A stretch of DNA of 64,000 bases from Hyphomicrobiales bacterium (GTDB lineage Bacteria; Pseudomonadota; Alphaproteobacteria; Rhizobiales; Xanthobacteraceae). Under the pieces are notes generated by a model. That model had not been told where the DNA came from. It saw only the letters and a program-made list of their open reading frames with translations, and did no database searches. This document shows, one piece after another, positions 1-64,000 of the stretch. The stretch's first letter is position 1; each line of letters opens with the position of its first letter. Position numbers and translations under genes: made by a program. Where the stretch lies: assembly GCA_017305665.1 (NCBI GenBank), contig JAFKKH010000007.1:248001-312000 (forward strand), written 5' to 3'.

Positions 1-2281
1 ATACTTGAAATGCGGCTGTTTGCTGACCGGATCCCACTCATAGAGCGTGAGCTCGTTGGCCGCGCGCTGGCGACCTGGATTGTCCCAATAGCCGTAATGG
101 AACGGCATGAACAGCGTGCCGGGCTCAATGTCTCCAATCCGCGCCGGTGCCTCTGCCGCGCCACGTCGCGAGGTGACGCGCAGCATCTCGCCTTCCTCGA
201 TACCAAGACGGCGCGCGTCTTTCTCGTTTATCTGGATGAAGGCGTCCGGCGCCGCCTCCCTTAATTCCTTTGCGCGTCCGGTCTTTGTGCGGGTATGGAA
301 GTGGTAGACAACACGACCCGTGGAGAAGAAGAACGGATAATCTTCGTCCGGCTCTTCCGTCGGCGGGACGTATTCGGCGGCGCGCAGGAAGGCCCGCCCG
401 TTCGGTTTCTTCGCGCGGTAGTCCTCCGCAGTTATCGCCGCACCGGTCAGAAGGTCGTGGCCATAGCTTTCGCAATAATCCGGATCAGTCGCGAAGATGA
501 GATCAGCATAATAGCGTTGCGAGCCTTCCGGGTGCTTGTCGTTGCACGGCCAGGGTATGCCGGAGCCGCCGGTGAGCTTTGCATAGGTGAGACCCGAATA
601 GTCGCAAGGACGGCCGCGCGAACACTCGCGCCAGGCATTGAACGCGCCTTCAGCATCGGTCCATTTGATCAGTGGAGCACCGTCCTTATCGCGAAAATCC
701 ATGCGCCGGGCGAAATCGAGGAAGATATCGAGATCAGACCGCGCCTCCGCCGGCGGTTCGATCGCTTTTTGATTGAGGTGAACGACGCGGTCGACATTGG
801 TCGAACAGCCGGTCTTTTCACCCCATATCGCGGCGGGCAGAACCACATCGGCCATATCCGCCGTCTCGGTCATGAAGGCGTCCTGCACGATGACGAACAC
901 ACCTTTCTTGCGCAAATCATCGCGCAGCCGGCCGAGATCCGGGATGGATACGGCCGGATTGGTGCCGACGATCCATAGGATCCGGATCGAGCCATCCCTG
1001 ACATAGTCGAATATCTGCAACGCGTGGGTTGGCGGCCCCCAATTCGGTAAGGTCGACGGGTCGACGTTCCAGAGCCGCGCCATTTCCTCAACATGGCGGG
1101 GGTTGTCAAAGTTGCGGAAGCCCGAAAGATCGCCACCGGAGCCAGTTTCGCGGCTGTTCTCCGCAGTCGGCTGCCCGTTCATCTGCAGGATGCCACAGCC
1201 GGGCCGGCCGATACGGCCCAGCACCAGATTGATGTTGTTGACCTGGACAGCAGCGGCGGTGCCTTGGCTCGACTGGTAGATACCCTGCAGACAGGTGGAG
1301 AGCAGCATCGTCGAGCCGCCGATCATGGCGGCGGCTTCACGAAGCTGATCGGCCGGAATACGAGCAATCTCGGCAACCCGTTCGGGCGTGTAACTCGAAA
1401 CGGTACGGAGGAGTTCGTCGTAGCCCAGCGTATGCGCATCGATGAAGGCGCGGTTGGCATGACCCTGTTCAATCAGTTCGCGGATCAAACCGTTCAACAC
1501 AGCGACGTTGGTGCCGAGCCGTGGCTTGATATGAAGGTCGGCCTCGGCGGCGGTCGCCGTGCGGCGCGGATCGATGACAACCATCTTCGAGAGCCGAACC
1601 GCACGACGGCGATCAAGCACCCTCGCCCACAACACTGTTGCAGTCGCGGCCATGTCGTGGCCGACGAGCAAGAAACAGTCCGTAGCCTCGACATCCGCAT
1701 AAGTGCCGGGCTGTCCATCGGCACCGAAGGTTTCTTTCAGCGCTGCACCAGCAGTTGCGGTACACAAGCGCGTATTACCATCGATGTGCAGCGTGCCAAT
1801 CCCGGCCGTCCGGATCACACTCAGCGTGTAGTTGGCTTCCGCGAAGAGCTGGCCGGATGTGTAAAATCCGATCGAGCCGGCGGTATACTTCTCCTTCGCT
1901 TCCTTCATACGATGGACGACCAGTTCCATCACCTCATCCCAACTGGCGCGTTCGAGCTGTCCGCCGCGGCGGACGAGCGGGTGCGCCAGCCGGTCCGGGC
2001 TGGCATTGGCGACCCAGCTATAGAGGCCCTTGGGGCCGAGCCGGCCACGGTTGACAACGTCCTCCGCGCGCCCACGAACGCCGACGATGCGGCCACCCGG
2101 TTTGTCGTCCTTGACCGCGATGTCGATGCCGCACCCGTTCGAACAGAGGAAGCAGCAGGCCTGCACCCAGCGATCCGGCTCCTCCTCGACGTTCTGATCC
2201 ACCCGGACCGGCCAGCGCGAATCCAGGGACGGCGTGCGAGGGCCCCAAATGTCAGCGATGCTGTTACGGGTGACGGCCATT
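1..2281 (-). CDS. Molybdopterin oxidoreductase (DMSO reductase superfamily), 3' end beyond window
   Basis: The reading frame starts at an ATG at 2281 and stays open to the window edge, giving 760 residues without a stop, so the C-terminus is missing. The N-terminus has an iron-sulfur motif C43-x2-C46-x3-C50. The position that normally carries the fourth cysteine reads NRGRLGPKG, with Gly82 instead of Cys. A DGNTRLCTATAG segment places the likely molybdenum-ligand cysteine at residue 173, as in formate dehydrogenase and nitrate reductase relatives. The C-terminal part (VTSRRGAAEARI and following) is the start of a molydopterin dinucleotide-binding domain. No signal peptide is seen, so it is probably cytoplasmic. 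The family includes assimilatory nitrate reductases and formate dehydrogenases; the substrate here is not decided. It is transcribed leftward, away from the first catabolic cluster. Confidence 0.88.
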
Positions 2282-2663
2282 TAACGCTCCTCGGCTTGAG
2301 TGCAATTGTCTCCTGCGACGCGATGTGAAAGGTGACGAGAGAATCGCGCTATCCGGAAAACGCGGCCATATCATTCGAGCCGAACAGCCAGACCGCACAA
2401 TCCGGCTTTATTTCCCGTGGAAATCAAGCACCACGGCGGCCCCGCAAGTCAACGTCTGGAAGGTAAAGGTTTGTTGTAAATATAGATCGATCACCGTGCT
2501 GGAATCGCTGGGATTTCCGATGGAATCATCCCGGCCAACCTCGTTCGAAAGCTCCAACACGTGCCGTAAGCCGGAATCAGCCTTTGATTGAAAATGCCCA
2601 GATCACCTGGCCATTCCCCTTGCGCTCAACATGGCGAAGGGCCGATAGCCTCGTTGCTACTGC
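2282..2663. other. Gene-poor spacer, 382 bp
   Basis: This stretch separates the racemase-like gene from the molybdopterin oxidoreductase and should hold the promoter of the latter. An open frame at 2325-2591 on the plus strand has no recognisable product or good ribosome binding site and is not called. No clear terminator hairpin or operator palindrome was found. Confidence 0.5.
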
Positions 2664-3422
2664 CTATTCAGGCGATCTCAACTTAGGAATCGAACGGGTT
2701 TCAGCGATCTGCTCGAGCAAGGCTTGCGGCGGAGCCTCATAAAGAAGCCGCCGGCTGACATGATGCCCGGTTAATCGTTTCATCTTCACCATGGCCTCTC
2801 CGCCCATGACGAGAAGCGCTTGATGCATGCGCAGGAGCCCGGTAAGCGGCCCGGTCGGAATAATGACTTCAGCACCCTGCTCAAGGTTTTGACGAGCAGC
2901 TTTGAGGATTTGATCTACGCAGGAACGCCCCGCCTCACGGTCAGAAAAGACATCGTTCAACGCGCGGACGTTCGAGAAATCGATTGCGGATGCACCCGCA
3001 AAACGATCACGGAGCCCATATCCAGCAACCATTTCGAGATATCGCGGCACAAATCGTGGATTCGTCGAGATAAGCCCAAACCTCGAGCCCATCATGCACG
3101 CAGTGTGACAAGCCACCTCCATAAAGGTAAGCACCGGGATGTCGAGTAATTCGCGAAGTTCGACCACCGCGGGGTCTAGCGAATTGCCAAGAAGAAAAGC
3201 GTCATAACCGCCGTTCCGCCTGACCTCAATGGCATGCTCCAGGACTTCTCGAGCGTCGTAGTTCAGAAAAAGGCGATACTGATCGCCCAGTGCACCATGC
3301 TCAGTGCCATGCACCTCCACAACCGTACCCGGAGCAGCGGCTTCATCGCAAAGCCGCTGAACGGATTCGATCATCTTGTTCATTCCTCGTTCGGAGGAAA
3401 TTAGTTGATACCAGAGGCGCAT
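2664..3422 (-). CDS. Asp/Glu/hydantoin racemase superfamily protein lacking both catalytic cysteines
   Basis: The 252-residue protein begins MRLWYQLIS, the typical opening of hydantoin/aspartate racemase family members, which supports the start at 3422. Family members use two cysteines. Here the first site reads LLGNSLDP with Asn80, and the second reads IIPTGPLTG with Thr190/Gly191, so neither cysteine is present. A racemase reaction is therefore unlikely by the usual mechanism; a decarboxylase, isomerase or binding role is possible. It is the last gene of the long minus-strand operon that begins with the CoA-transferase at 11619, directly after an ABC importer. The fold assignment is fairly safe, the activity is unknown. 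Confidence 0.75.
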   Translation of the reverse strand: MRLWYQLISSERGMNKMIESVQRLCDEAAAPGTVVEVHGTEHGALGDQYRLFLNYDAREVLEHAIEVRRNGGYDAFLLGNSLDPAVVELRELLDIPVLTFMEVACHTACMMGSRFGLISTNPRFVPRYLEMVAGYGLRDRFAGASAIDFSNVRALNDVFSDREAGRSCVDQILKAARQNLEQGAEVIIPTGPLTGLLRMHQALLVMGGEAMVKMKRLTGHHVSRRLLYEAPPQALLEQIAETRSIPKLRSPE

Positions 3423-3473
3423 CCGTGACTCTCTTTTGCAGACGGTGAACTTGAACTAGCTACACTTGTCCAC

Positions 3474-3698
3474 CTACCCCCGGTTCTCGGAAGAGATACG
3501 GGCCTCAAGGTGCGTCAATCGCTTGGATAGCGCATCAATCGTCTCAATCGCCTGATCAAGGAGACGCTTAAGCTCGTCGAGAGCGGCGGGAGACGCAAAG
3601 ACATTCTCCCGCTGAATTTGATCGACGCGCATCTTCACGATCATGTCGACTTCACGCCTCTTGTTGAGACGCGCCTCCAAGCTTTCCAACTCTTGCAT
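3474..3698 (-). CDS. Small coiled-coil protein, unknown function
   Basis: A 74-residue protein rich in Leu, Glu and Arg, with heptad-like spacing near its start (LESLEARL) and end (LSKRLTHLEARI), suggesting two coiled-coil helices. The ATG at 3698 is preceded by AGAAAGG. It lies 15 bp after the substrate-binding protein gene and 51 bp before the racemase-like gene, on the same strand, so it is probably co-transcribed. No family was recognised. It may be a small scaffold or regulator, but this is a guess. Confidence 0.5.
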   Translation of the reverse strand: MQELESLEARLNKRREVDMIVKMRVDQIQRENVFASPAALDELKRLLDQAIETIDALSKRLTHLEARISSENRG

Positions 3699-3713
3699 GA
3701 CGCTTAGCCTTTC

Positions 3714-4781
3714 TCACCGCCCCCCTAAAATCCCATCGACCTTGGCCCTCACCGAGGAGAAATTCTTGATGATCTCTTCGTTGGTGGGCGCCCAGATTTT
3801 CAGCTCGCTCACCGACGGATTGCCCTTTGCGGGCGCCACGTCGGATCGAACCGAGTTGATACCGCGCACCCCCACGAGTGCAGCCTGTCCCCGCTTCGAG
3901 AGGTACCAATTGCCCAAGAGTTCTCCGGCCTTGGGATGCGGGGAATGATTCAGCAACATCATTGGATAATTGATGTAGGGAAGTCCTTCCGGCGGATATA
4001 TTGGCTTTATCGGCGCGCCCTGGATAACACGGAGAGGATAATCGACGACGTTAGCCAATATGGCGATCTTTTGCTCACCACGCGCAACGCCCATGCTCAT
4101 GGGCTGGAATGAACTGAACAGTTTAGGCTGTTGGGCGGCGAATTTTCGAACGTAGTCCTCACCCTCTTCCTTGAGCATGAAGTAATAGAGAGTCCAAGCC
4201 GTCCCGCCGACCGCGACAGCCGGAGAACCAATTTGTCCCTTCCATTTGGGATCCAGAAGATCCTTCCAGGTCTTCGGTGCCTCTGCATCGGTAACAAGAT
4301 CGGTATTGTAGACCGGGTAAAGATAAGTGTTCGATCCGGCGTACCACCATCCCGACTTCTTGGTATTCTCCGGGAATTTTGCCTCAGATGGAGGCGTCCA
4401 TGCGCGCACAAGCTTCTTTTCGATCATGAGTTGGGCGATGGCCTCGTCCGTCATGAGCGACACGTCGGCTTGTATCTTGCCCGCTGTAGCCTCCGTCTGA
4501 ATCCGCTCCAATAGCCGGCCCGTCAAAACGCTGATGACGGACACCTTGATGCATGGAAAGTCCTTCTCAAACTGCTTGACGACTTGGCGCTCGTCAGCGT
4601 CGCTTTGTGCTGTATAAAAGACCGCAGCGCCCTCCTTACAAGCCGCCGCCACCAATTCCGGCGAACCAATCGTTTCACCGTTAATGACATTCGGCGGCGT
4701 TTGCGCTCGAGCCGAAGCCATCATCAGTGAACAGACGGCTAATACGATCGACGCGCGCGTCAAGGTCTGCTTTCGATACAT
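3714..4781 (-). CDS. ABC transporter periplasmic substrate-binding protein (family 1, ferric/2-aminoethylphosphonate/polyamine type)
   Basis: The 355-residue protein has a Sec signal peptide (MYRKQTLTR, hydrophobic stretch to ASARAQ) and the layout of extracellular solute-binding proteins of the AfuA/FbpA type, including a YTAQSDADERQVVKQFEKDFP segment near the mature N-terminus and a SVRSDVAPAKGNPS motif near the end. A strong Shine-Dalgarno (GGGAGGAAGG) precedes the ATG at 4781. It follows the permease and ATPase genes in the same operon and would deliver the solute to them. Iron is the commonest ligand of the family, but the catabolic neighbours favour an organic anion. Confidence 0.88.
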   Translation of the reverse strand: MYRKQTLTRASIVLAVCSLMMASARAQTPPNVINGETIGSPELVAAACKEGAAVFYTAQSDADERQVVKQFEKDFPCIKVSVISVLTGRLLERIQTEATAGKIQADVSLMTDEAIAQLMIEKKLVRAWTPPSEAKFPENTKKSGWWYAGSNTYLYPVYNTDLVTDAEAPKTWKDLLDPKWKGQIGSPAVAVGGTAWTLYYFMLKEEGEDYVRKFAAQQPKLFSSFQPMSMGVARGEQKIAILANVVDYPLRVIQGAPIKPIYPPEGLPYINYPMMLLNHSPHPKAGELLGNWYLSKRGQAALVGVRGINSVRSDVAPAKGNPSVSELKIWAPTNEEIIKNFSSVRAKVDGILGGR

Positions 4782-4840
4782 CGTCCTTCCTCCCTTTTTA
4801 AACTAGAGCTTGTATTCACGCTCTTACTTTTAAGTCACAG

Positions 4841-6598
4841 CTATTCGTGTCCTCGCCGAATGAGGTTGCCAAGGACAACCAAAACCAACAAAACGAATGA
4901 CTGACAAAGCGCCATGACGGCAACCATGCTCGTCGAACCGCGCGCCCAGAAATCGAACATCGTCAGGGAAAAAACCTGCGTATTCGTCGTATAGAGAAAC
5001 AAGGCAGTAGCCAGTTCCCGGAACGACAGAACCATCAGAAGTATCGCGCCCGAGAGAATGCCCGGCCAAGCGAGCGGCACCACGACCCGTCTCAACATGT
5101 AGAAAAATCCGGCTCCTGACAGACGCGCACTTTCTTCAAGCTCCGGATGGATTTGAATCAGAGACGTCGCAATGGCGCGCACGCCTTGCGGCGAGAATTG
5201 CCCGACATACGCGAAAATTATGATCCACAGCGTGCCGTAGATACCAACGGGTAGACTGATCCATGACCACAGATAGCCAAGACCGATGATCAACCCGGGG
5301 ATCGCCAGCGGAATAATGGTGATGAGATCGATTGCGCGACGGCCAGGCAATCGCGTCCGGTGGATGACGTAAGCCGCCGCGAAATATAATGCTATTCCGA
5401 TCGCGACGGTCAGAAACGATACGATCAGCGAATTCTGAAACGAGGTCAGCACCACCGGATCATTGTAGGCCGCCGAAAAATGGCTGAGCGTAAACTGACT
5501 CGGATTGAAAACAGCCGACAGGCGGGAAAAGAAGATCGTCTTTCGAAGAGCAATCAGAATTAGCGCGGCATAGGGCAGCAGGACGGCCATCACAATATAA
5601 CTGAAAGTCACCACTGCGACCGGCCAACGAAAGACACCCATTGAAATGACGCGTGGCCTGACTCCCTTGCCGGCAACCGTGACGTAATTCCGCTTCGACA
5701 GAACCCTGTGCTGTATCGATACCAGCGTTACCGTCAGCAGTAGCATCAATACGCCCATAGCCGACGCCTGATTTACCTGCGGGGGCGTGAAGCCGATCAA
5801 TTCCCAAATTCGAACAGAGAAAACTTTAAGGTTTCCAGGCTCGCCAAGGACTGCTGGGATCGCGAACAGCTCGATCAGCAACACGAATACCAGCAATGCG
5901 GCAGATAAGAGCGCTGGAAGGCTCAGAGGCAAGGTGACCCGCCAGAACACCGTCCAGCGATTTGCACCGGACATAGCCGCGGCTTCTTCGAATGAGGGGT
6001 CCATGTTACGTAGCGCGGCCGCTACAAAGAGATAGACATACGGTGCGTAATAGATCGCAAAAACGAATCCCACACCCCAAATGCTGTAGATATTCAGGTG
6101 GATCGGAAGTGACAGCTCTCTAAGGAGCAGATTGATAAGGCCGCTTCGGGGTGACGCCAGGATGTCCCAGGCAAAGGCGCCGACCAAGGGAGGGACAAAC
6201 ATCGGAAGGATCGAAACGCTCGCCAGAAGCCTGCGGCCAGGAACGTCCGTGCGAATTCCGATCCAGGCAAGCCCCGCCCCAATAGACAGTGCCCCAAGCG
6301 TCCCGACCGTTGCCACAACGAAGCTGTTTCTCAACAACACAAAGAAGCTGTCGTCCGATAACACGGCAAGATAGTTGCGAAGCGTAAGGCCCGACCAGTC
6401 GAACTGAAGTGCGCGGGGAGGCTCCGAGAGGAAGGAGCCCGCGAGCAGAACTGCAATCGGTAGGACAATGAGAACGCTCAGAACGACAATTAGCCCGGCC
6501 ACGGCGAGCCTGCCGGAGATTGCCGGCCGGGCTCTGAAGGCTGGTTTGGCTGAAATGTCCAGAACAGAACTGGCCGTGGTCGAGTCGATCGTCGCCAT
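4841..6598 (-). CDS. ABC transporter permease, fused two-domain type
   Basis: A 585-residue integral membrane protein with two tandem binding-protein-dependent transport domains, each with about six membrane helices. The EAA-loop equivalents are seen near FEEAAAMSGANRWTVFWRVTLP and LEESARLSGAGFFYMLRRVVVP, the ATPase contact sites. This double-length arrangement is typical of FbpB/AfuB and related importers. The ATG at 6598 is preferred over an in-frame TTG six bases upstream. The gene starts 12 bp after the ATPase stop codon and is followed by the binding-protein gene. Confidence 0.9.
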   Translation of the reverse strand: MATIDSTTASSVLDISAKPAFRARPAISGRLAVAGLIVVLSVLIVLPIAVLLAGSFLSEPPRALQFDWSGLTLRNYLAVLSDDSFFVLLRNSFVVATVGTLGALSIGAGLAWIGIRTDVPGRRLLASVSILPMFVPPLVGAFAWDILASPRSGLINLLLRELSLPIHLNIYSIWGVGFVFAIYYAPYVYLFVAAALRNMDPSFEEAAAMSGANRWTVFWRVTLPLSLPALLSAALLVFVLLIELFAIPAVLGEPGNLKVFSVRIWELIGFTPPQVNQASAMGVLMLLLTVTLVSIQHRVLSKRNYVTVAGKGVRPRVISMGVFRWPVAVVTFSYIVMAVLLPYAALILIALRKTIFFSRLSAVFNPSQFTLSHFSAAYNDPVVLTSFQNSLIVSFLTVAIGIALYFAAAYVIHRTRLPGRRAIDLITIIPLAIPGLIIGLGYLWSWISLPVGIYGTLWIIIFAYVGQFSPQGVRAIATSLIQIHPELEESARLSGAGFFYMLRRVVVPLAWPGILSGAILLMVLSFRELATALFLYTTNTQVFSLTMFDFWARGSTSMVAVMALCQSFVLLVLVVLGNLIRRGHE

Positions 6599-6609
6599 CG
6601 TCAAGCAGC

Positions 6610-7698
6610 TTACCTTGGAATGATGGTCGCACAGGCGGGATCGATAGCGAGGTGAACCGCAGATCCCGTTTCAAGGCGAGAATAAGTACCGAGCGCAACA
6701 ACCTGAAATGGCGTTCCATTCCAGTCGACCAGATAGCGGGTCGACGTTCCCTGATATTGCTGCTCGATCACGCGAGCGGGATACCCGGCGCCATTCTTGC
6801 TTGCCGGCGAGAGAACGCAATCTTCTGGGTGAACTACGACCTGAACATCCTGACCGATCGATATCGGCTGCTCGAAAGTTGCACTAAGTCCCGTCCCGCA
6901 CGGCGTTCCGATCCTGGCCGTTTTTTCGCCGAGCAACGCTTCGACCTTGCCATCGATGACGTTGGCAGTTGCGATGAACTCCGCAACGAAGCGACTCCGC
7001 GGTCGGCGAAACAACATCTCAGGCGCCCCAACTTGCACAACTTTTCCGCCTTGCATGACGATGACACGATCGGCGAGTTCGACGGCCTCGGCTTGATCGT
7101 GCGTCACATAAACACTGGTCAATCCGGTTTCCCGCTGCAACTTCTTCAGTTCGCCTCGGAGATGTTCTCGCAACTTGAGATCGAGATTGGACAGCGGTTC
7201 GTCAAACAGCAGCAATGCCGGATCGAAAACCAGCGCGCGCGCCAGCGCTACGCGCTGCATTTGCCCACCGGATAGCGCGGTTGCCGACCGCTGCGACTCG
7301 CCCGCGAGCCCGACGAGAGCCAGGACTTTCGCGACCTTCGCTTCGATTTCTCGTTTGGCCATCCGACGAACCCGCAACGGAAAGGCCACATTTTCAAAAA
7401 CGGTAAGGTGGGGCCATATCGCGTAGGACTGGAACACCATGCCGATATCCCGGTGCTCGGGCCGTACGAAGACTCCACGAGCAGCATCGGTCACGATTTT
7501 TCCACCGACCGATATGCGTCCGCTTTCAGGAGACTCAAGACCTGCGAGCATTCGAAGCGTCGTGGTTTTGCCGCAGCCACTCGGTCCCAGAATGACGACA
7601 AATTCACCCTGATCGACCTCGAGACAAACAGAGTCGACGACTAACTTGCCGCCAAAGCGCTTCGTGATATCGACAAGTTCAACGCTTTGTGTCGCCAT
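6610..7698 (-). CDS. ABC transporter ATP-binding protein (PotA/FbpC type)
   Basis: The 362-residue ATPase shows Walker A GPSGCGKT (residues 38-45), the Q-loop region, the signature LSGGQMQRVALARAL, Walker B LLLFDEPLSNLD, and a switch histidine in VTHDQAEA. The C-terminal third is a TOBE-like regulatory domain. The start at ATG 7698 gives the usual MATQSVELVDITKRFGG opening; a longer reading from 7758 would run into the upstream gene. It follows the MmgE/PrpD gene by four bases, so the importer is embedded in the catabolic operon. Confidence 0.93.
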   Translation of the reverse strand: MATQSVELVDITKRFGGKLVVDSVCLEVDQGEFVVILGPSGCGKTTTLRMLAGLESPESGRISVGGKIVTDAARGVFVRPEHRDIGMVFQSYAIWPHLTVFENVAFPLRVRRMAKREIEAKVAKVLALVGLAGESQRSATALSGGQMQRVALARALVFDPALLLFDEPLSNLDLKLREHLRGELKKLQRETGLTSVYVTHDQAEAVELADRVIVMQGGKVVQVGAPEMLFRRPRSRFVAEFIATANVIDGKVEALLGEKTARIGTPCGTGLSATFEQPISIGQDVQVVVHPEDCVLSPASKNGAGYPARVIEQQYQGTSTRYLVDWNGTPFQVVALGTYSRLETGSAVHLAIDPACATIIPR

Positions 7699-7702
7699 TT
7701 CA

Positions 7703-9190
7703 CTACTCTGATGGCGCAACTGGCGATATAGCCGCGCGTGACGCGGTCGCTGCTGCACTTGCGATTGATGTTGAAGAACTGACTATTCCGGATGTTTCTG
7801 TTCGAACCTCGTCAAGGATCGGCCGAACATCGTCCAAGGTTGCACAATTTCGAACCAGCACTTCCAACTTACTGACCTGCCGCTCGCTCAAGACCCTCTT
7901 TGCGACGGAGCGGAAACGTTCGACAACGCCGATCTCCTCGAATGAGGGCACGTCATCAATCGTCGAGGAAAACGTCTTCCCGTCACTGAGAGCTACCTTC
8001 ACACTCGCGGCCTGCCGCTTTGGAAAGACACTGGTGAAATCGCCGCGGTCAGCGACGATTACCTTGCGCGTAACAAGTCCTACCGCCGGATTGTCATATT
8101 CGAAAAAATTGTCGTCTGATACGCTCTGACGCACGAGCACCGATGCGACCGAATGCTGCATGCTCATGCGGGCTGCCAGAATGCCGTCAATAGGTCCGGC
8201 ATTGTCGACTCCAGGACAGTTCAGGGCTGCCGCGTAAGTCTCAACCTCAACTTTCTCAATCAAAGTTGGATCAAATCTATGCTGTTCGATCAGCCTTTCA
8301 GTTGCATAGACGCCAGCTTGGACGAAGGTACATGCCGCCACGCGCTTGATGTCAGTCAGTTCGATTTCCCGACGTTCGCCGGCCGGTCGGGTCAACAATT
8401 CGGCGGCACGGAATCGATCTCCAAATGCCGCAACCAGTCCGGATTTACCTTCCAGGATGGTGGATGAGCCGTCCACGCCCTGCTCCGCCAACAACGCAGC
8501 CGCTGTTGCCGCCCTTGCCGCGTTCGCGCCTTGGTAGAATTGTTCAGTCGCACCGGAATGCCCCCACTCCTGAAGGCCGGATGCCCAATTCGAAGCAAGC
8601 GCAACCGCGTTAACGGCGCGATCGAGATCAAGGCCCAGAATTCGCGAAGCCGTAAAACTTGCTGAAACGCAGCCGAGAATGGAAGTGGAGCGAAAATTCG
8701 ATCGAAACTTGTCGTTGACCAGAAGGCGACCGAGACGCCCCATAACTTCGTATCCGGCGACGATGGCGTTGAGAAAATCCCGCCCGGAAACGCGCTTTTG
8801 GCCAAGCAGCGCGAGCGCGACTGGGAAAATCGAGACGCACGGGTGACCCGAAACACTGGGATGGATATCGGTTCGAGATGTAAAGGCCGCCATCAGACCA
8901 TTAAGGAAAGCGGCATCCGGGGGCGATACCAGGAGATCCGTACCGATTACCTGGCTTCCGTTTGCGACCGGCCAGCGACCGACCACGGAAAGCGCTTGTC
9001 GCGTCCAAGGCAGATCGCGTGTCGCCAATGCGCAGGAAAAATAATCAAGAAAATTGAGTTCCGCTTTCCGCAGCGTTCCCTCGTTTGCGTCGAGCGCCAG
9101 CATCTCCTCTGCGAGGAGCCGAGTCACCGGAGGAAGCTCATCTTCCGTCGTTGCTGCGGCACGCACATTGCTGGCTGATGCGATGCTCAT
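7703..9190 (-). CDS. MmgE/PrpD family protein
   Basis: A 495-residue member of the MmgE/PrpD family, which includes 2-methylcitrate dehydratase and cis-aconitate decarboxylase. The N-terminal helical domain (FLDYFSCALATRDLPWTR) and the ASFTASRILGLDLDRAVNAVALAS and LQEWGHSG segments are typical. The start overlaps the stop of the monooxygenase gene by four bases (ATGA), a sign of translational coupling. Members act on small di- and tricarboxylic acids, often dehydrating or decarboxylating them; the exact substrate is not predictable. Its position between a monooxygenase and an importer suggests a role in processing the imported acid or its oxidation product. Confidence 0.88.
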   Translation of the reverse strand: MSIASASNVRAAATTEDELPPVTRLLAEEMLALDANEGTLRKAELNFLDYFSCALATRDLPWTRQALSVVGRWPVANGSQVIGTDLLVSPPDAAFLNGLMAAFTSRTDIHPSVSGHPCVSIFPVALALLGQKRVSGRDFLNAIVAGYEVMGRLGRLLVNDKFRSNFRSTSILGCVSASFTASRILGLDLDRAVNAVALASNWASGLQEWGHSGATEQFYQGANAARAATAAALLAEQGVDGSSTILEGKSGLVAAFGDRFRAAELLTRPAGERREIELTDIKRVAACTFVQAGVYATERLIEQHRFDPTLIEKVEVETYAAALNCPGVDNAGPIDGILAARMSMQHSVASVLVRQSVSDDNFFEYDNPAVGLVTRKVIVADRGDFTSVFPKRQAASVKVALSDGKTFSSTIDDVPSFEEIGVVERFRSVAKRVLSERQVSKLEVLVRNCATLDDVRPILDEVRTETSGIVSSSTSIASAAATASRAAISPVAPSE

Positions 9191-10368
9191 GCGGCCGTTG
9201 CCTTCTGAAGCCCGCTGAACGGCCTTCGTAACCCCGCACGCTCAAGGCGCGGCAACACCTCTTCTTGAAACCGTGTAAGGCCGTCGGCGAAATCCACCCA
9301 GGATAGGAGCACCCCATCGATCCCTGCCTCCGCAAAAGCCTGGAGGTTACTCGCCACATCGTCTGCCGTTCCAACGAGAATGGATCCGCCAGCACCCGCC
9401 GCCTTTCGGAAGCGCATCCCCTCCAGAAGATCTGGACGTATCTTGGCGTTCTCCATGCGCAGCCTGTTCGAAGCGTCGACAGAATCAAGGTCGGCCAATT
9501 CGACCGCGTAGCGCTTCAAATACGCTTCTGCCTCCGCACGCGTCTCACGCTGAACGACAGCGGCAAGCATCCATACCTGCGTTTCGCGATTATATTTCTC
9601 GCGAGCCAAATCCTTGTACGAAGCTACCTGGCCTGGCCAAGCTTTCGGATCATCGGAGGCCTGGATGAAGCACATGTCGCCATGCTTAGCTGCAAACTGC
9701 CGCCCAATTTCCGAACCGCCCGCATTCATGATCGGTGGATTGGGCTTCTGAATAGGCTGCGGTCGCGAAGATCCATTGATGATTTTGAAGAATGTTCCCT
9801 CGTAGTCGAACTCGTCGGACTCGGTCCAGAGCCGCTTCAAGACGTGTAACCATTCGTCCAAATGCTTGTAGCGCTCTTCATGCTCCTTCAAGGGTGCCCC
9901 GAACATCTCGAGCTCAGGCCGATTCCACCCCGCCACAACGTTAAGTCCAAATCGACCGCCGGAAATCAAATCGATCGTCGACGATTGCTTTGCCGCCGTT
10001 ATGGGATGAATAACGGGTGCGTGGGTGGTGACAAAAATAGCCGAGTACTTTGTCGCCTGCGCGAGGCCCGCCGCCCACGTATAGGGATCAAGGACTACAG
10101 CGGAAGGATGGTCAGGCTTCCCAAGCTCGTGACCCTTCCAGTGTGCATACGAAACAATGGCCTCAAGACCGGCTGAATCGGTCAGTTGCGCAGCCTTGAC
10201 GACATTGGCCCAGGTCGGGCGATACTGCTCCGGGACCAGCGTATTGGCTGTGCCCTTACCGTTCGTTCCAAACGTACCGAGCTTTAGTTTGTTGCCGTTA
10301 TAGATCGGGTTGGTTCGCTCACGGTCGACGCCCTCAGCAAGCGGCGCGGTAATAGGCGCGGGGATCAT
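9187..10368 (-). CDS. LLM-class flavin-dependent monooxygenase
   Basis: The 393-residue protein has the bacterial-luciferase-like TIM-barrel features: KLGTFGTNG near the N-terminus, the FVTTHAPVIHPITAAKQ strand, SGGRFGLNVVAGWNRPELEMFG, and PPIMNAGGSEIGRQFAAKHGD. It resembles FMNH2-dependent enzymes such as alkanesulfonate and dimethylsulfone monooxygenases. The ATG at 10368 is chosen because GGAG lies seven bases upstream; a longer version from 10407 is less well supported. It needs reduced flavin, and the flavin reductase at 11779-12759 is the obvious partner. Confidence 0.9.
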   Translation of the reverse strand: MIPAPITAPLAEGVDRERTNPIYNGNKLKLGTFGTNGKGTANTLVPEQYRPTWANVVKAAQLTDSAGLEAIVSYAHWKGHELGKPDHPSAVVLDPYTWAAGLAQATKYSAIFVTTHAPVIHPITAAKQSSTIDLISGGRFGLNVVAGWNRPELEMFGAPLKEHEERYKHLDEWLHVLKRLWTESDEFDYEGTFFKIINGSSRPQPIQKPNPPIMNAGGSEIGRQFAAKHGDMCFIQASDDPKAWPGQVASYKDLAREKYNRETQVWMLAAVVQRETRAEAEAYLKRYAVELADLDSVDASNRLRMENAKIRPDLLEGMRFRKAAGAGGSILVGTADDVASNLQAFAEAGIDGVLLSWVDFADGLTRFQEEVLPRLERAGLRRPFSGLQKATAA

Positions 10369-10425
10369 CTGCATACTCCGGTCTGTCAACAGCCGCCGCC
10401 GATTCATCGGCGGTGGAAAAGCTAA

Positions 10426-11619
10426 TTAGGCGCTGGCCGCTCGAGTAGTTGCATCGTCATTGTCGAGCTCGCGCCGAATTTCATCACTGTGCTGACCCAA
10501 TCTCGGACCAGCAAACCGGATCGAGCCGGGCGTCCGCGAGAACCGCGGAACAACGTTGGGCATCTTGATCGAACCAAGATCCTCATCCTCGACTGCAACT
10601 ACGGTCTGACGCGCCTGAACTTGAGGATCAGCCATGAACTGTTCGACGTCATAAATTGGAGCAACAGCGGCCTCAGCCTTTTCGAAGGCATCAATCACTT
10701 CAGCCAGCGAGTGCTCTGCAACCCAGCCACCAACGATGGCATCGATTTCATCGACGTGCTTGACGCGGTCAAGATTGGTTTGAAAGCGCGGATCTTCGGC
10801 GGCCGCACGCCCACCGGTCAGTTCAAGAACGCGACGCGCGATATTCGGCGACGACGTCGACAATGCAATCCACCTGCCGTCATTGGTCTTATAGGTGTTG
10901 CGCGGCGCATTGTTGACCGATCGGTTTCCCGTGCGGTTCTGAACAATTCCGAGCTGGTCGAACACCGTCGACTGAGGACCAAGAAGACTGAAGAGCGGCT
11001 CGTAGATGGCAACGTCGATGAACTGCCCCTTGCCGCTACCACGGACGTCGCGCTCATAGACCGCAAACATGGCGGCGCTGCAACTCACGTAGGCCGCGAC
11101 GCCATCCGCGAGACCAAAGGGCGGCAGCGTCGGTGGACCATCGGCCTCGCCGGTAATGTGAGCAAAGCCCGCCATGGCTTCAGCAAGCGTTCCAAAACCA
11201 GGACGTCGCCGATACGGGCCCGTCTGCCCAAAACCTGTGGTGCGGATCATGATCAGGCGAGGATTGAGTGCGGACAGCACATCCCAGCCAAGCCCCCAGC
11301 TTTCGAGTGTTCCTGTCCGGAAGTTCTCGATCAGAATATCCGCGCCGGCAATCAGGCTCTTGAAAGTCTCCGCCCCATCTTCTGCGCGTAAATCAAGAAC
11401 GATTGAACGCTTGTTTCGTCCGGCGACTTTCCACCAGAGTCCTTCACCGTTTTTCTTGTGCCCCATATTCCTGAGAGGATCACCCTTGGGATGTTCGACC
11501 TTGATCACGTCGGCACCGAAATCGGCCATCATGGTAGCGCAAAGCGGCCCGGCGAATAACGTCGCGCAATCTATCACGCGAAGTCCATTCAGCGCTCCGC
11601 TCCCGGGCTGGTCTGACAT
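10426..11619 (-). CDS. Type III CoA-transferase (CaiB/BaiF family)
   Basis: The 397-residue protein opens with LNGLRVIDCATLFAGP and carries MADFGADVIKVEHPKGDPLR, both family hallmarks. The catalytic aspartate is probably Asp172 in PFGLADGVAAY, matching Asp169 of formyl-CoA transferase. GGAGG upstream supports the ATG at 11619. It should move CoA between an acyl-CoA and an organic acid, forming an oxalyl-type intermediate on the aspartate. It is the first gene of a probable eight-gene operon running to 2664, with a GntR-type operator 100 bp upstream. Confidence 0.92.
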   Translation of the reverse strand: MSDQPGSGALNGLRVIDCATLFAGPLCATMMADFGADVIKVEHPKGDPLRNMGHKKNGEGLWWKVAGRNKRSIVLDLRAEDGAETFKSLIAGADILIENFRTGTLESWGLGWDVLSALNPRLIMIRTTGFGQTGPYRRRPGFGTLAEAMAGFAHITGEADGPPTLPPFGLADGVAAYVSCSAAMFAVYERDVRGSGKGQFIDVAIYEPLFSLLGPQSTVFDQLGIVQNRTGNRSVNNAPRNTYKTNDGRWIALSTSSPNIARRVLELTGGRAAAEDPRFQTNLDRVKHVDEIDAIVGGWVAEHSLAEVIDAFEKAEAAVAPIYDVEQFMADPQVQARQTVVAVEDEDLGSIKMPNVVPRFSRTPGSIRFAGPRLGQHSDEIRRELDNDDATTRAASA

Positions 11620-11718
11620 CCGAAGACTCTCCTCCCTCACGCGCTCACTTCTGTTTTTGCAGCAAACGCAAACTCACCGATGACGAACCGCAGCTCATCC
11701 TTCCTGTCGCAAACGATA

Positions 11719-11728
11719 TGTATATACA
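11719..11728. promoter_or_regulatory. GntR/HutC-type operator TGTATATACA (site 1)
   Basis: A perfect 10-bp palindrome, TGTATATACA, lies 100 bp upstream of the CoA-transferase start. The same sequence recurs at 15712-15721 and a variant at 12871-12880. HutC-subfamily GntR regulators are known to bind palindromes of this kind, and a GntR/HutC gene lies at 12911-13741. Confidence 0.7.
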
Positions 11729-11778
11729 AAGTTGATGTCAACCGATTATGAGAAGATTCGCGCCCGCAGTGAGGATAA

Positions 11779-12759
11779 TTAAACCGAGTGCCTGGAGACG
11801 TAGCCGAGAAGAAAACGACGACCGGCAGCGACGTCCGCTTCCGGAATCCCCTTCATCTGCTCTGCTTCGAAACCAGCGGTGCGCATCCCGATCGCTTCGC
11901 GCCGCTCACTGCCTGCGTCAGTCAATGTAAGCGTCTCGTCCAGAGCACGCACGACAAGGCCCCGCTGCAACAGTTCCGCCACGGCATCTTCGGCCTCACG
12001 CCGCCCCAGAAACGTCGCGCGAACGAGATCGTCGAGAGAAGATTCCGGCTTTTCATAAAGAGCGGCTAAAACGCGCGAATGAGTTTCGCTGACACCTTCG
12101 GCATTCCGATGCTCTTCGAAACGCGCGGACATATGATGATAAGCTCGCGACAATAGCGTCAGTAAGGGAAATGGACGCGGCGTATTTTTGAGACTGACGT
12201 CTATATCGGTTTTGGTCCTCAGATCCGGGTGATCCTGCGCAATGCCGTAAGCGCCGCGCGCGAATAGCAACCCTTCCGTTTCATAGTGCGTGTAATATTC
12301 AACTCGTCCGACGAGAATGACGTGGTCGCCGCCATCGTAAATTGCTTCTCGCCGGCATTCGAAGCGCGCAGCCACGCCGTCAATAAGCGGCGCTCCTGTC
12401 TGCCCCGGAGACCACGCCAATCCGGCAAATTTGTTCTGGTCCGCGCCGGAAAAGCGGCGCGAGATCGCAATTTGATCCGCGCTCAGTACGTGAACGGCGA
12501 ACGACTCTGCCGACCGAAAACTATCGAAACTTCGCGAAGTTCGACTGATCGCCCACATGATAAGTGGTGGGTCCATGGAAAGCGACGAAAAGGAATTCGC
12601 CGTCACGCCGGCCAAACCACCGGCATGCCGCGTCGTGATGACCGTAACACCGGTCGCATACTCACCAAGGCATCGCCTAAATGCGCGACTGTCCTGCCGC
12701 GGATCGCCCTCATTAACGATCGCAATCGCGGTACGCCCGGATTGCTGCGGCGTTTCCAT
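11779..12759 (-). CDS. Flavin reductase fused to a MarR-like domain
   Basis: The 326-residue protein has two parts. Residues about 24-172 form a flavin reductase domain (FRRCLGEYATGVTVITT, GVTANSFSSLSMDPPLIMW, GGDHVILVGRVE), and residues about 195-326 form a winged-helix MarR-like domain with a typical LTDAGSE beta-wing. The same architecture is known in the C1 reductase of p-hydroxyphenylacetate hydroxylase from Acinetobacter baumannii, where the MarR-like part senses the substrate and controls flavin reduction. AAGGAAGG before ATG 12759 supports this start. It probably supplies reduced flavin to the LLM monooxygenase at 9187-10368. Confidence 0.9.
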   Translation of the reverse strand: METPQQSGRTAIAIVNEGDPRQDSRAFRRCLGEYATGVTVITTRHAGGLAGVTANSFSSLSMDPPLIMWAISRTSRSFDSFRSAESFAVHVLSADQIAISRRFSGADQNKFAGLAWSPGQTGAPLIDGVAARFECRREAIYDGGDHVILVGRVEYYTHYETEGLLFARGAYGIAQDHPDLRTKTDIDVSLKNTPRPFPLLTLLSRAYHHMSARFEEHRNAEGVSETHSRVLAALYEKPESSLDDLVRATFLGRREAEDAVAELLQRGLVVRALDETLTLTDAGSERREAIGMRTAGFEAEQMKGIPEADVAAGRRFLLGYVSRHSV

Positions 12760-12865
12760 GGCTTCCTTCCTTGGGTCCGATATCCAATCTGCTGCATTCC
12801 CGGAACGTGCCGACGGTTGCAGGACCAATCGCAGCCGAGTTGAAACGTTGGATAAGGCAGTAGAC

Positions 12866-12885
12866 GACTTTGTATAGATAAAGTC
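12866..12885. promoter_or_regulatory. Variant GntR operator with flanking inverted repeat (site 2)
   Basis: GACTTTGTATAGATAAAGTC has perfect six-base arms (GACTTT/AAAGTC) around TGTATAGATA, which matches TGTATATACA at 8 of 10 positions. The minus-strand reading of site 1 also shows ACTTTGTATA. It lies 112 bp upstream of the flavin reductase start and between that gene and the regulator gene. Confidence 0.6.
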
Positions 12886-12910
12886 AATCCGCAGGAATCG
12901 TTTCCGAATC

Positions 12911-13741
12911 TTACTTCGGATTTGCGGCCTTAACGCGCAGGAGCCGTCTCTTAAGCTCTGGCGTAAGCTCAGTCGAGAATGAATATGCCGACAATTGTCC
13001 TGGGCAATGAGTTCGACCGAAGAACAAGGCAGCGCCTCTCTTGTCGACGTATGTGATCCGACGTTCGAGAACTGGAGCACCAATTGAAATGCCGAGGTTG
13101 GCAGATTCATCCTTTGCTGCTGGATGCGCGTCTATATCAACGCGAACGGAAGCTGGGTTGAAGCCCGCGTCCAGAAGCAAAAGCAACAGACTCGATCGCT
13201 CGATCTCCTGCGCGGAGATCGCATCAAATATCCACGCCCCCATGTAGCGCTTATCGAAGAAACCGACGCCCTTTATGATTCGGAGTCGTTCGAGGTAGGT
13301 GACCGGCTCACCTGGTTCGATCCTCATCATCGCGGCAACAGCCGCTGGACACGGCCTCAATTCGTACTTCAGGACGTGTCGCATGGTGGTGCCGCGATCG
13401 TCCAGCCACGCCTCAAACCCTTCCTTACCGAAAAGTGGCAACGTCTCCACGGCTTGCAAATTAACAAATGAGCCAACACCACGGCGGCGCGACACAACTC
13501 CAGACGCAGCGAGCCGTTGATATGCTTGGCGCACAGTCATTCGATTGACGTTGAATTTCGCCGCGAGAGTCTCTTCCGTGGGCAACGGTTCAGCCTGCCC
13601 CTCACCGGCAAGAATCAACTCCCGTAAATGCTGTTCAATTACCGCGTGCGCTGGAAGGGGCCGATCCGGGGATTTGGTCGGCTTCTGTCGATCGGAAGAT
13701 CGAATGGTCCTGAGCTTGGAAGACCGACCATCAGCGCGCAT
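12911..13741 (-). CDS. GntR family transcriptional regulator, HutC/UTRA subfamily
   Basis: The 276-residue product has an N-terminal winged helix (VIEQHLRELILAG, LPTEETLAAKFNVNRMTVRQAYQRLAASGVVSRRRGVGSFV) followed by a UTRA effector domain from about residue 110 (PGEPVTYLERLRIIKG, APVLERRITYVDKRG). HutC-type regulators usually repress and release DNA when a pathway metabolite binds the UTRA pocket. ATG 13741 is the preferred start; a longer reading to 13870 lacks homologous character. It sits in the middle of the first catabolic cluster between the two groups that carry TGTATATACA-like sites, so it is the best candidate to bind them. Confidence 0.9.
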   Translation of the reverse strand: MRADGRSSKLRTIRSSDRQKPTKSPDRPLPAHAVIEQHLRELILAGEGQAEPLPTEETLAAKFNVNRMTVRQAYQRLAASGVVSRRRGVGSFVNLQAVETLPLFGKEGFEAWLDDRGTTMRHVLKYELRPCPAAVAAMMRIEPGEPVTYLERLRIIKGVGFFDKRYMGAWIFDAISAQEIERSSLLLLLLDAGFNPASVRVDIDAHPAAKDESANLGISIGAPVLERRITYVDKRGAALFFGRTHCPGQLSAYSFSTELTPELKRRLLRVKAANPK

Positions 13742-13912
13742 AGGCTGTTCCGCAGGTTCGCATAATTCTTTCGACAGCAAGACATGGACGAACGCGTGTG
13801 ATTCTTCGACCAAACCGCCAAAGTGGCTGTAGCACGGCCTCCAGATGCAATCCACCACCAGACAGCCCAACTCACGCCGTTATAACTCCCTCGGAGCGAG
13901 ATGGCCTATCCG

Positions 13913-14782
13913 TCAATCGACGTTGCTACTTCGATGTCCAGCTTGATCCAAAAGCATTCTCGCCCCTTCGATGAACGGGGCGTCTATCATCACCCCATCG
14001 AGCAGGACAGCGCCTACCCCCTCTCGAATGGCCTTGTCCCCCGCCTGCACAATCCGGCGGGCTCGCTCAATTTCATCAGTCGAAACCGAGAATACTTCGT
14101 TGGCGATTGCGACTTGAGACGGGTGGATACAGGTCTTACCGCTCAATCCAAGCTCCCGTGCGGAAATGGCTTCCTCGCGAAATTTCTCGGGCTGGGATAC
14201 TGCGGTGAACGCGGCGTCGAAGGTCGGAAGCCTCGCTTCTGCCGCAGCCAATCTGACGGACATCCGGACCATATTGATGGCTGCCGCGCTTGTCCGCTTG
14301 ATACCAAACGGCTCGAATAGATCGCCAAAGCCGACCTGAAGTCCCATCACACGAGTATCCGCTCCAGCGATTTCAGCAGCGAGACGAACCGCACGCGGGA
14401 CTTCAATGTTAACCAGAAGCCTCAGCCGCGAGGTAGCCTTCTTCTGGCGCTCGAGCTGATCGAGCAGAACACATGTCGTCCTGACATCCTGTCCGGTTTC
14501 CACCATTGGCAGATTGATCAGATCGATCCCCGGTCCAACAACGGCCACGAGATCTCGACCAAAGTGTTCAGACGTTGTCGGATTCACGCGTACCATGATC
14601 TTCGGCTTCGAGCGCAAATTCGGCAATGTTCGCAGAAATTCGGCAACAGCCTCCCGAGCAGAGTTTTTCTTTTCGGGGGCGACCGCATCTTGCAGATCAA
14701 AACAGACGGCATCCGCACCGGCATTGAGCGCCTTCAGAAACAGCTCGGGACGTGAGCCCGGGACAAACAGCCTACTGCGCAT
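13913..14782 (-). CDS. CitE-like CoA ester lyase (HpcH/HpaI family)
   Basis: The 289-residue protein matches the CitE/HpcH fold: MRSRLFVPGSRPELFLKALNAGADAVCFDLQDAV at the N-terminus, IMVRVNP, the magnesium-binding Glu in LLVNIEVPRAVRLAAEI, and the C-terminal GKTCIHPSQVAIANEVFS. Family members cleave malyl-CoA, citramalyl-CoA or related hydroxyacyl-CoA esters. With the CoA-transferase and the MmgE/PrpD protein it suggests CoA activation followed by C-C cleavage, as in itaconate degradation. Its start overlaps the amidohydrolase end by 11 bp. The strict substrate is not known. Confidence 0.88.
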   Translation of the reverse strand: MRSRLFVPGSRPELFLKALNAGADAVCFDLQDAVAPEKKNSAREAVAEFLRTLPNLRSKPKIMVRVNPTTSEHFGRDLVAVVGPGIDLINLPMVETGQDVRTTCVLLDQLERQKKATSRLRLLVNIEVPRAVRLAAEIAGADTRVMGLQVGFGDLFEPFGIKRTSAAAINMVRMSVRLAAAEARLPTFDAAFTAVSQPEKFREEAISARELGLSGKTCIHPSQVAIANEVFSVSTDEIERARRIVQAGDKAIREGVGAVLLDGVMIDAPFIEGARMLLDQAGHRSSNVD

Positions 14783-15620
14783 ACCAACGGTCCTTTCTGA
14801 CAGCGAATTCCGACATAAAATTCGTACCGAGAATGGCATCCTTCTCGGCCGCCGAGAGAAACCCACATTCCTTACGGACAAAATCGACAGATTGCCGATA
14901 ACTGCAGGCGCGCGCGACGGGTGGATAGTTTGAACCCCAAATCAGCCGATCCGCCCCCACTTCTGAATGAAGCTCTCTGAAGCGATCCAGCGCCGTCGGA
15001 AATGGGTATCCTTCCGCCAGGGCCGCTTCCGGAAAGTGTGAAACCTTGAGCCAGACATTGGGCTCGCGCGCGAGTGATACGGTCTCATCCCAGTAGCGGA
15101 ACGTATCGCGGGGACCGATTCCGCGGACATGACGGATCTGCATGTGATCTGCGATGATCCGAACGCTCGGAAACCTCCGCGCCATCCGTTGAAGATCGGG
15201 GGAGGCGTAAGGCATGAAAATCTCGACGGGGAAATTGTTTTGGTCGGCAAGACGCATGATCGAATCAATCTTGCCATCTCGTAACCAATCCTCGCTCCAA
15301 GAATTGAACAGAACGAAGCGCAGTCCCAGCGCGGCATTATGCGAGAAAAATTCAGCGACACGGTCTTCGAGATCACTCCCGATCGGATCGACCCGACCCA
15401 GTACGCCCACCACCCGATCGCTTCGCTCTTCAGCGGCGCGGAGGGAATATCCATTGTCGAAACCAGCGGCAAACGGCGTCACCTGGACGATCTTGTCAAT
15501 TCCGGCGTCACTTGCGTGCTCAAGCAATTCGTCGACCGACAGATGCGCCATGGCCACGCTGCCAGCCTTGGCATGCCCGGCCGGGAGGTCGTTATAGTGA
15601 ACATGTGTATCAACTATCAT
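14772..15620 (-). CDS. Amidohydrolase_2 family metal-dependent hydrolase with Asp-to-Asn change
   Basis: The 282-residue protein starts MIVDTHVHY, giving the H6-x-H8 metal site, and shows an IIADHMQIRH segment around Asp158. The usual C-terminal GSDYP motif, whose aspartate binds metal and activates water, reads WGSNYPP with Asn231. This may reduce hydrolysis or mark a subfamily with another reaction, such as lactone or decarboxylase chemistry. The ATG at 15620 is preceded by AAGG. A TGTATATACA operator lies 92 bp upstream, and the CitE-like gene overlaps its 3' end. Confidence 0.82.
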   Translation of the reverse strand: MIVDTHVHYNDLPAGHAKAGSVAMAHLSVDELLEHASDAGIDKIVQVTPFAAGFDNGYSLRAAEERSDRVVGVLGRVDPIGSDLEDRVAEFFSHNAALGLRFVLFNSWSEDWLRDGKIDSIMRLADQNNFPVEIFMPYASPDLQRMARRFPSVRIIADHMQIRHVRGIGPRDTFRYWDETVSLAREPNVWLKVSHFPEAALAEGYPFPTALDRFRELHSEVGADRLIWGSNYPPVARACSYRQSVDFVRKECGFLSAAEKDAILGTNFMSEFAVRKDRWYAQ

Positions 15621-15710
15621 CAGGCGAACCTTGCTATGCCGGCGGATCCAAGCAGACCGAGCGACGGCGATGACGAAACCTTGCTTACGAACTATTCCGA
15701 GAGGTGCAGT

Positions 15711-15722
15711 ATGTATATACAT
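15711..15722. promoter_or_regulatory. GntR/HutC-type operator ATGTATATACAT (site 3)
   Basis: A perfect 12-bp palindrome with the core TGTATATACA at 15712-15721, identical to site 1. It lies between the divergent amidohydrolase (start 92 bp away) and RraA-like gene (start 114 bp away), so one regulator could control both directions. Confidence 0.7.
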
Positions 15723-15834
15723 TTATCCTTGTCAACGTTCGATGCTCGTATTAGAGGGTGTCGTCATCGGAGCACTGCTCCACTTACGCGATACTCGGCA
15801 AAGGCCGACTGCGCGAGCGCAGGGGAATTTCTTC

Positions 15835-16512
15835 ATGAGCATCGGCTTTCGCATTCGCTTGCGCCGGCGAAAAATCGGAGAAACCACGATCGCAGCGTTT
15901 CGAACGCTTCCGGTCGCGAACGTGAGTGATGTCATGGGTCGAATGAGCGCGGGTGGCGCCAGGTTGCGACCGATGCATTCCGGCAAGTCGATGGCTGGGC
16001 CAGCATTTACCGTGAAGACAAGGCCTGGCGACAACCTGATGATCCACAAGGCAATCGATATGGCCGAGCCAGGCGACATCATCGTCGTCGATGGCGGCGG
16101 AGATCTCACAAACGCATTGTTCGGCGAGATCATGCTCGCGCAATCGGTCCGCCGAGACTTGGGCGGCATGGTGATCAATGGCGCGATCCGCGACTCGGCC
16201 GCGATCCGCAATCAATCCTTTCCGGTATTTGCCACAGGTGTCACCCATCGCGGTCCCTACAAGGACGGTCCAGGCGAAATCAACGTTCCGATTGCGATAG
16301 ACGGAATGGTCATCGAGCCAGGCGATCTCATGATCGGTGACGACGACGGGGTTCTTTGTGTCCCATTCGATCATGCTCAAGGTGTCGCAGGTGAGACGCG
16401 GGCAAAGCAGGAAGCCGAAGTTAGAACGATGCAGGCGATTGCGAACGAAACCCTTGATCGTTCGTGGATCGATGCGGCGCTGAAGCGGCTGAACTGCGAG
16501 ATTGAAACCTGA
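15835..16512 (+). CDS. RraA family protein (class II aldolase/decarboxylase type)
   Basis: The 225-residue protein has the RraA/HMG-aldolase pattern: VANVSDVMG near the N-terminus, GDIIVVDGGGDLTNALFGEIM, the active-site GGMVINGAIRDSAAI with its Arg-Asp pair, and PGDLMIGDDDGVLCVP. Many RraA relatives cleave 4-hydroxy-4-methyl-2-oxoglutarate or 4-carboxy-4-hydroxy-2-oxoadipate, or decarboxylate oxaloacetate; true RraA proteins inhibit RNase E and are shorter. The catabolic setting favours the aldolase role. The ATG at 15835 follows AGGGGAAT. It is divergent from the amidohydrolase and shares its control region. Confidence 0.85.
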   Translation: MSIGFRIRLRRRKIGETTIAAFRTLPVANVSDVMGRMSAGGARLRPMHSGKSMAGPAFTVKTRPGDNLMIHKAIDMAEPGDIIVVDGGGDLTNALFGEIMLAQSVRRDLGGMVINGAIRDSAAIRNQSFPVFATGVTHRGPYKDGPGEINVPIAIDGMVIEPGDLMIGDDDGVLCVPFDHAQGVAGETRAKQEAEVRTMQAIANETLDRSWIDAALKRLNCEIET

Positions 16513-16620
16513 CCGTCTCCTACAACGCTCCATTCCGCAGGTGACTGCAAGGAATTAGACAATAGGCCTCGAAGAACGGCGCCGCACAAGGTTTCGCAAG
16601 CCGTGCTTTGCTGCTAACGT

Positions 16621-16638
16621 TCCCATCTAAGAATGGGA
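16621..16638 (+). promoter_or_regulatory. Inverted repeat over the ribosome binding site of the PanE-like gene
   Basis: TCCCAT (16621-16626) pairs with ATGGGA (16633-16638) across the six-base loop CTAAGA. In the transcript this stem would cover the GGGAG Shine-Dalgarno that lies six bases before ATG 16645. It may lower translation unless melted, or be an operator. Confidence 0.4.
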
Positions 16639-16644
16639 GAACAG

Positions 16645-17559
16645 ATGAAAATCGCTGTTGTTGGCGCCGGAGCCGTCGGATGCTACTTCGGAGCTCTGCT
16701 GGTCCGGGCCGGGCACGATGTCACATTCGTCGGCAGAAAACCCCATGTCGATGCAATCAACGCGCGCGGTCTCCTTCTTGAGATGAAGTCGCAAAACCAG
16801 CATTTGCACGCAACTGCGATAACGGACGTGTCGACGCTCGCGACACCCGAGCTCGTCCTGTTCAGCGTGAAGTCGGCCGACACCGAACGCGCCGGGGCCG
16901 CCCTCTCCTCGCGACTGGCTGACGATACGGTTGTCCTGAGCCTGCAGAATGGTGTCGACAATCCACAGCGCCTTCGTACCGTCATCAACGGTCTCGTCAT
17001 TCCGACTGTGGTCTACGTCGGCGCAGAAATGGCCGGGCCGGGCCATGTCAAACATCACGGGCGCGGAGAGCTGGTGATTGGGTCCTCTCCGCGGAGCGAG
17101 GCGCTGGCACAAACACTGGAAGCCGCCGGCATTCCAATCACCATCGCCGACGACATCGAAAAGATGCAGTGGATGAAGCTCGTCACCAACTGTGCCTATA
17201 ACGCCCTGTCGGCGGTGGCGAACATCGCATACGGCCCGATGGCCGAAGTCGAGGGAGCGAACGAGTTCGTCGCCAGCGTGGTCGAAGAATGCGTCGCGGT
17301 CGCACGTGGAAGCGGGGTGACCCTGCCGGACGATATGCTCGAGCAGGCAGCGAAAATTCCCGCCGCGATGCCTACGCAATTTTCCTCGACCGCACAGGAC
17401 CTCGCTCGCGGCAAACCTACCGAAATCGATTTCCTGAACGGCTTCGTGGTCCGAAAGGGAGTCGAGCTTGGCCTTCCAACACCAAGCAATTTCGCGCTTC
17501 AGGTCATGGTCAAGCTGGCGGAACGTGGCAGAGCGATTTCACTCGCAGCAAAAGCCTGA
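16645..17559 (+). CDS. Ketopantoate reductase family (PanE/ApbA) oxidoreductase
   Basis: The 304-residue protein starts with the NADP-binding MKIAVVGAGAVGCYFGALLVRAG and shows the family pattern through LQNGVDN, KMQWMKLVTNCAYNALSAV and the C-terminal TEIDFLNGFVVRKG. Biosynthetic PanE reduces 2-ketopantoate; catabolic clusters often contain paralogues of uncertain substrate. ATG 16645 is preferred over the in-frame ATG 16633 because the ribosome binding site GGGAG lies between them. It follows the RraA-like gene by 132 bp on the same strand. Confidence 0.85.
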   Translation: MKIAVVGAGAVGCYFGALLVRAGHDVTFVGRKPHVDAINARGLLLEMKSQNQHLHATAITDVSTLATPELVLFSVKSADTERAGAALSSRLADDTVVLSLQNGVDNPQRLRTVINGLVIPTVVYVGAEMAGPGHVKHHGRGELVIGSSPRSEALAQTLEAAGIPITIADDIEKMQWMKLVTNCAYNALSAVANIAYGPMAEVEGANEFVASVVEECVAVARGSGVTLPDDMLEQAAKIPAAMPTQFSSTAQDLARGKPTEIDFLNGFVVRKGVELGLPTPSNFALQVMVKLAERGRAISLAAKA

Positions 17560-17667
17560 CCAAGCACATAGGAGAGTGGCGTCACGCCGGATGACAGGCG
17601 ACGCGGTCGCTGATCGCACCTATCTCCACAAGTGATACCCTCGTGCCGGTCACTGGAAATCTTTCGA

Positions 17668-18372
17668 TCAACTCCGTGAATAAAAACTGACCTTGACCGG
17701 CTGATCCAATGTCCCGCCGAAGCGAACAAACAATTCGTCGAAGCGTCGCCTCACCTCGGGCGTCCTGACTTGATGATCCTTATATTCGTTGATCCGTGTT
17801 TTGGCACACATGCGAGCAACAAATGCCTCGAAGCTGGAAAATATCCGGCGCTCCGTATAGAGAAATGTACGCATTTCTCCGAAACCAGATTGCAAATAAT
17901 CGCGCATCGCCCTGGCAGCATCCGCTCGCGCTTGCGTTTCATCATGAAACGGTTCGATCAAATACTGGAAGGGTCCTTTGGTTATCGGCTCCGCAACGTA
18001 GAGTTTCCCGCCCTCACGAAGCAATCTTCGAGTTTCACTGAGACTGGCTTCCAAAGCTTGTCGTGGAACATGGTGCAGCGAAAAAACAAAACTCACAACA
18101 TCGAACGAGGCTGACGGCATCGGAATCGCTGCTGCAGACGCTCGCACAAGCTCGGCTGGATGGCCGGGCACAAGATGAGGGTCGATGCCGGTGGCGTGTG
18201 CACCCAGCCTGATCAACTCCCTGACGATCGTTCCATCACCGCAGCCGACGTCGAGAATATCCAGGCCAGAAACATTTCCGACAATCTGAAGCAGCGCTTC
18301 CAAATTGCTCAGGCACCCCAAGCTATCAGCGGACTCGTCCGTTCGAATGACTGAATCTTGCAACTGCGACAT
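17668..18372 (-). CDS. Class I SAM-dependent methyltransferase
   Basis: The 234-residue protein has motif I LDVGCGDG, an acidic turn GIDPH, and the FDVVSFVFSLHHV post-motif typical of Methyltransf_11 proteins. The start at 18372 follows GGGAG. It is transcribed leftward, toward the PanE-like gene, and is separated from the LysR gene by 38 bp on the same strand. Nothing identifies the substrate, and no neighbour clearly needs methylation. Confidence 0.85.
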   Translation of the reverse strand: MSQLQDSVIRTDESADSLGCLSNLEALLQIVGNVSGLDILDVGCGDGTIVRELIRLGAHATGIDPHLVPGHPAELVRASAAAIPMPSASFDVVSFVFSLHHVPRQALEASLSETRRLLREGGKLYVAEPITKGPFQYLIEPFHDETQARADAARAMRDYLQSGFGEMRTFLYTERRIFSSFEAFVARMCAKTRINEYKDHQVRTPEVRRRFDELFVRFGGTLDQPVKVSFYSRS

Positions 18373-18410
18373 GCAGCATCTCCCAGACGACACAGGCCTG
18401 ATCCTCGCCG

Positions 18411-19331
18411 TTACCGCTTCCGTAGCTTCCGTGACGACAAGGCACTGAGATATCGGGTTTCCGCCTTGATGTGACCAGCCATCAGTTCGCAGGCATTGGT
18501 GATCTCATCCCTTGGCTGCCGAAACATCGCATATTCCATCATGATTGAAGGTTCGAAGGCTCTGATCACATATGTTTCGTCAACGGGATTGCGGACAAAT
18601 GGATGAACAATCGAAAGGCCGAGGCCTGCGCCAACCAACTGGCACATGACTTCAGTATTATGGCATTCAAACTGCATGACTCGAGTGATGCCAAGTCGCT
18701 CGAAAACATCATCGACACGCTGCCGCAAGAGGGTCTCTCGCCGTGCCGAGATAAACGGAATTCCAACCAGATCTGATGCTTGAATGACTTTTTTTCTGGC
18801 AAGAGGATGCTTCGCCGGAACCACACATATTGCAGGCAGCGCACCCAACGTTTCTATCGTCAACGAAGGCGGTGATTTCACCGGCAATGTGGCCAGCGCA
18901 ATATCGAACTGTCGCTCGTGAATAACTTCCTCAAGTCGCGCCCGGTTCAGAACGTCGATCGTAATTCTGATCTTGGGATGAGCCTCGGAAAACGAGGCGA
19001 TCGCGGTTGGAATCAAGCTATTGACTAGGCCATAGATCGAGATGATCCTGACTTCGCCTTTGGGATCTCTTCGAAGGCTTTCAGCGACGCTGCCGAGCTC
19101 CCGCATCGATGACAGGACTTCTTCGGCCTTTTCGTAAAAGCGCACCCCTTCTTCCGTCAGACGTACCCGTCCGCGGTCGCGCCGTAAAAGCTGGCACCCG
19201 ACTTCCTCTTCGAGTTGCATAATCAGACGGCTCATCGCGGGTTGTGTCACCCCGAACAATTCGGATGCCGCCGTCATTGTGCGACTCGACAGGACATAGT
19301 TGAGCGCCTGCAACTGCCGAAGCCGGATCAT
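18411..19331 (-). CDS. LysR family regulator
   Basis: The 306-residue protein begins MIRLRQLQALNYVLSSRTMTAASELFGVTQPAMSRLI, a LysR winged helix, followed by a ligand-binding domain (EVRIISIYGLVNSLIPTAI, FDIALATLPV, FISARRETLLRQRVDDVF). ATG 19331 is preferred because GGAAGG lies nine bases upstream, while ATG 19340 directly abuts it. It is divergent from the CoA-transferase gene. The 48-bp element directly upstream recurs in the control region of the glutamate-mutase operon, so this protein is the likely common regulator. Confidence 0.92.
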   Translation of the reverse strand: MIRLRQLQALNYVLSSRTMTAASELFGVTQPAMSRLIMQLEEEVGCQLLRRDRGRVRLTEEGVRFYEKAEEVLSSMRELGSVAESLRRDPKGEVRIISIYGLVNSLIPTAIASFSEAHPKIRITIDVLNRARLEEVIHERQFDIALATLPVKSPPSLTIETLGALPAICVVPAKHPLARKKVIQASDLVGIPFISARRETLLRQRVDDVFERLGITRVMQFECHNTEVMCQLVGAGLGLSIVHPFVRNPVDETYVIRAFEPSIMMEYAMFRQPRDEITNACELMAGHIKAETRYLSALSSRKLRKR

Positions 19332-19345
19332 CGTTTCCATCCTTC

Positions 19346-19393
19346 CATACCATGTCAGATATAAAAGCATCAGAATTTCGTATTTTACAACAT
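19346..19393 (-). promoter_or_regulatory. 48-bp control element, copy A
   Basis: On the minus strand this stretch starts with ATGTTGTAAAATACGAAAT and ends with TGGTATG. The first 19 bases and the last seven are identical to 28837-28884, and 37 of 48 positions match with the same spacing. It lies in the divergent region between the LysR gene and the CoA-transferase gene. A LysR binding site is the simplest reading. Confidence 0.7.
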
Positions 19394-19464
19394 TCGACGC
19401 CTCCCTATCGTAAAGGCGTGAAGACATGATCAACAGTCTTCCGACCACTCGTGTGGAGCAATGG

Positions 19465-20757
19465 ATGAATACGAATAAAAGCCGAGTGAACGGCACTGGG
19501 CCTCTGGTCGGCTATCGTGTTCTTGAACTTGGCTCGACCGCAGCGGGCCCTTTCTGCGCGCGCCTGCTCGCCGACTTCGGCGCGGACGTCATCAAAATCG
19601 AAGCCCCCGAAGGTGATCCCATCCGCAAGCTAGGTCAGCAAATCGATGGCAAGTCACTTTATGCTGCGAGCATTTGCCGCAACAAATCGATTGCTTCGCT
19701 CGATCTGAGAAAGCCGGCAGCTCAATCGCTCCTTCGAAAACTCGTGCCGAATTTTGATGTGGTCGTCGAGAACTTCAGACCGGGCACCCTTGAAAAATGG
19801 GGTCTGGGCTATGAGCAACTCAAAAAGATCAAGCCCGATCTGATTTTTACGCGGATCAGCGGGTTTGGACAAAGTGGACCGTACAAGGATCGTCCCGGTT
19901 ACGGAGTTATCGGCGAGGCGATGAGCGGACTGCGTCACCTCATCGGCGATCCGGACCGCCCCCCTTCTCGCGTTGCGATGCCACTGACCGACTATATCAC
20001 AGGCTTGTATGCCGCCTTCGGAACCATGCTGGCCCTCCTTGCGCGCGAGAAGAGCGGAAGCGGCCAGATTGTGGACGTTGCCTTGATCGATGCCGCTTTC
20101 AGCTTCATGGAATCTTATGTTCCGAGCTATGAAAAAACCGGCGCGATCGGAATGCGAGCCGGCAGCCGGCTTCCGAATAGCGCTCCCAACAATCTATACG
20201 TCACCAAGGACAAGAAATTCATACACGTCGCAGCACTCGCCGATAACGTTTATCGGCGTCTCGTCAACGCAATGGGCATGCCTCAATTGGGTTCCGATCC
20301 TCGCTTTGCCGAGCAGAACATCAGATCCGCGCACGAAGAAGACATCGACGAGATCATCGGAAACTGGACCCGGGCACATGATCTTGAAGAAATCGAACGC
20401 GTTCTGGATGCGGCCGGAGTGCCGGCCAGCCGCATTTTCACCATGGAAGATATCTTTCGTGATTCACACTACCGCCAACGCGACATGCTGCTCAGCGTGC
20501 CCGACGACGACCTTGGAAATGTGACCCTCGCAGGCGTCGTGCCGAAACTGTCGGCGACACCGGGAAGCGTGGCGTGGTCCGGACATCGAACCGGCCAGGA
20601 CACCCGCCCAATCCTGAAGCGATTTTCCGATCTCACCGATGACGAGATCGACCAGCTCGAACGCGACGGCGTGGCCTTTTGCGATCGGTCAACCGACGAC
20701 GGCCCCACACGTCCAGACGCCCTTCTCAACGCCGGCGGTCAGCAGGAACGACTGTAA
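19465..20757 (+). CDS. Type III CoA-transferase (CaiB/BaiF family)
   Basis: The 430-residue protein shows LVGYRVLELGSTAAGPFCARLLADFGADVIKIE and ISGFGQSGPYKDRPGYGVIGEAMSG, and the probable catalytic Asp176 in AMPLTDYITG. ATG 19465 has GGAG six bases upstream; ATG 19426 (13 residues longer) is an alternative with AAGG. Its stop overlaps the next start by one base (TAATG). It heads the operon with the AcuI-like reductase and the tripartite transporter, so it probably activates the imported acid to a CoA ester. The succinyl-CoA:mesaconate transferase of the methylaspartate route belongs to this same family. Confidence 0.9.
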   Translation: MNTNKSRVNGTGPLVGYRVLELGSTAAGPFCARLLADFGADVIKIEAPEGDPIRKLGQQIDGKSLYAASICRNKSIASLDLRKPAAQSLLRKLVPNFDVVVENFRPGTLEKWGLGYEQLKKIKPDLIFTRISGFGQSGPYKDRPGYGVIGEAMSGLRHLIGDPDRPPSRVAMPLTDYITGLYAAFGTMLALLAREKSGSGQIVDVALIDAAFSFMESYVPSYEKTGAIGMRAGSRLPNSAPNNLYVTKDKKFIHVAALADNVYRRLVNAMGMPQLGSDPRFAEQNIRSAHEEDIDEIIGNWTRAHDLEEIERVLDAAGVPASRIFTMEDIFRDSHYRQRDMLLSVPDDDLGNVTLAGVVPKLSATPGSVAWSGHRTGQDTRPILKRFSDLTDDEIDQLERDGVAFCDRSTDDGPTRPDALLNAGGQQERL

Positions 20758-21770
20758 TGAAACCCTTCAAGGCATTTCGCGTTCATACAGTCCATGACAA
20801 GCCGGAGTGCAGGTTTGAACAACTGACGCTTGATGAGATCGATAGCGGCGATGTTCTGATCAAGACGGCTTTTTCCGCAATAACCTACAAGGACGCGATG
20901 GCCGCGCGAGGCGTCGGCAAGAACGTCCGGACGGACCGGCCCTGTGTGACCGGCGTTGATTTGTCGGGCGTGGTCGTCTCTTCCATCGACGACCGCTTCC
21001 GCGAAGGCGACCATGTCGTCGTCACGAATTACAGCCTCGGCACCACGCATGACGGCGCCTATGCCGAATATGCCAGGGTTCCAGCCGACTGGATCGTGCC
21101 CTTGCCGAGCCAGTTGTCACTTTATGAAGCGATGGGTCTGGGAACGTCTGGGCTAACAGCCGCGCTGGCGGTGGAGAGATTGGAGCAAGCCGGCCTCAAA
21201 CCGTCCGATGGAGCGATCGCGATCACGGGTGCAACGGGCGGCGTGGGAAGCCTGGCAATCAACATGTTCGCTCGCAAAGGCTTCGAGGTGGTTGCCATCT
21301 CGGGCAAGAAAGACCAGGAAGCCTTTCTCCGCGATATCGGCGCCGCCAGGGTCATGTCGCGAGAGGAGTTGCTGACGAACCGCGCACCGCTTGCGCCGCC
21401 TCTTTTCGCAGGTGCGCTGGACAATGTGGGGGGAATATATTTTGACCGGCTGGCCGCAAGATTGCAGCCTTACGGCAAACTCGCCATCGCAGGCATGGCA
21501 GTCGGCGCCGAACTAACAACCACGGTTCTGCCCTGGGTTCTCCGGGCGATCGACGTGCTCGGCATCAACGTATCCCGTCAGTTGAAAATGGATCATCGCA
21601 GGCGGTTGTGGGAGCGCATGAGCAGCGACCTCAAGCCAACTCGCTTGGCTCAAATATCGCGTCCGATCGCCTTCGAACAACTCGACGGATCAATGGATCG
21701 GTTTTTCGACGCGACAACAATCGGACGGGTTGTGGTGGAGGTTGGATCAAAAGCACCCTACCATAGCTGA
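20757..21770 (+). CDS. AcuI/YhdH-family zinc-free MDR oxidoreductase (acryloyl-CoA reductase-like)
   Basis: The 337-residue protein has the AcuI/YhdH pattern: ITYKDAMAARGVGKNVR, CVTGVDLSGVVVSS, HDGAYAEYARVPADWIVPLP, and the NADPH-binding ITGATGGVGSLAIN. Known members reduce acryloyl-CoA to propionyl-CoA with NADPH, removing a toxic unsaturated CoA ester. Here it overlaps the CoA-transferase by one base, which suggests that an alpha,beta-unsaturated acyl-CoA forms in this pathway. The true substrate may be a larger enoyl-CoA. Confidence 0.88.
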   Translation: MKPFKAFRVHTVHDKPECRFEQLTLDEIDSGDVLIKTAFSAITYKDAMAARGVGKNVRTDRPCVTGVDLSGVVVSSIDDRFREGDHVVVTNYSLGTTHDGAYAEYARVPADWIVPLPSQLSLYEAMGLGTSGLTAALAVERLEQAGLKPSDGAIAITGATGGVGSLAINMFARKGFEVVAISGKKDQEAFLRDIGAARVMSREELLTNRAPLAPPLFAGALDNVGGIYFDRLAARLQPYGKLAIAGMAVGAELTTTVLPWVLRAIDVLGINVSRQLKMDHRRRLWERMSSDLKPTRLAQISRPIAFEQLDGSMDRFFDATTIGRVVVEVGSKAPYHS

Positions 21771-21814
21771 GAATCTGAATAACAAATTCGACCAGAACGA
21801 CCAGGGAGGACACG

Positions 21815-22768
21815 ATGCGCATTTTAAGTGCCACAGCGGCAGCGCTCTCGCTATGGGCCCTTGCCTCACACGTCGCAGCGGCAGAATCCCCGGAACACTA
21901 TCCGTCAAGACCCGTTGAATTCATCGTGCCGTGGGGCGCAGGTGGTGGCTCGGACCAGACAGGACGTGAGCTGTCAAAACTACTCCAGGCCCATTTCAAT
22001 GTACCGTTCCCGATTGTGAATGTGCCGGGCGGCACGGGCAATGCCGGCATGATCAAGATGCTCTCGGCACCCGCCGACGGCTACTCCGTTTCGCTGCTGG
22101 CCTGGGATACATTCGCGCTGCTCGCCAGCCGGCCTCCAAAATGGCATATGTCGGACCTGGTCACGCTGGGAATTGTCATTCAGTTGCCTTCGGGATTTTA
22201 CGTCGCCGAGGACAGCAAATTCAAATCGTGGGCTGACGTCGAGAAGGCGGCAAAGGCCAATCCCTCGGGACTCAAAGTCGCGATCTCCGGATTTGGAAGC
22301 CCTGACGATCTGACCATCCGGCAATTGGCCAAGAGCGGTGTTAGCCTCAAGGCTGTCCCATATGCCGAGCCGGGCGAGCGTTACAGTGCCCTGCTCGGGC
22401 ATCACGTCGATTTGCTGTATTCGCCGATCGGAAATATCGGAAATTTCGTTTCGGGAAAGCAGATGAGACCAATCTTGTTCTTTGGTACCGAACCGATCAA
22501 AGGATTCGAACAGATTCCAAACGCGAGGGATGTGGGCTATGATATCAGCCTGCCGCAACGGCGCGCTCTTGTCGTCAAGGCGGGAACGCCACCGGACATC
22601 ATCAAAAAACTTTCGAATTCGCTAAGCGCGGTCGTGGCGACGCCGGAATACGCCGCGTTTTTGAAGCGAGAACTAGCAAGCCCGGAAAGCTACGTTCCGA
22701 CCGAGGCAGCGTCGAAACTGATGGAGAGCGATCTCCAGGCCATGAAGAAAATGGCCGGCAAAAAATAG
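21815..22768 (+). CDS. tctC: Tripartite tricarboxylate transporter substrate-binding protein
   Basis: The 317-residue protein has a signal peptide (MRILSATAAALSLWALASHVAAA) and the Bug/TctC pattern HYPSRPVEFIVPWGAGGGSDQTGRELSK, with NVPGGTGNAGM after it. It should bind a carboxylate in the periplasm and pass it to the TctAB membrane proteins that follow. GGGAGG precedes the ATG. Paralogues bind citrate, tartrate, glutamate, terephthalate and others, so the ligand is open. Confidence 0.92.
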   Translation: MRILSATAAALSLWALASHVAAAESPEHYPSRPVEFIVPWGAGGGSDQTGRELSKLLQAHFNVPFPIVNVPGGTGNAGMIKMLSAPADGYSVSLLAWDTFALLASRPPKWHMSDLVTLGIVIQLPSGFYVAEDSKFKSWADVEKAAKANPSGLKVAISGFGSPDDLTIRQLAKSGVSLKAVPYAEPGERYSALLGHHVDLLYSPIGNIGNFVSGKQMRPILFFGTEPIKGFEQIPNARDVGYDISLPQRRALVVKAGTPPDIIKKLSNSLSAVVATPEYAAFLKRELASPESYVPTEAASKLMESDLQAMKKMAGKK

Positions 22769-22781
22769 GGAGTCATATCCG

Positions 22782-23432
22782 ATGGCGGATATCGACCTTT
22801 CTCCCTCCTCGTCCGATTTCAGGAAGCAGGTTTTGCGCGAGCAACAGGGCCAGAAAGCGCAAGCGGCGCCAATCTCCTGGCGTGCACGGCTGAATGCGGC
22901 CGCGCCCTACCTCCTGATCTTCGTGACCGGCGTCTTCCTTTATATCAACGCAGACAACATCGAATTCGACCGGGTCGAAGGGCGCATCGGGCCCGATCTC
23001 TGGCCGAAAATCATCCTGGGGTTGATGATGCTCTCGTCCGCATGGGGCATCATCAAAGCCGTACTCCTGATACCGGCAGGCGTCGAACAGCCGTCCTCCC
23101 CCCCGGAAGATGTCGAAACGGACCAATCTGCACATTCCGAAGCCGACGAGGGGGAGATCTACCCGCTTCGGGTGTGGGGAACGCTCGCAGGGACGATCGC
23201 TTATCTTTTTTTCCTGCCCGTATTCGGCTTCTTTTTAAGCAGCTTCTTTTTCATTGCTTTCGTGATTTTCCTTGGAGGTTACCGAAAGCCTGGCCGGGTG
23301 CTTGTGGTTTCGCTCATTACCAGCCTTTTCTTCACGGTCATTTTCGTTCGCGTTGTCTACGTCTCGCTGCCGATCGGCATTGAGCCGTTCGCCAAAGTTT
23401 CCTTGGCGCTCATGAAATTGATCAATCTCTGA
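22782..23432 (+). CDS. tctB: Tripartite tricarboxylate transporter small membrane subunit
   Basis: The 216-residue protein carries four predicted membrane segments, in two pairs: one in LNAAAPYLLIFVTGVFLYIN, one after GPDLWPKIILGLMML, and two long ones in the C-terminal half. The size and layout match TctB. It lies 13 bp after the binding-protein gene and 11 bp before tctA, completing a three-gene transporter unit. Confidence 0.88.
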   Translation: MADIDLSPSSSDFRKQVLREQQGQKAQAAPISWRARLNAAAPYLLIFVTGVFLYINADNIEFDRVEGRIGPDLWPKIILGLMMLSSAWGIIKAVLLIPAGVEQPSSPPEDVETDQSAHSEADEGEIYPLRVWGTLAGTIAYLFFLPVFGFFLSSFFFIAFVIFLGGYRKPGRVLVVSLITSLFFTVIFVRVVYVSLPIGIEPFAKVSLALMKLINL

Positions 23433-23443
23433 GGGAGTCGAGC

Positions 23444-24967
23444 GTGGAGACAATTCATCTTTTGTTCCAAGGTATCGTCCAGATCGTCACAGAAGGCTAT
23501 CTGACGATGCTGCTAATTGGCCTCATCGTGGGGATGGCCGTTTCCGTCATGCCGGGCTTGGGAATCGTGATGGGCATCGTTCTCGCGCTGCCATTCACTT
23601 ACACGATGAAGATCGAGCCATCCATCATCATGCTCACCGCCATCTACATGTCCGGCACGTACGCCGGCTGCTTTACGGCGATTTTGTACCGCATTCCGGG
23701 CGAACCAAACGACATCCCGATACTTTGGGACGGCTACCAGATGTCGCGCAACGGCAAGACCTCGGAAGCACTCGGCTGGGCGCTGATTTCAGCCTTTCTG
23801 GGCGGCATCGTATCCACCACATTTATGGTGGGCTTGGCGATTCCGCTTGGTAAGCTTGCACTGCAGTTCTCTACGGCTGACTATTTCGCAGCCGTGTTCC
23901 TTGGACTGACATCTGTGGTTTCGCTTGCGGGTTCGTCGATCAATAACGCCTTTATCGGCCTTTTTGTCGGCTTGATCATCTCAACCGTAGGCGTCGACAG
24001 CATTTACGGTTCAGAGCGATTTACATTTAATTTGGCAATTCTCGTGAATGGCATTCCGTATATCGCGGTTCTGGTCGGGATGTATGGTTTCGGTGAAGTT
24101 CTGACGCGCCTTGGCCGCAAGCCTGTCGATTTTTTCAGCAAGAGCGGCCCGGTCAAGACGAACACGCGATTTCCGAGATGGAAGGACATCTGGGAAATCA
24201 GAGGCACCTTTGTCCGCAGCACCATTCTCGGCACGCTGCTGGGAATCGTCCCGGGCGCCGGCGCAACCGTCACGTCGTTTATCGCTTACGGCATGGAGAA
24301 GCAGTACAGCAAACGGCGGACGCAGCTCGGAACGGGACTGCCGGAAGGCATCGTTGCACCGCAGATCGGATCGACGGCGTCGGTGGCGGGTCACATGGTG
24401 CCACTTCTGACACTCGGAATTCCCGGAAGCGGTGCCACGGCGATCATCCTCGCGGCCTTTCTGCTCCATGGAGTGCAACCTGGACCACTGTTGCTGGCAA
24501 CCGCGGAATCCAGAGTTACAGTTTATACGATTTTTGCTTCAATGTTTATCGCAGTTATCGGAATGTGCTTGCTGAGCTTTCCCTGGATACGCGTAGTCGT
24601 CCGGGTGCTCAGTATACCTCCCGCAATCCTCGCGGCGATTGTCATCATGTTCAGCCTGCTCGGAACATACGCCAATCGCAATAGCGTTACAGACATGATC
24701 ATCATCGTTGTATTCGGCGCACTCGGCTACTGCTTCGAGCGATTCAAATTCCCGATTTCGCCGCTCGTTCTCGGCGTAGTCCTCGGGCCACTCGCCGAAA
24801 GTTCTTTCATGCAAACGATGATAAGCCACGACAACAACTGGATGGCATTCTTCGACGGGCCCATCCGCGGAACTTTTATGTTTCTTTCCCTGATAGCATT
24901 GCTATTCCCGCTATTCAGAAACATGCACAAGCGAAGCTCCTTCGCCCACGCTGAAGCCATATCCTGA
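23444..24967 (+). CDS. tctA: Tripartite tricarboxylate transporter large membrane subunit
   Basis: The 507-residue polytopic protein has the TctA signatures LIVGMAVSVMPGLGIVMGIVLALPFTY and GTLLGIVPGAGATVTSFIAYGMEKQ, the duplicated GxxPGxG loops of the family, plus TLGIPGSGATAIILAAFLLHG. It starts with GTG at 23444, preceded by GAGGGAG. About 11-12 membrane helices form the sodium- or proton-coupled permease. It ends the plus-strand operon; the next genes are convergent. Confidence 0.93.
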   Translation: METIHLLFQGIVQIVTEGYLTMLLIGLIVGMAVSVMPGLGIVMGIVLALPFTYTMKIEPSIIMLTAIYMSGTYAGCFTAILYRIPGEPNDIPILWDGYQMSRNGKTSEALGWALISAFLGGIVSTTFMVGLAIPLGKLALQFSTADYFAAVFLGLTSVVSLAGSSINNAFIGLFVGLIISTVGVDSIYGSERFTFNLAILVNGIPYIAVLVGMYGFGEVLTRLGRKPVDFFSKSGPVKTNTRFPRWKDIWEIRGTFVRSTILGTLLGIVPGAGATVTSFIAYGMEKQYSKRRTQLGTGLPEGIVAPQIGSTASVAGHMVPLLTLGIPGSGATAIILAAFLLHGVQPGPLLLATAESRVTVYTIFASMFIAVIGMCLLSFPWIRVVVRVLSIPPAILAAIVIMFSLLGTYANRNSVTDMIIIVVFGALGYCFERFKFPISPLVLGVVLGPLAESSFMQTMISHDNNWMAFFDGPIRGTFMFLSLIALLFPLFRNMHKRSSFAHAEAIS

Positions 24968-25007
24968 TCCAGATGGATAAAGCAGCTTCCGGAACAGACC
25001 GTCGCGA

Positions 25008-25313
25008 TCATAGGATCGCAGCGATAAGATCCCACTCCGATGCATTCGATATATTTAACGACGGCTGCAACACAGCTTCTCTTGCCATGATGGCAACCTG
25101 ATCCGGCCCTATCTGGCGCACCACGGAGCGGCAAAATGGCCTGAAGCGATCAAGGTCTTGTGCTCCGAGGACGACGGCCGCAAAATAGCGGCGTACGCTG
25201 AGGCGATAATGCCCCAAGGCGATGCTATGCGCGAGAAGCTGGCGAGCCGCGTCAGCATCACCGGCGCGCGCTGCAGCCTTGAGGGTCTTCAGTTCTTTCC
25301 GGGACTGCTGCAT
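25008..25313 (-). CDS. Small hypothetical protein at the end of the mutase operon
   Basis: A 101-residue soluble protein with no recognised family. It starts four bases after the MutL stop and has AAGG before the ATG, so it is probably co-translated with MutL. Its composition is helical and slightly basic (AARAGDADAARQLLAHSI resembles a single helical repeat). A role as an accessory to the mutase or its reactivase is an inference from position only. Confidence 0.55.
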   Translation of the reverse strand: MQQSRKELKTLKAAARAGDADAARQLLAHSIALGHYRLSVRRYFAAVVLGAQDLDRFRPFCRSVVRQIGPDQVAIMAREAVLQPSLNISNASEWDLIAAIL

Positions 25314-25317
25314 GGCC

Positions 25318-26805
25318 TTACTCGCGTGACGCCCTCATATCTGCTGAAATGCTATTCCGCTCGCGTCCACCGGCTGTGATTTGCGGCGCCATTGATGACG
25401 AACTGACCAAAACCTGTTTTGCAAGGTTGAAAGCAATCTCCGGTTGATCCTCGGCAAGCAAGCCGATCGCATACAGCAGATACGAACGGTCAATCAGAAT
25501 ATCCGGATGCTCAGGCGCGAGCGACTGAGGTTCACCAGCGTCGGCAACCACGCCCCCTAATGCGAATTCGGCGTGATTTCCATAGGCAATGACCCCGCCG
25601 ACCCCGACGACTGTCGAGACAGCTCCGAGGTCTTTGCCATACTGCACCTGGGCGAGCCCGGCACCGGTGTAAACCTCCTTGACGAACCCGGCGTGCCGCT
25701 GAATCGCAATCCGGATAGCAGAATGCGCCATAGCTCCGTCCAGGGCTGCTTCTTTTTCATTGTCCGGAACGTAGTTGGGGTCGGCCGAGACCCGTTCCAC
25801 ATATGCGAGGACATCGGCTGCGGTCTGCGGGATCGAGCAGAGTTGCCGAGCAAGCGCAGCGATCGTTTCCACCCCGCTCCGCTCAACGATCGTGGCGGCA
25901 TTGATGCGTACCCCCAGATCGCCTTCCACGGTTCTTTTAAGAAACAGCTCGGGCAACCCACGCCGCAACACGCCGGGTCGGGTCGGCGCACCGTCAGTCG
26001 CTGAATGGATGTCGGTCGTTGCGCCTCCGATATCGACGATGATGACCTCACCAAAGCCCCTCTGACCCGGGTAACCTTCCGCAAGAAGCTGGCACGCCCG
26101 TAATACTGCAGCGGGGGTTGGAATAATTGGCGCCACCAGATTCACCTCATCGGAGATGCGCTCGATACCCTTGGCTTGCGTGATATGCTTGACGAACAAC
26201 TCGCGGATGAGGTGGTGAACCTCCTGAACCTCTACGCGATCGATTTCGGGTAAGATGTTGGCAGCTAGGGTAACGTTGCAGCCGGCGCTCAACAATATCT
26301 CCGCGCAATCTCCGGCTACGAACTGGTTACCCGCGACGATGATCGGACATCGGAGTTGCACGCGGGACAGCGCACGAGCGTTGTGGAGTATGGTTTCTTC
26401 ATCGCCACCATCGATGCCGCCTGCAAGCAGAATCAGGTCCGGTCTGGATTTCTCGAGCGCCGATAAGGCGGCCTGCGACATCTTGTGGCCGTAAGCGCCG
26501 ATGATCTTCGCGCCCGCCCCGAGCGCTGCGCGTTGCGCTGCCTCAAGACTCAAGCTCGGTACTAGACCAATGACCGCGACGCGGAGACCACCGGCGGCGC
26601 TGCTGCAAACCCGAGCTGGAATTCGGCTCATCGGCAACGCTGTCAGATGACTGAGCCCCAATAACACCGCCCGAAGCCCAATCGATACGTCAGTACCGAC
26701 CGTACTCGGCTCGTATGCGATCCCCAGAACCCGCCGCTCGGCAAGGTCGAACAAGCTGCCCTTGGTGAAGGTACTTCCAAAATCGATCGCAAGCGCAAGG
26801 TTCAT
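25318..26805 (-). CDS. mutL: Glutamate mutase reactivation/accessory protein MutL
   Basis: The 495-residue ASKHA-fold ATPase has the phosphate-1 loop LAIDFGSTFTKG and a second phosphate loop IIVDIGGATTDIH, and matches the MutL family that accompanies glutamate (methylaspartate) mutase. Such proteins are thought to release damaged cobalamin from the mutase using ATP; they are unrelated to the DNA-repair MutL. ATG 26805 is preferred to an in-frame TTG six bases upstream. It follows the small mutase subunit and shares its operon. Confidence 0.9.
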   Translation of the reverse strand: MNLALAIDFGSTFTKGSLFDLAERRVLGIAYEPSTVGTDVSIGLRAVLLGLSHLTALPMSRIPARVCSSAAGGLRVAVIGLVPSLSLEAAQRAALGAGAKIIGAYGHKMSQAALSALEKSRPDLILLAGGIDGGDEETILHNARALSRVQLRCPIIVAGNQFVAGDCAEILLSAGCNVTLAANILPEIDRVEVQEVHHLIRELFVKHITQAKGIERISDEVNLVAPIIPTPAAVLRACQLLAEGYPGQRGFGEVIIVDIGGATTDIHSATDGAPTRPGVLRRGLPELFLKRTVEGDLGVRINAATIVERSGVETIAALARQLCSIPQTAADVLAYVERVSADPNYVPDNEKEAALDGAMAHSAIRIAIQRHAGFVKEVYTGAGLAQVQYGKDLGAVSTVVGVGGVIAYGNHAEFALGGVVADAGEPQSLAPEHPDILIDRSYLLYAIGLLAEDQPEIAFNLAKQVLVSSSSMAPQITAGGRERNSISADMRASRE

Positions 26806-26832
26806 CGTCAATCCCGAAAGAGGATCATGGGG

Positions 26833-27306
26833 TCAACCGGCGAAACCGAGGTCCTTCTTGAGATCCGCGATAGCGGTTTCGGGTTTCGTCTGCGGAGGAT
26901 AGACCCTGTGAAACCCGTACCCTTTAAAGAGCGCTTCCGTTTCGTCCCATTGCTCGGGATCAGTTACAAGAATGCCCCCGAGATATAGCTTCACATGGCC
27001 GAGGCCTGCCTCCGCACACTTATCGCCAAAATCGGCGCAATCAATCCGTCCCATGCCGTACATCGATGACACCAGGATAGCGTCCGCCGCGCTTTCCTTT
27101 GCGGCTGTGATGAACTCTTCCGGCGGGACGATCGCGCCGAGAAAGACGACCATGAAACCTGCCTCCTCCAGCGCGAATCGCAGAACGGAGCTACCCACAA
27201 TATGCGCGTCATGACCGATCGTTCCGAGAACGATAACCGGCTGACGGCGCGGCCTCTCCAGAGCCGCAGCCGTCCCCGCCTGTGATTTGCTTTGTGCATC
27301 AGCCAC
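26833..27306 (-). CDS. mutS: Methylaspartate (glutamate) mutase small B12-binding subunit
   Basis: The 157-residue protein is a cobalamin-binding Rossmann domain with the base-off motif D33-x-H35-x2-G38 (GHDAHIVG), a conserved SSMYG loop (residues 80-84) and GG near residue 110. Classical GlmS proteins have about 137-155 residues. The chosen start is GTG 27306, which overlaps the mutE stop by eight bases; a longer reading from 27429 is just the mutE sequence in another frame. It should pair with the large subunit to carry adenosylcobalamin. This is not the DNA mismatch repair MutS. Confidence 0.9.
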   Translation of the reverse strand: MADAQSKSQAGTAAALERPRRQPVIVLGTIGHDAHIVGSSVLRFALEEAGFMVVFLGAIVPPEEFITAAKESAADAILVSSMYGMGRIDCADFGDKCAEAGLGHVKLYLGGILVTDPEQWDETEALFKGYGFHRVYPPQTKPETAIADLKKDLGFAG

Positions 27307-28774
27307 GTTCTGCAATCTCCTCGGCAAGAGAACGGGACGCCCAGGTGGCCTCCCGGACGATCCAGCTAATTCCCGCGCGGGAGTCCTCATTGCGTTCACG
27401 CTCTGAAATCCGGTCGCGGTGATACGCAACGACCTCCTTGGGCAACGGCATCAGTCCATGGTCGAGATAGCGAAGAGCTCCGTTGAAATCTCGCACAACC
27501 TTAACCTTGCTCTTCAGGAACTTGTAGGGCGAAAACATCGTGTCGAGCGCGCCTGAAAGGATCGCGCGGGCCCCGCCCAGCGCTAGGTCGCCGTTCCCAA
27601 GTTCAAGAACGCGATCCATGATGGCGCGAACTTCAAGTTCTAGCATCCTGCGCTCGAGCAAAAGCGCCTCCGATTCCGGCAAGCGCTGACCGGCGACCAA
27701 ACGAACGATCTGTCCGCAGATATGCAGACCTTCACGGAAACCTTCCGCTGTCGGAGTTGTGGTCGCTTCGTCGGGCGACTTGATGAACATCCCGTTGCAG
27801 CCGGCCAGGGTCGAAACCGCGGCGTTCCATGCCAGTTGCCCCGCCATCTGACCTCGGTTCAAGGGCCAGTCGCCAAGGAAAAAATACGTCCAGGAGAATA
27901 CCTTGACGTCCTTGTAGCCCATGCGGTCGAGGAATTCGCGGGACAAGCTTTTGAGAACCTGAATCGCAGCCACGTCCTGCACGAGATTCATTCCGATCCC
28001 CAGGCTGAGATCGATCCACTTCACGCCCTGTGCCGCGGACAACAAGACTTCCAGAAGGGAAACGGTGACCTTAAAGCCGAGCGAATCCCAACCTGGGAGA
28101 TTGGCCGATGCGCGGCGCAGAATGGGGACGCCACTTTCCGTGAAATGAGCCGCGAGACGGTCGATATACTGCTGATTATGAATATTCTTGTCGACGGGAT
28201 AGTCTCGCGAATGCTGGATCAGTTCCTCGATGCTCTTGATAGTTCCCCATGTCCAGCCGCCAGCGAGCGCGAACTCCCAAGGCAACCGCGCATCTTCATC
28301 GTTATTATCCGTGCCCACGGCCGCGCGCGTGGCCTCATTGACCGTGCGCGATCCGGCCACACCATGGGCCACGAGCGGATAGCCATTCAAATAGGAAAAG
28401 CCTTTGGCCCGGCTGCGTTCGACTGCGTCCTGCGCTTTGGCGTATTCGGATTTGCGTGTATATGTATCGGTGAGAACGTACCATCGCGCAGGCTGAAGAT
28501 CCTCGGAATGCCTGATGTGGTCAACGGTCTGTTCAACAAGCGCATGACCGACCTGAGGAACGATCTGGATCCGACCCTCCTCTTCGGCTTTTTCATTGCG
28601 AAGAGACGCATATTTCCACCAGGGCTGCGCCTTGTGATAGGCGATCGCTTCTTCAATCGATTCCGGGTGCTCGATTTCTTTTCCGGTGGGCCACAGGTTT
28701 ACCACCTTCCGCCGTTCGGCGAGGAAGTAATCCCAATCCCATTTTTTCATATTGAGATCGATACCGGACAGCAT
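27299..28774 (-). CDS. mutE: Methylaspartate (glutamate) mutase epsilon/large subunit
   Basis: The 491-residue protein has the GlmE pattern: VPQVGHALVEQTVDHIRHSE, YPLVAHGVAGSRTVNEATR, LSLGIGMNLVQDVAAIQVL, and FKVTVSLLEVLLSAAQG. The family rearranges glutamate to (2S,3S)-3-methylaspartate by a radical cobalamin mechanism. AGGAGG before the ATG at 28774 supports the start. No methylaspartate ammonia-lyase, the usual next enzyme, occurs in the window. The operon also holds mutS, mutL and a small gene, and its control region contains copy B of the 48-bp element. Confidence 0.9.
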   Translation of the reverse strand: MLSGIDLNMKKWDWDYFLAERRKVVNLWPTGKEIEHPESIEEAIAYHKAQPWWKYASLRNEKAEEEGRIQIVPQVGHALVEQTVDHIRHSEDLQPARWYVLTDTYTRKSEYAKAQDAVERSRAKGFSYLNGYPLVAHGVAGSRTVNEATRAAVGTDNNDEDARLPWEFALAGGWTWGTIKSIEELIQHSRDYPVDKNIHNQQYIDRLAAHFTESGVPILRRASANLPGWDSLGFKVTVSLLEVLLSAAQGVKWIDLSLGIGMNLVQDVAAIQVLKSLSREFLDRMGYKDVKVFSWTYFFLGDWPLNRGQMAGQLAWNAAVSTLAGCNGMFIKSPDEATTTPTAEGFREGLHICGQIVRLVAGQRLPESEALLLERRMLELEVRAIMDRVLELGNGDLALGGARAILSGALDTMFSPYKFLKSKVKVVRDFNGALRYLDHGLMPLPKEVVAYHRDRISERERNEDSRAGISWIVREATWASRSLAEEIAERG

Positions 28775-28836
28775 TTGTCCTCCTTGGCTGTGGCGGTTTC
28801 ACCGTCCTGATTATCGATACGATAGAATGCAGGACG

Positions 28837-28884
28837 ATGTTGTAAAATACGAAATATTGATGGTCGCATATCCAGTTTGGTATG
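28837..28884 (+). promoter_or_regulatory. 48-bp control element, copy B
   Basis: This plus-strand stretch repeats the element at 19346-19393: the first 19 bases (ATGTTGTAAAATACGAAAT) are identical and TGGTATG closes it at the same spacing. It lies between the mutE start (63 bp away) and the acyl-CoA dehydrogenase gene. In both copies the element points away from the catabolic operon and toward the divergent gene. Confidence 0.7.
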
Positions 28885-28932
28885 TTGACACAGCGACCTT
28901 GCAGAAGCTGCATTTAGCCGACGCCAAACGAC

Positions 28933-28950
28933 CATACCAATTGGAGTATG
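28933..28950. promoter_or_regulatory. CATAC-GTATG inverted repeat before the acyl-CoA dehydrogenase
   Basis: CATACCAATTGGAGTATG has CATAC/GTATG arms and shares the CATACCA half-site found, on one strand or the other, at the end of both copies of the 48-bp element. It lies 109 bp before the acyl-CoA dehydrogenase start and may be a second site for the same regulator. Confidence 0.4.
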
Positions 28951-29058
28951 AATTCATCCGGTTTTTGAATTTCCCCCAGATGCAGCCTGCGCTTATTCAC
29001 GAACTCCAGTGCGCATTGGCGAGAGATCATGCCAGAAGCGCGTGACAAGGGCTGCGCT

Positions 29059-30213
29059 ATGGACTTTTCCCTTACCATCGAACAGAAAATGATGGTCGAT
29101 GCTGCCAAACGACTGGTCGCGACCCACATTCAACCGATCCTTGATACCAACGATCGAGACAAGGGTCTGCCCAAGACCGCCATCCTTGCTATCATGGCGA
29201 AGGCCGCCGACCTTGGCCTGACCTGCGCGCGAATTCCAGAATCGGCCGGCGGTGCCGGCCTCAGCATGCTCGACTATGGACTGATCGGCGAACAAATCCC
29301 TCCATCGGTCGCGCTCATCCTGCAGCCGCACGAAGCAACGACAGCGCGCATTCATTTCGGCTGTTCACCCGAGCAAAAGGAAAGATATCTGACCGACCTG
29401 ATGGCGGGGCGGAAGATCGCCTGCACCGGCAGCACGGAGCCTGATGTCGGGTCGGATCCGCGCGGCGTCAAAACCAGAGTCACAGAGATCGGCGATGAGC
29501 TTGTCATCGACGGAAATAAGCTCTGGATATCCAACGCTCCGGTCTGCGACCTTATCAACGTGACATGCAGACGCGCCGACGACGGCGGAAATTCAAGCGT
29601 GGTTCGAGTTCTCGTCGATCGGAATGAATCGGAGTTCGAGACCCGTGAACTCGACATGCTCGGGTTGTGCCAGGCGCCCCTGGGGGAGGTCACTTTCGAC
29701 AATTGTCGCGTTCCCAAGCGGAACCTGTGTCCCGATACTGGCGATACCGCCAAGTTGTTGACGCTGACATGGCTGGCGAACCGGCCGCTCGTTGGATTGA
29801 TGGCTGTCAACCTTGCGCAAAAGGCGCTGGACGCCGCGCGCTCGTACGCCGGAATCCGAAAGCAGTTCGGCCGCTACATCGGCGGATTTCAGCTCGTTCA
29901 GAATGACCTCGCCGAAATTGAAACGGCTGTACTGACCAGCCGCCTCGTATGTTACAATGCACTTGCTGCGATCGACCGTGGCGAGCGAGCAAACGGACTC
30001 TCTGCTATGGCGAAGCGGTATGCCGTAGATGCTTGCGACCACGCCATTGCCCTTGCGATGAGAATTCACGGCGCAATCGGACTAAGTCGTGAATTGGGCC
30101 TTGAACAGATGGCACGAGATGTTCGTACGATATCGATCCCTGACGGGACGCCAGGCATCCTAACCTTGATTCAAGGACGTGAACTAACTGGGCTCGATCC
30201 ATTTCGCGGTTAA
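29059..30213 (+). CDS. Acyl-CoA dehydrogenase
   Basis: The 384-residue flavoprotein has the full domain order: N-terminal helices (MDFSLTIEQKMMVDAAKRLV), the FAD-binding segment MAGRKIACTGSTEPDVGSDPRGVKTR, a RKQFGRYIGGFQLVQ substrate/FAD contact, and a C-terminal MRIHGAIGLSRELGLEQMARDVR. ATG 29059 gives the normal opening; an upstream in-frame ATG at 29029 adds ten residues. It should oxidise an acyl-CoA to a 2-enoyl-CoA. It is divergent from the mutase operon and shares its control region, so it likely belongs to the same pathway. Confidence 0.92.
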   Translation: MDFSLTIEQKMMVDAAKRLVATHIQPILDTNDRDKGLPKTAILAIMAKAADLGLTCARIPESAGGAGLSMLDYGLIGEQIPPSVALILQPHEATTARIHFGCSPEQKERYLTDLMAGRKIACTGSTEPDVGSDPRGVKTRVTEIGDELVIDGNKLWISNAPVCDLINVTCRRADDGGNSSVVRVLVDRNESEFETRELDMLGLCQAPLGEVTFDNCRVPKRNLCPDTGDTAKLLTLTWLANRPLVGLMAVNLAQKALDAARSYAGIRKQFGRYIGGFQLVQNDLAEIETAVLTSRLVCYNALAAIDRGERANGLSAMAKRYAVDACDHAIALAMRIHGAIGLSRELGLEQMARDVRTISIPDGTPGILTLIQGRELTGLDPFRG

Positions 30214-30222
30214 ACATCCGCC

Positions 30223-30996
30223 TCATTCCGCGGTCCAGCCGCCATCGACAACCAATGACGCTCCAGTCATCAAGGCTGACGCGTCGCTCGCCAGGAAAAC
30301 AATGGCCCCCATGAGATCCTCGACCGTACCAAGCCGTCCGAGCTTGATCTTCGACAACACGGCTTGCTTGAACGCCGTGTTTTCAAAAAAAGGGCGTGTC
30401 ATCGGCGTCTCGATGAAGGTGGGGCAAAGCGTGTTCACGCGAATGCCGTGCGGCGCGAGATCGAGCGCCATCGCCTTCGAAAACCCCTCCATTGCCCATT
30501 TGGATGCGCAATAGAGTGTCCGGTTTGGGCCGCCGACGTGGCCCATCTGCGAAGACATATTGATGACGGAGCCCCGCACACCCGCTTCAATCATACGTCG
30601 CACCACCGATTGTGCCGCAAAGTACGCCGCCCTGACATTCAAGTTCATCACGACATCGAAATCCTCAGCCGAAACTTCGAGCAACGGATTCGGTCGATTG
30701 GTCCCGGCATTGTTGACAAAAATCTCGTAGGCTTTCCGAGCCTCGATCGCCTTACGGAACAAGTCCACATCCGTGATATCGAGCGCGAGCACGTCCGCAT
30801 CTGAACCTCGCTTGCGGATCGCAGCCGCGACCTCCTCGATTTCCCGCACAGTACGGGCACACAGGGTGACATGTGCGCCCGCATCTGCCAACGCGACCGC
30901 AGCGGCGCGCCCGATGCCTCGTCCCGCGCCGGTCACCAGCGCACGGCGGCCTTCGAGCCGGAACGATGGTGTCGACGGAAAGGGCTCGTCCGTCAT
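30223..30996 (-). CDS. Short-chain dehydrogenase/reductase
   Basis: The 257-residue classical SDR shows TGAGRGIG (cofactor loop), NNAG, the catalytic Ser in INMSSQMG and the YCASK tetrad segment, then [18 protein letters not shown]. It overlaps the HisD-like gene by four bases (ATGA at 30993-30996), showing operon membership and supporting this start. It should interconvert an alcohol and a ketone with NAD(P). It is the last gene of the cyclase/HisD/SDR operon and ends tail to tail with the acyl-CoA dehydrogenase. Confidence 0.93.
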
Positions 30997-32300
30997 TCCG
31001 CCGCGCTCGCATAGGGAATGTTGCGACCGCCATAGCGTCGAACGCGGATATTTGCCTGCTCGGCGTGACCGACAAAGCCTTCCAGCACACACAGACGCGA
31101 ACAGTATTCGCCAACCTTTGCCGATGCCTCGTCCGTCAGCACCCGCTGATAGGTACACGTCTTCAAAAACTTGCCGACCCAAAGACCTCCTGTATAGCGC
31201 GCGGCCTTCTTGGTCGGGAGCGTATGGTTGGTGCCAATGACCTTGTCACCATAGGCGACGTTGGTCCGAGGTCCGAGAAATAGCGCGCCGTAATTGGTCA
31301 TGTTGTTCAGGAAGTAATCGGGGTCACGCGTCATGACCTGAACATGCTCAGAGGCAATGGCATCCGCCTCCTTGACCATCTCATCCTCGGAATCACAGAC
31401 GATGACCTCCCCGTAATCTTCCCATGCTTTCGCGGCAATGGCGCCAGTAGGCAGGATTTTCAACAGCCGCTCAATCTCGGACATCGTTTCGCGCGCAAGC
31501 TTTTCCGAGTTGGTCAGGAAAATAGCCGGTGAATTAGGGCCGTGTTCCGCCTGACCGAGCAGATCGGTCGCACACATTTCCGCATCAACGGAGTCGTCGG
31601 CGATAACAAGCGTCTCGGTTGGACCGGCGAACAGGTCGATCCCGACGCGACCGAAGAGTTGACGCTTGGCTTCCGCAACGAAGGCATTGCCCGGCCCCAC
31701 CAGCATGTCGACCGCCGCGATGCTCTCTGTGCCGATCGCCATCGCACCGACGGCCTGAATGCCGCCAAGACAATAAATGATGTCAGCTCCCCCGAGATGT
31801 TGGGCGGCGACAATGGCGGCCGCCGGCTTGCCCTTGAACGGCGGCGCGCAGGTCACAATGCGGTTCACGCCAGCTACCTTCGCGGTGATAACCGACATGT
31901 GCGCCGATGCGACCATCGGATACTTGCCGCCGGGGACGTAGCTTCCGACGGAATTGACCGGGATATTCTTGTGGCCGAGCACCACGCCCGGTAGCGTTTC
32001 CACCTCGATATCCTTGAGCGCGGCACGCTGATGCTGTGCAAAGTTGCGGACTTGCGCCTGCGCAAACTTGATGTCATCGAGTTCGCGCGCGGACAACTGG
32101 GATAGGCAGTCCTTGATCTCCGTGTCGGTGAGGCGATAGTCCTTGCGATCCCACTGGTCGAACTTGACGGACAATTCCCGCACGGCCCCGTCGCCCCGCT
32201 TTTCGATATCGGCGAGAATGGTCTCGACGGTCGCACGAACCTTGGAATCATCCTCGGCGCGCTGCGCGGCATCCTTGCCGCGTTTGAGATACTTGGCCAC
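30993..32300 (-). CDS. Histidinol dehydrogenase family protein (catabolic paralogue)
   Basis: The 435-residue protein matches HisD in length and in key sites: [12 protein letters not shown], the zinc-binding Gln and His in [11 protein letters not shown], and IASEHVQVM with the Glu-His base pair. No other histidine gene is nearby. HisD relatives in catabolic operons, such as sulfopropanediol 3-dehydrogenase HpsN, oxidise other alcohols to acids with NAD. The start is a GTG at 32300 preceded by CGGAGA; a reading from 32411 overlaps the cyclase gene too far. The context of a cyclase and an SDR fits a substrate other than histidinol. Confidence 0.85.
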
Positions 32301-32331
32301 GATCGGTCTCCGATTTACATGCTCGCCATAT

Positions 32332-33282
32332 TCACTTGATCGCCATGGGATTGATCGGCGAACCGGCTCCGCCTGGCAGATGCAAGGGCGGCGCCGTGAA
32401 GAAAAACTCATAGACCTTATCCTGCGCGCAGTCCGCCGCCAGATCCTTCAAATAGAAGATCTCGCCCATGGAAATCCCGATCGCCGGAATCACCACCCAG
32501 TGCCACGGCTGATTGGCTTCATTGGTCTCGTTTGGCCGGACCTCGCAGCCCCACGTGTCGGTACAGATCGCCGCGATGTCTTTTTCGCGAATCCAGTAAC
32601 AAGTCTCGAACGCCAACCCAGGTGCATCGCCGCCGCCGTAGCCCGACCAATCCTTCTTTTCCAGGCACCGCTCCTGCTGCCCGGTACGCACGATCACGAA
32701 GTCGCCCTTGCGGATGGCGACGCCTTGCTGTTTGGCGCAGGCATCCAGATCGGCGTTAGTGATCGCATAACCGTCGTCGAGCGAGGCGACACCCTTGAAG
32801 CGCGCGACGTCAAGCAGGACACCGCGACCGGCCATTTTGTCGCGCACATTCTCGATCCCGAGTTTCCTCGCTCCTCTCGCATCGACCAGCTTGGCATCAA
32901 ATCCGTTGTACATCTTGTCATCGAGGAAGATATGACAGAGCGCGTCCCACTGCGTGGAAGCCTGGCATGGCATGTTGATCGCGTCGTCCGCGTAGCGCAG
33001 ATACGGCGACGGCACGTCCTGATTGCCGGCGACCGCGTCGGTTCCGGTTGCCAGCATTGTATGGATCGGATTCCAGCGTCCGCCGAACAGACCTGACTGA
33101 ATCGGCTCCTTGAGCGACAATCCAAGCGAAAACACCTTCCCCTTGCGGATCAGTTTTCCGGCGCCGATCACGTCCTCGGGCGAGACGTTGTTCAAGGTTC
33201 CGATCTGATCGTCATCGCCCCACCGTCCCCAATTCGAGAGTTTCTTCGCTGCTTCGTAGATAGCTGCTCGATCAACCTTCAT
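32332..33282 (-). CDS. Cyclase family metal-dependent hydrolase (kynurenine formamidase superfamily)
   Basis: The 316-residue protein belongs to the PF04199-type cyclase family, with [18 protein letters not shown] near the N-terminus and the conserved [11 protein letters not shown] segment, a variant of the HxGTHxDxxxH metal motif. Members hydrolyse amide or lactone bonds, for example N-formylkynurenine or isatin. It is the first gene of a three-gene operon and has the TTATCGAACGATAA palindrome 18 bp upstream. Ring opening of a cyclic amide would suit the neighbouring molybdenum hydroxylase. Confidence 0.85.
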
Positions 33283-33300
33283 GCATTTACTTCCTTCTAT

Positions 33301-33314
33301 TTATCGAACGATAA
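33301..33314. promoter_or_regulatory. TetR-type operator TTATCGAACGATAA (site 1)
   Basis: A 14-bp palindrome with perfect six-base arms 18 bp upstream of the cyclase gene. The same pattern recurs at 41897, 49158 and 50183, each upstream of a catabolic gene. It lies in the 69-bp gap between the Liv ATPase gene and the cyclase operon. Confidence 0.7.
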
Positions 33315-33351
33315 TTATAGAGACGTGGCTTTTCACAGAAGCGTCCGAGAC

Positions 33352-34056
33352 TCACACCGAGCAATAACGTTCCTTGATCTCGTCGTCCGCGAGCAGCGCC
33401 TGTGCACTCGCATGATGGACAACGGCCCCCTGATCGAGCACGTAAGCGCGGTCGGCGATATCGAGCGCAAGCTCGACATTCTGTTCGACCAGCAGGATAG
33501 TCGTCCCCTGCTGTTTCATGTTGCGAAACAGTTCGAACATCTCGTCCACTAACACAGGCATGATGCCTTCCGACGGTTCGTCGAGCATGATCAGATCCGG
33601 CTTTGCAATCATCGCCCGCGCGATGGCGAGCATTTGCTGCTCGCCTCCCGACATAGTCACCGCCTCCTGGTCCAGTCGTTCCGCCAGGCGTGGAAAGATC
33701 ATCGCGATCTCGTCAATCAGCGCGGCCTCGCGGGCCTTCAACGGCGATGCGACGAGGCCAAGCCTGAGATTCTCCCGTACCGTCAGTCCCTGCACGATCC
33801 GCCGTTCCTCCGGGACATAAGCAAGACCACGGCTAAAGCGGCGATGCGCTGGTTGCCCCAACAGCTCCTCGTTCTTGAAGACGATGGAGCCGCGGATCTT
33901 ATCGAGCAGGCCGATGATGGATTTCAATGTCGTCGTCTTACCAGCGCCGTTGCGGCCAATCAGACAGACGATCTCGCCTTTGTTCACATCCAGCACGATG
34001 TCCTGCAAGACGTGGCTCGCGCCATACCAGGCATTCAGATTGGAGACGCTCAACAT
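33352..34056 (-). CDS. Branched-chain amino acid-type ABC ATPase, LivF-like
   Basis: The 234-residue ATPase has Walker A GRNGAGKTT, signature MSGGEQQMLAIARAM and Walker B LIMLDEPSEGI, with the SEGI ending that marks LivF. It starts two bases after the LivG-like stop. It is the last gene of the eight-gene molybdenum hydroxylase/transport operon. The family imports amino acids, amides and aromatic acids, so its ligand need not be leucine. Confidence 0.92.
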   Translation of the reverse strand: MLSVSNLNAWYGASHVLQDIVLDVNKGEIVCLIGRNGAGKTTTLKSIIGLLDKIRGSIVFKNEELLGQPAHRRFSRGLAYVPEERRIVQGLTVRENLRLGLVASPLKAREAALIDEIAMIFPRLAERLDQEAVTMSGGEQQMLAIARAMIAKPDLIMLDEPSEGIMPVLVDEMFELFRNMKQQGTTILLVEQNVELALDIADRAYVLDQGAVVHHASAQALLADDEIKERYCSV

Positions 34057-34058
34057 CC

Positions 34059-34829
34059 TCAGTGCTCCCGCTGGCCCAGATAGACGCGCTTGACCTGCTG
34101 ATCCTGACGCACCTCGGACGGTGTGCCGTCAGCAAGAAGTTCGCCATGATGCAGCACCAGGACGCGATCGCTAATCCCCATCACCAGTTTCATCTTGTGC
34201 TCGACCAGGATGACAGTGCGCTCCTGAGCGAGTTTCACGATCAGATCCATCATCACCCGGGTTTCCTCGGGACTCATGCCGGCCGTCGGCTCGTCAAGCA
34301 GCAAAAGGCGCGGATCGCTGGCCAGCGCCATCCCGATCTCCAGCGCACGCTGCTCGCCATGGGCCAGCGTCTTGGCAACACGGTCGCGGCAGTGCCAGAT
34401 TCCGACCTGTGCCAGCAACGCATCGGCCCTCTCGGTGAGGCCCGGCAGTTTGGCTCTTGGTCGCCAGATATCGTAGCGGGACACCAGCGCCTGCAAGGCC
34501 ACGCGCACGTTTTCGCGAGTGCTCAACAGCGGAAATACGTTGGTGATCTGGAACGACTTCGCCACTCCCATATGAGCGAACTTATGTTGCGGCACATTGG
34601 TCACGTCCCGGCTTTCGAATTCGATCCGGCCGGACGATGGCGGGAATGCCCCAGACAGCAAGTTGAAATATGTGCTCTTCCCGGCGCCGTTCGGTCCGAT
34701 GATCGATGTGATCGCGCCGCGCGGAAACGACGCCGAAATGCTCTTCAGCGCGCGAAACTTTCCAAACGTCTTGCTGACGTCGAAGGTCCGCAGGATCGTA
34801 CCGTTATCCGTATCGGATCGAGGCTTCAC
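34059..34829 (-). CDS. Branched-chain amino acid-type ABC ATPase, LivG-like
   Basis: The 256-residue ATPase has Walker A GPNGAGKST, signature LAHGEQRALEIGMAL and Walker B LLLDEPTAGMSPEE, typical of LivG (the signature starts LAHG rather than LSGG). It overlaps the permease gene by four bases. It pairs with the LivF-like protein that follows. Confidence 0.92.
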   Translation of the reverse strand: MKPRSDTDNGTILRTFDVSKTFGKFRALKSISASFPRGAITSIIGPNGAGKSTYFNLLSGAFPPSSGRIEFESRDVTNVPQHKFAHMGVAKSFQITNVFPLLSTRENVRVALQALVSRYDIWRPRAKLPGLTERADALLAQVGIWHCRDRVAKTLAHGEQRALEIGMALASDPRLLLLDEPTAGMSPEETRVMMDLIVKLAQERTVILVEHKMKLVMGISDRVLVLHHGELLADGTPSEVRQDQQVKRVYLGQREH

Positions 34830-35812
34830 GGGCGGATCTTCCTTAAAATGGTGCCCCAGATTCCGGCAGGGAAAAACAATACACAGGCCACGAACACAGC
34901 GCCGACAATCAACTGCCAGTGCACAGTCCAGAGCGAGACCAGATTTTCCAGGAGCATGAAGACAGCGGCGCCGATGAACGGCCCAAAGAACGTCCCCATC
35001 CCGCCAAGCAGCGCCATCATGACAACCATGCCGGACGTTTCATAATGCAGCATCTCAATCGGCACGATGGAGAGATGAAGCGCCGCCAGTGCGCCCGCGA
35101 GGCCGCAGAAGGCGCCTGATAGAATGAAGGTGAGCAATCGCGTCAGCAGGACGTTATAGCCCGACGCGCGGGCTCGCGCCTCGTTCTCGCGCACAGCCTC
35201 GATGACTGCGCCGAATGGTGACGCCAGAATCCGTGACAGGGCGAACAGCGCGAGGATGACGAACGCCGCAATGACATAGTAGCGGGTAAGCGGATCGAGA
35301 AAATCGAACTTCAGACCAAAGATGTCGATGACGTGGACATTGATGCCACGGAGACCATTCTCACCGCCGGTCCAACTCTCAGCTTGATAGAAAAGATAAT
35401 AAACACATTGCGCGAGAGCCATCGTGACCATGGCGAAGTAGATGCCACGGGTGCGGATGGCGAGCGCGCCGATGATCGCTGCCATTCCCGCGCCGCCGAG
35501 AGTCCCGATCAAAATCGCGACATACCATGGCAAGCCGAAGTGAACGATGGCGATGCCGCAAAAATATGCGCCCGTGCCGAAGAGCGCCGCGTGCCCGAAT
35601 GACAGCAGGCCGAGGAACCCAAACAGCAAGTTGAAGCCCAGCGCATAGAGGCCGTAGATCAGGATATTCGCCGCCAGCGCCTTGAACGGCATGATCAGTG
35701 GGAAGATCAGCAGGAACAGGCTGGCCAGAACCGCCCGGTGTCGAACCGCTACATCGAACAGGCTATTCGAGCGCGCCGGCACGTCCGCCATCATCTGAGA
35801 CATGTCGTTCAT
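34826..35812 (-). CDS. Branched-chain amino acid-type ABC permease, LivM-like
   Basis: The 328-residue membrane protein has about nine to ten helices and the LivM motifs YGLYALGFNLLFGFLGLLSFGHAALFGTGAY and ENEARARASGYNVLLTRLLTFILSG, the ATPase-contact loop. It starts four bases after the LivH-like stop and overlaps the LivG-like start. Confidence 0.92.
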   Translation of the reverse strand: MNDMSQMMADVPARSNSLFDVAVRHRAVLASLFLLIFPLIMPFKALAANILIYGLYALGFNLLFGFLGLLSFGHAALFGTGAYFCGIAIVHFGLPWYVAILIGTLGGAGMAAIIGALAIRTRGIYFAMVTMALAQCVYYLFYQAESWTGGENGLRGINVHVIDIFGLKFDFLDPLTRYYVIAAFVILALFALSRILASPFGAVIEAVRENEARARASGYNVLLTRLLTFILSGAFCGLAGALAALHLSIVPIEMLHYETSGMVVMMALLGGMGTFFGPFIGAAVFMLLENLVSLWTVHWQLIVGAVFVACVLFFPAGIWGTILRKIRP

Positions 35813-35816
35813 GATC

Positions 35817-36701
35817 TCAACTCATCAGGCCGGCGCGACCGAAGAAGCCTTGCGGTCGGACCAGCAGGACAATCGCCATCAGCGCAAAAATCGATACTTT
35901 GGCCATCTCTGGCGCGAACAGCGACGTCATGCTGACGACAATACCGACGAGAAGACCGGCGACGACCGCGCCGCCGATGGATCCCATGCCGCCGACCACC
36001 GTGACGACGAACGCTTCAGCCAGAATGGTCGATCCCATTTCGGGGATGACGCCTTGCAGAGGTGCGGCAAGGACGCCGGCAAGGCCCGCGATTCCCGTAC
36101 CGATGCCGAACACGACCAGCCACACCCGCGAGGCATCCACGCCGAGCACGCGAACGATCTGGGGATCACGCGCGCCGGCACGAATGATCAACCCGAAACT
36201 GGTTTTCTCGAGAAAGAGCCAGAGCACCAACAGAACAACGGTCGCTGCTCCCAACACAAACAGCCGATAAAGCGGGAAATAGCCGATCCCGATATCGACC
36301 GCACCTTGCAGCAATTCGGGTGTATCAAACGGATAACCGGTCTTGCCGAAAGCAATCCGGATCAATTCCACCATGATGTAGCTTAGACCAAACGTCAGCA
36401 ACAACGGGTAGTCGATGCCCCGTCCGTAAAGCGGGCGTACGAGGAAGCGCTCGACGATCAATCCGATTATCCCGACCGCTAGCGGCACCACGACGAGCGC
36501 AAGCCAGAAGTTGCCGCCCATCATGAGTACGAACAACCCGACATAAGCCCCCACCATGAAGAACGCGCCGTGCGCGAAGTTGACCACGGTGAGCATCCCG
36601 AAAATCAGCGAGAGGCCGATGGCAAACAGAACGTAGATCGCACCAAGCGCGAGGCCTGCGAACAACTGCACAGCGATAAGGTCGAGGCTCAGACCAGCCA
36701 T
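35817..36701 (-). CDS. Branched-chain amino acid-type ABC permease, LivH-like
   Basis: The 294-residue membrane protein shows FAGLALGAIYVLFAIGLSLIFGMLTVVNFAHGAFFMVGAY, the LivH N-terminal signature, and GARDPQIVRVLGVDASRVW for ATPase contact. The start at about 36701 (MAGLSLDL) is preferred to a TTG further upstream that would add 18 non-homologous residues. It follows the substrate-binding gene by 58 bp. Confidence 0.9.
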   Translation of the reverse strand: MAGLSLDLIAVQLFAGLALGAIYVLFAIGLSLIFGMLTVVNFAHGAFFMVGAYVGLFVLMMGGNFWLALVVVPLAVGIIGLIVERFLVRPLYGRGIDYPLLLTFGLSYIMVELIRIAFGKTGYPFDTPELLQGAVDIGIGYFPLYRLFVLGAATVVLLVLWLFLEKTSFGLIIRAGARDPQIVRVLGVDASRVWLVVFGIGTGIAGLAGVLAAPLQGVIPEMGSTILAEAFVVTVVGGMGSIGGAVVAGLLVGIVVSMTSLFAPEMAKVSIFALMAIVLLVRPQGFFGRAGLMS

Positions 36702-36759
36702 CACGAAACTCCAAAAGCGGTGCACGGCCTGCGCCGCGCACCGCCAAGCATGCAAAAAA

Positions 36760-38013
36760 TCAGCTCTTGAACCCGAGTTCAGCGCAGGTGCGCAGATTCT
36801 TCTCGCTCGGTTCGTCGGTCGCGATGACGTTGAACACGTCAGCGGGCCCCTTCTCCGGTTTCGATTTGGATTCGATGATCAGCACCGATTGCACCGCCTG
36901 ATGATCGCATTTGCGATAATATTCGGGGCCCTTGTAGTAATCATACTTCAAGGCCTCGATGGCGGGGATGACCTTTTCAGGATCAAGGCTTCCGGCCGCC
37001 TTGGCGCCTTCGAGGACCACCTTGACGCCCGTATAGCCCATGGCGCCATAGTCGGACGGGACCTTACCGTCGTTCATCTTCCTGAAGCGGTCATTGAACA
37101 CCTTCGCCGAGGCAACCTTGTCTTCGATGCCCCAATAGTAGGACGTGCCACCGATGACACCGTCGAACGCTTGGGCGCCCGCCGCCAGGCGACCAGTGTA
37201 GAGCAGGATCGGCGCGACGATCTTCATCGATTTCTTCAGCCCGAAATCGGTCGCCTGCTTCAGCGAGATCTGCTGATCGCGGCCAAAGTTGCTGATGCAG
37301 AGGACATCGGGCTTAAGCGCCTGGATACGCGGCAGCAGCGTCGAGAAATCGCTGGTTCCGAGCGGGTGCCGAACATCAATGACGGTCTGGATACCGAATG
37401 CCTTGCCGGCTTCCTGGAAGCCGCGCACCATCTGGTGCCCATAGGCATAGTCGGCGGTCAGGAAGGCGACCTTCTTGCCGAATTTCGGAAAGACGTAGCG
37501 GCCGACGGCACCGGCCGTGAGATGCGGGTTGAGCGCTTCGTGGAAGGTGTAGCGGCTGAAGTCCTTGGCTTCGTTGATCTCGTCCGACTGGCTGATCGAA
37601 TTGAAAATGATCTTGCGTTCCTTGGTGATATTGTTCACCGCAAGCTGAACAGAGGCCGAAAGGCTACCGACCACGAAATTGACCTTGTCCTTTTCGATCA
37701 GTTCCAGCGTACGGGTCGCCGCCTCACCGGGATTGAGCTTGCTGTCCCTTACCAGCAACTCCGCCTTTCGCCCATTCAAGCCACCCGCGTCGTTAAATTC
37801 GGCAATCGCGACTTGCGCGGCGCGAACCTGATCTTGCGCCTCGGTACCATAGGGTCCTGTCAGCGGGGTTGGAAAACCAACCTTGATGGTCGGCTCGTCC
37901 GCGCGGACAACATTGATCCGAAACGGTGATGCCGCAAGCACGGCTCCCGTTCCAACCGTCGTCAAAAGACGCCGCCGCGTGATGAATTTTGAACTCGTGG
38001 TCTTCATGGTCAT
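36760..38013 (-). CDS. ABC transporter substrate-binding protein, LivK-like, Tat signal
   Basis: The 417-residue protein has a twin-arginine signal (ITRRRLLTTVGTGAVLAASPF) and the Leu/Ile/Val-binding fold: IKVGFPTPLTGPYGTEAQDQVRAAQVAI and LIEKDKVNFVVGSLSASVQLA. A strong Shine-Dalgarno GGAGG precedes ATG 38013. Tat export suggests folding before secretion. It lies 56 bp after the molybdenum hydroxylase large-subunit gene, so uptake and first oxidation step are probably co-expressed. Confidence 0.92.
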   Translation of the reverse strand: MTMKTTSSKFITRRRLLTTVGTGAVLAASPFRINVVRADEPTIKVGFPTPLTGPYGTEAQDQVRAAQVAIAEFNDAGGLNGRKAELLVRDSKLNPGEAATRTLELIEKDKVNFVVGSLSASVQLAVNNITKERKIIFNSISQSDEINEAKDFSRYTFHEALNPHLTAGAVGRYVFPKFGKKVAFLTADYAYGHQMVRGFQEAGKAFGIQTVIDVRHPLGTSDFSTLLPRIQALKPDVLCISNFGRDQQISLKQATDFGLKKSMKIVAPILLYTGRLAAGAQAFDGVIGGTSYYWGIEDKVASAKVFNDRFRKMNDGKVPSDYGAMGYTGVKVVLEGAKAAGSLDPEKVIPAIEALKYDYYKGPEYYRKCDHQAVQSVLIIESKSKPEKGPADVFNVIATDEPSEKNLRTCAELGFKS

Positions 38014-38069
38014 GCGCTCCTCCCTGAGTGATTGTGTTCATTGCAACGAGATAGTTGGTCTCGCATTCC

Positions 38070-40457
38070 TCAAATCCGACCAAGTGCGGTCAGAATAAGC
38101 TTTGGTGTCAACGGAATTTCGGTAATCGTCACTCCGAATGGCGAAAGCGCATCGTTGACGGCATTCGAAACGCAGGCCGCCGCGCCCGCTGCTCCGGCCT
38201 CGCCGGCGCCTTTCGCACCAAGTTCGGTCTCCAGGGTTGGCGACACCTGATGCCCGACCTCGATATCAGGCATTTCGGCCGCCATCGGAACGAGATAGTC
38301 CGCCATATTGGCGTTGGTAAGCTGACCGCTCTCGTCATAAATGCAGTGCTCAAACAGCGCCGCCCCTAGCCCCTGCACGACGCCGCCCCTGATCTGCTCG
38401 TCGACGAGTTGCGGGTTTATAATTGTTCCGCAATCCTCGACTACCCAATGCTTCAATAATTTGACTTTCCCTGTGATCACATCGACCTCCAGCCATGAGG
38501 CCTGAACGCCGTTGGTGAAAGCAAACGGATACTGACGCGGAACGTAATGACGCGTGGCCATCAGTTCAGGCTGGAAGCCGGGCGGCAAGGTATCGGGCCG
38601 GAAATAGGCTATGCGAGCTAGCTCGTTCAATTCAATACGCTGTTGCCCATGGGCGTCGACGATCATTCCATCGATAATATCGAAATCATCCGGCTTTCCT
38701 TGAAGGATCGCAGCAGCCGTTGCGAGGATGTTGCCGCGCAATACCTTGGCGGCCTGTAGCGCAGCTTCGCCCGCGATCCCGGTACCGCGTGAGGCCCAGG
38801 TGCCGCCGCCATAAGGCGTATTGTCCGTGTCACCGAGGATCACGCGCACCTTTTCCATTGATACACCAATGGCGCTCGCAACAATTTGCGCGGTCATCGA
38901 TTCCGAACCCTGTCCCTGCTCGGTAACGCTGGTCTGGCAGATAACAGCTCCGGCCGCGTCGAGGCGCACGGCGACGCCATCCTGGGATGAAATCCGCGCG
39001 CCTCCGACGCCGTAGAAGGCGGCTCCAGGATTGGTCACTTCGATAAAGCTCGCGATACCAATGCCGCGGTAAATTCCTTCCTTACGCAACTGCGTCTGCT
39101 CGGCCCGCAGGTCACCGTATCGCATCATCGCAACCAACTTGTCGAGCGACGCATGATGCGAGAGAGACTCGAATTTCAAGCCGGTCGGAGAATCGCATGG
39201 ATAGGCATCGTCCCGAACGAGATTGCGCCGGCGTATCTCCACCGGGTCCATACCAATGGCTTGGGCCGCCAGGTCAACAAGACCTTCGGTAATGGAGCAG
39301 GCAATCGGGTGCCCTACGCCACGATATTGCGACATCACGTTCTTGTTCTGGAAAACGACGCGCGTTCGGCCCTTATAATTCGGCGTCGTGTAGGGCCCGC
39401 CGATGAGAATGATGACCTGATTGGCTTCGACCGCGCTGGTGCGCGGATACATCGAATACGGCCCAACCCCGGTTAGATCGTCGATCTCGAACACGTTGAT
39501 TGTGCCGTCGTGACTCACACCGATCCGGCCGCGACAGATGTGATCACGTGCATGGATATCGGTATTGAAGCTCTCGACGCGATCCGCGACGAACTTCACC
39601 GGACGGCGCAATAATTTCGATAACCCGCATACCGCCATCTCGTCCGCATAGATATGGACCTTGAGCCCGAAGGATCCGCCGACATCCTTGCAGAGAACCC
39701 GAACCTGCGATTCCTCGAGGTCCAGATGCTTGGCAACGATGTTTTGCACCATATGAGGCGCCTGGTTGCCGAGATACACCGTCATGCGGCGATCACCTGC
39801 GTTCCAGTCCGCAACGATCGAGCGAGGCTCGAGCGTCACTCCCGTATGGCGACCGAACACGAATTCCACGTCAACGATCTTATCGGAGCGTTCAAAAGCC
39901 GCCGCGACGGCGCCAGCATCGATCTTGCGTTCGAATGCAAGATTGTCTCCGAGTTCAGGATGAATGACCGGTGTCGCAGGATCGAGTGCAGTTCGCGTGT
40001 TTATCACGGCTGGCAGCGGTTCATATTCAACAGCGACATGCTCGGCAGCGTCTTCTGCAAGCACGCGACTGATAGCGAGCACGACGGCGACGGCCTCGCC
40101 TTGCCAGCACGCCCGATCGACCGCAATCGCATGCTGCGGCGCCGACTTCAGACCCTTCAGGTGGGACAATACGCCGACCCAGGGGGAAACAACATTCGCA
40201 AGCTCAGCGCCTGCCATCACCGCGATCACGCCGGGCATCGCCTTGGCTACACTGACATCGATGCTTGCGATCCTGGCATGGGCATGAGGCGAACGCACAA
40301 AGACCGCATGTACCATGCGCGGCAGCGCAACATCGCTGACATACTGCCCGCGCCCTTCCAGCAGGCGAGCCATATTAGGGCGTGGCACCACCTTGCCGAT
40401 ATACGAGTTCGGCCGATCCAACGACGACAGTCCGGCACCTTCCATTCCCGGCATCAT
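38070..40457 (-). CDS. Xanthine dehydrogenase family molybdenum-binding subunit
   Basis: The 795-residue protein has the aldehyde oxidase/xanthine dehydrogenase a/b hammerhead near the N-terminus (RLLEGRGQYVSDVALPRMVHAVFVRSPHAHARI), the molybdopterin loop GGSFGLK (260-266), YRGVGHP at 378-384 and the catalytic Glu753 in GAKGAGEAG. It lacks the cysteine loop of CO dehydrogenase, so it is a hydroxylase of an organic, probably N-heteroaromatic, substrate. It overlaps the 2Fe-2S subunit by four bases. Confidence 0.93.
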   Translation of the reverse strand: MMPGMEGAGLSSLDRPNSYIGKVVPRPNMARLLEGRGQYVSDVALPRMVHAVFVRSPHAHARIASIDVSVAKAMPGVIAVMAGAELANVVSPWVGVLSHLKGLKSAPQHAIAVDRACWQGEAVAVVLAISRVLAEDAAEHVAVEYEPLPAVINTRTALDPATPVIHPELGDNLAFERKIDAGAVAAAFERSDKIVDVEFVFGRHTGVTLEPRSIVADWNAGDRRMTVYLGNQAPHMVQNIVAKHLDLEESQVRVLCKDVGGSFGLKVHIYADEMAVCGLSKLLRRPVKFVADRVESFNTDIHARDHICRGRIGVSHDGTINVFEIDDLTGVGPYSMYPRTSAVEANQVIILIGGPYTTPNYKGRTRVVFQNKNVMSQYRGVGHPIACSITEGLVDLAAQAIGMDPVEIRRRNLVRDDAYPCDSPTGLKFESLSHHASLDKLVAMMRYGDLRAEQTQLRKEGIYRGIGIASFIEVTNPGAAFYGVGGARISSQDGVAVRLDAAGAVICQTSVTEQGQGSESMTAQIVASAIGVSMEKVRVILGDTDNTPYGGGTWASRGTGIAGEAALQAAKVLRGNILATAAAILQGKPDDFDIIDGMIVDAHGQQRIELNELARIAYFRPDTLPPGFQPELMATRHYVPRQYPFAFTNGVQASWLEVDVITGKVKLLKHWVVEDCGTIINPQLVDEQIRGGVVQGLGAALFEHCIYDESGQLTNANMADYLVPMAAEMPDIEVGHQVSPTLETELGAKGAGEAGAAGAAACVSNAVNDALSPFGVTITEIPLTPKLILTALGRI

Positions 40458-40939
40458 TCCGCACGCTCCAACCGCGCGCGCACCGTCGACTCAATCGCAT
40501 CGACGATCGCGTGATATCCGGTGCATCGGCAGTAGTTGCCCGATAGATGCTCGCGAATTTGGTCGCGACTCGGTTCGGAATTGATCAACAGCAGGTCCTG
40601 AGCGGCCATCAACATGGCCGGCGTGCAGAAACCGCACTGGAGCGCGTTGCGCTGATGGAATGCCATCTGCAGATCAGCAATCTCACCGGAGTCGGACAGT
40701 CCCTCGATCGTCTCCACCGTGGCATTCTCGGCCTGGATCGCCAGCATCAGGCAGCTGCGCACGATGTCGCCATTGACGCGGACCGTGCACGCCCCACATA
40801 CGCCATGCTCGCAGCCGACATGCGTTCCCGTTAGACTGAGATGATCGCGCAGGAAATCCGCAAGATTAAGCCGCGGAGGCACCATCGCCTCGATGCGTTC
40901 CTGATTGACTATCAGGGTAATTGGCACCGGCGCGATCAT
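40454..40939 (-). CDS. Xanthine dehydrogenase family 2Fe-2S subunit
   Basis: The 161-residue protein carries both cluster motifs: the plant-ferredoxin type CEHGVCGACTVRVNG with its later cysteine, and the C-terminal CGFCTPAM and NYCRCTGY. These transfer electrons from the molybdenum to the FAD subunit. It overlaps the genes on both sides by four bases (ATGA), typical of these three-subunit enzymes. Confidence 0.95.
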   Translation of the reverse strand: MIAPVPITLIVNQERIEAMVPPRLNLADFLRDHLSLTGTHVGCEHGVCGACTVRVNGDIVRSCLMLAIQAENATVETIEGLSDSGEIADLQMAFHQRNALQCGFCTPAMLMAAQDLLLINSEPSRDQIREHLSGNYCRCTGYHAIVDAIESTVRARLERAE

Positions 40940-41817
40940 GCCACCACCCTGGCACCAAGATCGCTCCTACCGAGCAGTGAAACGACACATGCGATGAGAA
41001 GCTGCCGCGCCAGGTAATGGCGCATGCCGATCGTCGCTTGATGATCGTCCTGCGGCGCAAGTTCATCGCCGAGCGCACCGCAAGCTTCTGCCAGCATTAC
41101 CTCCGTCACCGGCCGGCCGATCAAATGCCGCGACGCCTTCGCCAGGATCGGTCTTTCATCCACCGCAAAAAAGCTCAGCCGCAGACTGGCGAACATGTCG
41201 CCGTCGATCTCCGCCTCGGCGGCCAGACCAGCCATCGCATAGTCACCGGAGCGGCGGGCGTACTCGCGAAAGAAATGCCGCGCGCCATCGGTTCTTTTCG
41301 GCACCTCAATGGCAACCAGCAATTCGTCGGGCAAAAGCTGCGTTTCATAGATACCGACAAAAAAATCCGCGGCCGGAATGCGCCGCTCGCCATCGGGCCC
41401 CTGCACGATGACTGTTGCGTCGAGCGCTACCATACATGCCGGAAGCTCGGATGCAGGATCGGCATGCGCGAGGCTTCCGCCGATCGTTCCGCGATTGCGG
41501 ATCGCAGGATGTGCGACATGCGCGATCGCGTCCTTCAGGAGCGGAGCATGCGCAGCAATATCCGGAGATCGCTGAAGGTCGGCGTGACGCGTTGACGCGC
41601 CGATGGTCAGCAGTCCGTTCTCGACCGAAATTCGCCGCAAGTCCGCAATGGGGCCAATATCGATCAGCCATTCCGGCGCCAGCAATCTCAGATTGAGCGC
41701 CGGCATCAAACTCTGACCTCCAGACAGGACTTTCGCTCGGTCGCCGTGACGGGAGAGCAGGTCAATTGCCTCCTGAACGCTCGACGCGCGCGCATAGTTG
41801 AAAGCCGGAGCTTTCAT
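40936..41817 (-). CDS. Xanthine dehydrogenase family FAD-binding subunit
   Basis: The 293-residue protein has the FAD-binding KVLSGGQSLMPALNLRL and NRGTIGGSLAHADPASELPA, plus the CO-dehydrogenase flavoprotein C-terminal domain. It is the first gene of the eight-gene operon of hydroxylase and Liv transporter. The TTATCGAACGATTA site lies 80 bp upstream. Confidence 0.94.
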   Translation of the reverse strand: MKAPAFNYARASSVQEAIDLLSRHGDRAKVLSGGQSLMPALNLRLLAPEWLIDIGPIADLRRISVENGLLTIGASTRHADLQRSPDIAAHAPLLKDAIAHVAHPAIRNRGTIGGSLAHADPASELPACMVALDATVIVQGPDGERRIPAADFFVGIYETQLLPDELLVAIEVPKRTDGARHFFREYARRSGDYAMAGLAAEAEIDGDMFASLRLSFFAVDERPILAKASRHLIGRPVTEVMLAEACGALGDELAPQDDHQATIGMRHYLARQLLIACVVSLLGRSDLGARVVA

Positions 41818-41896
41818 GAACCTCCCTCCCCGCGGCGTGCCTTTTCGCCATCGCCGTCCCGATTAGAGGGTGTCAGGTGTCGAACGTCAAGGTTGT

Positions 41897-41910
41897 TTAT
41901 CGAACGATTA
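41897..41910. promoter_or_regulatory. TetR-type operator TTATCGAACGATTA (site 2)
   Basis: Matches site 1 at 13 of 14 positions and lies 80 bp upstream of the molybdenum hydroxylase FAD-subunit gene, in the 245-bp gap that otherwise holds only the promoter. Confidence 0.65.
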
Positions 41911-42062
41911 TTTGACGGAGTTGACCGCGGGCGACATTCGGGGCGAGATTTGACCGCGAAAGCTCCATTTGTCACAGGCAGAAACCACCGACCCGCGGAG
42001 CGGTCGCCACGCAGTCACGGCATCGTGTGAACGGCATGAATCGCAACCGGTGCGCCACGGAA

Positions 42063-43007
42063 TCACCGCGACGGCCCACCGCGGCGCGAAGGTTTGCCCA
42101 TGCGCGCAAAGGCACTTCGCGCGCGTTCGGTCTGCTCCTTGAGAATCTCCGCGAACAGCGCAGCCGCCGGCGACATCACCTTTCGCGACGGCTCGATCAG
42201 GACGAATTCGGAGTAAAACGGCGGATCATCCAATGGCCTGATCTCAAACCGCCCCTCATCAAGGTCGGCCACCATCATCACGAACGGCAGGATGGCCACC
42301 CAGTCGCTCGCTGCGACGAACTGCAGCGTTCCCATCATCGCATCCAGTTCGAGCCGCTCGGCAATTCTTACGCCGTTGGTGCTGAAATAGGTTTCGATAT
42401 TGCGGCGCCGTGTGTTCTGTCCCGCTGGCAGGACAACTTTCATCGGATCGCCGTCCGATAGCCGGATGGGCTTCAAATCACTGTGTCTCCGGTCGCGTCG
42501 CGCGCGAACGAGAACTTCCCGGTCCCGGGCCATGAGACGATGGGAGATCCCCGCGCGGCCCTCGAACGCCGGCACCACGGCAAAATCGAGCTCTCCCTTT
42601 AGCGTCATATCGGTCAGGACGCCGGAATAGGCTTCGATGATGCTGATGTCTGTCCCCCTGGCCACATCGAGGAACCTTTCCAGGGCCGGCGGCAGGATCG
42701 ACCGCGTGAAAGTCGGCATCAATCCGACGCGAATAGCCCCGCCGATCTGGCTGACACCGACACTTTGCCGCGCCAGTTCAAGCTTCTTCAGGACCTCAGC
42801 GCTCTGCGCATAATACAGCTTTCCCGCTCGCGTCAGCGCGATATCGCGCCCGTTGCGCGCGACGAGTTCCACGCCGAGTTCGTCTTCCAGTTGCTTCACA
42901 TGCTGTGAGATGCCGGACTGGGTCGCGCCCTCGCGCGCGGCGGCGGCGGTGAACGATCCCTCCTCGTACACCGCGACGAACGACTTGATCTGCCGGATCG
43001 ACACCAT
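42063..43007 (-). CDS. LysR family regulator
   Basis: The 314-residue protein opens with IRQIKSFVAVYEEGSFTAAAAREGATQSGISQHVKQLEDELGVELV, a LysR helix-turn-helix, and continues with GGAIRVGLMPTFTRSILPPAL of the effector domain. It is divergent from the monooxygenase gene at 43112 and separated from it by 104 bp. That gap holds a perfect 8-bp inverted repeat. It probably controls the plus-strand genes 43112-46145. Confidence 0.92.
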   Translation of the reverse strand: MVSIRQIKSFVAVYEEGSFTAAAAREGATQSGISQHVKQLEDELGVELVARNGRDIALTRAGKLYYAQSAEVLKKLELARQSVGVSQIGGAIRVGLMPTFTRSILPPALERFLDVARGTDISIIEAYSGVLTDMTLKGELDFAVVPAFEGRAGISHRLMARDREVLVRARRDRRHSDLKPIRLSDGDPMKVVLPAGQNTRRRNIETYFSTNGVRIAERLELDAMMGTLQFVAASDWVAILPFVMMVADLDEGRFEIRPLDDPPFYSEFVLIEPSRKVMSPAAALFAEILKEQTERARSAFARMGKPSRRGGPSR

Positions 43008-43021
43008 GATCGCATCAAGAA

Positions 43022-43042
43022 TTCTACTGCAAACCAGTAGAA
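43022..43042. promoter_or_regulatory. LysR-type inverted repeat TTCTACTG-N5-CAGTAGAA
   Basis: TTCTACTG (43022-43029) and CAGTAGAA (43035-43042) form perfect eight-base arms around CAAAC. The site lies 15 bp from the LysR start and 70 bp from the divergent monooxygenase start, a standard location for a LysR recognition site. Confidence 0.7.
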
Positions 43043-43111
43043 ATTATCATTTTTCTAATGCACGGCAATCCCTACCCTTGGTCCGACCGACAGGAATCAA
43101 GGTAGCGCATC

Positions 43112-44221
43112 ATGAAGCTCGGCTTCTTCACCATGCCCATCCATCCGCTGACGAAGGATTGGCGGCAATCGCTGGCGGAAGACCGTGAGGCCTTCCTGCT
43201 GGCGGATGAACTCGGCTTCACCGAGGCCTATGTGGGCGAGCACGTGACGGACAAGGCGGAGAACATCACCTCCTGCATCACCTTCATTGCCTGGCTCGCC
43301 GCCGCGACAAAGCAGATCCGGCTCGGCACCGGCACGATCAACATGCCGAACACGCATCCTGCTGCAGTCGCGGCCAGCATTGCGATGCTGGACCACATGC
43401 TTGATGGACGCCTGATTTTTGGAATCAGTCCTGGTGGTCTTCTGTCCGACGCCGAACTGTTCGGCAATCTCGATGCCAACCGCAACGAGATGTTCCTCGA
43501 AGCCATCAATCAGGTACTTGCGATCTGGGACGGCGAGCCACCCTATAACATCAACGGCAAATACTGGACCATCTCGACCCAGCGGACGCTGATGGCTGAG
43601 ATCGGTCAAGGCTATATCCCGAAACCGCTGCAGCGCCCGCATCCACCGATCGTGGTCACTGCGGTTGCCCCATTTTCGCAGGGCGTGACGGAGGCAGCCG
43701 TGCGCGGCTGGGAGCCGATCTCGGCGAACTTCCTGATGCCAACGTGGGTGAAAAGTCACTGGCCGAAATACGTCGAGGGCTGCAACCGGGCCGGACGTCC
43801 AGCCGACCCCGCCAACTGGCGCGTCGCGAAAAGCGTCTTCGTCGCCAAGGACGCAGCGACGGCGAAAGCCTATGCAACCGACCCGGATGGCCCTTATGTG
43901 AACTACTATCGTTCCCTTTTTACCAAGCTGAAGAAGAACGGCCGCATCGCACTGTTCAAGACCCATCGCGATCAGCCCGACGACGACGTCACGCTGGAGT
44001 CGATCTGTGACAAGTTGATCATCCACGGAACACCGGATAGCGTTGCCGACCAGATCCTCGCATTTCAGGAAGAGGTCGGTCTGTTCGGCACGCTGCTCTA
44101 TGCCGGGAAGGACTGGAAAGATCGCGAACTCGGACGGCAGTCCATGATCCTCACAGCGGAGAAAGTCATGCCGCTGGTGGATTCAGCCACGTCCCGTAAA
44201 CAGACAAACGCTGCGGAATAG
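43112..44221 (+). CDS. LLM-class flavin-dependent monooxygenase
   Basis: The 369-residue luciferase-like protein starts MKLGFFTMPIHP and has ELGFTEAYVGEHV, IRLGTGTINMPNTHPAAVAASIAMLDHMLDGRLIFGISPGG and PPIVVTAVAPFS, the TIM-barrel strands of the family. It needs FMNH2 from a separate reductase; the flavin reductase at 46824 is the nearest candidate. It is the first gene of a plus-strand operon with a hydrolase-like and a Gfo/Idh-type gene. Confidence 0.9.
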   Translation: MKLGFFTMPIHPLTKDWRQSLAEDREAFLLADELGFTEAYVGEHVTDKAENITSCITFIAWLAAATKQIRLGTGTINMPNTHPAAVAASIAMLDHMLDGRLIFGISPGGLLSDAELFGNLDANRNEMFLEAINQVLAIWDGEPPYNINGKYWTISTQRTLMAEIGQGYIPKPLQRPHPPIVVTAVAPFSQGVTEAAVRGWEPISANFLMPTWVKSHWPKYVEGCNRAGRPADPANWRVAKSVFVAKDAATAKAYATDPDGPYVNYYRSLFTKLKKNGRIALFKTHRDQPDDDVTLESICDKLIIHGTPDSVADQILAFQEEVGLFGTLLYAGKDWKDRELGRQSMILTAEKVMPLVDSATSRKQTNAAE

Positions 44222-44246
44222 CAGCACGCCAGAGAAGGGATATCCA

Positions 44247-45128
44247 TTGGCGCTCACAGACCGTATTCCCTATCAGGCCCTTATCGACCGCCCCAAGCTC
44301 AGTCTGCCGCACGGCAAGACTTTGGCACTGTGGGTCATCCTGAATGTCGAGGAATGGCGCATCGATAATGCGATGCCGCGCACCGTGCTCAGCCCCCCGA
44401 TGGGGCAGCCTCTGCTTCCTGACGTCCCCAACTGGTCATGGCATGAATACGGCATGCGCGCCGGGTTCTGGCGGCAACTCAAGGCCCTGACGGATCGCCG
44501 GATTCCCATCACACTCGCACTCAATGCCAACGTCTGCAATTCCTACCCACGTGTCGTGGAAGCGGCGCGCGAGGCCGACTGCGAATTCATGGGCCACGGC
44601 TTTGTTCAAGGGCCAATGCACAAGCTCGCGGAGCAGGCTGACGCCATCAAACGTGCCGTGGATACAATCGCCAGATTCAGCGGCAAGTCGCCACGGTCGT
44701 GGGAGAGCCCCGGCCTGACCGAAACCGGCGACACGCTCGACCTGCTGCGGCGGAACGGCATCGAATATGTCGCGGACTGGGTGATCGACGATCTGCCGCA
44801 GAGCATCGCAACACCGCACGGCACGATCACAACCATTCCCTACACCGTCGAAACCAACGACATCGTCGTCCACGCGCTGCAACATCAGCCGTCTGAGCAA
44901 TTCTTGCGGCGGGGCATCGATCAGTTCGATCGCCTCTACCTTGAAAGCAAAAGCAACACCCGCGTCATGGCGATCTCGATTCATCCCTACATCACCGGCG
45001 TCCCACACCGCATCAGGTATCTCGAAGAATTGCTCGACTACGTAATCGGCCACGAAAGTGTCGCACCAATGACTGCGAGCCAGATCGGCGACTGGTACTG
45101 CGAGCAGATGGCCGCCATCGCGACATAA
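44247..45128 (+). CDS. Polysaccharide deacetylase-fold hydrolase (PuuE-like)
   Basis: The 293-residue protein has the NodB-type fold without a signal peptide: ALWVILNVEEW near the N-terminus, EFMGHGFVQGPMHKL, and SPRSWESPGL. These NVEEW and GHG segments resemble cofactor-independent allantoinase PuuE, which opens a cyclic amide. It appears to start with a TTG at 44247, preceded by AAGGGA; no in-frame ATG lies nearby. Cytoplasmic hydrolysis of an amide or cyclic imide fits better than sugar deacetylation. Confidence 0.82.
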   Translation: MALTDRIPYQALIDRPKLSLPHGKTLALWVILNVEEWRIDNAMPRTVLSPPMGQPLLPDVPNWSWHEYGMRAGFWRQLKALTDRRIPITLALNANVCNSYPRVVEAAREADCEFMGHGFVQGPMHKLAEQADAIKRAVDTIARFSGKSPRSWESPGLTETGDTLDLLRRNGIEYVADWVIDDLPQSIATPHGTITTIPYTVETNDIVVHALQHQPSEQFLRRGIDQFDRLYLESKSNTRVMAISIHPYITGVPHRIRYLEELLDYVIGHESVAPMTASQIGDWYCEQMAAIAT

Positions 45129-45146
45129 CAGACAGGAATTTCAGCC

Positions 45147-46145
45147 ATGATCCGCGCAGCCATCATCGGCTTCGGCTGGTGGGGACAGACCATCGCCAGC
45201 AATCTCATGCAGAGCGATGCGATTCGGCCTGTTCTCGCCATCGATCCCGATGAGAATGCGCGGGCCAAGGCAGGAACCATGGGTCTCGCCACCGCCGCCC
45301 GCTTCGAAACAGCGCTGGAACGCTCAGACATCGAGGCAGTGATCCTGTGCACGCCGCAGGACCGGCACGCGATGCAGATCGAAGCCGCCGCCAGAGCGAA
45401 ACGGCACGTGTTCTGCGAAAAGCCGCTTTGCACCACAGCTGCCGATGCCGAACGTGCAATCGCGGCCGTCAGGGCCGCAAAGGTTCAGATCGGGATCGGG
45501 CATGAGCGCCGCTTCGAGCCGGCCGTGATCGAGATGCGAAAACGATATGCCGCGGGCGAGTTCGGAGAAGCGTTGATCCTGGAAGCGAATTTCAGTCAGG
45601 ACAAGTTTCTCAAGCTGCCGCGCAACAACTGGCGACTGTCGAAACTCGAAAATCCAGCCGGTCCGCTCTCGGCAACGGGCATTCACCTCGTCGACCTGTC
45701 CATTGCGCTGCTCGGCCAGCCGACCCAGGTTTGGGCCAGACTGGCGACACTGGGCACAGACTTCGCCAACGGAGATACGCTCGCAATCACGCTCGGTTTT
45801 GCCAATGGCGCCACTGCCTCGCTGACGGCGGTGCTCGCGACACCATTCATAGGCCGCCTTGCACTGCTCGGCTCAAAGGGGTGGATGGAAATTCGCGACC
45901 GCACGCATCCCGAAAATCCGACGGGATGGGATATCACGCGGACGCTGCGTGATCAGGAGCCGGCCACGGCCTACTACCCACCTCATCCTGCTGTGCGCGA
46001 CAATCTCGAGGCGTTCGCCCGGGCTGCCATGGGCAAAGCACCTTACCCCGTAAGCCATGACGAGATGCTGGCGAACGTGCGGACCTTCGAAGCGATTCAA
46101 CGATCAGCGGTCAGCGGCGGCCTCGAGCCGGTCCAGGTTGCGTGA
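45147..46145 (+). CDS. Gfo/Idh/MocA family oxidoreductase
   Basis: The 332-residue protein opens with an NAD(P)-binding IRAAIIGFGWWGQTIASNL and has the conserved CEKPLCTTAADAERAI segment. The C-terminal domain (GPLSATGIHLVDLSIALLG) matches dehydrogenases of the family. AGGAA precedes the ATG. The last 42 bases overlap the end of the convergent TetR gene. The substrate is a polyol, sugar or hydroxyacid in most relatives; here it is unknown. Confidence 0.9.
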   Translation: MIRAAIIGFGWWGQTIASNLMQSDAIRPVLAIDPDENARAKAGTMGLATAARFETALERSDIEAVILCTPQDRHAMQIEAAARAKRHVFCEKPLCTTAADAERAIAAVRAAKVQIGIGHERRFEPAVIEMRKRYAAGEFGEALILEANFSQDKFLKLPRNNWRLSKLENPAGPLSATGIHLVDLSIALLGQPTQVWARLATLGTDFANGDTLAITLGFANGATASLTAVLATPFIGRLALLGSKGWMEIRDRTHPENPTGWDITRTLRDQEPATAYYPPHPAVRDNLEAFARAAMGKAPYPVSHDEMLANVRTFEAIQRSAVSGGLEPVQVA

Positions 46146-46811
46146 GGCCGCCCGCGAGGTCTTGCCGAGCGCCCGCGTCATACCGATGAGAAAGGTATCG
46201 ATGGCGTCGGCAATCATCTTTTCCTTGTCTTCCAGAACCGGCGATTCATAGATGAACTTGCGGACGCCGTAATAGAAGATGCCGCCGTGAAACACCCAGG
46301 CCAGTTCGAGTTCCTTAGCAGTCGGCTTTGACTGCACCGAAAGCCCGGCCTCGAACCGCCATTCCTTGATGATGCGGGTCAGGATCTTGTCGCGCACTGT
46401 GCTGACATACCAGCGGTTGATATCGAGTCCTTTCAGCCCCGAGAACAGATAAATCCGCAGCCAGATCCTGTTGAAGATGGCGTCGGTATAGGTGACGTAA
46501 AAGTACTGCAGCCGGTCGCGCAGCGGACGCGAGCGATCGGACAACCGCTTCTCCCAGTCGCTATCGAGGGGCTCTAGATAAACCTTGCGGTAGACTTCCC
46601 GGATCAGCTCTTCCTTGCTCGGGAAATATCGATAGAGCAGCGGCTGAGTCACCCCCAACCGGCGCGCCAGCTCACGCGTGCCGCCGTTGAACCCCTCCTC
46701 GGCGAAAAACTCGGTCGCCTTACGGATGAATTCCTTTCGACGATCTTCCGGGGACAAGCGCTTCTGCTTGACAGGGATCGCTGTTGCTTTCGCCTTCTTT
46801 CTCATCCGCAT
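46104..46811 (-). CDS. TetR/AcrR family regulator (candidate regulator of the TTATCG sites)
   Basis: The 235-residue protein has the N-terminal helix-turn-helix RKEFIRKATEFFAEEGFNGGTRELARRLGVTQPLLYRYFPSKEEL and an all-helical ligand domain. It is the last gene of the VOC/monooxygenase/flavin reductase operon. Autoregulation by the palindrome at 49156-49173 would be expected. The other three copies of the palindrome stand before genes of the same region, so this protein may control them too. Confidence 0.92.
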   Translation of the reverse strand: MRMRKKAKATAIPVKQKRLSPEDRRKEFIRKATEFFAEEGFNGGTRELARRLGVTQPLLYRYFPSKEELIREVYRKVYLEPLDSDWEKRLSDRSRPLRDRLQYFYVTYTDAIFNRIWLRIYLFSGLKGLDINRWYVSTVRDKILTRIIKEWRFEAGLSVQSKPTAKELELAWVFHGGIFYYGVRKFIYESPVLEDKEKMIADAIDTFLIGMTRALGKTSRAASRNLDRLEAAADR

Positions 46812-46823
46812 TGCTGCCGGGTA

Positions 46824-47363
46824 TCATGCCTCAGAAACGAAATGACCAAAGCCGCCCCGAGCGAACAGCAACGGTTCGCTCCGGTTGTAAGCATAGGTTT
46901 CCACAGCACCAAGGAAAATTACGTGATCTCCCCCATAATATCGGTCCGCCACACGGCATTCGAATGAGGCGACAGTGCCTGGAAGCAGCGGTGCACCACC
47001 GAGCCCCTCGCGCCATTTCACACCGGCGAACTTGTCGGCGGCGGAGACCGCGAACTGCCGCGCCAGATTCCGCTGCCCCACTCCCAGAACATTCACCGCA
47101 AAGTGGCTCGCATTCTGAAACACTCCCATGCTCGGCGAATAGGACGCAAGGCTCCAGAGGACCAATGGCGGGTTGAGTGAAACGGACGCGAACGAGTTGC
47201 AGGTCAACCCAACCGGCTTGCTATCGGGAAGCGTCGCGGTAATGACCGTAACGCCTGTCGCGAATGAACCAAGCGCGTTTCGGAAATCGCGCGGATCGAG
47301 CGGCGAACTATTGCTCGCCAACTCGTTGTCGATGTCGATGCGGTCAGGAGGTGCGGCGGCCAT
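46824..47363 (-). CDS. Flavin reductase, monooxygenase partner (HsaB/HpaC-like)
   Basis: The 179-residue protein has the NAD(P)H:flavin reductase pattern FRNALGSFATGVTVITATLPDSKPVGLTCNSFASVSLNPPLVLW and GGDHVIFLGAVE. It lacks the MarR-like tail of the other reductase. It is 13 bp after the HsaA-like gene and would supply reduced flavin to it, and perhaps to the LLM enzyme. Confidence 0.92.
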   Translation of the reverse strand: MAAAPPDRIDIDNELASNSSPLDPRDFRNALGSFATGVTVITATLPDSKPVGLTCNSFASVSLNPPLVLWSLASYSPSMGVFQNASHFAVNVLGVGQRNLARQFAVSAADKFAGVKWREGLGGAPLLPGTVASFECRVADRYYGGDHVIFLGAVETYAYNRSEPLLFARGGFGHFVSEA

Positions 47364-47375
47364 GGCAACCGTCCT

Positions 47376-48602
47376 TCAAAGGGTAAGATTCTCGGACGGA
47401 AGATCGAGCGCGACACGACCATAGTTGGTTCCGGCCGCATCGAGATTGAAAGCAATATGGGCATTGATCGCGTGCGCATCGCGGAACTGGCGCTGTAGCG
47501 CCCCAGAGGTGTACAGCCCTCGCGCGCCGCTTGCCGAAAACAACAGTTCGACCGCTTCCGTGCACAGGTTGACGGCATAGGCCCCGTCGCGGCGATATCT
47601 CGTTTTTTCAGCTATCGCAGGGATGCGGCCGCGCCTCGCGTCGTCCATCGCATCGATGCAAGTCTGGCGCATGATCAGGCGGGCAGCGTCGACCCTGGCC
47701 GACGCTTCGGCGACCTTGATCTGGGTGGTCTGAAGGTCGCCGAGCTTGGCGCGGTTGTAGGTCGACGCGCGATGACGCGCGATATCCACGTAATCATCGA
47801 CGCACGCCTGCGCATTGCCAAGTGCCGATCCGGACAAGACATAAGGAAACAAGGCGAAGACCGGGAGGGCATAAAGGGCACCGGGATTGACTGCGCTACC
47901 TGGCGTCGGGCCGCCGGCTACATCCTTCACTGCAAGCGTCATATATTCCGGCACGAAAACGTCATTAACCTCGACATCATTCGATCCGGTGCCTTTGAGA
48001 CCCATGGCATTCCAGGCATCGATGATCCGATACTCGTCCTGTTTCAAAAGAAAGATTCGATACTCGACGCCGTCGGCCTCATCCTCTGAAGCCACAATAC
48101 CTGCCAGCATGTTCCAGTGGCTGGAATCCACACCGGACGAAAACGGCCAGCGGCCAGACAGAGTGTAGCCGCCCGCAGCCTTTCGGGCACGCCCCGCCGG
48201 GAAGATGAAGGACGACGCAATCAGGGCATCGGCGCTTTTATTCCAGACCGCATCCTGGGCGCGACGGTCGAACATCGCCAGCATCCAGTGATGGCTGGCC
48301 AGATTGGCGAGATTCCAGGCGACGGACGCATCGGCGAGCGCCACCACATCGGCAAAGTCCACCAGCGCCACATAGTCGAGTTCCGAGCCACCCACGCGCC
48401 TGGGCTGCAGAATCCTGAACAACCCAGCATCGTGAAGTTCGCGCTCGGTCTCCTGCGGCATTCGTCGGCGCTCCTCCGTCAACCCGGCGCGGGCGCGCAG
48501 TTGAGGCAGAAGCGACCGCGCGCGATCGAGCAGCTTCGCATAGGCGCCATTGTCGCCCGTCGATGGCGGCCCGGATTGAAGCTTGCGAACGGTGCCGGAC
48601 AT
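47376..48602 (-). CDS. HsaA-like flavin-dependent monooxygenase (acyl-CoA dehydrogenase fold)
   Basis: The 408-residue protein has the acyl-CoA dehydrogenase fold without the usual catalytic glutamate motif: ERELHDAGLFRILQPRRVGGSELDYVALVDFADVVALADASVAWNLANLASHH near the N-terminus, and GYTLSGRWPFSSGVDSSHW. These traits match the class D flavin monooxygenases such as HsaA and HpaB-like hydroxylases, which need FADH2 or FMNH2. GGAGG lies five bases before the ATG at 48602. Hydroxylation of an aromatic ring is the likely reaction. Confidence 0.88.
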   Translation of the reverse strand: MSGTVRKLQSGPPSTGDNGAYAKLLDRARSLLPQLRARAGLTEERRRMPQETERELHDAGLFRILQPRRVGGSELDYVALVDFADVVALADASVAWNLANLASHHWMLAMFDRRAQDAVWNKSADALIASSFIFPAGRARKAAGGYTLSGRWPFSSGVDSSHWNMLAGIVASEDEADGVEYRIFLLKQDEYRIIDAWNAMGLKGTGSNDVEVNDVFVPEYMTLAVKDVAGGPTPGSAVNPGALYALPVFALFPYVLSGSALGNAQACVDDYVDIARHRASTYNRAKLGDLQTTQIKVAEASARVDAARLIMRQTCIDAMDDARRGRIPAIAEKTRYRRDGAYAVNLCTEAVELLFSASGARGLYTSGALQRQFRDAHAINAHIAFNLDAAGTNYGRVALDLPSENLTL

Positions 48603-48614
48603 CCGATCCTCCAC

Positions 48615-49124
48615 TTAACTTGCCGATGCCTTGACGGATCGCGCCTTTTTCATTTGCGGACGGTCCAGATAAAGCGACGCCTTCAAACCTTCGTCATCCT
48701 GCGTGGCGAACTCCGACAACAACTTCATCTCGGGGATACGCGACCGGTCGAGCATACTGACGTCCGGCCAATCGATTTCGATCAAATTGCCGGCGGGGTC
48801 ACGAAGATACATCTGCACACAACCATCCGGCAGCTCATTGACGGCGTTACGGAACGCCTTGGCGTCGAGAACGCCCAGCGACTTCGCTCTTTCGTAAACG
48901 CCGTGGAAATCATCCACGTCGAGAGCGAAGTGCTGATAGACCGGCACATGATCTTCCAGCTCGAAGACGTGCAGTTGAAGATCGCCGCAGCGCAGATACT
49001 TCGTTTTGAAGCCAAAATTGTATGTCGGGATCAATTCCATCCCGAGGACGTCTTGATAGAATCCTACGGATTCGTCGAGATCCTTGGCGCCGATTGACAG
49101 GTGATTAAACCCGATAACTCTCAT
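48615..49124 (-). CDS. VOC superfamily (glyoxalase/extradiol dioxygenase-like) protein
   Basis: The 169-residue protein is one VOC module pair with metal-ligand positions His in FNHLSIGAKDL, His in YQHFALDVDD and Glu in GNLIEIDWPD. This HHE set is the same as in extradiol dioxygenases, though the protein is short. It stands first in the operon with an HsaA-like hydroxylase, so ring cleavage is plausible. ATG 49124 gives the MRVIGFNHLS opening. Confidence 0.85.
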   Translation of the reverse strand: MRVIGFNHLSIGAKDLDESVGFYQDVLGMELIPTYNFGFKTKYLRCGDLQLHVFELEDHVPVYQHFALDVDDFHGVYERAKSLGVLDAKAFRNAVNELPDGCVQMYLRDPAGNLIEIDWPDVSMLDRSRIPEMKLLSEFATQDDEGLKASLYLDRPQMKKARSVKASAS

Positions 49125-49155
49125 ATCGCGACCTCCCGGGTCGTTCGTTATATTC

Positions 49156-49173
49156 ATTTATCGACCGATAAAT
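49156..49173. promoter_or_regulatory. TetR-type operator ATTTATCGACCGATAAAT (site 3)
   Basis: The best copy of the motif, with perfect eight-base arms. It lies 31 bp upstream of the VOC gene, first in the operon that ends with the TetR gene. Confidence 0.75.
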
Positions 49174-49256
49174 AGTACAAGCATCACCAAAACGCAAGCG
49201 ACTTCCTTGGTGCACGGCACAAGACGGGACGTCTTGCGAGCCAATATGCGTACGCG

Positions 49257-50090
49257 TCAGCCCGGCTTTCCCAACGCAATCAGCGCTTCAGCACGGGACG
49301 ACGGCGCGCGGCGGACACCGCGCAAGGATGCCTGCAGGTCGGCAACGCGCTCTGCATTGGACGCGGCAAGACTTCCGTCGGCGTTCAGAAAGCTGTTCTC
49401 GAAGCCGATCCTGCAATGGCCACCGAGCGCCGCTGCGGCGACGAGTGACGTCGTTTCGGCGGTCCCAAACGCACACGCCCACCATATGAAAGTGCTCGAA
49501 CTTCCCTGCTCTTTCAGTTTGGCCACAAACGGCACCAGTTCGGCCGGGTCGCTTTCCTGGTTTGTGACATAACGTCCGAGCGGGAAGATCAAAGAATGCC
49601 GATGACCCGGAATGATGCCGCGCGCGATCAGACCAAGCAGCCGATCAAGTTCTTCCACCGAATAGACGATGTGCTGCACGGCGATCCTTCGCGCATATGC
49701 CCATCGATAGAGATCAGCCGCGACGTTTTCCGCACTTGCATCCGGAATCAATTCCTTGGTCGCAATGCTCACGGCCTCAGGGACGGTCGCATGCACCACG
49801 GCGATCTGTTCGGTCGGGCTGAATATCCCGACCGCCTCCGTCGTGATCTGGACAATGACGTCCGACCCGACCGCCCGCTTGATGGCGTCGGTCGTGGCGA
49901 GATAACGCGCAGCATCAAGCGTATGCTTCCCAGCGTCATCCCGCACGTGCAGGTGGATCGCTCGGGCGCCTTGGGCGACACAAGCCGCCGCCTCTCTCGC
50001 GATCGCTTCCGGTAAAATCGGCAGATTGGGATGGTCGGCCAGACCTTTGCGTGCACCGTTCGGCGCGACCATGATTGCGAGATCGTTCAT
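49257..50090 (-). CDS. BKACE (3-keto-5-aminohexanoate cleavage) family protein
   Basis: The 277-residue protein has the BKACE metal site H46-x-H48 in IHLHVRD and the Glu231 ligand in IGFEN, matching the His46/His48/Glu230 set of Kce. Family enzymes condense a beta-keto acid with acetyl-CoA and split it to acetoacetate and a CoA ester. It is divergent from the beta-hydroxyacid dehydrogenase gene and shares the site at 50183. A beta-keto acid is therefore a likely intermediate. Confidence 0.9.
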   Translation of the reverse strand: MNDLAIMVAPNGARKGLADHPNLPILPEAIAREAAACVAQGARAIHLHVRDDAGKHTLDAARYLATTDAIKRAVGSDVIVQITTEAVGIFSPTEQIAVVHATVPEAVSIATKELIPDASAENVAADLYRWAYARRIAVQHIVYSVEELDRLLGLIARGIIPGHRHSLIFPLGRYVTNQESDPAELVPFVAKLKEQGSSSTFIWWACAFGTAETTSLVAAAALGGHCRIGFENSFLNADGSLAASNAERVADLQASLRGVRRAPSSRAEALIALGKPG

Positions 50091-50182
50091 TCTTATTCAT
50101 TGCTCCGTCTGCCCGTCGTCGAACATCGCGCCGGGAGCGGTTGCATGATGTAACTCGCCAAACGACTTGACAAGACTTGTAT

Positions 50183-50196
50183 TTATCGATCGATCA
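50183..50196. promoter_or_regulatory. TetR-type operator TTATCGATCGATCA (site 4)
   Basis: A copy with one mismatched arm position in the divergent region between BKACE (start 93 bp away) and the dehydrogenase (start 59 bp away). Confidence 0.6.
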
Positions 50197-50254
50197 TTAT
50201 TGATGAGCCCTCCCCATGCAGGAGCGCTCGGCAAATTCGTTGGCGGAGTAAATC

Positions 50255-51124
50255 ATGGACAACAGGATCATCGGACTCATCGGGCTCGGCATCATGGGCG
50301 GCGCGATCGCGCGAAACCTCGCCGAGAGAGGCTGGCATGTTGTCGGATTCGACATCGACACCACCCGCGCCGCCGACGTTTTGGGTGGGGGAATTGAAAT
50401 CGCTCCAGACATTGCGGGTGTTGTGGCGGCGGCGCCGATCATCATGACGAGCCTGCCCAGTCCCGCTGCTGCACTGGCCGTCGCACAGGAGATCGCCGCG
50501 GCAACGGAAACTGGACGGATCGTCGCCGAACTGAGCACGCTGTCGCTTGCAGACAAATTCCAATTCAAGGCCGCCCTTGACCGGGCCGGACATGTCGCGC
50601 TCGACTGCCCACTCAGCGGTACCGGCGCGCAGGCGGAGGCGCGCGACCTGATCGTCTACGCCAGCGGCGACAGCGCCGCCATCACAACGTGCAAAAGCGT
50701 ATTTGCCGACTTCGCCAAGCGGGATGTCAACCTTGGTCCCTATGGGAATGGCAGCCGAATGAAATTCATCGCCAACCATCTGGTCGCGATTCACAATGTG
50801 GCGGCGGCCGAAGCAATGTTACTGGCCGAGCGCGCCGGTCTCGACCTCAATCAGGTCGTCGACGTTATAGCTCCGGGAGCTGGCGGATCGCGGATGTTTC
50901 AGATGCGCGCGCCAATGATGGCGGCGGGAACATACACGCCCGCGACGATGAAGGTGTCAAACTGGGCCAAGGACATGGCGATCATTGCAGCGTTTGCCAA
51001 TGGTTTCGGATGTGAGACGCCTCTCTTCACGTTGACTCAGCCGATCTATGCGAAGGCACTCGCGAATGGCCTTGGCGAAATGGACACCGCGGCAGTGTTT
51101 GAGGTGCTCAAGGCCGGAAGCTAG
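50255..51124 (+). CDS. Beta-hydroxyacid dehydrogenase (3-hydroxyisobutyrate dehydrogenase family)
   Basis: The 289-residue protein has the NAD-binding IGLIGLGIMGGAIARNLAERGWHVVGFDID, the substrate-binding DCPLSGTGAQAEARDL, and the catalytic Lys in NGSRMKFIANHLVA. GGAG precedes the ATG. It may oxidise a 3-hydroxyacid to the 3-keto acid that BKACE then cleaves, which would make the two divergent genes consecutive steps. Confidence 0.9.
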   Translation: MDNRIIGLIGLGIMGGAIARNLAERGWHVVGFDIDTTRAADVLGGGIEIAPDIAGVVAAAPIIMTSLPSPAAALAVAQEIAAATETGRIVAELSTLSLADKFQFKAALDRAGHVALDCPLSGTGAQAEARDLIVYASGDSAAITTCKSVFADFAKRDVNLGPYGNGSRMKFIANHLVAIHNVAAAEAMLLAERAGLDLNQVVDVIAPGAGGSRMFQMRAPMMAAGTYTPATMKVSNWAKDMAIIAAFANGFGCETPLFTLTQPIYAKALANGLGEMDTAAVFEVLKAGS

Positions 51125-51282
51125 GTTTCCGGGTAACAACGTGTCCAGTGGACGACTGACCTATGATCCATACCTAATTACTTGCTAGGCAACGCGCGAG
51201 CCGAGAGCCTGGTCGGCAAACTTAGCAGCTCCCGCGCTTCACGCAGGGCCATGATTTGAGCGCTGCCTTAGGGCCGATGCGT

Positions 51283-52845
51283 TTAAATCGCCTGACTGTT
51301 ACTCATCAATTTTGTCGCCCGCCGGTCTTTTTTCCCGACACTGTTTTGGGGCAGCTCGTCCACAAGATGCCACTCCTTGGGCCGCTTGAAACCGGCGAGA
51401 CGGCCATCCTCTCGACACCACCGATCCAGATCTTCCGGTGAGGTGCGCGCGTCCCGAACCACCGCGAATGCCACGATGCGCTCACCCCACTTGTGATCAG
51501 CCCCACCGACAACGGTGACATCCGCGATATCGGGATTCTGGATGAGGACCGCTTCGATTTCTTCCGCGGCTACCTTGATGCCACCGGTTGCGATCATGTT
51601 GTCTGCACGCCCGGTGAGGAAGACAAACCCGTCCTGATCGATATAGCCCACATCTCCAGTCCGATACCAGCCGTCGCCCGTCAACACCCGATTCTCCCAG
51701 GAAGAGTCTCCCCAGTTGCGGCTAGCGAACGACGCCGCTCTGACAACAATGTCGCCCACTTCCATGACCGGAAGGGTGTCACGACCAGAACCTCCCGTTG
51801 CAATGACACGCAAATCGCTGTTGAGCGTGGGTTTCCCAACGCTGCCCCACTTACCTTTCGTGATGCAATCCGGGCTGCGTATGACGCAGCCACCGATGCC
51901 GAGGCATTCCGACATGCCGTAGAAGCTGCAGAACGTAGAGCACACCCGTTCGGTGAGCGCCTTGAGATGATGGGGTGAAATCTTCTCACCCAGGTAGGCC
52001 GCCATGCGAAGCGAACTGAGATCATAATGCTCTGGATCGTTTGCAAGGATGCCACGCCACTGTGTCGGTGTCAGCGCCGCGGTGGTGATTTTGTGATCCT
52101 GGATGAGGTGCATGTACCTGACCGGATCCCAGGCTCTGTTGAAAACCACCGCCGCGCCATTGGCCAGAAACGCTCCCGGATGGACAATCCAGACCGCAAA
52201 AGACGGCGCAAATCCGTTTAGAAATCGGTCAGCCGCAGAAATCCCATTCCACATATAAACGCCGCCGGCCCAGCTATGCATGACCGATTCATGGGAATGA
52301 ACAAGGGCCTTGGGCACGCCCGTACTGCCGGAGGAGAGTTGGATGAGAGCGGGATCGCTCGCGGCAACCGGGACATTTCCTCCGAACTCGTCTTCCCGCA
52401 TGAAGTCGTCAATCGTCGGAATGTCTCCCGCTGCGCCGCCGACGCGCACCAGGGCAAGCCCCTTAATGGCACGCCCGAGCTCAAGTGCCAGCGCTTCCTT
52501 TTCGTCGTCGAAGACAAGGATGCTCGGCTGCAACCGTTGGAGCAGTTGTATCTGGTGCGTCAGGGTCTCGCGGTAGTGAAGATTGACCGTGATTATACCG
52601 AGCAATTGCCCCGCATAGTAAGCGCAGGTATGGCTCGTTCCTGCATTGCAGAGGAATGCAATGCGATCCCCTTTCGTCGCACCTAATCTGCAAAAGCCCA
52701 CCGCGATACGCCGACAAGCACTGCCGAAGTCGGCGTAAGTCATGCTGACGTCGGCCTCGACGAGCGCAGTTTCAGCCGCATACCAACGCTCCGATCGCTC
52801 AAGCGAGGCCTTGACCGTCATTACATCGTACATGCGCATTGTCAT
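51283..52845 (-). CDS. Acyl-CoA synthetase (AMP-binding family)
   Basis: The 520-residue enzyme has the ATP loop IQLSSGSTGVPKALVHSHE, the YRTGDVGYIDQDGFVFLTGRADNMI region, and a C-terminal lysine in LPQNSVGKKDRR, the adenylation residue. It should activate a carboxylic acid to a CoA ester with ATP. It overlaps the TetR gene by four bases. It ends the long operon that begins with the 2,4-dienoyl-CoA reductase-like gene. Confidence 0.92.
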   Translation of the reverse strand: MTMRMYDVMTVKASLERSERWYAAETALVEADVSMTYADFGSACRRIAVGFCRLGATKGDRIAFLCNAGTSHTCAYYAGQLLGIITVNLHYRETLTHQIQLLQRLQPSILVFDDEKEALALELGRAIKGLALVRVGGAAGDIPTIDDFMREDEFGGNVPVAASDPALIQLSSGSTGVPKALVHSHESVMHSWAGGVYMWNGISAADRFLNGFAPSFAVWIVHPGAFLANGAAVVFNRAWDPVRYMHLIQDHKITTAALTPTQWRGILANDPEHYDLSSLRMAAYLGEKISPHHLKALTERVCSTFCSFYGMSECLGIGGCVIRSPDCITKGKWGSVGKPTLNSDLRVIATGGSGRDTLPVMEVGDIVVRAASFASRNWGDSSWENRVLTGDGWYRTGDVGYIDQDGFVFLTGRADNMIATGGIKVAAEEIEAVLIQNPDIADVTVVGGADHKWGERIVAFAVVRDARTSPEDLDRWCREDGRLAGFKRPKEWHLVDELPQNSVGKKDRRATKLMSNSQAI

Positions 52846-53462
52846 TGCCCCTGCGAACGAGCCTCCGGCACAACCAGCCCGTCCAGAACCAACGCAATTT
52901 GAGCGCGCGCGATTTCATCAAGCGGTAGCTCTTCGCGTGGGTTGAACCAGAAGGCGACGCCATTCGCGACCGCAATGATCGCGTAACTGATAACTTTCAC
53001 GTCGCAGGGTCGGAACAGGCCAGCCTGAATACCTTGTTCGATCGTGTTCTCGATAATCTGCTCATAGTTTCTGCGCTGGGCAACGATCTTCTTGCGTCGA
53101 TCGCTCTTCAGCCGATTGAGATCGGTCGTGGCAATTATAAAGCGAGTTCGATCCTCCACGACAATGCGCATATGTGTAATGATAATCTCGCGCAACGCCA
53201 TAACGGGATCGTCCGGATTGCGGGCGAGACATTCTTTGGCCCCTTCGGTCAGGCTTTCATTACCCTCGCTCAGCAGAACCGATAGGAGCTCCTCCTTGCT
53301 GCTAAAATGATAATATAGCGAGCCACTTTCCATCGACACAGCGCTCGCGATCTGCCTCATCGTCGTCGCAACATAGCCGTTGGTGCTGAAGAGCTGCTTT
53401 GCTGCCGTCTTGATCGCCTCGCGCTTCACGTCCGCCGCCGGCGACCGGTTTCGTTTCGTCAT
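52842..53462 (-). CDS. TetR family regulator
   Basis: The 206-residue protein has the helix-turn-helix AAKQLFSTNGYVATTMRQIASAVSMESGSLYYHFSSKEELLSVLL and a helical ligand domain. It lies inside the transporter operon, between the LivM-like and acyl-CoA synthetase genes. It is the best candidate for the TAACGAGCGTTA palindrome at 60052, 6.6 kb upstream at the operon's promoter. Confidence 0.92.
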   Translation of the reverse strand: MTKRNRSPAADVKREAIKTAAKQLFSTNGYVATTMRQIASAVSMESGSLYYHFSSKEELLSVLLSEGNESLTEGAKECLARNPDDPVMALREIIITHMRIVVEDRTRFIIATTDLNRLKSDRRKKIVAQRRNYEQIIENTIEQGIQAGLFRPCDVKVISYAIIAVANGVAFWFNPREELPLDEIARAQIALVLDGLVVPEARSQGQ

Positions 53463-53466
53463 GGTT

Positions 53467-54405
53467 CTATCTCGTATTCCTTCGCCGGAACGATTTCCAA
53501 AGCCCTTTCGGAAGCTTCAATAGTCCTGATGGAGCCCACACGACTACAACAATAAAAAGCAATCCAAGGAAAATCGGGTACGCCCTGATGGTGTTCAGCG
53601 CCTGCTTGATGAGAATGAAAAGGGCCGCCCCCAGCATGGGCCCGAGCAATGTTTGCGTCCCGCCAAGCAACACCCAGATAACCGCTTCTGTGGACAGTTC
53701 CGGTCCGACCAATTCAGCGGATAGGCTGCGTGCCAGCAGCGCGTAAAGAACCCCCGCAACGCCGGCAATCATGGCAGAGACGATTGTGATCTGGAATTTA
53801 TATAGTTGCGTATTATAGCCCATTGCCTGAGCTCGCGTTTCGTTGGTCTTGATCCCGACCAGGAGCAGCCCATAATTTGAGCGCACGAGCCATCGCGCAC
53901 CAAGAAAAATCAATGCGGTTGATACAGCGACTATGGCATAGGCGGCTTGCGTGCTCAGGGCCGCCAGCGTGCCGGCACGGGAAATGTATAGCCCGTTCTC
54001 GCCGCCAGTCAGATTCGTCCAACTGAAGGCAATCAGGAAGACGGCGAATGAGGCAAGTAGCGTGACGATAATATAGCCGATACCGCCGGTACGCGTTGCA
54101 AGATAGCCGAGAATCAACCCCGTCAAGCTCGCGGCAACAACCGCCACGAGAAGCGCTACGATCAAAGGGTATCCTGCCGTCAAGATGATCCCGACGGCAT
54201 AGGCTGGAATACCGAAGAATATGGCATGACCGAAGCTCGGTAGACCCGTGTAGCCAAGCAAGAGGTCGAGAGAAAGGGCGAACAGCGCCCAGATCAAAAG
54301 CTCGGTTGCAAGATAAAGGTAATAGTCGGGAAGCACCAACGGAAGCACTGAAAGAAAAACCGCTGATATCGCTAAGCTCCATGACTTGCTCAACGCGTTC
54401 ACCAT
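53467..54405 (-). CDS. Branched-chain amino acid-type ABC permease, LivM-like
   Basis: The 312-residue membrane protein has ALSLDLLLGYTGLPSFGHAIFFGIPAYAVGI and NETRAQAMGYNTQLYKFQITIVSA of LivM. The true start is ATG 54405, which overlaps the LivH-like gene by seven bases; a longer reading continues into that gene in another frame. Confidence 0.9.
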   Translation of the reverse strand: MVNALSKSWSLAISAVFLSVLPLVLPDYYLYLATELLIWALFALSLDLLLGYTGLPSFGHAIFFGIPAYAVGIILTAGYPLIVALLVAVVAASLTGLILGYLATRTGGIGYIIVTLLASFAVFLIAFSWTNLTGGENGLYISRAGTLAALSTQAAYAIVAVSTALIFLGARWLVRSNYGLLLVGIKTNETRAQAMGYNTQLYKFQITIVSAMIAGVAGVLYALLARSLSAELVGPELSTEAVIWVLLGGTQTLLGPMLGAALFILIKQALNTIRAYPIFLGLLFIVVVVWAPSGLLKLPKGLWKSFRRRNTR

Positions 54406-55244
54406 AGTTTCTGCAATCCCTCTCGCCGCACGACCAGGACAAGCATGAACGCGACAAGAACGATGATCGTCGCCACCGTAGGCTCCACGATAAGAGTGAG
54501 CAGCGATTGGGCGAGTCCAGCCAGCAAGCTGGCGATGAGCGCGCCCTGAATATTGCCCATGCCTCCTACGACAACCACCACGAATGCCATGATCATGATC
54601 TCGAGCCCCATGGTCGGATAGGCGCTTGTCACCGGAAGCATGAAGGCGCCGGCCGCACCAGCAAGTCCAGCGCTGATCAATGCGACCCATGTATAAATCG
54701 TCTTGGTCGAGACGCCGACGAGAGCAGCGGCGTCGCGGTTATTGGCGATGGCACGGATGAGCACGCCATAACGGGACTTCTTGAGGAAGAGCGCAAGTGC
54801 AAGGATCAGCAAAAGCCCCGCCACCGTCACGGCAATCCGGTAGACGCCGCCAGCCCAGGGGATCGTGCCCTCGAGCGGAGGCGCCACGAGCTTGAAGTCG
54901 GTCCCGAAAACGAGTTGCATGAGCTCACGCAATACGTACCCGAAACCAAGGGTTAAAAGCGCCCAGCGTAACGGCCCGGCGCCCTTCAGCTTGTCGTAGA
55001 ATATCATTAGCAGAGCCGCGCCGATGATGGCTGTTGCGACTATCCCGATCGCGGCGCTTACCCAAAACTTGTTCAGCAAAGAATAGGCGACCCAGGTAAA
55101 ATAGGCACCCAACGCATAGAACTCGCCATGCGCCAAATTGACGATGTGCATGATGCCGAAGATAAGCGTCAATCCAAGCGCGGTCAGCGCGATGGTTGTT
55201 CCCACCACGACGCCGTTGGCAAGCTGTGACGTGACGATTTCCAT
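54399..55244 (-). CDS. Branched-chain amino acid-type ABC permease, LivH-like
   Basis: The 281-residue membrane protein has VVGTTIALTALGLTLIFGIMHIVNLAHGEFYALGAYF and ANNRDAAALVGVSTKTIY, typical LivH. It starts two bases after the LivF-like stop. Confidence 0.92.
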   Translation of the reverse strand: MEIVTSQLANGVVVGTTIALTALGLTLIFGIMHIVNLAHGEFYALGAYFTWVAYSLLNKFWVSAAIGIVATAIIGAALLMIFYDKLKGAGPLRWALLTLGFGYVLRELMQLVFGTDFKLVAPPLEGTIPWAGGVYRIAVTVAGLLLILALALFLKKSRYGVLIRAIANNRDAAALVGVSTKTIYTWVALISAGLAGAAGAFMLPVTSAYPTMGLEIMIMAFVVVVVGGMGNIQGALIASLLAGLAQSLLTLIVEPTVATIIVLVAFMLVLVVRREGLQKLW

Positions 55245-55246
55245 CG

Positions 55247-55930
55247 TCAGACCCCCAAATACTTCACGATCTGCGCTTCATCGAACTTGTCGAGCGTGAG
55301 TTCGATGCGGCCGGAATTCATCAAATGAATACGATCCGCGACTGCCTCGATCACCTGCAAATTCTGCTCGACCAGCAATACTGCGGCCCCCTCCTCGCGA
55401 CACCTGGCAATCAACCCGGAAATCTCCACGACGGCGGATGGCATAAGGCCCTCAGTCGGCTCATCGATGAGGAAGATCTTGGGGGAGCAAAGCATAACAC
55501 GGGCAAACGCCAGCAGTTTGCGCTCGCCACCGCTGAGGGAGCCCGCCACCTGGTAACGCCGCTCCTTGAGTCGGGCGAAACGGCCATAGACAGCGGAGAG
55601 CTTGGCTGGCTCTAAACCCAGCGCATAGATGGGAACGAGCAGATTTTCTTCCACCGTCAGATCCGGGCAGATTTCTCGCTGCTGTGGCACATAGCCGATG
55701 CCGCTCCGCGCGCGCTGCGCCGTGCTGAGTTGAGTGATGGATTCACCCGACAGGCATAGAGCGCCGGACCGGCGATCTGCCAGACCCGCGATCGTATTAA
55801 GGAGCGTGCTCTTGCCGACGCCGTTGCGGCCTACAACGCAGACAACTTTTCTAGCCGGAACGGCCAGGTTGATATCCCAAAGTACCTGTACCGGCCCATA
55901 GCCAGCACAAAGATTCTGAACCTTCAACAT
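55247..55930 (-). CDS. Branched-chain amino acid-type ABC ATPase, LivF-like
   Basis: The 227-residue ATPase has Walker A GRNGVGKST, signature LSGGERKLLAFARVM and Walker B IFLIDEPTEGLMPSAV, with the LivF-type TEGL ending. It overlaps the LivG-like gene by seven bases. Confidence 0.92.
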   Translation of the reverse strand: MLKVQNLCAGYGPVQVLWDINLAVPARKVVCVVGRNGVGKSTLLNTIAGLADRRSGALCLSGESITQLSTAQRARSGIGYVPQQREICPDLTVEENLLVPIYALGLEPAKLSAVYGRFARLKERRYQVAGSLSGGERKLLAFARVMLCSPKIFLIDEPTEGLMPSAVVEISGLIARCREEGAAVLLVEQNLQVIEAVADRIHLMNSGRIELTLDKFDEAQIVKYLGV

Positions 55931-56673
55931 GCCTTGCCTGCCTGCAGGTAGACGCTTTGCGCCATGCTGTCGGCGCGAACATCCGCGGGATCTCCGGAGG
56001 CGATCACCGCACCGTTGTGAAGCACGGTGACAGTATCCGCCAACGACATGACCATATCGATGTCATGTTCAACCAAAACGATTGCGCGGTCTTTTGCGAG
56101 CGCACGCACGCGATTGGCAAGCACCACGCGTTCGGAAATACTCATTCCCGCCATGGGCTCGTCCAGTAAAAGAAGCCTTGAAGAGTTTGCCAGCGCCAAA
56201 GCGATCTCGAGATGCTTCTGGAGGCCGTGAGATAGCTCCGCCGTATCGACCTCGGCGACATCGAACAAGTCCACGGCTTTCAGAAGCTCATCGGCGTCCT
56301 CCCGCACTTTCCGCATGGGACCGGGGCTTAGCCAGGCAGCAACCGAGAGGTCGCGCTGCAGCGCGAGCTGCATTGCCTCGCGGCAGGTGAGACCTGCGAA
56401 GAGGGTGACAACCTGATAGGAGCGACTGATCCCGATACGCGCGCGCGCATGAATAGGCAATCGCGTGACGTCTCGACCTTCATAGTAGATACAGCCGCTG
56501 CTGACCGGCAACGTACCGGCCAACAGGTTAAGCAAGGTGCTCTTGCCAGCGCCATTGGGGCCAATAAGAGCGTGGATGCCGGTAGCCAAGATATGGAGAT
56601 CCACCGCATTCACTGCAGTGAACTTGCCAAAGCTGCGACTTACGCCGACTGTTTTCAGGATGTGCATGATCAT
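55924..56673 (-). CDS. Branched-chain amino acid-type ABC ATPase, LivG-like
   Basis: The 249-residue ATPase has Walker A GPNGAGKST, signature LSHGLQKHLEIALAL and Walker B LLLLDEPMAGMSISE. The signature reads LSHGLQ rather than the usual LSHGEQ. It follows the binding-protein gene by 62 bp. Confidence 0.92.
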   Translation of the reverse strand: MIMHILKTVGVSRSFGKFTAVNAVDLHILATGIHALIGPNGAGKSTLLNLLAGTLPVSSGCIYYEGRDVTRLPIHARARIGISRSYQVVTLFAGLTCREAMQLALQRDLSVAAWLSPGPMRKVREDADELLKAVDLFDVAEVDTAELSHGLQKHLEIALALANSSRLLLLDEPMAGMSISERVVLANRVRALAKDRAIVLVEHDIDMVMSLADTVTVLHNGAVIASGDPADVRADSMAQSVYLQAGKAC

Positions 56674-56735
56674 CCACCGAGGGTCATGCTCATGAGCAGC
56701 CGCACTAATTGCGATCGCTCATGAGCGCCCGGCTC

Positions 56736-57938
56736 TTACTTGATGGCCTCGATTTCTTTGGCCGTGATCTGATGCGTGACGCGCTCGCTACCGCCCTCGA
56801 CATGGCCGATATAAAGAGGAACGACGCCCTGATGGTCGGCGGCGCGGATCGTGATCGGTCCAGCGGGGAACGAGACGCTTGCCGGCGCTTCCAGGCCCGA
56901 CATTGCGGCTGCGAGCTTGTCGGTATCGGCGCGGCCTTTGAAGCCAGACTTCTCGATCGCAAGCAAAAGAGCGTTGGCAGATTGATAGGCCTCGAAGGCA
57001 TTCAACCCGACGGGGCGTTCACCAAATTTTTCGTGGAACAACTTCTGGAATTCGCGATTCTCCGCTGTGTCCAACGGACCGTTCGCGGCCCGAGGATAGT
57101 CACCGATGAAATTCAGGCCTTCTGCCGCCTCCGGTAGCTTGGGGAAGTTTTCGGGAACAATGAGGGACTGCATGCCCGCGAATTTCATCTTTTCCTTCAA
57201 GCCCTGTGCGTTGGCCTCCTGCAACGCAAGGATCGCATCACGGCCCGCGAACACGAAATATAGACCATCGGCACTGCGATCCACTTTGCTCATATAAGCC
57301 GCCATGTCCGTGGAGCCGAACGGAACGCCGATAGAGCCGGCGATCTCGCCGCCCGCGCTGGCGAGCGCATCCTTGAACGCACGAAAGCCGGATTGGCCGT
57401 AGGCGTAGTCGGAATAAGCGACGTACCATCGCTTGCCAACGTTATCGACCAGCCACTTGGCAAAAGTAATATTGCGTTGCTCGTTGCTGGCGCTGACGCG
57501 GAAGGAATACTTGTTCTTGTTTTCGGGCGACGTGAATTCATCGACCCAGCAACCGCTCGCATTCACATAGACGATCTGCTCTTCGGCAGCGAGCTTCTGC
57601 ATTGCCAAGCATACCGCGCTGGACAGGCCACCCATGAGAACATCCACCCGTTCGCGCTGGATCAATTCGCGGGAATACCGGATGGCGTCTGCAGCCTTGG
57701 CTGCAGAATCGCGTTCTTCGACAACAAAGTTGATGCCCTTGAATGCCGGATTGTGGCGAGCGCGTTCGATAGCAAGCCCCAACCCCATGCGAGCGGACTC
57801 CCCAAGGACGCTGAAGACCCCCGTCGCCGGATTGATAAAGCCGATCTTGATCGTGGTTTCGGCCTGCGCGGCCGACATGCAAGAAAGCGTGAGCAACGTG
57901 GCAGAGGCTATGATCGACAATATTTTTTTTGAGTTCAT
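56736..57938 (-). CDS. ABC transporter substrate-binding protein, LivK-like
   Basis: The 400-residue protein has a Sec signal (MNSKKILSIIASATLLTLSCMSAAQA) and the periplasmic binding fold IKIGFINPATGVFSVLGESARMGLGLAIERARHN with a later RVDVLMGGLSSAVCLAMQKLA. CGGAGG precedes ATG 57938. It lies 25 bp after the reductase gene, in one operon. Confidence 0.92.
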   Translation of the reverse strand: MNSKKILSIIASATLLTLSCMSAAQAETTIKIGFINPATGVFSVLGESARMGLGLAIERARHNPAFKGINFVVEERDSAAKAADAIRYSRELIQRERVDVLMGGLSSAVCLAMQKLAAEEQIVYVNASGCWVDEFTSPENKNKYSFRVSASNEQRNITFAKWLVDNVGKRWYVAYSDYAYGQSGFRAFKDALASAGGEIAGSIGVPFGSTDMAAYMSKVDRSADGLYFVFAGRDAILALQEANAQGLKEKMKFAGMQSLIVPENFPKLPEAAEGLNFIGDYPRAANGPLDTAENREFQKLFHEKFGERPVGLNAFEAYQSANALLLAIEKSGFKGRADTDKLAAAMSGLEAPASVSFPAGPITIRAADHQGVVPLYIGHVEGGSERVTHQITAKEIEAIK

Positions 57939-57963
57939 CTGTTTCCTCCGTTGTTGTATTTTT

Positions 57964-60009
57964 CTAGATACGAATTGCGGCTTGGAATGCCTCAAGCAGG
58001 GCTTCCGTGGCTTGCCGTGGATTGACGGCGTCACCGATCAGGTAAACGGGCAGTTCGGGGAGTTTATTTTTGACGTCCTGATAGAGCTCGTTTTCCGGCG
58101 CGATGCCGGCAGCGACGATGATGGTATCGCAAGGAATGCGATCATCACCGGTCTTGGCACTCAGCACCGCGCTGCCCTCTTCCAAAGCTGACACGACGGC
58201 GTTCAGACGAATCTGCACACCCGCCTGCTCAAGCGCCTTGAGCAACGTCCAGCGAATCGACTTATTCAGACTCTTCGCAAGACGGTCCGAACGCTGAACT
58301 ATGGTGACCGTCCGGTCGGGCTGACCGCACATGGCGAGATTGCGTAACTCGTCCACGTCCATGAGCTTCTGGACGAGCAAAAACTTCACCGTTTCGCCAT
58401 CGAGCCCGCCCTCCTCCTTGAGAAGAAGCGCTGTCTCACACGCCGTTGGGCCGCCGCCGATGACGACTACGTTCCGGCCGATCGGACCTGCCTTGCCTGC
58501 AAGGACATCGTGGGCGTGGCAGACGCGGATTCCGCTTGTGGATTGCCCCGGCAGATCGGGCATGAGTTCGCGCCCGCCGGTTGCAATCAGAACGGCCGCC
58601 GGGGATTCCTCGCGGACCGTTGCCAGGTCCGCCGCGACTCCGGCTTTGATTGCAATACGCGGCTCCGCAATGACTTGGCGCGCCAAATCTTCGTAGAGCC
58701 AGCGATACTCCTTCTTCCCGGGGGCGACGGCCCCTATGCCGGCTACGCCGCCAAGCGTTGTCTCACGCTCGAAAAGAACGACGCTATGGCCGCGCGCCGC
58801 GGCGATCTTCGCAGCCATCATGCCACCGGGACCACCACCGACGACAAGAACCTTGCGCGGCTTGGCGGCCTCGTCGACCTGCAGCTCTAATTCCCTGCCG
58901 GCGCGGGGATTGACCAGACAACGGGTCGGGCCGTGCCACGCCGAATCCAGGCAAACATTACAGGCGATGCAATGGGTGATTTGATCCGCTCTCTTTTCGA
59001 TCAACTTGCGAGGAAGATGCGGATCCGCAAGAAGCGGCCTGCCCATGGAAATAAAATCAGCGCGACCTTCGCGAATAATGCGTTCGGCAGCAGCGGGATC
59101 GTTGATCCTGTTTGATGCGGCTACAGGCACCGACACGACCGACTTGATATTCTGTGCCAGCCAGACGAAAGCGCCTGTCGGAACCTCGCCCGTAATCTGC
59201 GGCACACGCGATTCATGCCAGCCACCAGTGACATTGAAGGCCGCAACGCCAGCTTGCTCCATCAGGCGCGCAATCTCGCGCACGTCGTGATGTGTGTTGC
59301 CGCCCGGAATCAGGTCATGTCCGGCAAGACGCGCCAAGACAGGAATATCCGGCAGCGCGTTGTTAATACCGCGAACGATATTGGTGACCACCCGAGCGCG
59401 GTTCTCGCAGGATCCGCCGTACTCATCCTCCCGTTCATTGGTTGCAGGCGAGAGAAACTGGTTGAGCAAGTGCCCCGTACCGCAAAAGAGATCGATCATG
59501 TCGAAGCCCGCTTCGACCGCACGCACCGCCGCATCGACATATTTCCGCTCCACCTCCTTCACCTCATCGGTGCTAAGGATGTGAAGAGGCTCGGGGTTGA
59601 ACCTTGAGGGAATTGGGGAGACAGCAACTGGCTGGCGGCCAGTGAGCTTCGAAGGGGATACCCGCCCCGTGTGATAGAGCTGACAGGCGACCTTGCCTTG
59701 AGGATTCGCCGCTTTCATAGCCCCTGTCAGCCGCTTCAAGTCGGGAATGTAGCTGTTGTCCCAAAGGCCCAGCAGCAAACTGTCGAACACGCCCGCCCCC
59801 GCCACATCGATGGCAAATCCGCCGATGGAGATCAGGCCGGCGCGTCCGCGCGCGCGCTCTTCATAGAACGCAATGAGGGTGTCGTCGGCATAGCCGAAGT
59901 CTCGGTGATAATTCAGGTGCAGCGCCGGCATCATGATCCGGTTCGGGATCTCGGCCTTGCCGATACGCAGCGCCGAGAGCAGTTCCCATTGGTCCGGAAA
60001 GTCAATCAT
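57964..60009 (-). CDS. Old yellow enzyme-type reductase, 2,4-dienoyl-CoA reductase (FadH)-like
   Basis: The 681-residue protein has an N-terminal OYE TIM barrel (RIMMPALHLNY, YVDAAVRAVEAGFDMIDLFCGTGHLLNQFLSP), a four-cysteine iron-sulfur segment CIACNVCLDSAWHGPTRC, and a C-terminal pyridine nucleotide-disulfide domain with VLVVGGGPGGMMAAKIAA and VVVIGGGPTACETALLL. This FMN/4Fe-4S/FAD layout matches FadH and trimethylamine dehydrogenase relatives. It likely reduces an unsaturated acid or CoA ester. It leads the Liv/acyl-CoA synthetase operon; the palindrome at 60052 lies 43 bp upstream. Confidence 0.92.
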   Translation of the reverse strand: MIDFPDQWELLSALRIGKAEIPNRIMMPALHLNYHRDFGYADDTLIAFYEERARGRAGLISIGGFAIDVAGAGVFDSLLLGLWDNSYIPDLKRLTGAMKAANPQGKVACQLYHTGRVSPSKLTGRQPVAVSPIPSRFNPEPLHILSTDEVKEVERKYVDAAVRAVEAGFDMIDLFCGTGHLLNQFLSPATNEREDEYGGSCENRARVVTNIVRGINNALPDIPVLARLAGHDLIPGGNTHHDVREIARLMEQAGVAAFNVTGGWHESRVPQITGEVPTGAFVWLAQNIKSVVSVPVAASNRINDPAAAERIIREGRADFISMGRPLLADPHLPRKLIEKRADQITHCIACNVCLDSAWHGPTRCLVNPRAGRELELQVDEAAKPRKVLVVGGGPGGMMAAKIAAARGHSVVLFERETTLGGVAGIGAVAPGKKEYRWLYEDLARQVIAEPRIAIKAGVAADLATVREESPAAVLIATGGRELMPDLPGQSTSGIRVCHAHDVLAGKAGPIGRNVVVIGGGPTACETALLLKEEGGLDGETVKFLLVQKLMDVDELRNLAMCGQPDRTVTIVQRSDRLAKSLNKSIRWTLLKALEQAGVQIRLNAVVSALEEGSAVLSAKTGDDRIPCDTIIVAAGIAPENELYQDVKNKLPELPVYLIGDAVNPRQATEALLEAFQAAIRI

Positions 60010-60051
60010 CGGTCAGCAGCCTTCATTCCGGGCGGAAGGACCGCCCTTGAT

Positions 60052-60067
60052 TCTAACGAGCGTTAGA
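60052..60067. promoter_or_regulatory. TetR-type operator TCTAACGAGCGTTAGA
   Basis: A 16-bp palindrome with perfect seven-base arms (TCTAACG/CGTTAGA), 43 bp upstream of the FadH-like gene in the divergent region with the MFS gene. Confidence 0.75.
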
Positions 60068-60089
60068 TATAAAAACTGAAAAAGAATGT

Positions 60090-60103
60090 CAAACAATCGT
60101 TTG
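60090..60103. promoter_or_regulatory. Related palindrome CAAACAATCGTTTG near the MFS start
   Basis: Five-base arms CAAAC/GTTTG enclose AATC. The core AACAATCGTT differs from AACGAGCGTT of the 60052 site at two positions. It lies 29 bp upstream of the MFS gene and may be a second operator of the same regulator. Confidence 0.5.
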
Positions 60104-60131
60104 GTAGTTAGCCGAGCAACTTCGAGGGGAG

Positions 60132-61328
60132 ATGACAGAAAGGAGCAGACGGGCGCGCTCACGGGCGCTTTTCGTCATCATTATCAGTCAGTTGCTCGGG
60201 ACGACGCTTTGGTTTGCTGCCAACAGCGCTGCGCACAATCTGATGACGGAATGGAATCTTGGTGTCGAGGATGTCGGTCTACTTACCGTCGCGGTGCAAT
60301 TAGGCTTTATCTCCGGCACATTGTTCCTGGCGCTAACCTCTCTCGCGGACCGCTACAGAGCGTCCGTCGTTTTCGCTGTCAGCGCGGCGGCAGGCGCTTT
60401 CGCCAATCTCGCTTTCGCTTGGCTCGCGGACGGCTTCGTTGCCGGGGCGGCGCTGCGCTTTGCCACCGGTTTCTGTCTCGCAGGCATCTATCCGATTGGC
60501 ATGAAACTGGTCGTCGGCTGGGTACCGCGACAAGCGGGCCTGTATCTCGGCTGGCTTGTCGGAATGCTGACCATCGGCACCGGGCTGCCGCATCTAATCC
60601 GCGCAGTTGCGCCGGATTGGCCATGGCATGAGGTGGTTTCGGTTGCGTCCGCTCTTGCGATGATCGCGGCGGGTGCTGTGTTGTGGGTCGGAGAAGGTCC
60701 CAACGCCCGAAATCAGATCGTGACAAAGCCCGATTTCGGAGCCGCGTTCGGCGCATTCAGAAATGTAGATTTCTGCGCGGCAGCAGCTGGCTATTTCGGA
60801 CATATGTGGGAGCTCTATGCCTTCTGGACACTCGTTCCCTTCTTACTAACTTCCGTACTGCAGCGAACGCTCGAGAGCGCCCCCCTCTCCGTCTCTGTAT
60901 TGTCCTTTTGCGTCATCGCAACCGGAGGGGTGAGTTGCATCATGGGGGGCAAGCTAGCATCTCGCTTCGGCTCACGCGTCGTTGCAACCGCATCGTTGAC
61001 GATGTCCGGCATCCTGTGTCTTGTCTTCCCGCTCTGCACCTCGTCCGCTCCAGTCGGACTTACCGCACTCTTTGTGTGGGGGCTTGTCGTAATACCGGAT
61101 TCGGCACAATTCTCGGCACTTTCAACCAACGCCATACCACCAGCGATCATCGGCAGCGCTCTTGCACTTCAAAACAGCATTGGCTTTCTAATTTCATCGT
61201 TATCGATCTGGCTGGCGAGCGGCAATATCGATGCATTGGGTGCATACGTGACGTGGCTCTTATTGCCCGGCCCCCTCTTGGGGCTGATGGCCGCAAGCGC
61301 GTTCTGGTGTCGCGCGCGAAGTGTCTAG
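60132..61328 (+). CDS. MFS transporter
   Basis: The 398-residue polytopic protein has about 12 membrane helices, with LADRYRASVVFAVSAAAGAFANLAFAWLADGFVAGAALRFATGFCLAGIYPIGMKLV, including the loop 2-3 motif variant. AGGGGAG precedes the ATG. It is divergent from the FadH/Liv operon and may import the same compound or export an intermediate. Confidence 0.9.
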   Translation: MTERSRRARSRALFVIIISQLLGTTLWFAANSAAHNLMTEWNLGVEDVGLLTVAVQLGFISGTLFLALTSLADRYRASVVFAVSAAAGAFANLAFAWLADGFVAGAALRFATGFCLAGIYPIGMKLVVGWVPRQAGLYLGWLVGMLTIGTGLPHLIRAVAPDWPWHEVVSVASALAMIAAGAVLWVGEGPNARNQIVTKPDFGAAFGAFRNVDFCAAAAGYFGHMWELYAFWTLVPFLLTSVLQRTLESAPLSVSVLSFCVIATGGVSCIMGGKLASRFGSRVVATASLTMSGILCLVFPLCTSSAPVGLTALFVWGLVVIPDSAQFSALSTNAIPPAIIGSALALQNSIGFLISSLSIWLASGNIDALGAYVTWLLLPGPLLGLMAASAFWCRARSV

Positions 61329-61340
61329 GGGGCATCGCAC

Positions 61341-61369
61341 CCTCTCGTGTTTGACGGAATGACGAGAGG
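61341..61369. terminator. Candidate bidirectional hairpin between convergent genes
   Basis: CCTCTCGT (61341-61348) and ACGAGAGG (61362-61369) form a perfect eight-base stem with a 13-base loop, just after the MFS stop and before the convergent DUF59 stop. There is no T-run, so the terminator call is tentative. Confidence 0.4.
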
Positions 61370-61416
61370 CGCTGTGCACAGGCACCGGTCCCTGCGCCAT
61401 CACAACAAAGTTTGGC

Positions 61417-61722
61417 TTAGGGAAAGCCGAGCAAGGCTTTGGTCGCTGGCTCGATCATCGAGGGTTTCCACGCCGGCTCGAAGGTCATCAGGACATCAAC
61501 CGAATCTATGCCGACCACCCGCGAGGCACTTCGAAAGGCCCCGTCCTTGAGAAAGCCCGAAGCGGGACAACCGGGTGTCGTTGCGGTCATGGTGATGTGG
61601 GCCGTTCCATCCACGACCGTGATGTCGTAGATAAATCCGAGATCGACAATGTTGTGACCGAGCTCCGGATCGATCACCTCGCGCAGTGCATTTCTGACTT
61701 GCGCAACCAGATCATCATTCAT
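61417..61722 (-). CDS. DUF59/PaaD-like metal-sulfur cluster assembly protein
   Basis: The 101-residue protein has the MIP18/DUF59 pattern VRNALREVIDPELGHNIVDLGFIYDI and the cysteine motif TTPGCPASGFL. Relatives such as SufT and PaaD help mature iron-sulfur or other metal clusters. It overlaps the DUF2249 gene by four bases. Its neighbours suggest a role in nitric-oxide stress or denitrification enzyme maturation. Confidence 0.88.
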   Translation of the reverse strand: MNDDLVAQVRNALREVIDPELGHNIVDLGFIYDITVVDGTAHITMTATTPGCPASGFLKDGAFRSASRVVGIDSVDVLMTFEPAWKPSMIEPATKALLGFP

Positions 61723-62225
61723 ATCGGCGCCCTCACCGTCAGCTCGTAGGTTGCGCCGTCCGCCGTAAAACCGCCGAGCCAGCGAAAGCCGCGCTTCTCC
61801 AGGTGGGGAAACAGGAACAACGGCTCGCGGCGCAGCAGTGCCGACAACGTCTCGCCCGGCTTGAGACCTTCGGCAGCGCCGAGAATCCGGACCATCGGCT
61901 CCGGCGGATCGAGATCGCGATTGTCGAGACGAACAACAGGATCCGGCCATACATCGTTAAGCCGCGCTGCAGAGTCGGTCTCCGAAGGTTGCGTGCCTGC
62001 AGGCGTGAACAGTACCTCCCATTCGCCACCTTCGAGTTCGGTTTCGGCGTGGGTGAATCCCTTCTCCGCCATCACTGCAAACAAGGGTATCGGCTTGAAG
62101 GTCGCATAGAGGCGGATGCCCTGTGCCGGGTCGAGTCGCGCCAGCGCGTCCATGATGACGGAAAATGGCTCCCCACCCTTGCGCAGGATTGGGCGGACAT
62201 CGAGATCGACGTAGTTCTGACTCAT
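61719..62225 (-). CDS. DUF2249 domain protein
   Basis: The 168-residue protein appears to hold a DUF2249 domain (LDVRPILRKGGEPFSVIMDALARLDPAQGIRLYATFKPIPLFAVMAEKGF) followed by a second related part (LDNRDLDPPEPMVRIL...). ATG 62225 is preferred because AAAGGAG lies six bases upstream, whereas ATG 62231 abuts it. DUF2249 proteins often occur beside NnrS and hemerythrin genes; their function is unknown. Confidence 0.82.
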   Translation of the reverse strand: MSQNYVDLDVRPILRKGGEPFSVIMDALARLDPAQGIRLYATFKPIPLFAVMAEKGFTHAETELEGGEWEVLFTPAGTQPSETDSAARLNDVWPDPVVRLDNRDLDPPEPMVRILGAAEGLKPGETLSALLRREPLFLFPHLEKRGFRWLGGFTADGATYELTVRAPI

Positions 62226-62245
62226 GGTCATCTCCTTTCGAATGA

Positions 62246-63583
62246 TCAGATGCTGGCGTACAGCAGGTGCGGCGCGCGGCTTCCGCCCGGAAGACGTAAC
62301 GGCCCCGTCACGTCGGCAAGACGGCGCGTGCGGATCAATTGCTGGACAATGCCCAAAGTGGCCACGGCCATCGCAAAGGCCGCGACTTGGAACGCGGCTG
62401 ACTGACCTAACAACAGCGCGGCCGTTCCGCTCCAGACCGAAATGAAGTAGGCGACGAACCATTTCGCTGCCCGCCGCTCAATGACGAGGTCTTGCACGCG
62501 GGGCGTCGCGGAACGGCCCAACACTGGCCCATAGGTTTCGAGCCAGGTGAGAAACGCGACGATCTTGTAGAGCTTGGCGAGGACGAGGCCCGACAGCCAG
62601 CCGAACGCGACAAGAAACGCGAAAGCTTCAACATGCGTCTGGAAGCTTCCCGATATCGCAAGGACGGCTGCGAGCAAAACCGCCGCGGCAAGGCTCACGA
62701 ACCCCCAAGCCGACATCTTCGCGTTGAGCTCAAGCTGCGCCCTTTCGCGTCGCCAATAAAGAGAGATGATATTGCGCCCATACAGCGCCAGCGTGATAAA
62801 GCCGAGACATCCTGCAGAGATCAGAACGACATTGATTCCGATTTCCCTAGCGATCGCGAAGAGGCCACCCGCTACGACGAGGCCGATCGTCGCCGAGCCG
62901 GCGAAAAGCGTAGTCCGAATTCGGCGCTTATCGAGGTCTGGCGCGAGCATGAACATCGCGAGCAACCGGTAGCTGACACCCATCGCTGTAAGCGTGAGCC
63001 AGCCGCCAAGCCCCGCAATCGCATGAAGTGGAATTCCCGACCTCAACAGGGCACTCGCCCCTCCCAGGCCTGCCAGCGACCAAGCAAATGCGCTTCCCAG
63101 TGCTGCCGTCGCGCAGAGTGAGCACAGGCCCGCGATGACAAAATACGCCGGTCCTATCGAGGCACGGGCGCGCCAGATGGTGATCGCGAGATCAGTGACG
63201 ACAAGCCCGAAGCCTGCAACCAACAAAAGGGCGGCAGTCGGGAGTAACCAGAGCCAAACCGGCAAATGCCCACCCAGGACCATGAACCCGCCGAGCAGCG
63301 CGACGAGTCCAACGGTGAGCAGCATCAGGGCGGGAAGTTGCCAACTGTCTGCGAACAGCGGCTTGGCGACCAGAACCGGCACGAACTGGAACAGCGCTCC
63401 ACACATGGCCATGCTGAGCCAACCGATACAGACGATGTGGACGACAAAGAGCGTGTCCGGTGCTTCGGTCGCGGCAAAGGGAAAGCCGAAGCCGATCGTC
63501 ATCAGACATTCCCCAATGATCAGCCATACAATCGCGACCGCGAAATAGCTCATCGTCCATTTCGTAAGATTTCCACCGATCAT
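62246..63583 (-). CDS. Polytopic membrane protein of NnrS-linked clusters
   Basis: The 445-residue protein has about 12 membrane helices and several conserved-looking histidines in helices (VVHIVCIGWLSMAMCGALFQFVPVLVAKPLF, GIPLHAIAGLGGWLTLTAMGVSYRLLAMF). The layout resembles haem-copper-oxidase-like or NnrS-related membrane proteins, but no full metal-site set was established. The start ATG 63583 overlaps the region just after the NnrS stop. Function unknown; the neighbours point to nitric-oxide or nitrogen-oxide metabolism. Confidence 0.82.
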   Translation of the reverse strand: MIGGNLTKWTMSYFAVAIVWLIIGECLMTIGFGFPFAATEAPDTLFVVHIVCIGWLSMAMCGALFQFVPVLVAKPLFADSWQLPALMLLTVGLVALLGGFMVLGGHLPVWLWLLPTAALLLVAGFGLVVTDLAITIWRARASIGPAYFVIAGLCSLCATAALGSAFAWSLAGLGGASALLRSGIPLHAIAGLGGWLTLTAMGVSYRLLAMFMLAPDLDKRRIRTTLFAGSATIGLVVAGGLFAIAREIGINVVLISAGCLGFITLALYGRNIISLYWRRERAQLELNAKMSAWGFVSLAAAVLLAAVLAISGSFQTHVEAFAFLVAFGWLSGLVLAKLYKIVAFLTWLETYGPVLGRSATPRVQDLVIERRAAKWFVAYFISVWSGTAALLLGQSAAFQVAAFAMAVATLGIVQQLIRTRRLADVTGPLRLPGGSRAPHLLYASI

Positions 63584-63588
63584 CGCAT

Positions 63589-64000
63589 TCAGGCCTTTCG
63601 CGCAAAGAGCAGCAGCCGGCCGTAAATTGTCGCGAAGCCGAGAAAAGCCACCGACCAGGCAGCTCCCGCGACGGACAAGAGAATTTGTGCATGCACGGGT
63701 TCGAGCGCCGCGCAGATACGGGCCAGTGCCGCCACGACAACCGCAGCATAGATACCTTGGGTGGTGATCGATGCCGAAAGTGCACGGCCGGTATGTCCGA
63801 GCGACGCTCGCGTCATCACCGCGAGCGTCATTGTCCCGATGGCACCGCCAGTCCAGGCGTGAACACCGGCTCCTGGCGCGATCAGATCGAGCGCGGAAAG
63901 AGCCGTCAGAAAGAAGCCTGCGGGGATAAAGGCGTAGGCAATGTGGAGGATCAGCACGAGGCGATCCCGTACCGTCCGCTCGCCGGCCCATCGAGCCAAT
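63589..64000 (-). CDS. NnrS family protein, 5' end beyond window
   Basis: The last 136 residues of an integral membrane protein. The segment HAWTGGAIGTMTLAVMTRASLGHTGR is characteristic of NnrS, a haem- and copper-containing membrane protein linked to protection from nitric oxide. The start lies beyond the window edge. It is upstream of, and probably co-transcribed with, the polytopic, DUF2249 and DUF59 genes. Confidence 0.88.
   Translation of the reverse strand, partial: LARWAGERTVRDRLVLILHIAYAFIPAGFFLTALSALDLIAPGAGVHAWTGGAIGTMTLAVMTRASLGHTGRALSASITTQGIYAAVVVAALARICAALEPVHAQILLSVAGAAWSVAFLGFATIYGRLLLFARKA

Follow-up and report, generated by a model that had tools for sequence, protein, structure and literature searches.

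A glutamate-mutase-like enzyme with a rebuilt substrate pocket probably serves a carboxylic-acid catabolic regulon in a Hyphomicrobiales bacterium

A glutamate-mutase-like gene set in this genome probably forms part of one LysR-type catabolic regulon (we put this at roughly 0.7), in which a re-specified B12-dependent mutase would rearrange an imported carboxylate other than glutamate before CoA activation and oxidation. The genes examined occupy positions 17668..30213 of the window, the whole 64,000-nucleotide stretch analysed here, which comes from a 5.0-Mb genome that is 99.99% complete (Table 1). The known enzyme grips glutamate with a set of residues most of which are lost here, and the mutase genes share a control sequence with genes for an acid importer and degradation enzymes, suggesting that a different acid is probably rearranged.

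The genes named in the initial annotation (mutE, mutS, mutL, TctCBA, a type III CoA-transferase, an AcuI/YhdH reductase, an acyl-CoA dehydrogenase (ACAD) and LysR) are all intact open reading frames in the places it gave. The Pfam matches of MutE, MutL, the CoA-transferase, TctA, TctB and the ACAD domains in Table 1 all exceed the curated thresholds. Its description of the genes as lying all around one LysR gene was loose: LysR occupies the left end and diverges from the CoA-transferase gene. A SAM methyltransferase gene follows LysR after 17 bases in the same orientation, and a relative (47%) also follows LysR in the comparison locus L009. Comparison with L009 places the true LysR start probably near 19337, and the reductase likely starts at about 20757; mutS homology begins at about 27249, which means that the gene probably starts further downstream than the ORF. 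The TTT transporter is complete, with TctA and TctB recognized by Pfam and TctC through its similarity to TTT binding proteins of known structure (PDB search, E 1.8e-29 to 1.3e-8). An NCBIfam profile search returned no match for TctC, whose identity here comes from these PDB relatives, and they leave its ligand choice unsettled. No tRNA was found in the window, which also had no Rfam match at the gathering threshold and thus no known cobalamin riboswitch; sigma-70 promoters (4 versus a mean of 5.8) and terminators (11 versus a mean of 13.0) were at chance level.

Table 1 Features of the mutase–transporter–CoA-enzyme region, in window coordinates
Feature	Position	Strand	Evidence
Class I SAM methyltransferase	17668..18393	-	Pfam Methyltransf_11 57.6 bits
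LysR-family regulator	18411..19496	-	Pfam LysR_substrate and HTH_1; 81% in L009
LysR-box-like palindrome upstream of CoA-transferase	19346..19363	+	2 mismatches to CATACCANNNNGNNTATG
Shared 26-bp element upstream of CoA-transferase–AcuI–TctCBA	19368..19393	+	Exact copy also upstream of mutE
Type III (CaiB/BaiF) CoA-transferase	19426..20757	+	Pfam CoA_transf_3 400.3 bits; 75% to L030 copy
AcuI/YhdH-family MDR reductase	20679..21770	+	TIGR02823 359.8 vs cut-off 297.25; 82% in L030
TctC, TTT-transporter periplasmic binding protein	21815..22768	+	PDB TTT binding proteins including BugD; 78% in L009
TctB	22782..23432	+	Pfam TctB 69.6 bits vs cut-off 29.1
TctA	23444..24967	+	Pfam TctA 425.5 bits vs cut-off 28.9; 83% in L009
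mutL/glmL, reactivase-type accessory protein	25318..26811	-	GlmL NF040745 513.1 vs 475; Pfam MutL 495.5
mutS, B12-binding subunit	26833..27429	-	NF002612 160.7 vs 110; TIGR01501 144.3 vs 135.8; PDB GlmS E 2.9e-39
mutE, GlmE-like catalytic subunit	27299..28774	-	PDB GlmE E 1.1e-76; Pfam Met_asp_mut_E 306.2 bits vs 26.6
Shared 26-bp element upstream of mutE	28837..28862	-	Exact copy of the 19368..19393 element
LysR-box-like palindrome upstream of mutE	28867..28884	-	Exact match to CATACCANNNNGNNTATG
LysR-box-like palindrome upstream of ACAD	28933..28950	+	Exact match; box only, no 26-bp element
Acyl-CoA dehydrogenase (ACAD) family protein	29029..30213	+	Three Pfam ACAD domains; 86% in L009

Judged from its sequence, MutE is a GlmE-like catalytic subunit whose substrate pocket has been rebuilt. 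Neither this change nor the equivalog shortfall given below had been noted in the initial annotation. It matches the Pfam family and the GlmE structure, and the positions expected of an adenosylcobalamin-dependent Glm-type mutase are kept: K326 and E330 on the adenosine side (K332 and E336 in MutE), together with a B12-binding domain (Pfam 51.8 versus cut-off 32.1). Whereas MutS and GlmL exceed the methylaspartate-mutase equivalog cut-offs (NF002612 and NF040745), MutE scores 295.3 against 390.1 required by TIGR01503. According to an excerpt of the structural literature (PMC9545868), R66, R149 and E171 of glutamate mutase hold the migrating glycyl half of the substrate, with the acrylate half bound by R100 and Y177. 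The comparison of active sites that the initial annotation had proposed revealed, in ungapped anchors of the alignment, that all three glycyl-half contacts are replaced (R66→Q, R149→D, E171→T), as are Y177→E and Y181→H, while R100 is kept. The arginine claw R66/R100/R149 with E171 thus reads Q, R, D and T and is lost as a unit, and a new arginine replaces glutamate at GlmE position 214 (MutE Q74, R107, D156, T178, E184, H188 and R221 correspond to GlmE 66, 100, 149, 171, 177, 181 and 214). An AlphaFold model of MutE built with 5 sequences had a mean pLDDT of 41.2, too poor for pocket geometry.

Upstream sequences favour a link between the two operons. The 26-bp element occurs at only two sites in the 5.0-Mb genome with up to 3 mismatches allowed, and at three in a Bradyrhizobium metagenome-assembled genome (MAG; G798), where it precedes mutE, tctC and the CoA-transferase; reversed-element controls gave 0 sites. 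Of four genomes scanned at the same tolerance, two lack it (G799 and G801), both with type I mutases as defined below, and the regulation is therefore not universal. LysR is the presumed binder of the shared element; the window shows no excess of the LysR-box pattern alone over shuffled sequence.

The window mutase and four orthologues (73–88% identity) make up type I, which has the same MutE pocket wherever it is readable, across alpha- and betaproteobacterial MAGs. Among homologues, 35 have a pocket that can be read, and 19 of these, as distant as 22% identity, keep the glutamate pocket. In the family tree a supported branch sets the window, its relatives and eight Burkholderiales-order sequences apart from the others. 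MutE is under purifying selection (dN 0.084 versus dS 1.28), and dN is also well below dS in the other core genes. TctCBA adjoins mutESL in four of the five type I members; the fifth (L011) has a TctC-like gene, and its contig ends in mutS. L012 has a run of 11 same-strand ORFs, beginning with a CoA ligase and ending with TctA, in which no gap exceeds 63 bp. The initial annotation had made its reading depend on the tct/CoA-transferase and mut operons being inherited together and not answering to unrelated inducers, and linkage is favoured: in the Bradyrhizobium MAG the mutase, Tct, LysR, ACAD, CoA-transferase and AcuI genes are all clustered, though rearranged, and the same upstream element is present. 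Apart from the window, this MAG is the only place where the CoA-transferase, ACAD and AcuI genes were found close to the mutase. Type I had no match in 60 near relatives, and 172 stretches of viral contigs that fitted a pattern from an alignment encoded no relative. The comparison took in 9 of 15 plasmid matches, the order of G815 contained a single genome, and the locus annotation leaves out stretches L047, L048 and L049.

We propose that TctCBA would import the acid and that MutE–MutS, serviced by MutL and using adenosylcobalamin, would shift a group from one carbon of the free acid to its neighbour. If the enzyme works like GlmE, the carboxylate beside the radical carbon may rest on the kept arginine (GlmE R100), and the migrating group, glycyl in glutamate mutase, would be a different one held by Q74, D156, N157, T178 and R221. 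The general reaction would interconvert X-CH(CH3)-COOH and X-CH2-CH2-COOH, and for catabolism we favour the direction from branched to linear. The CoA-transferase could then activate the mutase product, the acyl-CoA dehydrogenase would presumably oxidize it, and the AcuI-type reductase may handle an acrylyl-type CoA intermediate, with the single LysR protein controlling the operons through the shared element. The enzyme families leave the acid unnamed, because the CoA-transferase, ACAD and reductase all score under the equivalog cut-offs of the specific models examined: 237.5 versus 700 for succinyl-CoA:mesaconate CoA-transferase (NF041294), 199.3 versus 470 for GlutCoADH_Des, the best NCBIfam model of the ACAD, and 270.7 versus 440 for the AcuI equivalog (NF051456), although the reductase passes the wider YhdH/acrylyl-CoA reductase family TIGR02823.

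The initial annotation had noted that no methylaspartate ammonia-lyase is encoded at the locus, and offered that it might lie elsewhere or that the mutase acts on a different imported dicarboxylate. The absence extends to the whole genome, where a MAAL_C search gave 0 matches and detected all three positive-control records (E 2.8e-114 or better); MAAL_N was also silent, a result weightless alone because its 14-genome control was silent too. We reject a glutamate route with the ammonia-lyase elsewhere on the strength of this absence, the TIGR01503 miss, the pocket changes and a CoA-transferase only 28% identical to the Ensifer copy that lies beside an ammonia-lyase. An ordinary glutamate mutase whose ammonia-lyase is missing from the assembly or substituted by an unrelated enzyme would account for the clear homology of MutE to GlmE and for the equivalog scores of MutS and GlmL, but is very unlikely given the same observations, the near-complete assembly and the score far under the mesaconate model. 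We consider it scarcely credible that the mutase genes have degenerated, or are passengers, and play no part in the Tct/CoA-transferase pathway: the type is rare among near relatives, but purifying selection, a pocket constant across two proteobacterial classes, the shared element and co-inheritance all oppose this.

A different imported acid is supported by the rebuilt pocket, the TTT co-inheritance and the shared element; a dicarboxylate would be one candidate. A two-carboxylate, non-amino analogue of glutamate (2-hydroxyglutarate, 2-methyleneglutarate or the glutarate/methylsuccinate pair), with its second carboxylate on the new R221, is unlikely, though it has several points in its favour. 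TTT transporters often carry di- and tricarboxylates, and the new arginine could in principle hold a second carboxylate. A sister group, type II, has R66, R100 and the same new 214 arginine without E171, and three of its loci carry a muconate-cycloisomerase-like MR/MLE gene upstream of mutS, from a superfamily that also includes methylaspartate ammonia-lyase. The best NCBIfam models, succinate–glutarate CoA-transferase and glutaryl-CoA dehydrogenase, also point that way, but all are below cut-off and such matches say little, and type I has lost both glycyl-side arginines, one now an aspartate, leaving a poor carboxylate site. An aromatic or heteroaromatic migrating group, interconverting 2-aryl- and 3-arylpropionates to feed hydrocinnamate-type beta-oxidation, seems improbable. 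The nearest divergent relative (L045, 40%) hints at it with a more hydrophobic pocket (V149, W214, F130) and a divergent same-strand run encoding p-hydroxycinnamoyl-CoA hydratase/lyase (410.8 versus 276), a hydroxymuconic-semialdehyde-type dehydrogenase (834.6 versus 693), a CoA ligase and, with scores below cut-off, two pimeloyl-CoA-dehydrogenase-like proteins, and 1,2-aryl radical shifts are known chemistry. However, polar residues (D, N, T, R, S) make up the window pocket, the core genes include no identified aromatic-acid gene, and L045 has no Tct match within its 17.9 kb.

Few B12-dependent carbon-skeleton mutases use free acids, and members of the glutamate-mutase family are read by default as makers of 3-methylaspartate. 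A branch whose glycyl-binding residues are replaced, but which stays under purifying selection and is associated with an importer and CoA enzymes, leads us to predict a reaction and a catabolic route that have not been described. It also cautions against naming such genes 'methylaspartate mutase subunit E' from homology alone. TctC offers a direct test of this reading, since it is a soluble protein and the ligand it binds should indicate the substrate. More tentatively, a proteobacterial branch of the family may have changed specificity, probably on more than one occasion, giving rise to B12-dependent mutases (types I, Ib and II) that act on free carboxylic acids other than amino acids and are each associated with import and CoA-dependent oxidation. 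Type I would then open a new route by linearizing a branched free acid ahead of beta-oxidation, and the migrating group might be aryl or some other non-glycyl group.

Among the matches listed from the open-licence PMC literature, we found no GlmE-like enzyme with another pocket or with TTT-transporter ties. GlmES and GlmL of Clostridium cochlearium (1cb7/1i9c/6h9e) are homologous to MutE, MutS and MutL, and the K326, E330 and R100 positions are common to both; here, however, the glycyl-binding residues are replaced, the gene order is E-S-L rather than S-L-E, and the genes are linked with those for a TTT importer and CoA enzymes in a genome without an ammonia-lyase match. The aerobic methylaspartate/mesaconate operon on an Ensifer adhaerens plasmid (L015) likewise has mutase genes, a CaiB/BaiF CoA-transferase and LysR nearby, but it differs from the window in that its mutase has a canonical pocket and that both an ammonia-lyase and a CoA ester lyase are encoded. 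The indoleacetate pathway of Aromatoleum, as given in an excerpt of PMC8360864, follows the same logic, combining a CoA-transferase (IaaL), a B12 mutase (IaaGH) and an acyl-CoA dehydrogenase (IaaF) in one catabolic route, although IaaGH acts on a CoA ester whereas GlmE-type enzymes use free acids. Type II GlmE-like mutases of a Burkholderiales-like order (L041, L053, L054, L056, L057, L058, L060 and L061) have also lost the glutamate pocket (L149, L171, R214) and have TctC matches in six of the eight stretches; unlike the window, they keep R66, Y177 and Y181, have the order S-L-E and, in the three loci described above, carry the MR/MLE gene upstream.

Nearly all of the locus has the form that the initial annotation gave it: the genes it named are present as stated (see table), and it correctly saw the puzzle of a mutase without an ammonia-lyase. 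Of its two explanations, a methylaspartate ammonia-lyase elsewhere in the genome is unlikely, as the lyase profile MAAL_C had no match in the window genome (5.0 Mb, 47 contigs, completeness 99.99%) and detected the gene in all three control records that carry it. Weak MAAL_C matches in three other genomes (G798, the Bradyrhizobium MAG, together with G799 and G800) were all below cut-off.

Features of the mutase locus and its flanks (window coordinates)
Feature	Position	Strand
Catabolic cluster: Asp/Glu racemase, ABC importer, MmgE/PrpD, luciferase-like monooxygenase, second type III CoA-transferase, flavin reductase, GntR regulator, CitE-like lyase, amidohydrolase	2664-17379	minus
Methyltransferase, next after LysR	17668-18393	
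LysR	18411-19496	minus
Type III CoA-transferase	19426-20757	plus
AcuI/YhdH-family reductase	20679-21770	plus
TctC, TctB, TctA	21815-24967	plus
mutL	25318-26811	minus
mutS	26833-27429	minus
mutE	27299-28774	minus
Acyl-CoA dehydrogenase	29029-30213	plus
SDR, HisD-like dehydrogenase, cyclase-family hydrolase, branched-chain-amino-acid-type ABC importer, three-subunit molybdenum hydroxylase, second LysR	30223-43007	

Window MutE is a clear homologue of GlmE (E 1.1e-76) and fails the NCBIfam cut-off for methylaspartate mutase E (295.3 vs 390.1); MutS and GlmL pass their own. In glutamate mutase, according to a published account (PMC9545868), R66, R149 and E171 hold the migrating glycyl half of the substrate, and R100 and Y177 bind the acrylate half. 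In the active-site comparison that the initial annotation had proposed, over an alignment free of gaps around positions 66, 100, 149-181 and 326-330, the glycyl-half contacts are replaced (R66 by Q74, R149 by D156, E171 by T178, in window numbering), R100 is kept as R107 and Y177 becomes E184. Further changes are Y181 to H188, E214 to R221 and F216 to S223; K326 and E330, which like Y181 have known roles in glutamate mutase, are retained.

A scan of genome contigs yielded four MutE orthologues, with 73-88% identity over their best segments, from a Bradyrhizobium MAG (L009), a Rhizobiales MAG (L010, N-terminally cut off by the contig edge) and two Betaproteobacteria MAGs (L011 and L012), which with window MutE constitute type I. 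D149, N150, T171, H181, R214 and S216 (GlmE positions) are invariant in all five, Q66 and R100 occur in the four readable sequences, and position 177 is E in four and Q in L011. In a 38-row alignment, with three rows C-terminal only and the pocket judged in the other 35, the glutamate pocket (R66, R100, R149, E171, Y177, Y181, E214) was found in 19, including relatives 22-23% identical to the window protein. The remaining 16 comprise the five type I sequences, one type Ib (L037/L045), eight type II, L055 and L017. The Burkholderiales-like type II proteins (L046, L062, L063, L065-L069) have one common pocket (R66, L149, L171, R214); MR/MLE enolase-superfamily genes lie upstream of mutS in L063, L066 and L068, and quinone-reductase-like MDR genes occur in L046, L062 and L066. 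L017, from Fusobacterium vincentii, is a 24% relative with a differently altered pocket (Y66, K149, D171, H177, F181). Types I, Ib and II and L055 (14 rows) are separated from the remaining rows by a branch with 98/95 support in a 34-row tree, from which four short or C-terminal rows were excluded and whose midpoint root serves drawing only; L037, L017, L019 and L043 have long branches.

None of 60 near relatives, eight of the same genus, gave a match to window MutE. Matches in wider samples, all counts including the centre genomes, numbered 5/385 (class), 5/398 (phylum), 5/321 (class of G801), 3/340 (family of G798) and 8/240 in each of the G800 and G801 orders, two samples that share most of their genomes. 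Across the genome samples searched, type I was confined to the window genome and those of L009-L012; 15 plasmid records matched, none above 60% identity.

TctCBA adjoins mutESL in the window, L009, L010 and L012, and L011 has a TctC-like gene upstream of mutE on a contig that stops within mutS. Co-inheritance of the mut and tct/CoA-transferase genes, another check put forward at the outset, was borne out in the Bradyrhizobium MAG, where the full set, mutESL and TctCBA included, lies within about 20 kb in rearranged order (identities to the window: acyl-CoA dehydrogenase 86%, AcuI 82%, LysR 81%, CoA-transferase 75%, methyltransferase 47%). Between these two loci dN is far below dS for MutE (0.084 vs 1.28), acyl-CoA dehydrogenase (0.084 vs 2.03), AcuI (0.144 vs 1.65), TctA (0.111 vs 1.89), MutL (0.208 vs 1.93) and CoA-transferase (0.20 vs 2.05), a pattern indicating that core gene functions are retained; for MutS, TctC and TctB dS has reached saturation, and the methyltransferase (dN 0.48 vs dS 2.10) and TctB (dN 0.51) evolve more freely. 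The faster-evolving methyltransferase keeps its place in the MAG, and a corrinoid-protein-associated methyltransferase, scoring far below cut-off, is among its nearest models. L012 contains 11 same-strand ORFs no more than 63 bp apart: AMP-dependent CoA ligase, enoyl-CoA hydratase, binding protein, MmgE/PrpD protein, second hydratase, mutE, mutS, mutL, TctC, TctB and TctA.

Tct genes were absent, by annotation or tblastn, from all nine canonical neighbourhoods inspected (L013, unannotated, was assessed by tblastn); an ammonia-lyase was adjacent in five (L013, L014, L015, L021, L051) and not in L016, L019, L050 or L070. Two of the GlmE homologues with a full glutamate pocket probably belong to natural-product pathways. 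That of L016 (Roseibium plasmid) adjoins genes for an adenylation-domain protein and an aromatic amino acid lyase, and that of L019 (Methylobacter plasmid) has an asparagine synthetase A gene and one for a B12-binding protein nearby. TctC matched in six of eight fetched type II stretches, a link weaker by itself because such bacteria carry many TctC paralogues.

Upstream of both the CoA-transferase gene and mutE, an exact 26-bp element, CATCANNATTTCGTATTTTACAACAT, lies behind a LysR-box-like palindrome; the element's 19-bp core has two copies in the window (0.02 expected). Whole-genome searches allowing three mismatches found two sites in the window genome and three in the Bradyrhizobium MAG (upstream of mutE, tctC and the CoA-transferase gene), all exact, and none in G799 or G801 or with reversed-pattern controls. 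The LysR-box alone was not enriched in the window (4 vs a mean of 2.21, reached by 15/100 shuffles), its two exact matches facing mutE and the acyl-CoA dehydrogenase gene; in L009 it was enriched (19 vs 8.62, 0/100 shuffles). The LysR protein is the putative ligand of this element and box.

We read the whole locus as one regulon, in which the TTT transporter would import an acid, the B12 mutase would rearrange it as the free acid, and CoA transfer onto the product would precede oxidation. Retention of R100 predicts a carboxylate adjoining the radical carbon, and loss of the glycyl contacts predicts a different migrating group. The reaction may be X-CH(CH3)-COOH -> X-CH2-CH2-COOH, making a branched acid fit for beta-oxidation. 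There are two candidate families for X: a second carboxylate, which the new arginine at GlmE position 214 would bind, and a group that is aryl or otherwise unsaturated. The proposal that the mutase acts on a different imported dicarboxylate stands in part: a different acid is supported by the rebuilt pocket, co-inheritance and the shared element, and a dicarboxylate is one candidate.

In type Ib (L045:1067-15426, G815), a 40% MutE relative with pocket Q66, V149, S171, E177, H181 and W214, mutE is divergent from a gene run encoding a p-hydroxycinnamoyl-CoA hydratase/lyase (410.8 vs cut-off 276), which hints, from gene context, that this mutase may act on arylpropionates. The run also holds MmgE/PrpD, two pimeloyl-CoA-dehydrogenase-like genes, a CoA ligase and an aldehyde dehydrogenase. 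The window pocket is more polar than that of type Ib. Set against glutamate mutase, the window system has a Glm-type mutase whose substrate pocket is rewritten and which sits within a TTT-linked CoA pathway.
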